Below, piece after piece: positions 1-40,910 of a stretch of DNA of 40,910 nucleotides; the first letter of the stretch is position 1; every line of letters begins with the position of its first letter. Source of the stretch: a virus; the IMG/VR virus record IMGVR_UViG_3300042923_001574, positions 1 to 40,910 of that record; one strand, given 5' to 3'. The notes below the pieces were generated by a model. It had not been told where the DNA came from, did not search any database, and saw nothing but the letters and a program-made list of their open reading frames with translations. Position numbers and translations under genes: made by a program.

Positions 1-49
1 GGCGTCGCGCGTCAAGCTCGGCCCGATGCGCGACAGCTACGCAAAGAAA

Positions 50-74
50 AAGGGCGGGCCGATGGCCCGCCCTT
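50..74 (-). terminator. Rho-independent terminator of the small secreted-protein gene
   Basis: An 11-bp perfect stem (AAGGGCGGGCC / GGCCCGCCCTT) with a GAT loop is followed, read on the minus strand, by a T-rich tail (TTTTCTTTGC). It lies just past the stop codon of the gene ending at 108. On the plus strand there is no T tract, so it acts leftward. The first ~49 bases hold no gene I can support. Confidence 0.8.
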
Positions 75-107
75 CTCGGGCGATCAAAACCTCAACGGTC
101 ATCAGCC

Positions 108-392
108 TTAGCGGCTGCTACGGCTGTTGGCGCGCTGCTGGTTGATGATCGCCTGATCGCTGGGCAGATACCAGGGATCGGTGTAGTTCGGCTGGTAGCT
201 GTAGCTCGGGCCTACCATCGGCACCGGGGCCACGTAGCGCGGCGACTCGTAGACGACGGTCGGGCCCGGGTCCATGTAGACGTTGCGGCCCTCGTACACA
301 TAGGCGGGACCCAGGTACTGCGCCGACGCGGTGGCGACGCCGCCAGCGGTCAGCATGCCCAGGGCAGAGGCGGCAAGAATCAGCTTGCGCAT
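108..392 (-). CDS. Small secreted Tyr/Pro-rich protein
   Basis: This is a 94-residue protein starting at an ATG preceded by GGAGA; a GTG 33 bases upstream is less likely. Residues 1 to about 25 (MRKLILAASALG...ATASAQ) form a typical Sec signal peptide with an AXA cleavage site. The mature part is rich in Tyr and Pro and ends in a short polar segment. It looks like a small periplasmic or cell-surface protein, and I do not recognise a family. It is a host chromosomal gene with its own strong terminator, so it is probably transcribed alone. Confidence 0.75.
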   Translation of the reverse strand: MRKLILAASALGMLTAGGVATASAQYLGPAYVYEGRNVYMDPGPTVVYESPRYVAPVPMVGPSYSYQPNYTDPWYLPSDQAIINQQRANSRSSR

Positions 393-426
393 GATATGTC
401 TCCGTATCCTCTTCCAATCGTGCACC

Positions 427-448
427 GGCCGGCGCGCATCCGCCGGCC
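427..448. repeat. Perfect GC-rich hairpin in intergenic DNA
   Basis: GGCCGGCG and CGCCGGCC pair perfectly around a 6-base loop, between the deoxyribosyltransferase gene and the small secreted-protein gene. There is no T tract on either side, so it is at best a weak terminator or mRNA 3'-end stabiliser. The rest of this ~150-bp gap shows nothing clear. Confidence 0.4.
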
Positions 449-541
449 TGTTCGCTGTAACAACGGCGAAAAGCGGAGAATTGTTCCGAAGTTTGCCGCA
501 GGCGCGTCTTTCGGCTGCGGATTCGCCTTTCCGCTACGTCG

Positions 542-1123
542 CTACCAGGCGACCAGCTGATTGACGAGAAAACCGGCGGCAAGGGCCGCGAACAGGCTTA
601 TCGCCAACGCCAGCACCACCCAGGAGCGGGCCATGCGCTGCAATTCGCGGTTCTTCAACGTGAAGGCGAGCGCGCCCACCGCCTCGGCAATGGCCTGCTC
701 CGGCGTCGCCCAGACACGGCGGCCATCGACGATCATCAGGTTCTCGGTTCGGCCGCCATCCTCGACGAGGTTGCCCTCCCCGTCCCGGCCATCGGCGCGG
801 GCGGGCACGCGCTCGACGAGGGTGCGGGTGTCGCTCGACCACAGGAACACCGGCTTGCCGCGCGCTTCTGCATAGCCGACCTCGAAGGCGGTGCCAGGGT
901 CCATATGGATACCGCGGAAGGGCGAGATATTGGCGACGAGCGCATCCGCCTCCTCGATCATGTCGATGCATGCCTGCCTTATGTCGACGCCGTCCGCATG
1001 CAGCGGGAACAGGCCCTCGACCCCGGCCTCGCGGCACAACGCCGCCAGCCGCGCGCCCTCGGCGGCGGCGTCCGGCCGGAACACCTCGGGTCCGGCGAGA
1101 TAGAGGCGAAGCGGACGGGACAT
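542..1123 (-). CDS. Nucleoside 2-deoxyribosyltransferase-like protein with C-terminal membrane helix
   Basis: The first ~145 residues match the nucleoside 2-deoxyribosyltransferase fold. There is an N-terminal LYLAGPEVF strand-loop, then ADALVANISPF, then DPGTAFEVGYAEARGKPV, where the Glu of the FEVGYA segment is the expected catalytic residue. Family members cleave or swap the base of 2'-deoxynucleosides, or hydrolyse nucleotides. The last ~30 residues (MARSWVVLALAISLFAALAAG...) form a hydrophobic helix, so the enzyme is probably anchored to the inner membrane. The ATG at 1123 is preferred over a TTG two codons upstream. It is host chromosome, same strand as its neighbours. Confidence 0.75.
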   Translation of the reverse strand: MSRPLRLYLAGPEVFRPDAAAEGARLAALCREAGVEGLFPLHADGVDIRQACIDMIEEADALVANISPFRGIHMDPGTAFEVGYAEARGKPVFLWSSDTRTLVERVPARADGRDGEGNLVEDGGRTENLMIVDGRRVWATPEQAIAEAVGALAFTLKNRELQRMARSWVVLALAISLFAALAAGFLVNQLVAW

Positions 1124-1197
1124 GGACAACTCGGCCTGGCTCCTCGGCGGAGGATGCCCGCCAGCCTTAGCCGTGGCGCTGCCGTGGGCGCAACAGG

Positions 1198-2691
1198 TCA
1201 GCCGCGCCGCATGGTGCCGCGTTCGCGCAGCGCCGCGTGCCAGCCGAGCGCCTCCTCGATCACGTGCGGCGTATGCCCGCCCCGCGCGAGCGCCCGCTCA
1301 AAATAGTCGGCCAGCGCGTCGCGATAGTCGGGATGGGCGCAGTTGGCGATGATCAGCTTCGCCCGCTCGCGCGGCGCCAGCCCGCGCAGGTCGGCCAGCC
1401 CCTGCTCCGTCACCACGATGTCCACGTCGTGCTCGGTGTGGTCGACATGGGAGACCATGGGCACGACGCTGGAGATGGCGCCGCCCTTGGCGACCGACTT
1501 GGTGACGAAGATCGAGAGGAAGGCATTGCGGGCGAAATCGCCGGAGCCACCGATGCCGTTCATCATCTGCGTGCCGCCGACATGGGTGGAATTGATGTTG
1601 CCATAGATGTCGAATTCGAGCGCCGTGTTCACGGCGATGACGCCGAGCCGGCGGATCACCTCCGGGTGGTTGCTGATCTCCTGCGGGCGCAGCACCAGCC
1701 TCGGCTTATAGCGGGCGAGTTCCGGCAGCACGGCCTGGTATTTGGCCTGCGACAGGGTGATCGAGGAGCCGGAGGCGAAATCGAGCTTGCCGGCGTCGAA
1801 CAGATCGAACGTCGAGTCCTGCAGCACCTCGGAATACATTGTGAGGTTGCGGAACGGGCTATCGATAAGCCCGTGCATCACCGCATTGGCGATGGTGCCG
1901 ATACCGGCCTGCAGCGGCTGCAGCGTGTCGGTCAGCCGGCCGAGCTTCACCTCGCGCTTCAGCAACTCGGTCAGGTGGCCGGCGATGGCGCGCGTCTCCG
2001 CATCCGGCGGCAGCACGGTGGAGGAGGAATCGAGCTTCGAGGTGACGACGATCGCGGCGATCTTCCCCGGATCGACCGGAATGAAGGGAAGGCCGACACG
2101 GTTCTCCGGCGCCACCACGGGAATCGGATGGCGCACGGGCCGGCGGGTCGGGATGTAGATGTCGTGCAGGCCCTCGAGCAGCGTCGGCTGCGACAGGTTG
2201 ATCTCGACGATGACCTTCTCGGCCAGGATGGCGAAGCTCGCCGAATTGCCGACCGAGGTCGTCGGGATGATGCCGCCCTGCTCGGTGATCGCTACCGCCT
2301 CGATCACCGCGACGTCGACCGGCCCCAGCTGCCGGGTGCGCAACATCTCCACGGTCTCGGAGAGGTGCTGGTCGACGAACATCACCTCGCCGGCATTGAT
2401 CGCCTTGCGCAGCGCCGGATCGGACTGGAATGGGATGCGGCGGGCGAGGACGTGCGCCTCCGCCAGCTGCTTGTCGAGGTCGTTACCGAGCGAGGCGCCA
2501 GTGATGAGGGTGATCTTCAGCGGCTCGGTCTTCGCCCGCTGCGCGAGCGCCATCGGCACCGCCTTGGCCTCGCCGGCGCGGGTGAAGCCGCTCATGCCCA
2601 CCGTCATGCCGTCGCGGATATGGGCAGCCGCCTCCTCCGCGCTGACGACCTTGTCCAGAAGGGACGGCTGGCGGATGCGCTCGCGATGCAT
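1198..2691 (-). CDS. Succinate/acetate CoA-transferase (acetyl-CoA hydrolase family)
   Basis: A protein of about 497 residues from the chosen ATG, close to the ~500 usual for AarC-type succinyl-CoA:acetate CoA-transferases. Recognisable blocks are GMTVGMSGFTRAGEAKAVP near the N-terminus, QAGIGTIANAVMHGL, YSEVLQDS (its Glu matches the CoA-accepting glutamate of the family) and STHVGGTQMMNGIGGSGDFA. It moves CoA between acetyl-CoA and succinate, or hydrolyses acetyl-CoA, in central carbon metabolism. The reading frame stays open upstream to 2826, but that part is not conserved-looking; MSGSATGPAM at 2718 is an alternative start. It is the last host gene before the prophage junction. Confidence 0.9.
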   Translation of the reverse strand: MHRERIRQPSLLDKVVSAEEAAAHIRDGMTVGMSGFTRAGEAKAVPMALAQRAKTEPLKITLITGASLGNDLDKQLAEAHVLARRIPFQSDPALRKAINAGEVMFVDQHLSETVEMLRTRQLGPVDVAVIEAVAITEQGGIIPTTSVGNSASFAILAEKVIVEINLSQPTLLEGLHDIYIPTRRPVRHPIPVVAPENRVGLPFIPVDPGKIAAIVVTSKLDSSSTVLPPDAETRAIAGHLTELLKREVKLGRLTDTLQPLQAGIGTIANAVMHGLIDSPFRNLTMYSEVLQDSTFDLFDAGKLDFASGSSITLSQAKYQAVLPELARYKPRLVLRPQEISNHPEVIRRLGVIAVNTALEFDIYGNINSTHVGGTQMMNGIGGSGDFARNAFLSIFVTKSVAKGGAISSVVPMVSHVDHTEHDVDIVVTEQGLADLRGLAPRERAKLIIANCAHPDYRDALADYFERALARGGHTPHVIEEALGWHAALRERGTMRRG

Positions 2692-2849
2692 GGCGGGACC
2701 TGTGGCGGAACCCGACATGTCGGGCGGATGACGGCTCCGATAGCGCGCGCCTTCGCCGACGGCGATTCGACTTTGGTGCGGTGGGACCGTCGCCATGCGC
2801 AGGACGCAGAGCGGCCTGCCACCCAAATCCAGTCGTGAGGCCGGCGAGC

Positions 2850-2898
2850 TGGCGACCGCGGCTGGGCTCGAACCAGCGACCTGCCGCTTAGAAGGCGG
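2850..2898 (-). tRNA. 3' half of tRNA-Arg(UCU): prophage attachment site (att core)
   Basis: Read on the minus strand, the segment contains a tRNA anticodon arm, variable loop, T arm, acceptor 3' strand and CCA. The 7-base loop CTTCTAA gives anticodon TCT; the T arm is GCTGG-TTCGAGC-CCAGC; the acceptor strand is CGCGGTC plus discriminator G and CCA. No D arm or 5' acceptor strand follows. The outermost anticodon-stem pair (at 2899) is mismatched, marking where identity with the true tRNA probably ends. It is thus the tRNA remnant left by site-specific integration; the complete tRNA should lie at the far end of the prophage. The integrase gene abuts and overlaps it. Confidence 0.88.
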
Positions 2899-4102
2899 GA
2901 TTTCCTTTTCCGACTTTCCCCTTGTTTGCCAGCTTCTTAGAGGCGGGCTTTGACGCCAACTCGGGATTTTCTCGGGACTTCGTGTCGCGCTCGTGCTTCG
3001 CGCGGCGTGTGGCCTCGTCGGCGTGGCGCGCCTTCATGGCGTCGGCGATGTCGTCGGTCAGCGCGTGGGCGTAGCGCATCGTCGTCTTGATGTCGGAGTG
3101 GCCGAGCATCTCCTTCACCGCGCGCAGGTTTTTCGACGCGCGCAGGGTGCGGGTGGCGCTGGTATGGCGCAGGTCGTGGATCTTCAAATCCTCGATGCCA
3201 GCCTTCTCCTTGTCGCGGGCGAAGCGGGTGCCCCAGCCCCAGTAGGTCACCGGGTAGCGGGTGCCTCTCACATAGCGCTTGCCGGTCTTGCCGCAGCGGC
3301 GGGTGCGCTTGGCGACGAAGGTGAAGACGTGCACGGGATCGTGCCCACGCAGCGGCCAGAGAAGCTCAGTGATCTCCGGCGTGATCGGCACCACGTGCGG
3401 CTTGTCGCCCTTGCCGACCACGCGGATGATGCCGGCCGCCCAATCCACCTGCGGCCATGTGAGGCTGACCACCTCGCGCCGGCGCAGGCCCGTCGCCTGG
3501 GCGAAGAGCCGGACGGGCCGATAGTCGTCCCATTCGACGTCTTCATAGGCGATCTCCTCGTCGAGCCGCAGCTCGCGCACGCGCTCGCGCGGCTCCTTCA
3601 GCATGTGGCCGGACCAGTCCGGCTCGTCGGGCAGAGCGATCTTCCACACCTTGCGGGCGCGCATGAAAATGCGGCGCAGGATCTGGGTGAAGCCGCGATT
3701 GACGGTCGCCGGGCTCACGAGCCCAAGCTCCGGCTTGCCGAATCGGAACGTACCTCGCCGGCGGGCGACGCAGGCGGCGAGCGTGTTGTCGTCGATGTCG
3801 CCGAGCGCAGTCGACGCACCAATGGTGGCGACAAGCTCGGCGAGCTCGCGGTCGAGATCCTCGGCGTTGGTGGTGTGCTGGCCGACCTCGGTCCAATAGC
3901 GGCCGGCGGCATCGTCGATCGACATGCGGGCGCTGGCGCCGGCGCCGCGCGCGAGGGCGGCCTTTACCCGTTCTTTTTCGGCCCGCTCGAAGGCTTCCGC
4001 CTCTCGGCGAGACGTTTCTCCCGTTGAGCCGTAAAACCGTACACCACGGCGCTGGAAGTCGAAGTGGTAGTACGGCGAGTCTTCCCGCTTGTAGACGGAC
4101 AT
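2888..4102 (-). CDS. int: Tyrosine-recombinase integrase
   Basis: A 404-residue phage integrase that catalyses integration and excision at the adjacent tRNA-Arg site. Domains: an N-terminal arm-binding region (~1-60), a core-binding SAM-like domain (~60-165) and a catalytic domain (~185-360). Catalytic residues visible are Arg207 (ATGLRRREVVSL), Lys in VVGKGDKPHVVP, His309/Arg312 (IHDLRHT), His335 (EMLGHS) and Tyr344 (TTMRYAHA). The C-terminal tail is Lys-rich, and its last codons and TAA stop lie inside the tRNA-derived att core. The start has a strong GGAGG. It ends the leftward early operon, as int does in lambda, and its 5' end is overlapped by the excisionase-like gene. Confidence 0.96.
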   Translation of the reverse strand: MSVYKREDSPYYHFDFQRRGVRFYGSTGETSRREAEAFERAEKERVKAALARGAGASARMSIDDAAGRYWTEVGQHTTNAEDLDRELAELVATIGASTALGDIDDNTLAACVARRRGTFRFGKPELGLVSPATVNRGFTQILRRIFMRARKVWKIALPDEPDWSGHMLKEPRERVRELRLDEEIAYEDVEWDDYRPVRLFAQATGLRRREVVSLTWPQVDWAAGIIRVVGKGDKPHVVPITPEITELLWPLRGHDPVHVFTFVAKRTRRCGKTGKRYVRGTRYPVTYWGWGTRFARDKEKAGIEDLKIHDLRHTSATRTLRASKNLRAVKEMLGHSDIKTTMRYAHALTDDIADAMKARHADEATRRAKHERDTKSRENPELASKPASKKLANKGKVGKGNPAF

Positions 4103-4332
4103 GCCAGCCTCCGCTGGCGCTCGAGGAATTCGAGGATGTCCGCCAGGGTGAACTCCCGGCGGGGGCGAAGCTCCCCTACCCCCTTCGCGCGATACCGAAT
4201 GTTCCCCTGCTTCACGTGGCGCTGCAAGGTCGAGTAATTCATGCCGAGCAGCAGCGCTGCCTCCTTCACCGGCAAGCTCACGCGCCGGGAGAAGGCTTCG
4301 AGCAGCGGCTGGGGAATGGAGTCTGCGGTCAT
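3964..4332 (-). CDS. Excisionase-like helix-turn-helix protein
   Basis: 122 residues. Residues ~18-75 hold a MerR/excisionase-type winged HTH (LPVKEAALLLGMNYSTLQRH, then a basic wing and FTLADILEFLERQ). The C-terminal ~45 residues are low-complexity Ser/Thr/Arg and overlap the start of int in another frame, so they may be dispensable. Position just upstream of int in the same operon fits a recombination directionality factor that favours excision. Start: GAGG 6 bases before ATG. The start regions of this gene and of int share the identical block GGAGGCTGGCATG. Confidence 0.75.
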   Translation of the reverse strand: MTADSIPQPLLEAFSRRVSLPVKEAALLLGMNYSTLQRHVKQGNIRYRAKGVGELRPRREFTLADILEFLERQRRLACPSTSGKTRRTTTSTSSAVVYGFTAQREKRLAERRKPSSGPKKNG

Positions 4333-4341
4333 GCCAGCCTC

Positions 4342-4818
4342 CTAGAACGGAATCTCGTCGTCGAGGCCGCCGCCGAAGCTGCCGCCGGTCGTCGCCGGCG
4401 CGGGGGCACGCCTCTCGCGCGGCGGGTCGGTGCGCTCGTAATCCTCCGGCGTGCCGCGCGAGCCGTTGTCCTGCTTGTCGAGCAGAGTGATCTCGCCGCG
4501 GAAGGGGCGCAGCACGACCTCGGTGAAGTAGCGCTCGCCGTCATTGGTCTGCGCCTTGCGGGTCTCGATCTGGCCCTCGACATAAACCTTCGAGCCCTTG
4601 CGCAGATATTGCTCGGCGACCTTCACCAGCGGCTCGTTGAAGATGACGACGGTGTGCCACTGCGTGCGCTCCTGGCGCTCGCCGGTGGTCTTGTCGCGCC
4701 AGGTCTCGGAGGTGGCGAGGCGGAAGGTCGCGATCCTGCCGCCGTTCTGGAAGGTGCGGATTTCCGGATCGCGGCCGAGCTGGCCGATGAGGATCGCCTT
4801 GTTGACGCTGCCGGCCAT
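4342..4818 (-). CDS. ssb: Single-stranded DNA-binding protein
   Basis: 158 residues, the usual SSB length. An OB fold covers residues ~1-110 (NKAILIGQLGRDPEIRTFQN, then TWRDKTTGERQERTQWHTVV, then KGSKVYVEGQIETR). A disordered linker follows, then the acidic C-terminal tip DDEIPF, which binds SSB partner proteins. It coats single-stranded DNA during phage replication and recombination. The ATG shares its A with the TAA stop of the DUF4031 gene, so the two are translationally coupled. Reading could run further upstream in this frame, but that is only a shadow of the neighbour. Confidence 0.96.
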   Translation of the reverse strand: MAGSVNKAILIGQLGRDPEIRTFQNGGRIATFRLATSETWRDKTTGERQERTQWHTVVIFNEPLVKVAEQYLRKGSKVYVEGQIETRKAQTNDGERYFTEVVLRPFRGEITLLDKQDNGSRGTPEDYERTDPPRERRAPAPATTGGSFGGGLDDEIPF

Positions 4819-5195
4819 TAGAGGAGGCTCCCTTGCTCTACGCGGTTCTCCCGCGCCGCGACGACCCGCGCGAGGCGGGCTTCGCCGATGAGGACGATTT
4901 TCGGGTCCGCGCTGGCCATCTGCCGCCGCGCCTGCCATTCGAGCGGCCCGAACTGGTCGGTCTCGACGGCGCCGGCGGCGCCCGCGAGCGCTCGCTTGCT
5001 CTTGGCGATGTCGAAGTGGACCCAAGATGCGCCGCGGAACTGCGGCAGCGAGAGCGTGGGATGGCCCTGCAACCATTTGCGCTGCACGCCGATGGTGTCC
5101 GCCATGGCGAACAACTCCTCGAGCGTGTCTGCCCACATGTGGCACATCACCATGCGGCCGAATGGCCAGACGGGCGGGTCGACGTAGACCGTCAC
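4818..5195 (-). CDS. DUF4031 domain protein
   Basis: 125 residues starting at a GTG with GGGAGG 6 bases upstream. The body (VYVDPPVWPFGRMVMCHMWA..., LPQFRGASWVHFDIAKSKR) matches the small DUF4031 family found in phages and bacteria; biochemical function is unknown. His and Cys residues in the first half (MCHMW) could bind a metal, but this is a guess. The GTG overlaps the TGA of the ASCH gene (GTGA), and the stop overlaps the ssb start, showing tight coupling in the leftward operon. Confidence 0.8.
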   Translation of the reverse strand: MTVYVDPPVWPFGRMVMCHMWADTLEELFAMADTIGVQRKWLQGHPTLSLPQFRGASWVHFDIAKSKRALAGAAGAVETDQFGPLEWQARRQMASADPKIVLIGEARLARVVAARENRVEQGSLL

Positions 5196-5632
5196 AGCAG
5201 CCTCCCTTGGGCCAGATGGGCGGGGATCGGATTGGCGAAAGGGCGAGCCGCCGCGCCGGGGTTGAAGAAGCCGAGCGCGCCCTTGCAGGGCTGGAAGGGC
5301 AGCGGCCGGGCGTCGGCCATGACGAAGCCGATCGGGCCGAAGAACCACGGCGAGTCCATCTGCCAGACCACGTCGACGATGCGGGCGCGGCCGACAATGC
5401 CGCCGCGCTGGAACTCCTCCGGCTTCGGCAGCGGGATCTCGGGGAAGGTCTCGGCGATCCAGTCATAGCCGTCGCGGTCGAACTTCTGGCCGGCGTGCAG
5501 CAGCACGTCGCCGCGGAAGCGCAGGCCGGGATTGCCCGGCTTCCAGTCGCGGTTCTCCACGGGCTTAAAGCGGTGCGCGATGCACCAGGTCCATGGCTGG
5601 ATGACCGAGAGCGCGCGCCAGCCGCAGGTCAT
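5192..5632 (-). CDS. ASCH-domain protein
   Basis: 146 residues with an ASCH (PUA-related) fold: ALSVIQPWTWCIAHRFKPVENRDW at the N-terminus, GDVLLHAGQKFD in the middle and IVGRARIVDVVW after it. ASCH proteins bind RNA or modified nucleotides, and some hydrolyse N4-acetylcytidine. A role in handling modified bases or phage RNA is possible but unproven. It lies between a small membrane protein and DUF4031 with 4-base overlaps on both sides, so all three are made together. Confidence 0.82.
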   Translation of the reverse strand: MTCGWRALSVIQPWTWCIAHRFKPVENRDWKPGNPGLRFRGDVLLHAGQKFDRDGYDWIAETFPEIPLPKPEEFQRGGIVGRARIVDVVWQMDSPWFFGPIGFVMADARPLPFQPCKGALGFFNPGAAARPFANPIPAHLAQGRLL

Positions 5633-5778
5633 GGCGTCGTCTCCCTGCGCTGCCTGCGCAGCAAAGTGCGCTTGACCTCGTATGCATCGACGATCTCAGC
5701 GAGGTGGCGGCCGAAGGACCCGGGCGCGAGCAGCGCCCAAGAGAGGATTGCCCAGCTCAAAACGCCGAATACCGTCAT
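5629..5778 (-). CDS. Small single-pass membrane protein
   Basis: 49 residues starting at an ATG with GGAGAGG upstream and an ATGA overlap with the DUF5131 gene. Residues ~1-20 (MTVFGVLSWAILSWALLAPG) form one membrane helix, followed by a basic cytoplasmic tail (KRTLLRRQRR). I do not recognise a family. The good ribosome site and coupling on both sides argue that it is real. Confidence 0.65.
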   Translation of the reverse strand: MTVFGVLSWAILSWALLAPGSFGRHLAEIVDAYEVKRTLLRRQRRETTP

Positions 5779-7034
5779 AGCCTCTCCTCCGGCATGGCGT
5801 TGTGCTCGACGCCGTCGAGGAGGCGGCCGGCGGCCTTCTTGCCGATGCGCTGCGCCCACGCCGCCACTTCGAAGTAGTTTCCGGCCTTCCGCTCGCCCCG
5901 ATGCATCGTGCCGTCAGGCGCCCATGTGACGTAGTTGGCGTCAGGGCGACTTGCGGCGCGCGGTCCCCATCCGCCGTCCTGCCAATGCGCAACCCGCCGA
6001 CCGTCCTTGAAGCCCGGATAGACTTCGTTCTGGCCGGGAAGCCACTCTCCCCACTGCTTGAAGAAGAAGGCGACGCCGGCGGCGGCGCACTGGTCGCGCA
6101 GGGAGCGCGCCCAATCAGGATGCATCGGCCGGGCGTTCGGCCCGCTCTCGCCGCCGGCGATGACGAGGTCGAGCCTCGGAAAGCGACGGGGCGACGCGGC
6201 AGAGAAGCCGCCCATGTGGTCCGGGGTTTGGAAAAATTCGATCGACGATTGAGCACTACCAACGGCTTCGATCTGGAAGCCGGATACCGAGCCGTCGCCG
6301 CTGCGAGGCCGCTTACGCTCCTCCCTGGCGACCACTTCGGGGAAGGCGGCTCGGATCGAGGAAAGGTTGCCAACGCGGGTGAGATCCAGCGGCCCAAGCA
6401 GCGGCTCGGCCGAGACGAAGCGGATGGCCGCCGGCGTGGCGAGCAGGTCGGGCACGCGCTCGTCGGCGCGGCGCTGATCCTCGGTCGAGACGCCGAGCCA
6501 GACCCCCGGCAAGGGCCAGGGGAAGTAGGAACTTGGCCGCTCGCCCGGCGCGAACTTCTCGACGGCCGAGATGTCGCGGGTAACCGGGACTTGGCGCATC
6601 GCCGCCGAGAAGGCGCGTTCGGGAGTATCAGCGGCAGCAAGGTAGGCCCGCATCCGCGCCGAGCGCTTGGTCAGCACCTGATAGGTGTGCTGCGGGGTGA
6701 GCGCCATGACGGCGAAGACGCGGTCGATCCACTCGTCGGGCACGCTCTCATGGAAGAGGTCGCCCATGGAGTTGACGAAGATCCGGCGCGGCCGGCGCCA
6801 GCGCAGCGGCTGAGTGAGGATGTGCTCGGGCGCGAGCGCGACCTTGCCGGTCCAGACCGGCCCGGCTTTCGACGGCTGGACGGTGCCGGCATAATGCGAG
6901 CCGGGCTGCATGCGCTCGATGCGCGCCGCCTGGCGCATGGCGTAGCAGTTGGTGCAGCCGGGCGAGACGACCGAGCAGCCGACGATGGGATTCCACGTCG
7001 CGTCGGTCCATTCGATGGCGGAGCGGTCACCCAT
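5775..7034 (-). CDS. DUF5131 family protein (phage Gp37/Gp68)
   Basis: 419 residues of the phage Gp37/Gp68 family. The start MGDRSAIEWTDATWNPIVGC is typical, followed by SPGCTNCYAMRQA; this cysteine cluster recalls the iron-sulphur motif of radical-SAM proteins, though spacing differs from the canonical CxxxCxxC. Further blocks are RIFVNSMGDLFHE, YQVLTKRS, WLGVSTEDQ, FVSAEPLLGPL, VIAGGESGPNARPM and FFFKQWGEW. Function is unproven, and a nucleotide or base modification role is often suggested. An insert of ~65 residues (about 225-290) between EPLLGPLDL and VIAGGESG looks less conserved. Strong SD (GGGGG) before ATG. Confidence 0.9.
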   Translation of the reverse strand: MGDRSAIEWTDATWNPIVGCSVVSPGCTNCYAMRQAARIERMQPGSHYAGTVQPSKAGPVWTGKVALAPEHILTQPLRWRRPRRIFVNSMGDLFHESVPDEWIDRVFAVMALTPQHTYQVLTKRSARMRAYLAAADTPERAFSAAMRQVPVTRDISAVEKFAPGERPSSYFPWPLPGVWLGVSTEDQRRADERVPDLLATPAAIRFVSAEPLLGPLDLTRVGNLSSIRAAFPEVVAREERKRPRSGDGSVSGFQIEAVGSAQSSIEFFQTPDHMGGFSAASPRRFPRLDLVIAGGESGPNARPMHPDWARSLRDQCAAAGVAFFFKQWGEWLPGQNEVYPGFKDGRRVAHWQDGGWGPRAASRPDANYVTWAPDGTMHRGERKAGNYFEVAAWAQRIGKKAAGRLLDGVEHNAMPEERL

Positions 7035-7728
7035 GATCGCCCCCGACCTCAGCCTCGACCGCTACGAACTTCGCGCGGCCGTCCTCGACGACGAGCCGGA
7101 AGTCGGCATCTCCCCATTTGCAGAAGCTCAGATCGACGTCGACCTCGTCGCCCGGGCCGAGCGGGTCGGCGTCGAGGATGTAGCGCACGACCTCGTCGAC
7201 GCTGTCGCCCGACTGCTCGATCTCGCCGTCTTCCCAGCAATGGGTGAAATCGTCCGGTACGCTGCCGCGCCAGGTGCCATCGGCGAAGATGGTGATGGTG
7301 GCCATGCCGCGGGGCTCGACCCAGATGAAGTTCACCACCTCGCCTTCGGTGGCGAGCCGGCAGCCGAGATCGGCGGCCTGGTCCCGATCTTCCGGGGCGA
7401 GCACCCAGCCGGCGGGGGATTTCCCGAGGATCCAGCGATCCGGCGTGAACGAGCCGCCTGGCATCATCTCATCGGCATAGTCGCCCGGCCACCATTTACG
7501 CGCCGGGGTGACGTTCTCGAAGCGGCCGTCGCGGAACTCGTCCTCGAAGCGCACCCAAAGCCTGATGCCATCCTCGGTGCGGTAGACCGCCAGCCGGTCG
7601 CCCTCGCGCAGGGGGCGGAAGGCGTCCGCCTGGAACACGTTGTCGGTGGTCTTGCTGACCTGCGCCTCGGCGATGCCGAGAAGTTCATAGGTCGAGCCGC
7701 GCTTCTTGTGGCGATGTAGTTCACGCAT
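7027..7728 (-). CDS. Hypothetical protein, DUF1653-like N-terminus
   Basis: 233 residues. The first ~75 (HRHKKRGSTYELLGIAEAQV, then LAVYRTEDGIRLWVRFEDEF, then DGRFENV) resemble the small DUF1653-type beta-barrel that often occurs alone. The remaining ~150 residues look like a separate acidic domain with repeated Trp/Asp-rich strands; I do not recognise it. It may be a two-domain fusion. It overlaps the DUF5131 start by 8 bases and follows dnaN by 3 bases, so it is in the same operon. Confidence 0.65.
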   Translation of the reverse strand: MRELHRHKKRGSTYELLGIAEAQVSKTTDNVFQADAFRPLREGDRLAVYRTEDGIRLWVRFEDEFRDGRFENVTPARKWWPGDYADEMMPGGSFTPDRWILGKSPAGWVLAPEDRDQAADLGCRLATEGEVVNFIWVEPRGMATITIFADGTWRGSVPDDFTHCWEDGEIEQSGDSVDEVVRYILDADPLGPGDEVDVDLSFCKWGDADFRLVVEDGRAKFVAVEAEVGGDHG

Positions 7729-7731
7729 GGC

Positions 7732-8844
7732 TCAAACCCTCATCGGCATGAGGACGCAGAGGTCCTCGGTGGCGGATGGGCGGCGGAAGATGGTGGGGCT
7801 GCCGGGATCGGCCAAGGCGATCTCGATATCGCCGTCGGGCAGGGTCGCCCTCAGCAGGTCGGCGAGGTACTTGCCGTTGAAGCCGATCGCCAGTTCCTCG
7901 TGCGCGAAGGTGGCGTCGACCTCTTCGTGCGCGGTGCCGGAATCGGGGTTCGTTACGTCGAGCGCCAGGCCGGCATCGGAGAAGGTGAGCTTGACCGCCC
8001 TGCCCCGCTCGCTGGCGACGGTGCCGACGCGGTCGGCAGCGGCGGCGAGATCCTCGGCCTGCAGCGCCGCCACCTTGGCGTTGCCCAGCGGGATGACGCG
8101 GCCATAATCGGGATATGTGCCGTCGATGAGCTTGGTGGTGAAGCGGGCGCCGTTGAAGGACGCGGCGAGCTTCGACGACGAGACTTCGAGGGCGACCTCG
8201 GCCTTGTCGGCGGCTTCGGCCATGCGCTTGAGCTCGGCCACAGCCTTGCGCGGAACGATGACGCCCGGGATGTTGGTCGGGCAGTCGAGCGTCGCGAGCG
8301 AGAGGCGATGACCGTCCGTCGCCACCAGCCGCAGCTTGGTCGGCGGCGCGGTCGCATGCAGATAGATGCCGTTGAGGTAGTAGCGCGTCTCCTCGGTGGA
8401 GATGGCGAATTCGACCCGGGCGATGGCATCGGCGAGCAGCGAGCCGACGATGGATAGACGGACGCCGTCCTTCACCTCGGCGAGGTCGGGGAATTCGTGC
8501 GCCGGCAGCGTCTGCAGCTTGAAGCGCGAACGCCCGGCGCGGATTGTGGCCTCGCCACGGTCGCCGGACACCTCAATCTGAACTTGTGCGCCGTCGGGAA
8601 GCTTGGCGACGATATCGGCCAGGGTATGCGCTGGGACGGTGATTCCCTCGCCCGGCAGCGCGCCCTCGGCCTTGATGATCTCGACCATCTCGATATCGAG
8701 ATCGGTGGCCGTGACGGTGAGTTCGCCGGCGCCGGGGCGCAGCAGCAGATTGGACAGGATCGGGATGGTGTTGCGGCGCTCGACCGTCCGCTTCGCGCGC
8801 TGGAGCGCGGCGAGCAAGGGAGCGCGTTCGACGGTGAGCTTCAT
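7732..8844 (-). CDS. dnaN: DNA polymerase III sliding clamp (beta subunit)
   Basis: 370 residues, the full length of bacterial beta clamps, with the three repeated clamp domains. Recognisable blocks are RRNTIPILSNLLL (domain I), LPAHEFPDL, RYYLNGIYLH and LRLVATDGHRLSLA (domain II), IDGTYPDYGRVIP and FNGKYLADLL (domain III), and the C-terminal LMPMRV that forms part of the partner-binding pocket. The ring encircles DNA and tethers polymerases and repair factors. No DNA polymerase gene is seen in this window, so the clamp probably works with, or competes for, host replication proteins. It lies in the leftward early operon with ssb. Confidence 0.96.
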   Translation of the reverse strand: MKLTVERAPLLAALQRAKRTVERRNTIPILSNLLLRPGAGELTVTATDLDIEMVEIIKAEGALPGEGITVPAHTLADIVAKLPDGAQVQIEVSGDRGEATIRAGRSRFKLQTLPAHEFPDLAEVKDGVRLSIVGSLLADAIARVEFAISTEETRYYLNGIYLHATAPPTKLRLVATDGHRLSLATLDCPTNIPGVIVPRKAVAELKRMAEAADKAEVALEVSSSKLAASFNGARFTTKLIDGTYPDYGRVIPLGNAKVAALQAEDLAAAADRVGTVASERGRAVKLTFSDAGLALDVTNPDSGTAHEEVDATFAHEELAIGFNGKYLADLLRATLPDGDIEIALADPGSPTIFRRPSATEDLCVLMPMRV

Positions 8845-8867
8845 GGCGGGTCTCGCTGTGGGAGAGG

Positions 8868-8894
8868 ACCGCGCGGCGGCAACCGCCGCGCGGT
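8868..8894 (-). terminator. Long perfect hairpin between terB-like gene and dnaN
   Basis: A 12-bp perfect stem (ACCGCGCGGCGG / CCGCCGCGCGGT) with a 3-base loop lies 9 bases past the TerB-like stop and ahead of dnaN. The minus-strand tail is CCTCTCCC rather than T-rich, so it is likelier an attenuator or mRNA stabiliser than a full terminator. Confidence 0.5.
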
Positions 8895-8902
8895 AACGAC
8901 GA

Positions 8903-9352
8903 TCAGAATTCGAACTTGCTGGTGTCGACGCCGAGCCGGCCGGCGATCTTCTTCAGCACCTCGACCTCGGCCGGCTCCAGTTCGCCGTCGGCATGGGCGA
9001 CGTCGTCGGCGATGAGGTAGATGTCATCGGCCATCTGGCCCGCATTGGGCCGGCTGCGGATGTCGTCGAGCTCGTTGGCCAGCGCCTGGCGACCGGAGCG
9101 GTCGCCGGCGCGCTTGAACATGGTCTCGGCCGTCTGCTCGATCGTGCGCTGGTCATACATCTTGCCGAGCGAGGCATGCCCCGTCAGGACGCGCACGACC
9201 TTGGCGCGTTCCGCGTCCTCGATCTGGCCGTCGGCATAGGCCACCAGTGCGCAGGCGGCGCAGACGGCTTCGAGATAGTCACGGTTGCCGGAATAGTCGG
9301 CCTGCACTTCCTTCGCCGCGGCACCCGCCACGCGCTTCAGTACACCGAACAT
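8903..9352 (-). CDS. TerB-like protein
   Basis: 149 residues, starting at an ATG with GGAGA upstream; the frame is open further upstream but has no good start. It contains a TerB-like all-helical fold with two acidic metal-binding-type motifs: YADGQIEDAERAKV (~residue 45) and HADGELEPAEVEVLKKIAGRLG (near the C-terminus). TerB proteins are linked to tellurite resistance and to membrane-associated stress and phage-response complexes; a free-standing copy in a phage early operon has no assigned function. Confidence 0.8.
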   Translation of the reverse strand: MFGVLKRVAGAAAKEVQADYSGNRDYLEAVCAACALVAYADGQIEDAERAKVVRVLTGHASLGKMYDQRTIEQTAETMFKRAGDRSGRQALANELDDIRSRPNAGQMADDIYLIADDVAHADGELEPAEVEVLKKIAGRLGVDTSKFEF

Positions 9353-9405
9353 TGTGGTAGTCTCCGATTTGCAGGGTTGTGCGGCGTGCCTCGCCGCGCG
9401 GTCTT

Positions 9406-9519
9406 TCAGGCTCGGCGGGCTCTCCACCTGCCGAGCCTGTATCCGGTCCAGCCGACGAGGCCGGTCCATGCCCCGCCCAGGATCATCTCAGGCAGGTTGT
9501 TGATGACGGCGATCCACAT
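9406..9519 (-). CDS. Possible 37-residue membrane micro-protein
   Basis: A short frame (MWIAVINNLPEMILGGAWTG, then a helix and an Arg-rich end RLGRWRARRA) lies between two hairpins and the TerB-like gene. It has a plausible AAGGA 10 bases before the ATG. One weakly hydrophobic segment followed by a basic tail resembles many phage membrane micro-proteins. No family recognised, and it may not be translated. Confidence 0.45.
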   Translation of the reverse strand: MWIAVINNLPEMILGGAWTGLVGWTGYRLGRWRARRA

Positions 9520-9550
9520 GGGTCGTGGGTCCTTCGCGCTTGAGGAAAGA

Positions 9551-9580
9551 GCCGGGCGGCTGCGCCAACGGCCGCCCGGC
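9551..9580 (-). terminator. GC-rich hairpin, possible attenuator
   Basis: A 10-bp perfect stem GCCGGGCGGC / GCCGCCCGGC with a 10-base loop, downstream of the DUF2303 gene on the minus strand. No T tail follows. It sits next to a second hairpin at 9587-9612. Confidence 0.45.
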
Positions 9581-9586
9581 AGGTCA

Positions 9587-9612
9587 CCGGCGCCCGGTCA
9601 TCGTGGCGCCGG
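9587..9612 (-). terminator. Second GC-rich hairpin after the DUF2303 gene
   Basis: CCGGCGCC and GGCGCCGG form an 8-bp perfect stem directly past the DUF2303 stop (9624). Together with the hairpin at 9551-9580 it forms a tandem structure that may reduce read-through or protect the mRNA end. Confidence 0.45.
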
Positions 9613-9623
9613 CGGGAGGATCG

Positions 9624-10553
9624 TCAGGCCTCGGGCTGGCCTTCGAAGGTCGGGAGCGTCGTGTCCTTGCCCGCCTTGAGGAGGTCGTTCTGCACGCGGG
9701 TGCGGAGCCAGTATTCCCAGCGATAGAGCTGGTAGAACCACGTCACCGAGCCTTGGCCTGCGCGGTAGCGGATGCGCGCGGGGATGCGCACGACATCGCC
9801 GTCGATGAAGGGCGGCAGCTGGATCATGAAGATGCCGGGGATGTCGACCGGCTCGCCCTTCTCGTTCATGTGCTCGGTTTCGAACACGATCTGCCGCTCG
9901 CCCGACTGCAGCCGGTTCGACTGCTTGATCTTGGCGCCGACGAACACCTCGAGGTGGCGCGAAAGGTCGATCAGTTCGTTCGGGTTGGCGAAGCGCTCCT
10001 TGAACAGGGGCTCATAGTCCGTGCGCTCCTGGTCGAGCGGCGCGGCCAACTCGGCAGCGTGTTCCTCAAGGAACTCGGCGAAAGCCAGCTGTTCCATCTG
10101 CTTGCCGTTGAAGCTGACCCACGCCTTGAACTCGTCGGTGAGCGGGAAGCCGTATTCGACGCGGTGCTTCAGGAAGTCCGGCTCATGGCCGGGGCCGTGA
10201 TAGTCGATGACGGCGGTGAGCTTGGGGTTCGGCCACGATGTGCTGGCGAAGATGACGCTCGCGTCGGTCTTGTGGCGGTTCGCCAGGTTGACGAAGCTCT
10301 CCAACGTCTCGACCTTTGCGGTGCCGGTCGAGGTCTTCGGCTTCAGCCGGTAGCGCTCGATCTCGTCGCGGACGCTGATGACGCGCTGCTCGCTCGCGTC
10401 CCACAGGGCGGGGATGGCCGACGGCAGGCCGGGGCCGAGGCCGCTGGTGGTGATGGAGACGTGGTGCGGGCCGGCGGCGGCCTTCGCCATCTCGGCGATA
10501 AGGCCGGCCGCCGAAGCGGTCGGGATGTCATTCTTGGTCGGCGTGCTGGTCAC
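9624..10553 (-). CDS. DUF2303 family protein
   Basis: 309 residues of the phage DUF2303 (YfdQ-like) family. Typical parts are the central WPNPKLTAVIDYHG strand, LTDEFKAWVSFNGKQMEQLAFAEFLEEH and the C-terminal FMIQLPPFIDGD...RIPARIRYR. Function is unknown; members are common in early operons of lambdoid prophages next to recombination or replication genes. The short gene just upstream (10589-10939) is on the same strand with a 35-base gap. Confidence 0.88.
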   Translation of the reverse strand: MTSTPTKNDIPTASAAGLIAEMAKAAAGPHHVSITTSGLGPGLPSAIPALWDASEQRVISVRDEIERYRLKPKTSTGTAKVETLESFVNLANRHKTDASVIFASTSWPNPKLTAVIDYHGPGHEPDFLKHRVEYGFPLTDEFKAWVSFNGKQMEQLAFAEFLEEHAAELAAPLDQERTDYEPLFKERFANPNELIDLSRHLEVFVGAKIKQSNRLQSGERQIVFETEHMNEKGEPVDIPGIFMIQLPPFIDGDVVRIPARIRYRAGQGSVTWFYQLYRWEYWLRTRVQNDLLKAGKDTTLPTFEGQPEA

Positions 10554-10588
10554 GGCGGTTGCTCCTGGTGCGAGGGAAGGTTGCGGCG

Positions 10589-10939
10589 TCAGGCGGTTTC
10601 GCTGGCGCGGCTGCGCTCCGCGGAGTCGCGCGGGCCGGCGAACATGTCGGACTGGCTGGGATGCTGGACGGACAGGCCACCTTCGACAGGCCAGAAGGCA
10701 GTCGAGGCGAAGCCCTTCTCCTCCGGCAGCTTGGCCTTGACCGACGGCTTCATGTCGATGCGGTCGCCGAGCTTGACGAAGTCGATGGTGACGGTGAGCT
10801 GGCCCTTGGCCTTGTCCTCGGGATGCTCCTGCAGCGCCTCGATCAGCCGCTGCATTTCGGAATTGGCCTTCTCCTCGAAGCGGCCCCGGCTGTTGAGGCC
10901 GAGCACCTGAAAGAGGCTGCGGATGACGCGGGTCGACAT
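10589..10939 (-). CDS. Hypothetical phage protein
   Basis: 116 residues without a recognised domain. An N-terminal helical part (residues ~1-42) is followed by a beta-rich segment (GQLTVTIDFVKLGDRIDM...SVKAKLPEEK) and a disordered Ser/Arg tail. Small proteins of this shape often accompany DUF2303 genes, and the two may work together (inference). Its ATG has a GGAG-type site upstream. Confidence 0.6.
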   Translation of the reverse strand: MSTRVIRSLFQVLGLNSRGRFEEKANSEMQRLIEALQEHPEDKAKGQLTVTIDFVKLGDRIDMKPSVKAKLPEEKGFASTAFWPVEGGLSVQHPSQSDMFAGPRDSAERSRASETA

Positions 10940-10966
10940 GGGCTCTCCTTCGGCCTGCCGGCCGGA

Positions 10967-11191
10967 TCAGCGGTTGATGAAAAGGTCGAGGTCGCCGGCC
11001 AAGGTGCGGGGCCGGTTGCGGGCGCGTTCGACCGCCCGCGCTGCGGCCAGTTCAGCGCGCAGCAGGCGAATGGTGGCGCGCTTGAGCTGCTGGGCCACGC
11101 CGGCTCGCCGTCCATGGTGCTTGCGAAGCCGCGCATAGTTCATGGCCAGTTCGGCACGCTTGCGCTGGAGATAGGCGGTTTCCGAGCTCAT
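10967..11191 (-). CDS. Hypothetical basic helical protein
   Basis: 74 residues, very rich in Arg, Ala and Leu, and predicted fully helical (LQRKRAELAMNYARLRKHHG...), with the acidic end GDLDLFINR. The charge suggests nucleic-acid binding but no family is recognised. The ATG overlaps the TGA of the HD-domain gene (ATGA), supporting translation. Confidence 0.55.
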   Translation of the reverse strand: MSSETAYLQRKRAELAMNYARLRKHHGRRAGVAQQLKRATIRLLRAELAAARAVERARNRPRTLAGDLDLFINR

Positions 11192-11853
11192 GCCGGCCTC
11201 CGCATGGATTGGCCCGGGCAGCGCTGGCTCTGCGCGCGGGCACCGGGCAGCAGATCGAGGAACAGGCCGTGTAGCTCGATCGCCGCGGCGCCGGGGGGCA
11301 GGAGGCGCTGGCGATGCTTGAGCGGCACGGCCTGCTCAACGGCCCTCGCCCATGGCATGGGCGGGCTGGCGAGGAAGTCGCGCTTCTCGGTGGCGAGCGC
11401 GACGATGTCGCAATGGTGGATGAACAGCTTCTCCTCGGCCGTCGGCATGGCGATGCCGGCGGCTTCGTGGATGGCGCGGTCGTGCCGGCGCTTCTCCTCG
11501 TCGAACACCTGGCGCAGCGCGTCGGCCACCGGGAGGCCGAACATCTGCGTGGCGATGGCGAGGCGGGCATGGGTGGCGGGCGTCGGCGTCTCGCCGATGC
11601 GGGTCTCGTGCTGGTCGTGCAGCAGCACGAGCGCACGCAGCCGCGGCGTGGCGCCGGAGGTGACGGCGACACGATCGGCGATCAGCGTGTGATTGGCGAT
11701 CGACACCATGGGAACGGCGGCGCCGGCATAGCGGGCGATGTCGGCCATCTGGTCGGCGATCTCGGCGAAATCGACCTGATCGGCGCGCGGCTCGACCATG
11801 TCGACGACGCGCCCGCGGCGCGATTGCAGCCAGATGCGGGGGGCGACGCTCAT
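11188..11853 (-). CDS. HD-superfamily phosphohydrolase (YfdR-like)
   Basis: 221 residues. HD motif visible: His55 (VSIANHTLIAD), His79-Asp80 with Glu83 (VLLHDQHETRIGETPTP) and a later Asp near 153 (FIHHCDIVALATE). This pattern matches the phage HD family (YfdR-like, relatives of 5'-deoxynucleotidases). A likely job is trimming nucleotide pools during phage growth. The C-terminal ~20 residues are probably unstructured. The ATG overlaps the stop of the 96-residue upstream gene. Confidence 0.75.
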   Translation of the reverse strand: MSVAPRIWLQSRRGRVVDMVEPRADQVDFAEIADQMADIARYAGAAVPMVSIANHTLIADRVAVTSGATPRLRALVLLHDQHETRIGETPTPATHARLAIATQMFGLPVADALRQVFDEEKRRHDRAIHEAAGIAMPTAEEKLFIHHCDIVALATEKRDFLASPPMPWARAVEQAVPLKHRQRLLPPGAAAIELHGLFLDLLPGARAQSQRCPGQSMRRPA

Positions 11854-12143
11854 CAGGCCGTGCCCTCCGTCTTCATGGCGTTGGCCGCCATTGCGTTGGC
11901 GGTGTCGCGCACTGCATTTTCGACGGAAGCGAGACAGCCCTTCAGGAACGCTTCCCGGTCAGGGGCGTGAAGGGCGAGGCCGCCGAGATATTCGGCGAGC
12001 CCCATGGTGAGGATGGAGAGCGTCGCAGAGCCCGGATCCGTGGGCTCGATCATGCTCGCATCCACGAATGCGGTGATCCGAGCCCGGCGGGCCGCTTTCA
12101 TCAAGGCTACGCCCTTGGCCTGTTCGCTTGCGGCGGCGGCCAT
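11853..12143 (-). CDS. Hypothetical protein
   Basis: 96 residues starting at an ATG that shares its A with the TGA of the preceding gene. The frame is open far upstream, but that part is a shadow of the neighbour. Mostly helical, with Ala-rich ends; contains DASMIEPTDPGSATLSILTM and a C-terminal helix. No family recognised. Part of the leftward operon by spacing. Confidence 0.6.
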   Translation of the reverse strand: MAAAASEQAKGVALMKAARRARITAFVDASMIEPTDPGSATLSILTMGLAEYLGGLALHAPDREAFLKGCLASVENAVRDTANAMAANAMKTEGTA

Positions 12144-12649
12144 CACGCGGCCTCGCGGGCGGGTTCGGCGGTGCGGGACTTGCGGTAGCGCCGCATGGCG
12201 ACGTCCATCGCCTCGGCGAGCTGCGCGGCTTCGAAGCCGGCCTCGGTGATCTGCTCGGCGGTGAAGCCCTCGCAGGCCAGCACGTCCGGCGTGACGGGGA
12301 TGCCGGCCTGACCGAGGCGGCGCATGGTGAGCGCCATGAAATCGACCAGGGCGCGGAAACCGCCGACGTCGCGGTAACGCCCCGCGGCGATGTCGTTGAT
12401 GAGGTGCGCGAGCCGGTGCCCCTCGCCGCCGGCGGCCATCCAGTCGCGCGCCGGAAAGGCGTGGCGACCGAAGCGGCAACCATCGTCGGCGTCGGGCTGG
12501 GCGCGGAAATCGGCCTCGCGCATGGCGAAGCCCATGGCGAGCACCAGGCCGAGACGCTCGATCAGGCCATCGGCATCGGTGAGCGGCGCCACCAGCGCGT
12601 GGCGGCGGAAGAAGGCGGCGAGCGCCGATTCATGGTGGGTGGGCTGCAT
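12143..12649 (-). CDS. Hypothetical protein, first gene of the leftward operon
   Basis: 168 residues, mostly helical, with MGFAMREADFRAQPDADDGC and AGIPVTPDVLACEGFTAEQI as distinctive segments. No domain recognised. It is the first gene behind the operator-controlled leftward promoter (gap 12650-12723), with GGGAG ahead of the ATG. By position it is equivalent to the first lambda pL gene, but nothing in the sequence shows antitermination function. Confidence 0.6.
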   Translation of the reverse strand: MQPTHHESALAAFFRRHALVAPLTDADGLIERLGLVLAMGFAMREADFRAQPDADDGCRFGRHAFPARDWMAAGGEGHRLAHLINDIAAGRYRDVGGFRALVDFMALTMRRLGQAGIPVTPDVLACEGFTAEQITEAGFEAAQLAEAMDVAMRRYRKSRTAEPAREAA

Positions 12650-12680
12650 GGGGTCGCTCCCAATCGCGAGGATTGGGGCA

Positions 12681-12721
12681 ACGCTACACGATTTGTGTAA
12701 TAGGTCAACACGATTTGTGTA
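12681..12721 (-). promoter_or_regulatory. Leftward early promoter with two repressor operators
   Basis: Two 15-bp palindromic sites, TACACGATTTGTGTA (12685-12699) and AACACGATTTGTGTA (12707-12721), lie 22 bp apart centre to centre. A promoter overlaps them on the minus strand: TTGACC (12703-12708), 16-bp spacer, TAGCGT (12681-12686). The same site type occurs next to the repressor gene, so this is the pL/OL equivalent, shut off in the lysogen. Confidence 0.8.
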
Positions 12722-12723
12722 GA

Positions 12724-13110
12724 CTAGAACTTGATGCCGGCGTCCCTACACATGCTGGCATGGACCGCCTCGTTCCCGCCGAGGCCTATAGGTATGAAGT
12801 TAATCTGAGGAACGGCGAGCAGCCCGTAAAACAGCTTCTTGCCGGCATAACCACCGAAGCTGTTCCTCGCGTTCACGTAACCGCAGACGGTCACCATGCC
12901 GGAACTCGGCTCCTTGGTCGCGACGAAACCGGAGAACTTGGCCGAATCCGGGTCCTTCAAGTCCTCTCGAACGCCACTCTCCACCGCCGCAATCTCAGCG
13001 GCGCTCAATCCATAAGGTAATGCCGCCTCCTTCTTGGCCGCATGGGCGTGAGCTACGAAACATCCAAGCGATATCAAGAAAAATATAATCACTCCCCATG
13101 CCCGTCGCAT
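12724..13110 (-). CDS. Secreted hypothetical protein co-transcribed with the repressor
   Basis: 128 residues with a clear signal peptide (~1-24, IIFFLISLGCFVAHAHA) and a mature domain containing DPDSAKFSGF and VCGYVNARNSFGGYAGKKLF plus a second Cys near the C-terminus, suggesting a disulphide in the periplasm. Similar small secreted proteins occur in many proteobacteria, function unknown. It begins 2 bases after the repressor stop, with its GAGG inside the repressor gene, so it should be expressed in the lysogen. Lysogenic conversion or superinfection exclusion is a reasonable guess. Composition is AT-richer than the surrounding genes. Confidence 0.75.
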   Translation of the reverse strand: MRRAWGVIIFFLISLGCFVAHAHAAKKEAALPYGLSAAEIAAVESGVREDLKDPDSAKFSGFVATKEPSSGMVTVCGYVNARNSFGGYAGKKLFYGLLAVPQINFIPIGLGGNEAVHASMCRDAGIKF

Positions 13111-13112
13111 AA

Positions 13113-13883
13113 CTACCTCGTCGTAAAGCGACCCGCATACCGCCCAATTATACGCACTTCGTCAGCATTCTGCTCATATGAAGAGTATTTTTCATTTTCC
13201 GGAATCAATCGAAGGCGCACAGGGCTGCTATTTGCGACTATCTCAATTCGCTTGATGGTTATGCCATCGCCTTCCCAAAGCGCAAAGATGCCCGGCATGC
13301 TCGGGTTAATCTTGGTTTCGTCGATGAAGACGAAATCGCCATCCATGATGCGCGGCTCCATCGAATCGCCGGTGCACTCGACGATATGAATGCGACGGGA
13401 TGGCGCGCGCAGCGTCCGCTGGGCGACGAACTCTGGCAAACGCCAAGTGCCTAGGACGTTCGCCGCGCCGATGGTGTTCCCGTTCTGCTCAAAGGCAACT
13501 TGCGGCGCATCGAGCGCAAGGCCCGCGCCCAGATTCGCGTCGAGGTGAGCTATCTCCCCCTCGGCAAGGCCGCTGCGCAAGCCTCCAGCAGCAACAGCCT
13601 GAACCCCTTCATCTGCACGTTCCGGACGCGCGTCGGGATCGAACGATGAGATCAGCGGCGGGCGCTCGCCTTCCAGAAGAAAGGCAACCGAGCTCTTGAA
13701 TGCCTTGGCATATTTTGCCGCGTCGTTCGCATAGCCATTCTGGCCGTTTTCATGGGCCGCATAAGTAGACGGAACCCAGCCGAATCGGGCGGCTGCATCC
13801 GCGGCCGTTTCGAACCCCGCCTCCTCCCGCGCTCTGCGCAGTCGAGCGGCCCTAGCGGCTTTATCCTGCTGACTTTTTGCCAT
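13113..13883 (-). CDS. CI/LexA-type prophage repressor (HTH + S24 peptidase)
   Basis: 256 residues. An N-terminal HTH (~12-60; ARLRRAREEAGFETAADAAA, STYAAHENGQNGY) binds DNA. The C-terminal half is a LexA-like S24 autopeptidase with Ser174 (CTGDSMEPRIMDGDFVF) and Lys211 (GDGITIKRIE); the Ser-Lys spacing of 37 equals that of LexA. Self-cleavage on DNA damage would induce the prophage. Candidate Ala-Gly cleavage points are Ala99-Gly100 or Ala120-Gly121, so the exact site is uncertain. It should bind the four ACAYGATTTRTGT-like sites at 12685-12721 and 13907-13944. Divergent from the Cro-like gene. Confidence 0.93.
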   Translation of the reverse strand: MAKSQQDKAARAARLRRAREEAGFETAADAAARFGWVPSTYAAHENGQNGYANDAAKYAKAFKSSVAFLLEGERPPLISSFDPDARPERADEGVQAVAAGGLRSGLAEGEIAHLDANLGAGLALDAPQVAFEQNGNTIGAANVLGTWRLPEFVAQRTLRAPSRRIHIVECTGDSMEPRIMDGDFVFIDETKINPSMPGIFALWEGDGITIKRIEIVANSSPVRLRLIPENEKYSSYEQNADEVRIIGRYAGRFTTR

Positions 13884-13906
13884 GCCCGCAGCTAAACAAA
13901 GCGTGT

Positions 13907-13948
13907 AACATAAATCATGTTGTCGACGTTACACGTTTCGTGTAGCGT
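13907..13948 (+). promoter_or_regulatory. Rightward early promoter and repressor operators (pR/OR equivalent)
   Basis: Between the divergent repressor and Cro-like genes are two 15-bp sites: AACATAAATCATGTT (13907-13921; its reverse complement matches the leftward site in 12 of 15 bases) and the perfect palindrome TACACGTTTCGTGTA (13930-13944). Centres are 23 bp apart. A plus-strand promoter overlaps: TTGTCG (13920-13925), 17 bp, TAGCGT (13943-13948), with the same -10 as the leftward promoter. Confidence 0.78.
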
Positions 13949-13956
13949 CCCGGCTC

Positions 13957-14250
13957 ATGAACTCGTTCAGCGACTTGCTCACAGCCCTTGGCCCGCTGCA
14001 GATCGTCGGCGACCGCTTTGGCGTCACCGCGCAGGCGGTCTCCAACATGAAGATCCGCAACGCGGTGAATAGCCGCTACTGGCCGACCATCGTCGAGATG
14101 GCTGCTGAACGGGGCATTCCCGGCATCACGTTCGATTACTTGGTCGAACTGGATCGCCGTGCTCGCCTTGCCGTCACCCTCTCACCCGCCGGTGACGCGC
14201 ACCACGATAATCAGGTGGCAGATTTTACCGCCGACGGGGTGGCGCCATGA
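13957..14250 (+). CDS. Cro-like HTH regulator (carph-isopro type)
   Basis: 97 residues. The N-terminal ~50 form a short HTH (LQIVGDRFGVTAQAVSNMKI, then SRYWPTIVEMA), typical of small phage Cro/YdaS-like regulators. The C-terminal part is less ordered. It is divergent from the repressor, with operators in the 73-bp gap, so it likely drives the switch to lytic growth. There is no Shine-Dalgarno; the predicted transcript begins within a few bases of the ATG, suggesting leaderless translation. Overlaps the next gene by 4 bases. Confidence 0.85.
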   Translation: MNSFSDLLTALGPLQIVGDRFGVTAQAVSNMKIRNAVNSRYWPTIVEMAAERGIPGITFDYLVELDRRARLAVTLSPAGDAHHDNQVADFTADGVAP

Positions 14251-14750
14251 CCAAGCGCCCTGCCCTCGGCTCCGCGCATGAAGCGCTCGACCTGATGTTC
14301 GACAGCATCGGCCGCGCGCACGGCCCCAACGGTTCGCCCAGCGAGGGCGCGCAGGTGGCGGCGGCGTTCCTCAACATTGCGCGCTCGACACTCTATCGGC
14401 AGCTCGACCCTGACCAGCCGGGCGAGTTCGCCTTCGCGCATGCCTGCCAGCTGGCGCAGCAATTCGGCTGCACCGAAGCGGCGGCGCATCTCGCCCTGTG
14501 CGCCGGCGGCGTATTCGTGCCGATGCCGGACGGCGATGGGCGCGTGGCGGAACTGACCGCCGAATCCATGCAGGAGATGGGCGAGGCCGCCGCGGCGATC
14601 TTCGCCGCCCATGCGCCGGGTTCCGACGGCGGCGTGAGCACCACGTCCGCCGAGGCGCGCAAGATGCTGCCGCAGGTGCGCGACGTGCTGTGCGCCGTGG
14701 CGGCGCTCTATGCCGAGGTTTCCGACATTGCGCGCAAGGGGGCGGCCTGA
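14247..14750 (+). CDS. CII-like phage regulatory protein
   Basis: 167 residues. An N-terminal HTH-like part (EALDLMFDSIGRAHGPNGSP, then AAAFLNIARSTLYRQLDPDQ) resembles the phage CII-like family, followed by a helical C-terminal region that may form oligomers. Located second in the rightward operon, as cII is in lambda. The ATG overlaps the Cro-like stop (ATGA). Which promoter it activates cannot be told from the sequence. Confidence 0.7.
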   Translation: MTKRPALGSAHEALDLMFDSIGRAHGPNGSPSEGAQVAAAFLNIARSTLYRQLDPDQPGEFAFAHACQLAQQFGCTEAAAHLALCAGGVFVPMPDGDGRVAELTAESMQEMGEAAAAIFAAHAPGSDGGVSTTSAEARKMLPQVRDVLCAVAALYAEVSDIARKGAA

Positions 14751-14751
14751 C

Positions 14752-14982
14752 GTGCTGGCGCGGACCCCTGTCCTCATCGTTCGGCGGCGCCCCTGGCAGC
14801 GGGTGGTGCCGGTAGTGCGCCGCATGCACGCGCTGCGGCACCCGCGCTGGGAGATCGCGAAGCGGCTGCGCATCAGCGACGACTATGTCGAGCGCGCGCT
14901 GAAGGCCGGCGCCGGCATCTGGTCGCCGGAGGAATGGGGGCGGCTGACCGCTGCCGCCGCAGCGGCGGAGGCGGGGCGTTGA
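14752..14982 (+). CDS. Small HTH protein
   Basis: 76 residues from a GTG one base past the previous stop, with a G-rich site upstream. Residues ~25-52 (MHALRHPRWEIAKRLRISDD) resemble an HTH of the sigma-region-4/homeodomain-like type. The N-terminus is basic. No closer family recognised; it probably regulates phage genes. Ends 2 bases before the convergent membrane-protein gene. Confidence 0.6.
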   Translation: MLARTPVLIVRRRPWQRVVPVVRRMHALRHPRWEIAKRLRISDDYVERALKAGAGIWSPEEWGRLTAAAAAAEAGR

Positions 14983-14984
14983 CT

Positions 14985-15662
14985 CTAGTCGTCCTTCAAG
15001 ATGGATATAGGCAACGGCGGCGTGCCGTTAGCGTAGTACTGGTGGTACTTTTCCAGTTTCACCAAGGTGGCGTTGGATATCTCTTCAATATCCGCGCCGC
15101 TTTCCACCATCGTTATGCGACGCTCGATCGCCGAAATAAGCTCGCGCGTGATGAAGTACGCTATGACCGACGAGCGCTCCCGGTAGACATCACCGTTGAT
15201 GGACAGGCTCATGCCGGACGTATTGCCGAAGTAATACACGGCCCTTCTATCGCCCTTGAGAATCCGGTCAGAAGCCAATTCGAGGTATGCCTCGGATTCT
15301 CGTCGCTCATCGAACTTTTCAAGCGCGTCGAGCAGTGCGGGATTGTCAGCGCCGAGATGCAGGAGGGACTGGCCGCGGGTTCTGATCCGGGCAAGTTGGT
15401 CGACGGTGACGCGGTGTCGACGCAAGCGATCGGCGACCTTCTCGCGTCGGCTGTGATCCAGTGCGTCGTAAGTCGACACAGCGGCGATGACTACGCCGAC
15501 GAGGGCGATGAGCGCGCCAATGAACCCGCCAAGATCCTGCAGCACCTTGTACAAGCCGCCGCCCTGGATGGCGCCGCGGACGCTAGGATCGGCCACAACG
15601 CCGAGCAGCAGTATTGCTGCTGCGATCGATCCGCCTACGAATGCCGGGTGCTTGAACATCAT
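14985..15662 (-). CDS. Two-helix membrane protein inserted against the early operon
   Basis: 225 residues from an ATG preceded by GAGAGG. Two membrane helices near the N-terminus ([37 protein letters not shown]) are followed by a ~160-residue cytoplasmic domain, helical and charged ([16 protein letters not shown]...). No family recognised. It is on the opposite strand to the operon it sits in and has lower GC, the mark of a 'moron' with its own expression. Superinfection exclusion or phage defence is a plausible role but only inferred from position and topology. Confidence 0.72.
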
Positions 15663-15706
15663 GGAACGCTGCCTCTCGCTCTGACTGTTGTCGAGAGGGC
15701 GGCGGC

Positions 15707-16855
15707 ATGATTGCACCGATTTCAATCCTCGACGGCCGTGTCTCCATCCTGCTCGGCGACGTGCGCGAGCGGCTGGCGGCGATGGAGCCTGACAGCGTCG
15801 ATTGCGTCGTCACCTCGCCGCCCTATTGGGGCCTGCGCGACTATGGCGTCGACGGGCAGATCGGGCTGGAGCGGACGCTGGGCGATCACCTCGAGGTGAT
15901 GCTCGACGTGTTCCGCCTTGTGCGGCGGGTGCTGAAGCCGAGCGGCACGCTCTGGCTCAACTATGGCGACTGCTACGCCACCAGCCCGAACGGGCGCTCG
16001 GCCGCCGACACCAAGGCGGCGGGCAAGGATGACCGCACCTTCCGCGACAAGCCGTTCTCGACCATCGGCGGCGTGCTGAAGGCGAAGGACCTCTGCATGC
16101 TGCCGAACCGGCTGGCCATCGCCCTGCAAGAGGACGGCTGGTGGGTGCGTTCCGAGATCGTGTGGGGCAAGCCGAACCCGATGCCGGACAGCAGCGGCAA
16201 ATATCGGCCTTCAACCGCGCACGAGAAAATCTTCCTGCTGACCAAGACCGGCAGCGGTTTCTACGACTTCGACGCGGTGAAGCAGGCTGTGACCGGCAAT
16301 GCTCATAGCCGCGTCTCGAAGGTCAAGGTTCCCGGCGCATGGGATCTCGGCAAGGGCGGCCATGGGACCATCAACCGGCAAGGGCGCACCAGCGCGGTCT
16401 ATCGCGACCGGAAGCCAGGCGTGACTCCGAAATCGGCCGGTGAAGACACCAACGTGCGGGCGAAGGGCAGCCTCCACGCCAGCACTACCGAGATGGTCGA
16501 TAGCCGCTACCTGCGGAACTACGAAGAGGCGCCGCTCACGGTCTGGCGCTTCGCCAGCGAGTCGTTCCCCGAGGCGCATTTTGCCACCTTTCCGCCAGAG
16601 CTGGCGGAACGCTGCATCCTCGCCGGCTGCCCGAAGGGCGGGCTCGTGCTGGACCCGTTCGGCGGCGCCGGCACCACCGGCCTCGTCGCCGCGCGGCATG
16701 GCCGCCGGGCGGTGCTGATCGAGCTCAACCCCGACTATGCCGAGATCGCCCGCCGGCGGATCGAGCGCGAGTGGAAGGTGCCGGCGCGGCCGGCTTCTCA
16801 GGACTTCGGGCCGCTCTTCGCGGCTGACGCGGAATTGCCGGAGGCGGCGGAGTAA
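15707..16855 (+). CDS. Beta-class DNA methyltransferase (N4-cytosine or N6-adenine)
   Basis: 382 residues. Motif IV is [12 protein letters not shown] (Ser37-Tyr40) near the N-terminus, and the AdoMet-binding motif is [18 protein letters not shown] near the C-terminus. This catalysis-first order defines the beta class, and SPPY is most common in N4-cytosine enzymes. Recognition region is in between, including [11 protein letters not shown] and [10 protein letters not shown]. No cognate restriction enzyme lies nearby, so it probably protects phage DNA from host restriction or modulates regulation. GAGAGG precedes the ATG. The TAA shares bases with the next ATG. Confidence 0.93.
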
Positions 16856-17532
16856 TGCCTTCCTTCGACAACCCTGCTCCGATGCGCATCCTTGTCGGCT
16901 GCGAGACGTCCGGCGTCGTCCGTCGGGCCTTTGCCGCCTATGGGCATGACGTCTGGTCGGTCGACCTGCTGCCGGCCGAAGATGGCAGCAACCGGCACAT
17001 TATCGGCGATGTCCGCGACTATCTCGGCGAGGGCTGGGATCTGCTGGCCGTGATGCACCCGCCCTGCACGCGGCTGTGCAACAGCGGGGTGCGTTGGCTC
17101 CGCAAGGCGCCGCCCGGCCGGACCCTGGAGGCGATGTGGGCGGAGCTCGACGAAGGCGCCGCCCTGTTCTCGGACTGCTGGAATGCGCCGGTCGAGCGCA
17201 TCTGCGTCGAGAATCCCGTGATGCATCGTTATGCGCGCGAGCGCATCCGCGGCTGGGCCAAGCCGCAGACGGTGCAGCCCTGGTGGTTCGGCGAGCCGGC
17301 CTTCAAGGCGACCGGTCTCTATCTGCGCGGCCTGCCGCCGCTGGTGCCGACGCGCAAGCTGGTGCCGCCGAAAAAAGGCACGCAGGAGCACAAGGACTGG
17401 TCGAAGGTACATCGCGCCTCGCCCGGCCCCGACCGCTGGCGGGACCGCAGCCGCACCTATGACGGCGTCGCCGCCGCCATGGCGGCGCAATGGACGGCCG
17501 CCTGCGCGCGCGAGCGGGAGGCCGCCGAATGA
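16855..17532 (+). CDS. C5-cytosine-methyltransferase-like protein
   Basis: 225 residues. N-terminus ILVGCETSGVVRRAFAAYGH resembles the AdoMet-binding motif I of C5 methyltransferases. HPPCTRLCNSG (Cys71) corresponds to the PC catalytic motif IV, and CVENPVMHRY to the ENV motif VI. It is short and lacks a clear target-recognition domain. Such small proteins are common in phages; activity is unproven, and it may methylate or simply bind DNA. The ATG overlaps the stop of the first methyltransferase gene (TAATG), so both are made together. A second ATG at 16882 is an alternative start. Confidence 0.72.
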   Translation: MPSFDNPAPMRILVGCETSGVVRRAFAAYGHDVWSVDLLPAEDGSNRHIIGDVRDYLGEGWDLLAVMHPPCTRLCNSGVRWLRKAPPGRTLEAMWAELDEGAALFSDCWNAPVERICVENPVMHRYARERIRGWAKPQTVQPWWFGEPAFKATGLYLRGLPPLVPTRKLVPPKKGTQEHKDWSKVHRASPGPDRWRDRSRTYDGVAAAMAAQWTAACAREREAAE

Positions 17533-17536
17533 CCGC

Positions 17537-17887
17537 TCACCCCTTGATCGCCTTTTTCAGCGTGTCGTCGATGCGGGTCTGCCAGCCGGGGCCGGTGGCG
17601 CGGAAGTGCGCCAGCACGTCCGGCGAGAGGCGCAGCTTGATCGCCTCCTTCGGGGGTGCCTTGCCGGGGCCACGCTGGCCGCGCCGGCGCTTCGCCTCGG
17701 CCACGAAGCCGGGCGCCACCTCGGCGCTCGGGCGCATGCGGGCCAGCGTCTCCTCGTCCAGCGGCGGATTGTCGGGATCGGCCTCGGCGGCGCGGGTGAT
17801 GGCGGCATCCTCCTCCGGGGTGATGTCGCGCAGGTTCGCCAGCGCGCGCTCGCGCGCCGTCTTCCGGTCATCGGGTGAGGTCGACAT
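17537..17887 (-). CDS. brnA: BrnA-type antitoxin
   Basis: 116 residues. The C-terminal ~50 (APPKEAIKLRLSPDVLAHFR, then TGPGWQTRIDDTLKKAI) is the ribbon-helix-helix domain of BrnA antitoxins. The N-terminal part (NLRDITPEEDAAITRAAEAD) is the toxin-binding segment. It neutralises BrnT and represses the operon. Starts inside the end of brnT (20-base overlap). On the minus strand, between two plus-strand early genes. Confidence 0.88.
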   Translation of the reverse strand: MSTSPDDRKTARERALANLRDITPEEDAAITRAAEADPDNPPLDEETLARMRPSAEVAPGFVAEAKRRRGQRGPGKAPPKEAIKLRLSPDVLAHFRATGPGWQTRIDDTLKKAIKG

Positions 17888-18140
17888 AGCGGGCAATCTC
17901 CTTCGCGTTGGCCTTGCGCAGGCTGATGATGCGGACCTTCTCGGCGCGGCGGCTGAACACCATGACGTGCAGCCGGTCGGCAATGAAGCCCATGGCGACG
18001 GTGCGGACTTCCACATAGGGGCGGCGGGTGTCGCGGGCCTCGATGGCGGTTTCCCATTCGAAGCCCTCGGCGGCGGCGAAGGCGACGCCATGGGTGCTGG
18101 CGTCTTCCTTGTTCGGGTCCCACTCGTAAAAGCCGCTCAT
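17868..18140 (-). CDS. brnT: BrnT-type ribonuclease toxin
   Basis: 90 residues from an ATG with a G-rich site. FYEWDPNKEDASTHGVAFAA is the DUF497/BrnT signature, followed by RPYVEVRTVAMGF, VMVFSRRAEKVRIISLRKAN and KEIARYVD. BrnT folds like RelE and cleaves mRNA to stop translation. The frame is open upstream to 18266, but that stretch is promoter DNA. Forms a type II toxin-antitoxin operon with brnA. Confidence 0.9.
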   Translation of the reverse strand: MSGFYEWDPNKEDASTHGVAFAAAEGFEWETAIEARDTRRPYVEVRTVAMGFIADRLHVMVFSRRAEKVRIISLRKANAKEIARYVDLTR

Positions 18141-18164
18141 TTCCCCGCCCCTCTCAGTGATTTT

Positions 18165-18209
18165 TTTGTACCCCCATTTCATGGGCGCGTCAATTCTTTT
18201 CGGGGGTAC
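18165..18209 (-). promoter_or_regulatory. brnTA promoter flanked by an inverted repeat
   Basis: On the minus strand TTGACG (18188-18193), a 17-bp spacer and TACAAA (18165-18170) form a good sigma-70-type promoter ending ~25 bases before brnT. It is bracketed by GTACCCCC (18168-18175) and GGGGGTAC (18202-18209), an inverted repeat placed as expected for autorepression by BrnA. The region is much AT-richer than its surroundings. Confidence 0.65.
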
Positions 18210-18340
18210 GATAAAATATTCCATAAGGTTGTTCCTCTTCTGTGGAACGCTCGCGCGGCTCTGCAAATGCGCGCCGCGTCATTCCACATAAACAGGTTCA
18301 TGCCGTCGCCTCTGCGCCTCGCATCAGGGGTGCTGGGATC

Positions 18341-19486
18341 ATGATCTCCCCTTCTGCACTCGACGATCTACGCGAGCGCAACCCGGTGCCGGACGTCGCC
18401 TCTCGCTGGGTGAGCCTGCGGCGCGGCAGCAAGGGGCGCATGGTTGGCCCCTGCCCTATGCATTCGACCAATCCGCACGCCCGCGATTCCGTGAGCTTCG
18501 AGTGCTGGCCGGAGGGCTGGGTGTGCGCGGCCTGCCAGGACGGCGGCGACGTGATCCGCCTCGTCGAACTGCGTGAGCGGCTGGACTTCCGCGGCGCTGT
18601 CGCGTGGCTGGGCGGGGCGCAGGACGTCGATCCGGAAGAGGAAGCCCGGCGGGCGCGCGAGCGCGCCGAGCGCAAGGCCCGCGCCGAGGCCCAGGCGGCC
18701 ACCTATCGCGAGCGCGAGCGCCGGAAGATGCACCGCCGCTGGGAGGCCAGCCTGCCGCTGGCGGGCTCGCCTGCGGCGGACTACCTCGCCTTGCGCGGCC
18801 TGTCGGCGCCGCCGACGGCGCATCTGCGCTTCCACCCGCGCATGCCCTATTACGTGGCGACCGGGAAGGACTGGCGGCAGGTGCATGAAGGGCCGGCGAT
18901 GCTGGCTGGCATCATCGGGCCGGACGCGCGCTTCGCCGGCGTGCATATCACCTGGCTCGACCTTTCCACGCCCAAGGGCAAGGCAGAGCTATTCGACCCG
19001 GTGACGGGCGAAGTGTTGCCGGCGAAGAAAGTGCGCGGCAGCGCCGGTGGCGGGCGGATAGAACTGCTGCGCGGCCCGGGCGCGCCTTGCCTGATACTCG
19101 GCGAGGGCATCGAGACCGTGCTCTCGGTCTATACCGCGCTGCTGGAGACCGGCCGCTCGCTGGACGGCATCGCCATGTGGAGCGCGATCTCGCTCGGCAA
19201 TCTCGCCGGCGGCGCCGCCCGCGACAGCCGCGAGCGCCACCCGACGGCGAAGGACAAAGCCGGCCGCGCGCTGCGCGTGCCCGGGGCGGTGCCGGACTTC
19301 GACAGCAAGGCCGTTCCGATTCCCGACCATGTGCGCGACCTGCGGCTGCTGGGCGATGGCGACAGCGACCCTTTCACGACGCGGCTCGCCATGGACCGGG
19401 CAGCGGCGCGGCATGCCGCGCCGGGACGGCGCGTTTCGATCGCCTGGCCGGAGCCGGGCCGTGACTTCAATTCGATGGTGGCGTGA
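18341..19486 (+). CDS. DNA primase, CHC2 zinc finger and Toprim domain
   Basis: 381 residues. A CHC2-type zinc finger (CPMH ... CAAC, ~residues 37-65) is followed by a charged Arg/Glu helix (~100-145), an RNA-polymerase-like core and a Toprim domain with LILGEGIETVLSVYTA (~250). It makes RNA primers for phage DNA synthesis. The frame is open upstream to 18242, but the ATG at 18341 is where homology-like sequence begins. The stop overlaps the helicase start (TGATG), so primase and helicase are coupled. Confidence 0.9.
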   Translation: MISPSALDDLRERNPVPDVASRWVSLRRGSKGRMVGPCPMHSTNPHARDSVSFECWPEGWVCAACQDGGDVIRLVELRERLDFRGAVAWLGGAQDVDPEEEARRARERAERKARAEAQAATYRERERRKMHRRWEASLPLAGSPAADYLALRGLSAPPTAHLRFHPRMPYYVATGKDWRQVHEGPAMLAGIIGPDARFAGVHITWLDLSTPKGKAELFDPVTGEVLPAKKVRGSAGGGRIELLRGPGAPCLILGEGIETVLSVYTALLETGRSLDGIAMWSAISLGNLAGGAARDSRERHPTAKDKAGRALRVPGAVPDFDSKAVPIPDHVRDLRLLGDGDSDPFTTRLAMDRAAARHAAPGRRVSIAWPEPGRDFNSMVA

Positions 19487-21162
19487 TGGGCGAGCAGCCG
19501 AAAAAGGAAGCCTTCGAGAAGGTGGCCGCCGCCGTGTTTCCGGAGGGCGAGGCTGCGCCTTCCTTCCCCGCACCCCATTCTTCCGCCGACGATTTCTCCG
19601 CCCGATCCTCCCATTTGGGCGGATCGGCGCGTGCGGGAACGGGGGGGGCGGGGGGCGACGGCGACGGTGCCGACACTTTGCATCGTGAGATGGCATGGCT
19701 GCCGCCGACGGACCTTGGCAATGCCGAACGGTTCCTGCAGCGCTTCGGCGACGACTTCCTGTTCGTGCGCGAATGGGGATGGCTGGTGTGGGACGGGCGG
19801 CGCTGGTCGCGGCGCGAGGCCGATCGGATGCTGGAAACCCGCATCAAGGAAACCATCCGGCTGATTGCCGACGAGGCGTCGTGGCTCGCCTCCAGCGGCG
19901 AGGACATGGAAATACCGAAGCCGGGGAAGCGCAAGCCGCCCATGCTCTCCGAGGAACTGGCGGATTGGGCGATGACGAGCCAGGCCGCTGGTCATGTGAA
20001 CTGCCTGCGCAATCTGGTGCAGAGCGACCGCGAGCGCATGACCGACGTCTTCGACGCGGACCCGATGGTGATCAACGTGCGCAACGGCACGTTGGAGGTG
20101 CGCAAGCGCGACGGCGACGAGCCCTATGTGCAGCTTCGCCCGCACCGGCGCGAGGACCTGATCACCAAGCTTGCCGAGGTGGAATACGACCAGGAGGCGA
20201 CGTGCCCGAAGTTCGACGCCTTCCTCGCCGAGGTGCAGCCCGACCCGACGGTGCGGCGCTTCCTCGACCAGTGGGGCGGCCTGTCCTTCACCGGCGACAT
20301 CGGCGAGCAGAAGCTGGTGTTTTTCTACGGCAAGGGACGCAACGGCAAGGGCGTCTATGTCGAGACGCTGAAATTCATCGCCGGCAGCTACACCGAGACG
20401 GTGCCTATCGAGACCTTCCTCGACAGCGGCCGGGCGCGGCGAGGCGGCGAGGCGACGCCCGACCTCGCTATCCTGCCCGGCGTGCGCTACCTGACGACCT
20501 CGGAGCCGGAGAAGGGCGCCAAGCTCGCCGAGGGGTTGATCAAGCTCGCCACCGGCGGCGACACGATGAAGGCGCGGCACCTCAACCGCGACATCTTCAG
20601 CTTCGTGCCGCAGTTCAAGCTGACCATGCAGGGCAACTATCGCCCCAAGATCACCGGCACCGACGAGGGCATATGGGGCCGCGTGCTCCTGATCCCGTGG
20701 CCGATCTTCATCCCGCCGGAGAAGCGCGACCCGCGCCTGACGCACAAGCTGCGGCAGGAGGCGAGCGGCATCCTCAACCGGATGCTGAACGGGCTGTGCG
20801 ACTGGCTCGACCATGGGCTGGCGATGCCGGACGTCGTGATAGAGGCGACGCAGCAGTATCGCGAGGATTCGGACCCGCTCGGCCGCTTCCTGGCCGAATG
20901 CACGGCGCCGGCCATCGGCCAGCGGGTGCAGTCGTCCGTGCTGCACCGGCTGTTCTGTGCGTGGACGAAGGCGGCCAATGAGACCGCGTGGTCGGCCAAG
21001 GGGTTGGCGAACGCCCTGAAGGACCGGGGCATGCACCAGACCAAATCGAGCAACAGCTATTGGCTCGATATCGAGCTGATCAAGCACGAGTACGACTTCG
21101 ATCCGCCGGACCCGCGCGATGCGCCGCCGGCAGCCGAGGATGACAACCCTTATGAGCGCTGA
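19486..21162 (+). CDS. D5/P4-type replicative helicase (primase-helicase family)
   Basis: 558 residues. After a disordered Gly-rich N-terminus (~1-65) come a D5_N region (~150-270) and an SF3-type helicase: Walker A FFYGKGRNGKG (~282-291), then LTTSEPEKGAKLAEGLIKLA and FKLTMQGNYRPKI with GRVLLIPWP. A C-terminal winged helix (~450-540) likely binds the origin. It unwinds DNA to start phage replication together with the upstream primase. The coding DNA holds a run of eight G (19641-19648) and six G shortly after, in the linker. An octamer array directly follows the gene. Confidence 0.92.
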   Translation: MGEQPKKEAFEKVAAAVFPEGEAAPSFPAPHSSADDFSARSSHLGGSARAGTGGAGGDGDGADTLHREMAWLPPTDLGNAERFLQRFGDDFLFVREWGWLVWDGRRWSRREADRMLETRIKETIRLIADEASWLASSGEDMEIPKPGKRKPPMLSEELADWAMTSQAAGHVNCLRNLVQSDRERMTDVFDADPMVINVRNGTLEVRKRDGDEPYVQLRPHRREDLITKLAEVEYDQEATCPKFDAFLAEVQPDPTVRRFLDQWGGLSFTGDIGEQKLVFFYGKGRNGKGVYVETLKFIAGSYTETVPIETFLDSGRARRGGEATPDLAILPGVRYLTTSEPEKGAKLAEGLIKLATGGDTMKARHLNRDIFSFVPQFKLTMQGNYRPKITGTDEGIWGRVLLIPWPIFIPPEKRDPRLTHKLRQEASGILNRMLNGLCDWLDHGLAMPDVVIEATQQYREDSDPLGRFLAECTAPAIGQRVQSSVLHRLFCAWTKAANETAWSAKGLANALKDRGMHQTKSSNSYWLDIELIKHEYDFDPPDPRDAPPAAEDDNPYER

Positions 21163-21403
21163 TCCTCCCATCCTCCCATAATCGGGAGGATGGGCGCAGA
21201 GCTAACCGATTGATTTTGCACAGCTTGGGAGGATGCGGGAGGATAGGGAGGATTTGTGCAGGCCGCCGATGTAGCGCGCTCATATGCGCACCTTAGGAGA
21301 CCTACCGGAATTATCTTCCCTAACCTCCCTATCCTCCCAAACCTAGCAATACCAATGCTTTTCAAGCGGGAAGATGCGGCGTGAGCCGGGAGGATGGGAA
21401 GAT
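21162..21403. repeat. GGGAGGAT octamer array (candidate replication origin)
   Basis: Twelve copies or near-copies of GGGAGGAT. Forward: 21184, 21227, 21237, 21246, 21368 (GGGAAGAT), 21388, 21396 (GGGAAGAT). Reverse (ATCCTCCC): 21162, 21170, 21313, 21322 (both with one change), 21331. They form two facing triplets and outer pairs, roughly symmetrical. One DnaA-box match, TTTTGCACA, is at 21214-21222. Location right behind the primase-helicase genes fits an iteron-type origin. The last two copies also serve as the ribosome site of the next gene. Confidence 0.7.
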
Positions 21404-22256
21404 GGGCGCGAAGGTGAGCATCGATATCGAGGATCTGCTGATCTGGGCGTACCGGCAGGAACTGCCGAAGGTGCCGGCTGGGGCGATCGCGCCGTCAGCG
21501 CTCAAGCCGGGCTGGTCGTCCATGTCGGCCTACGGCGAGTTGCTAGCCGTGATCGACGAGGCGGATATCCGCAACCGCTATGGCGTGACGCCCGACCGGA
21601 TGGCCAATGGCGTGCCGCATGTCGATGCCCTGGCCGTTGCCGATGCGGTTGCCGGGCTGGATGGGCTGCTGGTCGAGGCACCGGAGGGGTGGTGGCCCTT
21701 CGCCGATATGGCCGCCCCGGATGCATGGGGCGAGGCCGGGCAGGCGGCGGTCGCCGATGCGCTCGCCCGGCTTTGCGTCGTCGGCGAGGATGGGGCGCGG
21801 CGGTTCAAGACCTCGCCGGCATGGCTGGTGCGCAAGCACGCCATGGTGGCCAGCGTGCCGGAATGGGAAGCCGAGGCGCCGGAATACCGCACGGTACGGG
21901 GCGGCAATGGCAAGGCCAAGTGGTTCATGAAGCGGCTGGTGCCGCAGACCGTGAACGGCGAGATCGTCACCTATGCCGAGCACGAGGTCGACGGCTGGTG
22001 TGGCTCGCGGCGCCGCCCCTACAAGGGCGCCTATCACAAGATGGAACTGGTGCCCTCCCCGTTCTACGCCGCCATGGATCGGGCGGAGTACGAGGTTTGG
22101 CACGCTGCGCTGGCGATGCTGGCGGAGATGCTGCGCGAATCACTGTTCGATCATGTGGCCACTGGCCCGCGTCGTCCGGCGCGTCCATGGGAGAGCGCGG
22201 GGCCACAAACCCGCATTCTCCCGTCGCTCAAGGGATTGCCGTCGAAGGGGGCTTGA
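21402..22256 (+). CDS. Hypothetical phage protein
   Basis: 284 residues; the ATG is preceded by GGGAGGATGGGAAG, while a GTG at 21381 is possible but would code through the repeats. No domain recognised. The middle is acidic and Ala-rich (ALAVADAVAGLDGLLVEAPE), then a more conserved-looking C-terminal half (AWLVRKHAMVASVPEWEAEA, WCGSRRRPYKGAYHKMELVP). Last gene of the rightward early operon, before the terminase. A replication- or packaging-linked role is only a guess from position. Confidence 0.65.
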   Translation: MGAKVSIDIEDLLIWAYRQELPKVPAGAIAPSALKPGWSSMSAYGELLAVIDEADIRNRYGVTPDRMANGVPHVDALAVADAVAGLDGLLVEAPEGWWPFADMAAPDAWGEAGQAAVADALARLCVVGEDGARRFKTSPAWLVRKHAMVASVPEWEAEAPEYRTVRGGNGKAKWFMKRLVPQTVNGEIVTYAEHEVDGWCGSRRRPYKGAYHKMELVPSPFYAAMDRAEYEVWHAALAMLAEMLRESLFDHVATGPRRPARPWESAGPQTRILPSLKGLPSKGA

Positions 22257-22295
22257 CGCGCGCCTGGATTTTGGTGCTCACTGTGCATGGATAAA

Positions 22296-22326
22296 GAGGC
22301 CCGGGGCGGAAACGCTGCCGGGCCTT
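22296..22326 (+). terminator. Hairpin terminator at the end of the early rightward operon
   Basis: AGGCCCGG and CCGGGCCT pair, with an inner GCG-GAAA-CGC hairpin (GNRA loop); the tail TTCGCATTT is only partly T-rich. The 278-bp gap 22257-22534 otherwise holds C/G-rich sequence without a convincing gene, and the TTAACGA repeats at its end. Confidence 0.5.
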
Positions 22327-22517
22327 CGCATTTCCGCCCGGTGGTCGATGGATCGCGGGCGGGGGTGCCGAGCCCCTCGCCCCGCCTCGGTGGCGGCGGC
22401 GGCGCCTCCCCCGGCCTCGCGGCCGACCCCCACCCCCCTTGCGGGTCCTTCCCGGCCTCCCCCCGTATGCGGGCGGCGAGAGCGCGAACGTTCGCTAGCC
22501 GGACCATCGTAAAGCGG

Positions 22518-22560
22518 GGTTAACGAGATTAACGATGACCGATCAATCGGTTAACGATGG
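22518..22560 (+). repeat. Three TTAACGA repeats at the terminase start
   Basis: GGTTAACGA (22518-22526), ATTAACGATG (22528-22537, containing the terminase ATG) and GGTTAACGATGG (22549-22560) repeat within 43 bp, clearly AT-richer than the flanks. In lambda the small-terminase binding sites lie just upstream of its gene, so these may be packaging or regulatory sites. Unproven. Confidence 0.45.
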
Positions 22561-24547
22561 TCTTTGGCTGTCGCTGACGGATCTTGCGCAGGCGCGCGGC
22601 GTCTCCAAGCCGGCGATCTCGCAGAACCTGAGGAAGTGGAAGGACCGCGGCGTCACCATCCCGACCCGGATGGAAGGCCGGACGCTGCTGATCAACGTGG
22701 CGGCCTATGACGCAGCCCGCGGCGAGGTCGGCAATCCCGCCTATGGGCAGGAGCCGGAGCGCGACGAGCCGGGCACCAAGCCGGGCACCGATCCGGTGTT
22801 CTCCCGCGAGCAGGCACGCGAGAAGGCCTACTCGGCCGACATGAAGAAGCTGCAGCTCGCCCGCGAGCTGCGCACCACCGTCGCCATCGACCGGCTGGAA
22901 GATGAAATCACTCGCGTGCTGGAGCCCATCGTGAAGGCAATCGACCGGCTGCCAGGGATGGCGGAGGACGTCGCCGCCGCCATCTCGCAGAACGGGGTAC
23001 AGGGCGTGCGCGTGGCGCTCAAGACCGCGGCCACCGATCTGCGCAATCAGGTCGCGGACGGATTGGCCGCCCTCGCCTCCGAGCTCCGAGCCGAGCCCCG
23101 GCGCGGCCTCGACGATTTTGACCCGACCGGAGCAACCGAGCCGCCGCCAATCACGGCCCGGCAGGAGAGCTTTCTGCAGACCGGCGAGTGGAAGCGCGCC
23201 AGCATCTCGACGCCGACCATCAAAGGCTCGTCGCGCATCTGGTCGAGGTACGAGGCCGGCGACCAGCGGCGTTGGCATGTGCGCTGCCCCGGCTGCTCGG
23301 AAGAATTCGTCTTCGAGTTCGGCCCGTTCTTTCGGCACGAGGCCGAGTTCCCCTACCGCGCCCATTATGTGGCGCCTTGCTGCGGGACGGTGATCGAGGG
23401 TGTGCAGAAGAACAGCCTGGTGCGCCGCGGTCGCTGGATCGCGACATCGCCCGGGCCGGGCAAGCACCCGAGCTATCATTTCGACGCGCTGTCCTCGCCG
23501 TTCGTGCCATGGGACGTCATCGCCAAGCGCTTTCTCGACGCCGGCGACGATCCGTCAAAGCTGAAGACGTTCTACAACCTGACGCTCGGCCTGCCCTTCG
23601 AGATCCGCGGTGACGCGCCCGACCATGTTCGGCTGATGGCGCTGCGCGAGGAGTATCCGCGCGGACGCATCCCGCCCCTCGGCCTCTTGCTGACGGCAGC
23701 GGCCGACGTGCAGGGCAACGGAATCTATGTCGAGGTGCTGGCGCACGCTCCGAACCGCGCGAGTTGGCCAATCGAGGCGACGTTCCTCGACGGCGACACG
23801 TCGGACCCGAAGGGCGGGGCCTTCGCCAAGCTGGACGAGTTCTATGAGCGTGCGTGGCCGGATGCGTTCGGCAAACGCCGACGGGTCGACGCCTTCGGGG
23901 TGGATTCAGGCTACCGCTCGCATGTTGTCTATAGCTGGGTACGCGGTCGCCCCGGCGCCTTCGCATTGAAGGGCGAGGATGGATGGACCCGACCGCCGCT
24001 CGGCACGCCGCAGCCGGTCGACATCGATCTCAACGGCCAGAAGATCAAGCACGGCGCGGTCGTTTGGGCCGTCGGCACCTGGTCGCTGAAGGCCGTTTTC
24101 TATGCGGATCTGCGAAAGCAGCGTCTTGCCGAAGGGGCCGAAGTCGAGCCCGTCGGCGCCTGCCATTTCGGCACGTGGCAGGACACTGTCTATTTCGAGC
24201 AGATCACCAACGAATATCTGGCCGACGAGAAGTTCAAGGGCCGGCTGCGCAAGGTGTGGAAGCCACGCGGGCCGAACCACTTCCTCGACTGCCGGATCTA
24301 CAATCTGGCGCTGGCCGAATATCTCGGCCTCTCCCGCATGACGGCCGACGATTGGGCCGTGCTGGCGCGCGATCGCGGCGTGCCGGAGGAGATGCGCACC
24401 AGCGACCTGTTCTCGCCGCCGAGCGTGCAACTCGTCGCGGCCCCCACGCCGAGCGCTCCGCGTGCGCCGGAGATTACCGAGACCGAAGAGACCGACGACG
24501 CGACGAGCGGCGACGGGTGGCTCGACGGCTATTCGATCAACTTCTGA
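22535..24547 (+). CDS. Terminase: small subunit fused to the nuclease part of a GpA-type large subunit, ATPase missing
   Basis: 670 residues. Residues ~1-190 are a Nu1-like small terminase subunit: winged HTH (LTDLAQARGVSKPAISQNLR, then IPTRMEGRTLLINVAAYDAA) and a helical oligomerisation part. From ~210 onward it is a GpA-family large subunit, entering at GEWKRASISTPTIKGSSRIW, then a Cys-pair zinc-binding region (CPGC ... CCGT) and the nuclease with Asp ~390 (AAADVQ), ~456 (GVDSG) and ~584 (NHFLDC). The ~200-residue ATPase domain with Walker A and B that should precede STPTIKG is absent. Packaging is therefore probably defective unless another ATPase is supplied. Confidence 0.88.
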   Translation: MTDQSVNDGLWLSLTDLAQARGVSKPAISQNLRKWKDRGVTIPTRMEGRTLLINVAAYDAARGEVGNPAYGQEPERDEPGTKPGTDPVFSREQAREKAYSADMKKLQLARELRTTVAIDRLEDEITRVLEPIVKAIDRLPGMAEDVAAAISQNGVQGVRVALKTAATDLRNQVADGLAALASELRAEPRRGLDDFDPTGATEPPPITARQESFLQTGEWKRASISTPTIKGSSRIWSRYEAGDQRRWHVRCPGCSEEFVFEFGPFFRHEAEFPYRAHYVAPCCGTVIEGVQKNSLVRRGRWIATSPGPGKHPSYHFDALSSPFVPWDVIAKRFLDAGDDPSKLKTFYNLTLGLPFEIRGDAPDHVRLMALREEYPRGRIPPLGLLLTAAADVQGNGIYVEVLAHAPNRASWPIEATFLDGDTSDPKGGAFAKLDEFYERAWPDAFGKRRRVDAFGVDSGYRSHVVYSWVRGRPGAFALKGEDGWTRPPLGTPQPVDIDLNGQKIKHGAVVWAVGTWSLKAVFYADLRKQRLAEGAEVEPVGACHFGTWQDTVYFEQITNEYLADEKFKGRLRKVWKPRGPNHFLDCRIYNLALAEYLGLSRMTADDWAVLARDRGVPEEMRTSDLFSPPSVQLVAAPTPSAPRAPEITETEETDDATSGDGWLDGYSINF

Positions 24548-24554
24548 GGTTCCG

Positions 24555-24770
24555 ATGGCGACCAGTCTGACGCAGGCCGATGTCGACCGGCTGGAACAGG
24601 CGATCGTGTCCGGCGAGCTGCGCGTGCGCTTCTCCGACGGTCGCGAGATCACTTACCAGTCGACCGAGGCAATGCTGCGCGCGGTCGCTTACGCGAAGCA
24701 GCAGATAGCCGAAGGCTCCGGCCTTGCGACCGCTACGCCGTCCACCTTCGCCGTCTTCGAGCGGGACTGA
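24555..24770 (+). CDS. gpW-like head-tail joining protein
   Basis: 71 residues (TQADVDRLEQAIVSGELRVR, then FSDGREITYQSTEAMLRAVA) match the small gpW/head-tail connector family that lies between terminase and portal genes in lambda-like phages. GAGG 6 bases ahead of the ATG. It plugs the portal after packaging. Confidence 0.9.
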   Translation: MATSLTQADVDRLEQAIVSGELRVRFSDGREITYQSTEAMLRAVAYAKQQIAEGSGLATATPSTFAVFERD

Positions 24771-24772
24771 GC

Positions 24773-26311
24773 ATGCTAGAGCTCAACCTGATCGAGCGCG
24801 CGCTGGCCTCACTCGCGCCGGAATGGGGTGTTCGCCGGCTTCACGCAAAGGCCTCGCTTGCCTCCGCAGCTGAACTGGCCCGCAGCTTCGACGCTGCCCG
24901 TCGTGACCGCCGCACGCAGGGCTGGCGCGCCACGGGCGGCTCCCCGAATGCGGAGATCGCCCCGGCGCTCGACCTGGTGCGCCGCCGCTCGCGCGACCTT
25001 GTGCGCAACAATGAGTGGGCCGGCAACTTCAAGCGCAAGCTGGTCGCGCACATGGTCGGCACCGGCATCGTCGCGCGCCCGCCGCGTGATGCCAGCAAGG
25101 CTGCGAAGAAGCGCAGTCGCGAGGCTTGGAATGCCTTCGTAGAGAACGCCGATCCGGCCGGCATGGCCGATTTCTACGGCATCCAGGCGCAGCTGGCCGG
25201 CGAAGTGGTCGAGGGCGGCGCCGCTTTCGTCCGCTGGTATCTGCGTCCGAGCGAATGGGGCCTGAAGGTGCCGCTCCAGTGCGAGGTGCTTCCGCATGAG
25301 CATCTCGACACGCGCAAGACCGAGCGTCGGGGCAACAACGTCGTGATCAACGGCGTGGAGTTCGACCCTTGGGGCCGCCGCGCAGCCTACTGGCTGTTTC
25401 CGCAGCACCCTGGCGACGTGTTGTCTCTGTCGCGGACGCGCAACCTGTCGGAGCGGGTTCCGGCAAGCGAATGCGACCATGTGTTCCGCGTCGACCTAGC
25501 CGGCCAGGTGACGGGGGTGCCGTGGCTCGCCTCTTCCGCGCTGCGCCTGCGCGACGGCGGGGATTACGAGGAAGCGGAGATCATCCGCAAGAAAATCGGC
25601 GCCTGCATGACGGTGTTCGTGCGTCGCAATGCGATGAACCCGCACACGCTCGCGCAGGCTACGGGCCAGGCGGTCGATCCGAAGTCCGGCAAGCGCATTG
25701 AAAAGCTCTCGCCGGGCCTGATCACCTATCTCGGCGACGGCGAGGAAATCGCAGCCGTGACGCCGCCGGACAGTGGTGATTACGGCACGTTCATGGATCG
25801 GCAGATGCTCGCCGCCGCTGCCGGCGTCGGCCTGCCCTACGCCATCGCCACGGGCGACCTGACCAAGGCCAACTTTGCCGGACAGCGCGAGGGCAAGCTC
25901 GACTTCTGGCAGGTGCTCGACCAGTGGCAGTGGCTGATGCTGGTGCCGCAGGTGTGCCGCCCGGCATGGCGCCGCGTCATGCGCGCCAGCGTCGGCGCCG
26001 GCATGGCCCTGCCGCGCGACCTCTCGGCCGAATGGACCATGCCGAAGCGGCCTTGGGTCGACCCGCTGAAGGACGTGAAGGCGGAGGAGGCCGAACTCGC
26101 CCTCGGCCTTGATAGCTGGGTCGAAAAGGTCGCGGCGCGCGGCTTCGACCCCGAGGACCATCTCGCCGAGATCACCGCATGGCGAAAGAAGCTCGAAGCC
26201 GCCGGCGTCCGCTTCGCCCCGGCGCCGGGCATCCCGGCCCCTGCCCGCCCCGCCGGCGACGGGCCGAACAGCGACAAGGAAAAGGAAGATGGACCCGACG
26301 CCGATCAATGA
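24773..26311 (+). CDS. Portal protein, lambda gpB family
   Basis: 512 residues. Typical blocks: ALDLVRRRSRDLVRNNEWAG (N-terminal), QLAGEVVEGGAAFVRW, HRINAE-like VEFDPWGRRAAYWLF, HVFRVDLAGQVTGVPWLA, DYGTFMDRQMLAAAAGVGLP and NFAGQREGKLDFWQVLDQWQ. It forms the dodecameric channel at the capsid vertex through which DNA is packaged and ejected. The C-terminal ~40 residues are Pro/Ala-rich. Starts 2 bases past the gpW stop; its end overlaps the protease-capsid gene. Confidence 0.95.
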   Translation: MLELNLIERALASLAPEWGVRRLHAKASLASAAELARSFDAARRDRRTQGWRATGGSPNAEIAPALDLVRRRSRDLVRNNEWAGNFKRKLVAHMVGTGIVARPPRDASKAAKKRSREAWNAFVENADPAGMADFYGIQAQLAGEVVEGGAAFVRWYLRPSEWGLKVPLQCEVLPHEHLDTRKTERRGNNVVINGVEFDPWGRRAAYWLFPQHPGDVLSLSRTRNLSERVPASECDHVFRVDLAGQVTGVPWLASSALRLRDGGDYEEAEIIRKKIGACMTVFVRRNAMNPHTLAQATGQAVDPKSGKRIEKLSPGLITYLGDGEEIAAVTPPDSGDYGTFMDRQMLAAAAGVGLPYAIATGDLTKANFAGQREGKLDFWQVLDQWQWLMLVPQVCRPAWRRVMRASVGAGMALPRDLSAEWTMPKRPWVDPLKDVKAEEAELALGLDSWVEKVAARGFDPEDHLAEITAWRKKLEAAGVRFAPAPGIPAPARPAGDGPNSDKEKEDGPDADQ

Positions 26312-28328
26312 GAGGCCGGCACAGGGCGTGTCGGCTGGTGACATCGCAACCCTGCCGATGCAGCGCCTGCAGGCTCCGATCGTAGAGGGCTCGGTTCGCG
26401 CAGAAGCCCGAACGGTCGACGTTGTGTTTACTACCGGCGCCAGTGTCAGGCGGCGTCGGTGGATCGGCTGGGATGATCACGTCGACTTCGACGAAATCCT
26501 TGTCGTTTCGCGTGAAGCCGTGAACCTCGAGCGCTTCGAGCGTGGGGGGCCGGTTCTCGACAGCCACAATACGTGGTCGACGCGTGCGCAGATCGCGGTC
26601 GTCGAGCGCGCATGGATCGAGAATGGCCGTGGCTACGCGACCATTCGCTTTCCCACCGCGGGCATCGACCCTGAAGCGGATCGGTTCTTCGCGCTCGTCC
26701 AGGACAAGCAACGGCAGAACATTTCCGTTGGCTACTCGATCGACGAGGTTCGCATCGAGCGCGGCGAGCGCCGCGACGAGATCGAGAAGTGGTTCGTAGA
26801 GCGTTGGACGCCTTACGAAATCAGCTTCGTGACTGTGGGCGCCGACGCGCGCGCGCAGGTTCGCAGCATGGCGGGCAGCGATGCCCCCAAGTTCCCCTTG
26901 AGCTTCAACCGGGCAACGCCCACCACCAGTGAGGTCCCCATGACCACGCCGATCCCGGCGGGCAGCGAGCCCGCGCCGACCACCACCCGCTCCGAGCCGC
27001 CGGCGCCCGCGCCGGTGGTTACGCCGCCGTCGCCGCTGCCGGCAGAGGAGCACGCCTGGCGGGCCGCTGATATCACCAAGCTGCAGCAGCGCTCCGAGGC
27101 CTTTGGCCTGACCGCCGCGGAGGCGATTACCGTGATGGGCCAGCATCGCACCCTCGAGGCTGCGACCGACGCGCTGCAGAACCTCGCGGCGACCCGTAAC
27201 GCGCCGCGCCAGCAGCCGCATATCCAGATCGTCACCGATGAGGGCGACACGCTTCGCTCGGCGGTGGAGAATGTGGTGGCCGCCCGTGCCAACCCGCAGG
27301 CGACCAAGCTCACCGACGCCGGGCGCCAGTATCGCGGCATGTCGCTGATGGAACTGGGCCGCACCTTCGTCGAGGAATCGCAGGGCGTGCGCCTGCGCAA
27401 TCTCGGCAAGATGGAGATGGCCAGCGTCCTGCTCGGCCTGACGCGCGCCGCGGGCATGCAGTCGACGTCGGACTTCCCCAACATCCTGGCGAATGTCGCC
27501 GGCAAGCGTCTGCGCGACAGCTATCAGGAGGCGCCGCGGCTCTGGAAGCTGATCTCCCGCCAGTCCAATGCCCCCGACTTCAAGGAGAAGGTCGTTGTGC
27601 AGCTGGCGGGCATCCCGGAGCTGCAGAAGGTTCGCGAAGGTGGCGAGTACACCTATGCCAAGCTGGGCGAGTCGGCGGAGAAATACTCCATCGCCACTTA
27701 TGGCCGCATCATCGCCATCACCCGGCAGGTGATCATCAACGACGATCTCGGCGCCTTCGACCGCCTGCCGGCGCTGTTCGGCCGTGCGGCGGCCGAGCTC
27801 GAGAATGATCTGGTGTGGGGCATCCTGGTGTCGAATCCGGTCATGGCGGATGGCATCCCGCTGTTCCATGCCGATCACGGCAACCTCGCCGCCGCCGGCG
27901 CGGCGCCTTCGGAGACCACCTTCGAGGCCGCGGAGACGGCTCTCGGCGACCAGAAGGATGCTGCGAGCAAGCCGCTGAACCTGTCCTTCAGCTACTTCGT
28001 CGGCCCGCAGAAGTATTCGGTGGCGGTGAAGAAGCTCCTCACCTCGGTGCAGGCGACCAAGACCGGCGACGTCAACGTGTACCAGAACGCGGTCGAGCCG
28101 ATCATCGAGAACCGCCTGAAGCCGGCGGCGGGCGCTGCGCCGTGGTTCATGTCGGTCGATCCCGGCAGGTGGGACACGATCGAGTATTCGTACCTCGAGG
28201 GCGAGGAAGGCCTCTACACCGAGGAGCGCATCGGCTTCGAAGTGGATGGCGTCGAGGTCAAGGGCCGTCTCGACTTCGGCGCCAAGGCCATCGATTTCCG
28301 CGGCCTCTACAAGAACCCGGGTATCTGA
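26289..28328 (+). CDS. Prohead protease/major capsid protein fusion
   Basis: 679 residues from an ATG with GGAAG. Residues ~30-205 are an HK97-type (S78) prohead protease with His93 (VLDSHNTWS) and Ser146 (NISVGYSIDEV). A Pro/Thr-rich linker (~215-260) and a helical scaffold-like part (~260-370) lead to the major capsid domain (~380-679; GKMEMASVLLGLTRAAGMQS, then LWKLISRQSNAPDF, VRQVIINDDLG-like ITRQVIINDDLGAF, then GIPLFHADHGNLA). The protease should cut itself and scaffold off the capsid protein during head maturation. An in-frame ATG at 26940 with GAGG upstream may give the capsid part alone. Confidence 0.93.
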   Translation: MDPTPINERPAQGVSAGDIATLPMQRLQAPIVEGSVRAEARTVDVVFTTGASVRRRRWIGWDDHVDFDEILVVSREAVNLERFERGGPVLDSHNTWSTRAQIAVVERAWIENGRGYATIRFPTAGIDPEADRFFALVQDKQRQNISVGYSIDEVRIERGERRDEIEKWFVERWTPYEISFVTVGADARAQVRSMAGSDAPKFPLSFNRATPTTSEVPMTTPIPAGSEPAPTTTRSEPPAPAPVVTPPSPLPAEEHAWRAADITKLQQRSEAFGLTAAEAITVMGQHRTLEAATDALQNLAATRNAPRQQPHIQIVTDEGDTLRSAVENVVAARANPQATKLTDAGRQYRGMSLMELGRTFVEESQGVRLRNLGKMEMASVLLGLTRAAGMQSTSDFPNILANVAGKRLRDSYQEAPRLWKLISRQSNAPDFKEKVVVQLAGIPELQKVREGGEYTYAKLGESAEKYSIATYGRIIAITRQVIINDDLGAFDRLPALFGRAAAELENDLVWGILVSNPVMADGIPLFHADHGNLAAAGAAPSETTFEAAETALGDQKDAASKPLNLSFSYFVGPQKYSVAVKKLLTSVQATKTGDVNVYQNAVEPIIENRLKPAAGAAPWFMSVDPGRWDTIEYSYLEGEEGLYTEERIGFEVDGVEVKGRLDFGAKAIDFRGLYKNPGI

Positions 28329-28344
28329 CCGGCAGCGTGCGCGA

Positions 28345-28367
28345 GCCCCGGCGCCTGACGCCGGGGC
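28345..28367 (+). terminator. Hairpin after the capsid gene
   Basis: GCCCCGGCG and CGCCGGGGC form a 9-bp perfect stem with loop CCTGA. The tail GTTCCTC has few T, so it likely lowers rather than blocks read-through, or stabilises the highly expressed capsid mRNA. Confidence 0.5.
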
Positions 28368-28418
28368 GTTCCTCAGCAACATAGCGGCCGAGGCCGCCCG
28401 TTTCTTCGGAGACCTCCC

Positions 28419-28769
28419 ATGAACAACTTCGTGAAACATGGTGACATCGTCACCATGAAGGCCCCGTACAATGTCGCCTCCGGTGGCGGTGCGCAGGTCG
28501 GCCAGCTTTTCGGTGTCACCGTCGCAACCGTCGCCTATCAGGATGACGGCGAGTTCAAGACCACCGGCATCTTCGACCTCACCAAGATCGGTTCGCAGGC
28601 CTGGGCGGTCGGCGACCTCGTCTATTGGGACAACACCAACAAGCGCTGCACCACCGTCGCCACCGGCAACCTGCTGATCGGCGCCGCCATGGCCGCCGTC
28701 ACCAATGCCGCCGGCAACACGGTCGGCCAGGTCCGGCTCAACGGCGTCGCTCGGCCGAACGAAGCCTGA
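28419..28769 (+). CDS. DUF2190 family capsid-associated protein
   Basis: 116 residues of beta-rich DUF2190: NFVKHGDIVTMKAPYNVASG, QVGQLFGVTVATVAYQDDGE and WAVGDLVYWDNTNKRCTTVA. These proteins coat or stabilise the capsid, replacing lambda gpD by position, right after the major capsid gene. GGAG precedes the ATG. Confidence 0.9.
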   Translation: MNNFVKHGDIVTMKAPYNVASGGGAQVGQLFGVTVATVAYQDDGEFKTTGIFDLTKIGSQAWAVGDLVYWDNTNKRCTTVATGNLLIGAAMAAVTNAAGNTVGQVRLNGVARPNEA

Positions 28770-28774
28770 TCCTG

Positions 28775-29089
28775 ATGAACGCCTTCGCCCGCGCCCTCGA
28801 CCGGCTCTTCGCCCATCGCGACCTGTCGCATGCAGCGCTGTATCGGCCGCAGGGCGCGGGCGACGGGGTGCCGTGCCGGGTGATCAAGCGGCAGCCGGAC
28901 GAACTGTCCGACTTCGGCGGATCCCCGATGGTGCGAGCCACCACGCTGATTGACGTGCGCGTGGTTGAAGTGGCGAAGCCGCGAGAGGGCGACACCTTCG
29001 ATCTCGCCGGCGACGTCTATAGCGTCCTCGGCGTGCCGCGGCGCGATGCCGATCGGCTGACGTGGACCTGCGGTTGCCGGGGCGGATGA
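28775..29089 (+). CDS. Head-tail adaptor, lambda gpFII-like
   Basis: 104 residues starting MNAFARALDRLFAHRDLSHA, with a beta-rich body (RATTLIDVRVVEVAKPREGD, then YSVLGVPRRDAD). Size, order and fold pattern match the gpFII-like neck protein that joins head to tail. The frame is open upstream but that part lies within the preceding gene. The stop overlaps the next ATG. Confidence 0.75.
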   Translation: MNAFARALDRLFAHRDLSHAALYRPQGAGDGVPCRVIKRQPDELSDFGGSPMVRATTLIDVRVVEVAKPREGDTFDLAGDVYSVLGVPRRDADRLTWTCGCRGG

Positions 29090-29772
29090 TCGTCTCCCCC
29101 TCCGTCACCATCGAGGGTGACCTGCGGCAGATCATGGCGGCGGAGCTCGGCATTGCCGAGACGGCGGTCACGCGGGGCATCCGTGCCGGCTCCGACGGGC
29201 TGAAGGGCGAACTGCGTCAGCAGGTGCTCGGCGCCGGCATGAGCCAGCGCCTCGCCAACACCTGGCGCTCGGAAACCTACCCGCGTGGCGGCACCAGCCT
29301 GCGGGCCGCGGGCCTCATATTCACGCGGGCTCCCGATCTCATCGACGCCTTCAACCGTGGCGTAACGATCCGCTCGCCCAACGGCTTCTATCTCGCCATT
29401 CCGACACCGGCGGCAGGCAAGTTCGGCTTTGCCCGGCAATCCTCACCCGAGAGCGGCCAGAAGCTGGAGAGGCTCACGCCCGGCGGCTGGGAACGGCGCA
29501 CCGGCATGAAGCTGCGCTTCGTGTTCCGGCCGGGCAAGCGCGTGTCGTTCCTCGTCGCCGACAATGTGCGCGTCGGCGCCGGCGGCATCGCCCGCGCGAA
29601 CACCGTGACGCGTAAGGGGAACAAGGCCACCCGGCTCACGGGCCGCACCACGGCGGTGATTTTCTGGCTGGTGCCGCAGGTGAAGCTCGCCAAGCGTCTT
29701 GATGTGGAAGGTGCAGCGCGCAACTGGTCGGCGAAGCTGCCCGACCTGATCGTCAACTTCTGGCGGGACTAG
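29086..29772 (+). CDS. DUF6441 family tail protein
   Basis: 228 residues, from the ATG that overlaps the adaptor stop (ATGA); an ATG at 29062 is also in frame. Segments LRAAGLIFTRAPDLIDAFNR, PNGFYLAIPTPAAGK and AVIFWLVPQVKLAKRLDVEG are typical of the DUF6441 proteins in alphaproteobacterial siphophages; by position it corresponds to the gpZ-type tail completion protein. The exact role is inferred. Confidence 0.75.
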   Translation: MIVSPSVTIEGDLRQIMAAELGIAETAVTRGIRAGSDGLKGELRQQVLGAGMSQRLANTWRSETYPRGGTSLRAAGLIFTRAPDLIDAFNRGVTIRSPNGFYLAIPTPAAGKFGFARQSSPESGQKLERLTPGGWERRTGMKLRFVFRPGKRVSFLVADNVRVGAGGIARANTVTRKGNKATRLTGRTTAVIFWLVPQVKLAKRLDVEGAARNWSAKLPDLIVNFWRD

Positions 29773-29777
29773 CGGAT

Positions 29778-30209
29778 ATGAGCCGACGTGAGATCGCGCT
29801 GGCGGCGCTGAAGGCGACGCTCGCCGCGGCGCTGACCGGCGCCGACGTGAAGCGCAACGCCGCCGTGCCGCAGGAAGCGGGGCCAGGTGGACTGGTGATC
29901 CTGCGCGATGGCGATCCCGGCGAACCCGAGGTGAGCCTCTCGCCGCCGCTCTACGCCTATGAGCATCGCGTTGATGCCGAGATCTATGCGGAAGCGGCGA
30001 CCGAAGCGCAGGCGCTGGCGATCCTCAACGCGATCCTCGACGACATCGACACGGCGCTCACCGCCGATCGAACCCTCGGCGGCACCGTCGACTATTGCGA
30101 GCCGACGGCTCCGACCACCGACACCGACACGCTTGAAGGCTCCGCGCCGATGCTGGCCGCGAGGCTCGGCATCACGCTGATCTACACCACCACCTCGCCG
30201 CTCGGCTGA
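29778..30209 (+). CDS. Tail terminator, gpU-like
   Basis: 143 residues: SRREIALAALKATLAAALTG, then PPLYAYEHRVDAEIYAEAAT and a C-terminal strand ARLGITLIYTT. The small alpha/beta layout and location between the gpZ-like and tail-tube genes fit the gpU-type tail terminator. Databases sometimes call such proteins 'acyl-CoA transferase', which I consider wrong here. Confidence 0.7.
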   Translation: MSRREIALAALKATLAAALTGADVKRNAAVPQEAGPGGLVILRDGDPGEPEVSLSPPLYAYEHRVDAEIYAEAATEAQALAILNAILDDIDTALTADRTLGGTVDYCEPTAPTTDTDTLEGSAPMLAARLGITLIYTTTSPLG

Positions 30210-30235
30210 GCGGCCCATCCCCTCAGGAGAGAGAC

Positions 30236-31177
30236 ATGGCACGCGCAAGGGGCATCAACGCCCGGCTGGCGGGCGTTATGGAGGCGACCTATGGCGTCGC
30301 TCCCGTCAACGGCTATCGCCTGCTGCCGTTCATCAGCACGACGCTCGGCGGGGAACAGGGGCTGATCGCCGACGACCTGCTCGGCACCGGGCGCGACCCG
30401 CTGGCGCCGAGTCGCGACGTGATCAACGTCACCGGCGACGTGGTGGTGCCGGTCGACGTGCGGAACTTCGGCTTCTGGCTGAAGCTGCTGCTTGGCGCGC
30501 CGACCACCACTGCGGACACGGACGTGTACACGCATGAATTCACCTCGGCGAAGGCCAGCCTGCCGAGCGCCTCGCTCGAGATCGGACATCCCGAGGTGCC
30601 GGCCTATGCGATGAACAAGGGCGCGCTCGCCAACACGCTCGCCATCCGCATGCAGCGCTCCGGTACGGCGCAGGCGACCATCGGGCTGATCGCGCAGAGC
30701 GAACTCCCCAACGGCGCCAGCGGCGCCGGCTCGCCGACCGAACTGGAAGTGGTGCGATTCAACCAGTTCCAGGGCTCCGTGAAGCGTGACGGCGTCGCCA
30801 TGGCCAATGTCGTCTCAGCCGACCTCACCTATTCCAACAATTACGAGCTGGTCGAGGTGATCCGCAGCGACGGCCTGATCGCCGGCGGCGACCCGGGCAA
30901 GGCGTCATTCACCGCCTCAGTGACGGTGCGCTTCGACAGCCTTGACCTCTACAACCTGGCGGTCGCTGGCACGCCGGTAGACCTCGAATTCGGCTTCACC
31001 CTCGACGCCGAGAACAGCCTCACCTTCGCGCTGCCGGCGATGCATCTGCCGCGGGCGAAGCGGCCCGTTACCGGCCCCGCCGGCGTGCAGGCGACCTTCG
31101 CCCTGCAGGCGGCGCGGCCGGCGCCGGGCGAGGAGATGCTGACCGCCACTCTCGTCAACGATGTCGCCAGCTATTGA
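30236..31177 (+). CDS. Tail tube protein
   Basis: 313 residues, beta-rich: ARGINARLAGVMEATYGVAP at the N-terminus, DVRNFGFWLKLLLGAPTTTA, YTHEFTSAKASLPSASLEIG and repeated strands to the end. This is the major tail tube protein of alphaproteobacterial siphophages, equivalent to lambda gpV. AGGAGAGAG precedes the ATG. Confidence 0.88.
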   Translation: MARARGINARLAGVMEATYGVAPVNGYRLLPFISTTLGGEQGLIADDLLGTGRDPLAPSRDVINVTGDVVVPVDVRNFGFWLKLLLGAPTTTADTDVYTHEFTSAKASLPSASLEIGHPEVPAYAMNKGALANTLAIRMQRSGTAQATIGLIAQSELPNGASGAGSPTELEVVRFNQFQGSVKRDGVAMANVVSADLTYSNNYELVEVIRSDGLIAGGDPGKASFTASVTVRFDSLDLYNLAVAGTPVDLEFGFTLDAENSLTFALPAMHLPRAKRPVTGPAGVQATFALQAARPAPGEEMLTATLVNDVASY

Positions 31178-31184
31178 GGCCGCG

Positions 31185-31634
31185 ATGTACCGTCTCGATC
31201 TGAAACGCCTGCCCTACTGGGTCCCTCTCGGCCTGGGTGTGAAGGTGGAAGTACTCCCCTTCGGCACCGAGGTGGAGCTTCGCTCCCGCGACCTGCCGGA
31301 GGAGCTTCGCGCCGAGATGAACGGCGACACGGCGGTGAAGTCCCTCGCCGTGATCAAGGCCTTCGGCCGCGCCGCCATCATCGGCTGGTCCGGCCTCGAT
31401 GTGGACGGGCGCGAGGAAAAGGGGCCGTGGCCAGAGGGAATCGACGCCCTGCTGAGCACGTCGCCCTTCGGCGCGGCCTTCTCCCGCGAATATGTCGGGC
31501 CGGCGCTCCTGGCGGTGTCGGAAAAAAACGCATCCGCGCCCTCGCCGGCTGGCACTTCGGCGACGGGCGCAGCTACTGCGCCGCCTGCCCCGGGCGCTGC
31601 GCCGAGTGCCCCTCCCGGGTCGAAACCCCACTGA
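31185..31634 (+). CDS. Tail assembly chaperone, G-like (unshifted product)
   Basis: 149 residues from an ATG with GAGG. The first ~110 residues (YRLDLKRLPYWVPLGLGVKV, TEVELRSRDLPEELRAEM, AVIKAFGRAAIIGWSGLDVD) are the folded chaperone. After a slippery A-AAA-AAC site at 31523 the zero frame continues only as a Pro/Ala-rich tail (SEKNASAPSPAG...) to its stop. It coats the tape measure during tail assembly. A -1 frameshift would give a 222-residue GT-type protein. Confidence 0.85.
   Translation: MYRLDLKRLPYWVPLGLGVKVEVLPFGTEVELRSRDLPEELRAEMNGDTAVKSLAVIKAFGRAAIIGWSGLDVDGREEKGPWPEGIDALLSTSPFGAAFSREYVGPALLAVSEKNASAPSPAGTSATGAATAPPAPGAAPSAPPGSKPH
31523..31529 (+). other. Programmed -1 frameshift heptamer A-AAA-AAC
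   Basis: In the chaperone frame the codons read GAA AAA AAC, so the last seven bases form the canonical X-XXY-YYZ site. After slipping, reading continues in the frame that stays open to 31852. A perfect 7-bp hairpin (GGCGCAG-CTA-CTGCGCC, 31566-31582) lies downstream and may help, though 36 bases is longer than usual. Confidence 0.82.
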
Positions 31635-31852
31635 GCTTGGACGGCTTCCTGTTCTGGGAGGCCTTCCGGGCAGGCGAGCACCAGCTGCGGATCGCCGGCA
31701 CCTTGCCGATCGGCTTCGACTTTCCGGCCATCGCCGCGCTGGCGCGGGCAAAGGGCTGCCCCAGCGCGGCCGCCTCCTACTTCTTCGACGCGGCGGAAGA
31801 CGCCGCACTTGCCGCCATCCATGACAAGCTGAGGGACCGCGACGATGGCTGA
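31523..31852 (+). CDS. T-like extension of the tail chaperone (made by -1 frameshift)
   Basis: About 107 residues past the slip (RIRALAGWHFGDGRSYCAAC, then PGRCAEC, then LDGFLFWEAFRAGEHQLRIA...). There is no start codon or ribosome site near its beginning, so it is expected only as a fusion to the G-like protein. It contains CAACPGRCAEC, four Cys spaced as in a zinc-binding knuckle. It ends by overlapping the tape-measure ATG, as gpGT does in lambda. Confidence 0.8.
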   Translation, partial: KKRIRALAGWHFGDGRSYCAACPGRCAECPSRVETPLSLDGFLFWEAFRAGEHQLRIAGTLPIGFDFPAIAALARAKGCPSAAASYFFDAAEDAALAAIHDKLRDRDDG

Positions 31853-33899
31853 GCGCAACGTCAATGTGCGCCTGCAGGTGATCGACGGCGGCAAGGTGAA
31901 GGCCGAGCTTGCCAGTGTCGGCGAGGTCGGCGCCGTGGCGCTCGATCGCCTGCAGCAGCGGTCGCAGCAGGCGGCAGCCGCCGTCAACCAGCTGCGCACG
32001 CATGAGGTGACCAATCTCACGGCGCAGCTGACGGATCTCGGCGTGCAGGTGCTGTCGGGTCAGTCCTTCGGCATGGCCATGATCCAGCAGGGCCCGCAGA
32101 TCGCCGCCGTGCTGGGCGAGCGCGGCGTGAAGGCCTCGCTTCTCGGCGTCGGCGCGGCACTGGCCTCCCTCGTCACGCCGACGACCGCGGTGCTCGCCGG
32201 CATCGTCGCGCTCGGCTACGGCGCATCCTTCGTCTTCGATGCGATGTCGGACGATACCGAGGATGCGTCGAAAGCGCTGGAGAGGCATCAGGATATCCTG
32301 CGCCTCGTCGCCGAGCGCTATGGCGACGTTGAGAAGGCGGCGAAAAAGGCCGTCACAGAGCAACAGCGTCAGGTCGATCTAGCCCTGGCCGAGGCGAATG
32401 CCCGATCCCAAAGCAACCAATATTCGCAGGCTGCGGGCGCGTTCGCCGACACGCTGAGCCCCAGCCTCATCCGCGGCATCGGGCAGGTGTATGGCGGCAA
32501 TGTCGGGAATTCGTACTTCGCCGCGCCGATCGAAGCCTTTCTGAAGTCGGTGCGCGACGGTGTCCCGGATATCGAGGCCTTTCGCGCCGAAGTCGCCCGG
32601 ATGATGAACGAGGCCGACGATCCTGCCATCAAGGATCTCGGCGCCGACCTTCTCGATGGTTCAAGCGCGGCGTCCAAGTTCGCTCAAGGTATGAGCGATG
32701 CGTCGCTGGCGGTACGCACCATCGGCAGCGATATTCAGTTCTCCGCCGAGCAGCTGAAAACCTTCAAGAAGACGCTCGAAGATTGGGCGAAAGCCGAAGA
32801 GATCATCGCCAATATCGAGCGATCCGCCTCGACCGTGGGTGACGATCGCCAGCGTGCGATCGACGCTGTTCTCGGGCGCTTGCCGGATAACGCCACCTCA
32901 GATCAGCGCGACCGCGCCGCCGCCGCCGCGGCGACCGAGTATGACCGGCTGCAGGCACAGCGCGCGCAGGAGAAAGCCGCTCGGGAGGCGGCATCTGAAG
33001 CGCAGCGCGACGAAAACCGGCTGGTGAGCGAAGCCAAGCGCATCTACGAGTCCACCCGTACCGCCAGCGAAGCCTATGCCGACACGCTGGCGAAGTTGCA
33101 GGAGCACCTCGAGGCCGGGCGGATCGACCAGGAGACCTATAACCGCGCGGTCGCGGCGGCGGCGGAGGTGATGGAGGAAGCGAACCGGCAGGCGCTGGAA
33201 AGCGCCACCGACGCCGCCTCCGGCTATCAGCGCTTCGTCGAGGATTACCTGAAGTCGGCGCAGGACATGGCGAGCGCGACCGAGGATCTGATGGTGGACG
33301 CCTTCGGCGCCGCCGAGGACGCCTTCGTGGACTTCGTCATGACCGGCAAGGCGGAGTTCAGCGACCTCGTCAACACCATCATCGCCGACCTCGCTCGGCT
33401 GGCGTTCCGGCAGGCGGCGTCCGGCCTGCTCAGCAGCGGCGGCGACATTCTCGGCAACCTCGTCACCGGGCTCGTCGGCAGCATCGCCGGCGGTCTCGCC
33501 AGCCCGGGGGCTGGCGGCGTCGAGAGCTACTTCGTTCCGGGCTACGCGAACAACAACTCCTATGGCGGCCCGCGTGCCTATGGCGGCGCGGTGAAGCAAG
33601 GCTTCGACTACTGGGTCGGGGAGAACGGGCCGGAGAAGTTCACCGCGCCGCGCGACGGCTACATCGTGCCGAACAGCGCGGTGCAGGGGCAGGCGCCGCG
33701 GGTGCAGGTGATCGTCAACACGCTTCCGGGGCAGACCGCCGACGTGGTGCAGAGGCAGCGGCCGGATGGCGTGACCGAGATCGAGGCCACGGTACGTCGC
33801 ATCGCATCCGACGAGATATCGAGCCAGCTTTCCGAGGGCGGCGACGCGGCGACTGTCCTTGAACGCCGCTATGGCCTGCGCCGCGGGGACCTCGGTTGA
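31845..33899 (+). CDS. Tail tape measure protein
   Basis: 684 residues. Starts AERNVNVRLQVIDGGKVKAE, with a coiled-coil (~20-70), a hydrophobic segment (~105-145; LLGVGAALASLVTPTTAVLA), a long charged helical middle with Ala/Glu-rich heptads (~320-480) and a second Gly-rich hydrophobic part (~535-560). This is the tape measure layout. Rough proportion to lambda (853 residues, ~135 nm) suggests a tail near 100 nm (inference). The ATG overlaps the chaperone extension by 8 bases. Confidence 0.92.
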   Translation: MAERNVNVRLQVIDGGKVKAELASVGEVGAVALDRLQQRSQQAAAAVNQLRTHEVTNLTAQLTDLGVQVLSGQSFGMAMIQQGPQIAAVLGERGVKASLLGVGAALASLVTPTTAVLAGIVALGYGASFVFDAMSDDTEDASKALERHQDILRLVAERYGDVEKAAKKAVTEQQRQVDLALAEANARSQSNQYSQAAGAFADTLSPSLIRGIGQVYGGNVGNSYFAAPIEAFLKSVRDGVPDIEAFRAEVARMMNEADDPAIKDLGADLLDGSSAASKFAQGMSDASLAVRTIGSDIQFSAEQLKTFKKTLEDWAKAEEIIANIERSASTVGDDRQRAIDAVLGRLPDNATSDQRDRAAAAAATEYDRLQAQRAQEKAAREAASEAQRDENRLVSEAKRIYESTRTASEAYADTLAKLQEHLEAGRIDQETYNRAVAAAAEVMEEANRQALESATDAASGYQRFVEDYLKSAQDMASATEDLMVDAFGAAEDAFVDFVMTGKAEFSDLVNTIIADLARLAFRQAASGLLSSGGDILGNLVTGLVGSIAGGLASPGAGGVESYFVPGYANNNSYGGPRAYGGAVKQGFDYWVGENGPEKFTAPRDGYIVPNSAVQGQAPRVQVIVNTLPGQTADVVQRQRPDGVTEIEATVRRIASDEISSQLSEGGDAATVLERRYGLRRGDLG

Positions 33900-34297
33900 T
33901 GGCATACGCGTCCTGGCCTGTGGCGCTTCCCTTCGAGTGCGAGGCGGCGGCGTTCACCCGCCGCCCCTATCGCGAGATGCTCGAAACCGAGATGGAGGGC
34001 GGCAATTCCCGGCTGCGCTTCCGCCCCGGCGACAATGTCGAGACGGTGACGTGGGCACGGCGTTTCACCGCCGACCAGTATGCGGCGTGGCGGTCGTTCC
34101 TGTCCGGCACGATCGCCCGGGGAACGGCCCGCTTCCTCATGCCGATCTGGAACGGCGCGGCCTATGAGGTCCGTGTCGTGCAGATCGTCGGGGGCGGCGG
34201 TGGCGTTTCCGAGGCGGTGACGGGTCGCGGGCTCTACACCCGGGTAAGCTTCTCGCTGCTGGTGCTGCCCGCCGAACTCGTGCCGGTGTCGCCGTGA
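33899..34297 (+). CDS. Minor tail protein, hypothetical
   Basis: 132 residues from an ATG overlapping the tape-measure stop (TGATG). Contains RPYREMLETEMEGGNSRLRF, VTWARRFTADQYAAWRSFLS and a C-terminal strand. Similar small beta-rich proteins lie just after the tape measure in siphophages and form the distal tail (gpM/gpL positions). Family not recognised with certainty. Confidence 0.65.
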   Translation: MAYASWPVALPFECEAAAFTRRPYREMLETEMEGGNSRLRFRPGDNVETVTWARRFTADQYAAWRSFLSGTIARGTARFLMPIWNGAAYEVRVVQIVGGGGGVSEAVTGRGLYTRVSFSLLVLPAELVPVSP

Positions 34298-34830
34298 GCG
34301 TGCCGCACAACGCGGCGTGGGAGGAGGCGGAAGCCAACAGCACCACGGACTTCGACGTCTTCGTCACGCTTGAGCTTCAGCACCCGGCGATTCAGGACGA
34401 AGAGGGCAATGAAGTGCCGGCACGCCTAGTGCATGACGTCATGCCCCGCTCGCTCGGCATTGAGCCGGGCGGGCTGTTCAATCCCGGCCAGATGGCGACC
34501 TTCGAGCCGGCGGCCTTCACCTCGCCCTTCGCCGAGCTCTCGCAGGGGCAGATTCCGCAGGCGCCGATCGCCATCGACAACGTCGCGCGAGAGCTGACCG
34601 CCTATCTCGAGGCGGCCGTCGGCTACAATGCCGACCTCAAGGCGATCTATCGCGAGTACCGCGACGATGATCCTTCCGAGCCGATCTATGGACCGGTGGA
34701 GTTCCTGATCTCCAAGGCGAAGGTGGTCGGCAGCTCCGTGACCGGAGCGGCCTCTCTGTCGAACCTCGGCAACAAGAAGTTCCCGCGCAATGTCTACACC
34801 CGCGCCGCTTTCGCCGGGCTGGTGCGATGA
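34294..34830 (+). CDS. DUF1833 family tail protein
   Basis: 178 residues from a GTG overlapping the previous stop. AWEEAEANSTTDFDVFVTLE at the N-terminus and the middle IDNVARELTAYLEAAVGYNA are DUF1833 features; the family sits at the position of lambda gpL (tail tip). Function is structural by context. Confidence 0.82.
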   Translation: MSVPHNAAWEEAEANSTTDFDVFVTLELQHPAIQDEEGNEVPARLVHDVMPRSLGIEPGGLFNPGQMATFEPAAFTSPFAELSQGQIPQAPIAIDNVARELTAYLEAAVGYNADLKAIYREYRDDDPSEPIYGPVEFLISKAKVVGSSVTGAASLSNLGNKKFPRNVYTRAAFAGLVR

Positions 34831-35243
34831 CGGATCGCAGCGCCTTCCTCGCCGGCCTCGTCGGTCGGCGCTGGTCGCCGGACTATTCCTGCTGGCACCA
34901 CGCGAAGCTGATCGAGCGCGAACTGTTCGGCCGCGACCTTCCGGACGTCGTCCTGCCAGAGCATCCCGGCTGGCGCTGGATGATCGAGACCATAGAAGGC
35001 CATCCGGAGCGCCAGAGGTGGCGTGAGGCCGTGCCGCCGGCTCCGGGCTTGATCAGTGCCGCCGACGGCGCGCTGGTCGCCATGGGGCGTGCTGACCGCG
35101 CCGCGCATATCGGCGTGTGGCTCGCCCCCGAACGCATCGTTTCCCATTGCGACGAGGGCTCCGGCTCTCGCTTCGATCCGGTCCCCGCCCTGCGCATGCA
35201 GGGCTGGGGGCGCATCCGCTTCTTCGAGCCCGTAACGGACTGA
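34827..35243 (+). CDS. NlpC/P60-like tail-tip protein (DUF6950)
   Basis: 138 residues. WSPDYSCWHHAKLIERELFG has the Cys expected in NlpC/P60 peptidases, and RAAHIGVWLAPERIVSHCDE carries the His. This is the DUF6950 family, equivalent by position to lambda gpK, a tail-tip peptidoglycan hydrolase that may help DNA cross the cell wall. Overlaps the DUF1833 gene by 4 bases. Confidence 0.8.
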   Translation: MTDRSAFLAGLVGRRWSPDYSCWHHAKLIERELFGRDLPDVVLPEHPGWRWMIETIEGHPERQRWREAVPPAPGLISAADGALVAMGRADRAAHIGVWLAPERIVSHCDEGSGSRFDPVPALRMQGWGRIRFFEPVTD

Positions 35244-35249
35244 TCCTCC

Positions 35250-38200
35250 ATGGCCGCTGTTGCCTACCTGCCGGTGCTGCACATCGCACTGCCGGGGATC
35301 GAACTCGCGCGCGCTCTGCCGCGCCGCAACGAGACGATCACCAGCTTCCTGCGCCGCACCGGCTGGAACACCACCACCCTGCCGACGATCTGCCTCGTCG
35401 ACGGCGAGCCGGTGCTACGGGCGAACTGGAACTCGCGCCGCATCCGCAAGGGTTCGGCCGTCGAGTTCCTGTCCCGCCCGCGTGGCGGCGGCCTGACGCA
35501 GAACTCCATCGCCGGGCTCGTCGGAGTCATCGCCCTGTCCGCCTTCGCGCCATGGGCTGGCGGTGCGCTGTTCGGCGCCGGGACGGTGGCGGCCAAGGTC
35601 GCCGCCGGCGCGATCATGGTCGGCGGCGGCTTCCTCATCAACACGCTGATGGCGGTGAAGCCGGGTGGCAGCCAGGCCGAGCCCGACCCGATTTATAGTT
35701 GGGGAACCGGCCTCAACCTCGCCCGCCCGCTGGAGCCGATTCCGTCCTGCTACGGCCGGCGCAAGCGCGTGCTCGACAAGGCCGCACCGGAATGGTCGAG
35801 CTATGAGGGGAACGACCAGTACATCCATGTCCTGCTGTCACGTGGCGAGGGCCGGCTCCAGCCCGAACAGATCCTGATCGAGGATACGCCGCTGTGGACC
35901 AGCGGCACCGGCGTGAACCCGCAGTTCAGCGGCGTGCAGATCGCCTTCTACAATCCCGGCCAGCAGGTGACGCTGTTCCCGGTGAACGTCGAATCCTCTG
36001 CCGAGGTGAGCGGGCAGGAACTCGACTTCCCGGCATGGACCGGCGGCTTCATCGCCAACGCCGCCGGCACGCAGGCGACGCGCCTCGTCGTCGACCTGTC
36101 CATGCCGAACGGCTGCGGCCTGCAGAATGACGCGGGCGTGCTCACCCCGCATTTCGTGCCGGTGATGATGCAGTACCGGCCGGTCGACGCCGCCGGCAAC
36201 GAGCTCGGCGACTGGACGTCGGTCGGGCCGTTCCCGAACGTGCCGCTGTGCTCGAAGTCGCCGCTGCGCTTCAGCCTCGCCGCCGAGGTGCCCGCCGGGC
36301 GCTACAAGGTGCGGGTGCGGCGCACCACGCCGCGGGCCACCGACACCAACATCGTCGACCAGATCAATTGGGCGGAGATGCGCGCCTTCCTGACCGGGCC
36401 GCAGAGCTTCCCGGTCTCGACGATCGCCATCCGCGCCAAGGCCACCGACCAGTTCTCCGGCGATGCGCTCTCCCGCCTTTCCGAGGTGGCGACGCGCATC
36501 CTGCCCGTGTGGAACGGCTCGGCCTGGGTGGAGCAGCCGACCCGCTCGCCGGCCTGGGCGGCGCTCGATATCGTCACCAACACGAGCTATGGCGGCAGCC
36601 TGCCGCTGTCCCGGCTGGACTTTCAGGCTTTCGTCGATCTCGCGGCGACCTGCGCCGCGCGGGGCGACACGTTCGACCATGACTTTGCCGCCACGGTTCC
36701 GGTGCCGCAGGCGCTCGATACCGCGCTCTCGGCCTGCCGCGCCAAGCATGTGTGGATGGCCGGCACGCTGTCGCTGGTGCGCGAGCAGTGGTCGAGCGTG
36801 CCGCGCATGCTCATCACCGACCAGGAGATCGTGCGCGGCTCGCTGGAGATCGAGTACCTGCTGCGGCCGACCGACGAGGCGCAGTGCGCCGTGCTCGAAT
36901 ATCTCGACGAGAGCACCTGGCAGCTGGCCGAGGCCGTGGCGCCGCGCTCCGCCAGCGAAGTGCAGATCGCCCGCGCGACAAGGCTGCAGCTGCCCATCGT
37001 GAAGCGGGCGCAGGCGCAGCGCGAGGTCGAGTTCCTGCTGCGTCAGAACCTCTATCGCCGGATCAATGTGCGGCTTACGACCGAGCATGACGGCCGGCTG
37101 CTCTATCTCGGCGCGCCGGTGCTTCTGCAGTCGGACCTGCCGCAGCAATGGGGCGCCTCCGGCAAGGTGACGCGCCGCGTCGGCAATGCGCTCTATCTGC
37201 ACGAAGCCCCGGCGTGGGTGGCCGGCCAGCACTACATCCTGATCCGCGACAAGCGCGGGCGGCCGTTCGGCCCGATCAAATGCGCGCGCGGCGCCAATGA
37301 CGGCATCGCCATCCTCGACGGCGCCGACCTCGCCATTGTGGAAGCGGCACAGGGCACGCTGAACGCCGCGCTGGAGCGCCCCGAGGGCGCCGAGCTTCCG
37401 AGCTTCGCCATCGGCCTCGGCACGACCTGGCAGCGCCGCTGCATCGTCACGCGGGCGGCGCCGGCCGGCGACCGGGTATCGCTGGAACTCTTCGTCGACG
37501 ACGCCCGCGCGCATGACGAGGATCTGACTGAGCCGCCGCCGCTGCCGGAAGCCACCACGCCGCGCAACCCGACCTTTCCGCAGCCCCTGCTGCTGAGCGC
37601 GCGCTTCATCGCCAATGAGGTGCCCTGCCGCATCGTGGCCGAGTGGGGGCCGGTGCCGGGCGCGGTGTTCTATGTCGCCCGCGTCTCCTATGACGAGGGA
37701 GAAAGCTGGACGCCGCTGCCGGACGTGCGGATGCCGAAGCTCTCGGCACAGGTGGAGCCGCTGGCGCTGCGGCTTGGCGTCGCTGCGGTGAACGCCAGCG
37801 GCAAGCAGGGGCCATGGGCCTATTACGATCTGGAACAGCCGACGACGCGCGCCGACAACGTGCAGATCGACGTCGACAACATGAGGCGCGGCATCCGCGA
37901 TCTCGTCACCCGCACCAATCAGGCGGCGATCGACGAGCTCGAGGCGAAGATGGGCCAGCTGGCGCTGCTCGTCGCCAGCCTCGATAGCGCGGTCTTCGAG
38001 GATCAGCAGAAGCAGTTCCGCGAACTGCAGTCGGTGACCGGCCGTGTGACGGCCGCGTACCGCGAGGAAATAACCGTCGCCACCGGGCCGACCTCCGCTC
38101 TGGCGCAGGCGATCACCGAGCTGCGGGCAGCGGTCGACAACTTCGAGGCCAACCTCTCAGTCAAGTGGGTGGCGGCGGCCTCGCCGATCGCCGGCGCCAT

Positions 38201-38564
38201 GTCGGCCTTCGAACTGTCGGTGACGGCGGCCGATGGGCTGCAGACGGCGCAGGGCGACGTGCAGATCGCCGCCTTCGCCGATGGTGCCGGTGGCGCCTAT
38301 TCGGTGTTCGCCATCACCGCCGACCGCCTGCTGGTGCGCCGGCGGGATAATGGCCAGGTGGTCGGGCTGCTGACCATCACCTCGCAGGGCATCTTCCTCA
38401 ATGGCGACCTGATCGCCGCCGGCACCATCACAGCGGAAATGCTCAATGTGGCCGAACTCTCGTCGATCATCGCCAATCTCGGCACGGTCGTCGCCGGCCG
38501 CCTGCGGTCGCAGAACGGCAAATACGACCACGTCCTCGGCGAATATGAGGACTGGATCTCCTGA
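35250..38564 (+). CDS. Tail tip host-specificity protein (TipJ/gpJ-like)
   Basis: 1104 residues. Residues ~1-75 are a small ubiquitin-like or gpI-like domain, followed by a hydrophobic stretch (~86-140; GLVGVIALSAFAPWAGGALF, then GAGTVAAKVAAGAIMVGGGF) like that of lambda gpI. The large middle (~150-860) is the hub with baseplate-type repeats and a fibronectin-like part (~775-860). The C-terminal ~240 residues hold coiled-coil and DUF1983-like trimer (TSALAQAITELRAAVDNFEA, GIFLNGDLIAAGTITAEMLN). It joins tail tip to fibres and decides receptor choice. In effect it fuses gpI-like and gpJ-like parts. Confidence 0.9.
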   Translation: MAAVAYLPVLHIALPGIELARALPRRNETITSFLRRTGWNTTTLPTICLVDGEPVLRANWNSRRIRKGSAVEFLSRPRGGGLTQNSIAGLVGVIALSAFAPWAGGALFGAGTVAAKVAAGAIMVGGGFLINTLMAVKPGGSQAEPDPIYSWGTGLNLARPLEPIPSCYGRRKRVLDKAAPEWSSYEGNDQYIHVLLSRGEGRLQPEQILIEDTPLWTSGTGVNPQFSGVQIAFYNPGQQVTLFPVNVESSAEVSGQELDFPAWTGGFIANAAGTQATRLVVDLSMPNGCGLQNDAGVLTPHFVPVMMQYRPVDAAGNELGDWTSVGPFPNVPLCSKSPLRFSLAAEVPAGRYKVRVRRTTPRATDTNIVDQINWAEMRAFLTGPQSFPVSTIAIRAKATDQFSGDALSRLSEVATRILPVWNGSAWVEQPTRSPAWAALDIVTNTSYGGSLPLSRLDFQAFVDLAATCAARGDTFDHDFAATVPVPQALDTALSACRAKHVWMAGTLSLVREQWSSVPRMLITDQEIVRGSLEIEYLLRPTDEAQCAVLEYLDESTWQLAEAVAPRSASEVQIARATRLQLPIVKRAQAQREVEFLLRQNLYRRINVRLTTEHDGRLLYLGAPVLLQSDLPQQWGASGKVTRRVGNALYLHEAPAWVAGQHYILIRDKRGRPFGPIKCARGANDGIAILDGADLAIVEAAQGTLNAALERPEGAELPSFAIGLGTTWQRRCIVTRAAPAGDRVSLELFVDDARAHDEDLTEPPPLPEATTPRNPTFPQPLLLSARFIANEVPCRIVAEWGPVPGAVFYVARVSYDEGESWTPLPDVRMPKLSAQVEPLALRLGVAAVNASGKQGPWAYYDLEQPTTRADNVQIDVDNMRRGIRDLVTRTNQAAIDELEAKMGQLALLVASLDSAVFEDQQKQFRELQSVTGRVTAAYREEITVATGPTSALAQAITELRAAVDNFEANLSVKWVAAASPIAGAMSAFELSVTAADGLQTAQGDVQIAAFADGAGGAYSVFAITADRLLVRRRDNGQVVGLLTITSQGIFLNGDLIAAGTITAEMLNVAELSSIIANLGTVVAGRLRSQNGKYDHVLGEYEDWIS

Positions 38565-39949
38565 TGGCGATCAACCAGTTGCGTTTCATCGATCCGAACG
38601 GGCGGATGCGCATGCGCGCTGTTCTCGCGCCGAATAACCCGCGGAACCTCTCGCTTGATACGCGGCTGGTCACCTTCGACAGCGCCTGGACCAACGTGCT
38701 GCGCCTGCGCGCCAATGGCGTGGCCGCCGCCAACTCGCTCGCCACCAGGTCGATCACCTATGCCGGCCTGCCCGGCTCTACCGGAACCCGCGCCGTGCGC
38801 GTCATTCCTCACGCGGGGGTGAACGGGCCGTGGCGCCCCACGCTGGCCTGGCAGCGGAACAATGGCGGCACCCTGCAGCAGCAGGTCGCCGGAGCCCCCG
38901 TAAGTGGCGCAACGACGCCCAGGCCCTATGTGCGCGGCTATGGCGTCTGCGCGGTGTCCCTGGCCGATAACGAGATCCTGGTCTCGCCGTCGAAGGCCAC
39001 CTCTGAGTATTGCTGGTTCATCTTCGGCACAAACCCGACCTCCGATGAAGGGGATGGGCCGAACGGCATGCGCCGCGGCCTTCACCCCCTCTATGGGCGG
39101 GGGCTGTTCATGTCGCGGCCGGGCTTCAACTATCTGACCTGCAGCCTCGACGACATGATGATGTCGACGCGCAGGCCCAATTTCCAGATCGCCGAGACCG
39201 GCACGGTGTTTCCCGCCACCTATTCCGGCGGCGGCGCGAACTACTCAATCGATCGCATCGTCACCGACCCGTTCCCTACCGGGCCGGACGTCAGCAACCG
39301 AAACTGCGCCATCGTCACCCTCAACAGGTCGTATCCGCATTACCCGCCGGTGATGGCCTATGCCATGGCGCCCCAAGGGCAGGGCCATGCGCATCTGAGC
39401 GTCTTCTGGCTGAGTGCAAACCAGATCCTCATCGCCGGAACGCCGGCCGGCAATATCGGCATGCGCTATGCCGTCGTGGCAACCGATCCGGCCTACCAGG
39501 GTGGCCTCGATACCGTAACCGGAAGGTGCCGCATCCACACCGAGCCCGGGCTCGGCACGTGCGTGACGCACCATGATGTCCACTACTACACCGCCCATGC
39601 GGGACAGTTCATCTTCCGTGCCGATCGGCTCACGCCAAGGTTTCCGGGCTTCGGGTCCATCGTTACCGGCGAAAGCACCGGGGCCAAGGCGCTGCCTGGG
39701 ATAGGCATCCCCCCCGTCGGCGCCAGCGCTCCCTTTGTTTTCTACCTCGTCCCGCACGGCCTGCACTGGTGGTGCGGCTGCGGCGTTGTTCATTCGCAGG
39801 ACATCTACGACTCCGTCACCAACTTCCCGATGTTCTATTTCCGGGCGTCTACCTATAACCGCGCGAATTACTGGTGGGCGAAGGAATCCGGCTGGACCTC
39901 CCAAGCATTCGGGTGGGTCGCGCTGATGAATATTTCCGATTTCGGCTGA
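38564..39949 (+). CDS. Distal tail protein, family not recognised
   Basis: 461 residues starting on the last base of the hub stop. No known domain. It is beta-rich with many aromatic and His/Cys residues (GLHWWCGCGVVHSQ, THHDVHYYTA, FYFRASTYNRANYWWAKESG). No signal peptide. Located between the hub and the fibre gene, so it is probably a structural or receptor-contacting tail component; the aromatic-rich surface would suit sugar binding, but this is a guess. Confidence 0.7.
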   Translation: MAINQLRFIDPNGRMRMRAVLAPNNPRNLSLDTRLVTFDSAWTNVLRLRANGVAAANSLATRSITYAGLPGSTGTRAVRVIPHAGVNGPWRPTLAWQRNNGGTLQQQVAGAPVSGATTPRPYVRGYGVCAVSLADNEILVSPSKATSEYCWFIFGTNPTSDEGDGPNGMRRGLHPLYGRGLFMSRPGFNYLTCSLDDMMMSTRRPNFQIAETGTVFPATYSGGGANYSIDRIVTDPFPTGPDVSNRNCAIVTLNRSYPHYPPVMAYAMAPQGQGHAHLSVFWLSANQILIAGTPAGNIGMRYAVVATDPAYQGGLDTVTGRCRIHTEPGLGTCVTHHDVHYYTAHAGQFIFRADRLTPRFPGFGSIVTGESTGAKALPGIGIPPVGASAPFVFYLVPHGLHWWCGCGVVHSQDIYDSVTNFPMFYFRASTYNRANYWWAKESGWTSQAFGWVALMNISDFG

Positions 39950-39962
39950 AGCAGAGGTCAAC

Positions 39963-40910
39963 ATGCCCAACTTCATCGCCTCCGGCACGGTCACCGTGAC
40001 GGCGGGGCAAACCCTCGTGACCTTCGAAGACGTGCTGTTGACCGAGGCGCGCGCGGGCGACACGCTGGAGCTCTATGGGGCCAACAAGGGCCGCTACACG
40101 CTGGCCTCGATCGGCGGCGACCTCGTCTCGGCGCAGTTCACAGTGCCCTTCGAGGGCGTGACGCAGGCGGATGCGCCCTACACGATCCGCTACGACTCGC
40201 TGCAGCGCGTGCCGCCGCTGGAACTGGCGGACCAGTTGCGCCGCATGCGCGACCAGATCCGGATATTCGAGCGCACGGCGCCGCTCTATCGGGTGCAGAG
40301 CCTCGGCGCCAATGCCCCGCCGGGCGCGCCTGTTACCGGCGACATGTATGTCGTCGGCACGGTGCCGACCGGAGCCTGGGCTGGACAGGCCGGGAGCCTG
40401 GCTCAGTGGACCGGCTTGGTCTGGCAGTTCACGCCCGCCGAGCCGGGCTGGATGGTCTACAGCGCTGCCAATGGCAGGGTGTACTTTCGCGGTACCTCGG
40501 GGTGGCTCCCCTATATCGGGCCTTCGCCGTTCATCGAGACGTTCATGGACGACGTCAACGATGCCGCGGCGCGCACCACGCTCGGAGGCACGGCATTCCA
40601 AGCGCTGGGCACCTTGAATGGCGCCGCCGGGTCGTTCCCCCGCTTCACCGGCCCCGGTGGCGCTGATGCCGTCATGCAGGAGATCGTTGGCACCGTTTCG
40701 CAGAGCGGCGGCGTGCCGACTGGCGCCATTGTCGGGAGCGGCAGCAATGGCAACGGATTATGGACGCGATGGGCAGATGGCACGCAGATTTGCGAGCGCC
40801 GCCATGTTCGGTTTCCGGGCATCATAGCGGCCAACAACTACGTTTCCCTGGGTGCCTATACCTTCCCTGCCGCGTTCGCTGCTCCGCCGGTTGTCGCGAC
40901 TTCGTATGAC
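39963..40910 (+). CDS. Tail fibre protein, 3' end cut by the window edge
   Basis: At least 316 residues, open to the last base of the window. N-terminus PNFIASGTVTVTAGQTLVTF is a small beta domain (~1-80), then a helix (~85-105) and a DUF2793-like module (~115-185; VTGDMYVVGTVPTGAWAGQA, then PAEPGWMVYSAANGRVYFRG). Next is a linker and a Gly/Ser-rich part, then the fibre-tip start (RWADGTQICERRHVRFPGI...). It forms the host-binding fibre. The start has GAGG upstream. Confidence 0.85.
   Translation, partial: MPNFIASGTVTVTAGQTLVTFEDVLLTEARAGDTLELYGANKGRYTLASIGGDLVSAQFTVPFEGVTQADAPYTIRYDSLQRVPPLELADQLRRMRDQIRIFERTAPLYRVQSLGANAPPGAPVTGDMYVVGTVPTGAWAGQAGSLAQWTGLVWQFTPAEPGWMVYSAANGRVYFRGTSGWLPYIGPSPFIETFMDDVNDAAARTTLGGTAFQALGTLNGAAGSFPRFTGPGGADAVMQEIVGTVSQSGGVPTGAIVGSGSNGNGLWTRWADGTQICERRHVRFPGIIAANNYVSLGAYTFPAAFAAPPVVATSYD

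Follow-up and report, generated by a model that had tools for sequence, protein, structure and literature searches.

The prophage and its terminase gene

The stretch of DNA analyzed here (hereafter the window, 40,910 nt) is a temperate, lambda-type prophage, and its relatives indicate that the host is probably alphaproteobacterial. The left-hand genes encode an integrase, SSB, a DNA polymerase clamp-like protein, CI- and CII-like regulators, methyltransferases, a toxin-antitoxin pair and a primase/helicase. An acetyl-CoA hydrolase/transferase-family gene to the left of the integrase is probably chromosomal. The following features lie outside the terminase gene:

2888..4102, minus strand: tyrosine integrase of the prophage (annotation)
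13113..13883, minus strand: CI-like repressor (annotation)
17537-18140, minus strand: antitoxin and ribonuclease-toxin pair of the early region (annotation)
24555..40910, plus strand: late region with head-tail adaptor, portal, protease-capsid fusion, decoration, connectors, tail, tape measure, tip J and tail fiber (Pfam and PHROGs)
26289-28328: head maturation protease and major capsid protein as one fused gene (phrog_4523)

The fused protease-capsid gene is a known arrangement. Head and tail genes were found up to the contig end, which cuts the tail fiber gene; an earlier note on this DNA had likewise described the late region, terminase aside, as intact in appearance. No lysis genes were recognized within the window; these may sit past the contig end, so intactness cannot be claimed for the prophage as a whole, although the part present on the contig, terminase aside, looks intact. 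Bases 40701-40910, the final 210 of the window, are absent from contig C5 (40700 bases) of the genome, and a search of the remaining contigs did not recover them.

The terminase is encoded by a single gene, with these parts and a repeat cluster at its start:

22518..22557, plus strand: three GRTTAACGA repeats at the TerS start (motif count)
22535..24547, plus strand: fused TerS-TerL reading frame without the ATPase, 670 aa (ORF, Pfam, PHROGs and locus comparison)
22535..23143, plus strand: TerS part, residues 1 to about 203, with a winged-helix DNA-binding domain and a helical region, nearly complete to the proline-rich tail (phrog_57; tail alignment to the TerS of L013 and L057; low-confidence model)
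23141..23155, plus strand: junction, with about 590 nt missing relative to relatives (alignments; TerS-to-nuclease distance)
23153..23437, plus strand: GpA ATPase domain, C-terminal part after Walker B, profile positions 155-247 of 247 (Pfam)
23468..24340, plus strand: complete GpA nuclease domain (PF20454 at residues 312-602, profile positions 2-292 of 294)

TTAACGA occurs three times in the window, each time within the same 38 bp at the TerS start, compared with 0.8 occurrences expected over the window's full length. A near-inverted copy of the repeat lies at 22502-22516, placing the whole cluster within 22502-22562. The motif is not shared by the two relatives checked. The repeats are candidate cosB/TerS-binding iterons or an operator, and a role in TerS binding is a guess.

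Domain content, junction and the missing motor

The frame at 22535-24547 is unbroken over 670 aa. An open frame of such length says little by itself at 67% GC, and a chance fusion is ruled out by homology on both sides of the junction. In PHROGs, the TerS family phrog_57 matches residues 7-193 (E 2.5e-17) and the TerL family phrog_15 matches residues 208-666 (profile positions 528-981, E 2e-132). In Pfam, GpA_ATPase (PF05876, 247 positions) is matched from position 155 only, at residues 207-301, leaving positions 1-154 absent, and GpA_nuclease is complete (E 6e-64). The ORF, PHROGs and Pfam agree on the TerS-to-TerL-nuclease fusion proposed in the earlier note.

Both ends of the protein retain their expected domains. 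The N-terminal winged-helix DNA-binding domain of TerS is recovered by phrog_57 and by alignment, and all 37 near-invariant columns (conservation of 98% or more across about 100 relatives) are preserved in the nuclease half, in keeping with the earlier claim of intact nuclease Asp residues. A structure model has long helices and a start resembling a winged helix, but its confidence is low (mean pLDDT 43.8); a PDB sequence search returned no match. We considered whether a motor is hidden in the first 210 residues, an outcome that the earlier note had named as a possible refutation, and rejected this, as these residues are TerS by sequence and the low-confidence model contains no alpha/beta P-loop fold there.

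Alignment with intact relatives places the junction at about residues 203-207. The TerS side reaches EPRRGLDDFDPTGATEPP, matching the closest TerS tail EPRRPIEDFDPNPNPDPD, and the TerL side begins at about residue 205 with ITARQESFLQTGEWK, for which the counterpart in relatives is EARQESFLMSGEWK. MAFFT first paired DDFDPTG of the window with the DDLDGQG that follows Walker B; comparison with EDFDPNP in the closest TerS tail assigns DDFDPTG to TerS. The earlier note had TerL entered at STPTIKG near residue 200; the junction lies slightly upstream of that segment, and TerL begins about 15-20 residues before STPTIKG. The first 195-200 or so residues of TerL are missing from the fused protein, including Walker A (KSAQTGFTT in relatives) and Walker B (the DEIDEYPDDLDGQG region). 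The interval separating the TerS match from the nuclease match is 36 nt in the window and 599-1934 nt (median 627) in relatives, from which we estimate that about 590 nt are missing.

We searched for the missing motor in the window and in the host genome. A profile of the Walker A/B segment found nothing in the six frames of the window (best E 0.54) and no match in the 5.07-Mb draft genome, and the Pfam ATPase model recovered only the remnant in the fused gene. The same profile was positive in 7/7 relatives tested, which makes the negative result informative for the assembled sequence. We therefore reject a motor encoded elsewhere in the window or draft genome. The earlier note had reported the Walker A/B region absent here or nearby, and this now extends to the draft genome; its suggestion of looking for ATPase-bearing relatives in the host yielded no second GpA-family ATPase. 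Host terminases of other families, with different motors, are found on contigs C46, C17 (PF03354) and C65 (PF03237).

Related loci and the age of the loss

The comparison set of 121 related loci came from protein-guided scans and searches of whole genomes; it counts some contigs twice and contains 101 distinct nuclease sequences. In 109/121 loci, the upstream sequence sufficed for a judgment and a single ORF encodes both the full ATPase and the nuclease; a separate TerS lies upstream in 104 of these 109. The remaining loci are contigs ending inside the gene, frameshifted copies and one gene with an insertion inside the ATPase. None of the other related loci carries a TerS-TerL fusion, and a search of about 670 genomes from the family and order found an unbroken match over residues 1-670 only in the window's own genome. 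A search of the literature found no TerS-TerL fusions, which is weak evidence.

TerS and TerL are separate genes in L025, L022, L026 and Aurantimonas phage AmM-1, where TerL starts at or just past the TerS end, and relatives with a complete TerL share the gene order primase, gene, TerS, TerL, portal, protease/capsid. The nearest TerL proteins share about 65-67% identity with that of the window, which leaves only distant relatives from which to infer the ancestral sequence. A DNA search of 30 genomes of the genus found no near-identical intact copy. By its portal and capsid genes, the closest locus is L050 (portal 85%), the sequence of which starts inside the portal gene and so does not include its terminase.

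Two other kinds of altered terminase were seen among the relatives. In L154 (947-4078), a GpA-type TerL of 1044 aa has an insertion of about 370 aa directly after the Walker A segment; with its LAGLIDADG homology (PF14528) and apparent HN/T end, the insertion looks like an intein with a homing endonuclease. In L015 and L020 (genomes G190 and G178), the TerL frame is split in two, apparently by a frameshift, and these are apparently other decaying terminases or sequencing errors.

For the age of the event, we examined the nuclease half. With a root-to-tip distance of 1.49 it falls short of the median of 1.85, although its terminal branch, at 0.31, exceeds the median of 0.14 for want of a close relative in the tree. 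The loss of the motor looks recent, as the earlier note had ventured. These distances and the unbroken conserved columns fit a recent loss and also continued selection, and do not separate the two.

Origin of the fusion and comparison with known systems

We assign a probability of roughly 85% to the window being a packaging-defective temperate lambda-type prophage made by one deletion of about 590 nt. The element has a temperate integrase, a repressor and late genes, and the missing motor segment is a lesion in a gene essential for particles, from which a packaging defect is expected. Lambda-like TerS has a DNA-binding domain and binds TerL via its C-terminal part, while lambda-like TerL combines an N-terminal domain, comprising the TerS-binding site and the motor, with a C-terminal endonuclease domain (PMC9026076). 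A single deletion would have run from the last terS codons to just past the terL Walker B motif, with the reading frame kept by chance. The fused product would probably retain DNA binding through TerS, and its nuclease may fold; it would lack the ATP-binding motor and the N-terminal part of TerL that docks TerS. With motor and docking site gone and TerS covalently joined to the nuclease, packaging of the prophage's own DNA should fail. Domain content, alignment and locus distances all support the in-frame fusion through a deletion of about 0.6 kb that had been proposed beforehand. The domains, the lack of the motor segment, the conserved gene order and the single occurrence are observations, whereas a deletion as the cause, failed packaging and a recent date are inferred.

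An assembly artefact is an unlikely source of the fusion. In that case, the genome would have an intact terS-terL pair of which the assembly skipped about 590 bp, a fragment that could drop below the contig size filter of what is a 71-contig draft; versions of the sequence also differ at the contig end, with C5 stopping 210 bases short of the window. However, such an error needs the wrong joining of two flanks, and the TerS tail and post-Walker B TerL of relatives share no obvious stretch. The join is clean and in frame, and no stray ATPase fragment is present in the draft.

We think it very improbable that the element is a defective prophage mobilized by another phage's terminase that recognizes its cos. 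This has a precedent in prophage Sp4 (PMC2669165), the possible cosB repeats persist at the TerS start and the host has other prophage terminases, but the resident terminases belong to other families and a resident helper of the same family is unsupported. Satellite-like borrowing of a motor, the alternative offered in the earlier note, fails on the same absence of a second GpA-family ATPase in the draft genome and on the element's own replication, head and tail genes. Satellites of the PICI or P4 type have an incomplete capsid/tail set and need a helper; here the portal, protease-capsid, decoration, connector, tail, tape measure and tip genes are present.

Least probable of all, with only a very slim chance, is a selected chimera in which a covalent TerS-nuclease binds and cuts the cos of related phages without packaging and interferes with superinfection: the open frame, the conserved DNA-binding and nuclease halves and the adjoining candidate TerS-binding repeats are as they would be in a functional fusion, which would likewise look intact and in frame, but the fusion is a single occurrence with no counterpart in the loci and genomes searched, and 1/3 of random deletions keep the frame.

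Terminase genes are among those preferentially lost from incomplete prophages (PMC7744054). The lesion in the window is real, but it is an ordinary kind of prophage decay, and the fused terminase is no new kind of packaging system. As a probably packaging-defective prophage, the element offers a clean natural case of early decay, in which a small deletion removes the motor and leaves the remaining phage genes of the contig apparently unharmed. If this reading is confirmed, the induced strain should yield empty or tail-bearing particles, and the fusion would provide a ready-made TerS-nuclease with which to ask whether cos nicking works without a motor.

The closest known arrangement is the lambda-type Nu1/GpA terminase (PF20454, PF05876; phrog_57, phrog_15), for example genes 1-2 of Aurantimonas phage AmM-1, which has the same domains, order and neighbors. 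Its TerS and nuclease halves are clearly homologous to those of the window; AmM-1 encodes them in two genes, whereas the window has one fused gene without the TerS-docking region of TerL, Walker A or Walker B. PICI satellites that redirect a helper's TerL (PMC9026076) resemble the element in having a TerS-like function without a motor of their own, but they depend on helper particles, whereas the element encodes capsid and tail proteins itself. In Sp4 of E. coli O157 Sakai, nu1 is disrupted by an IS, yet the genome was still packaged; the most likely agent is the terminase of another prophage, with a cos that is nearly identical (PMC2669165). Sp4 and the window prophage have both kept many genes and have a broken terminase. 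Sp4 was hit by an IS insertion, whereas in the window a deletion fused both subunits and no same-family helper terminase was found in the host; the fusion is the same kind of event as the Sp4 lesion, reached by a different route.
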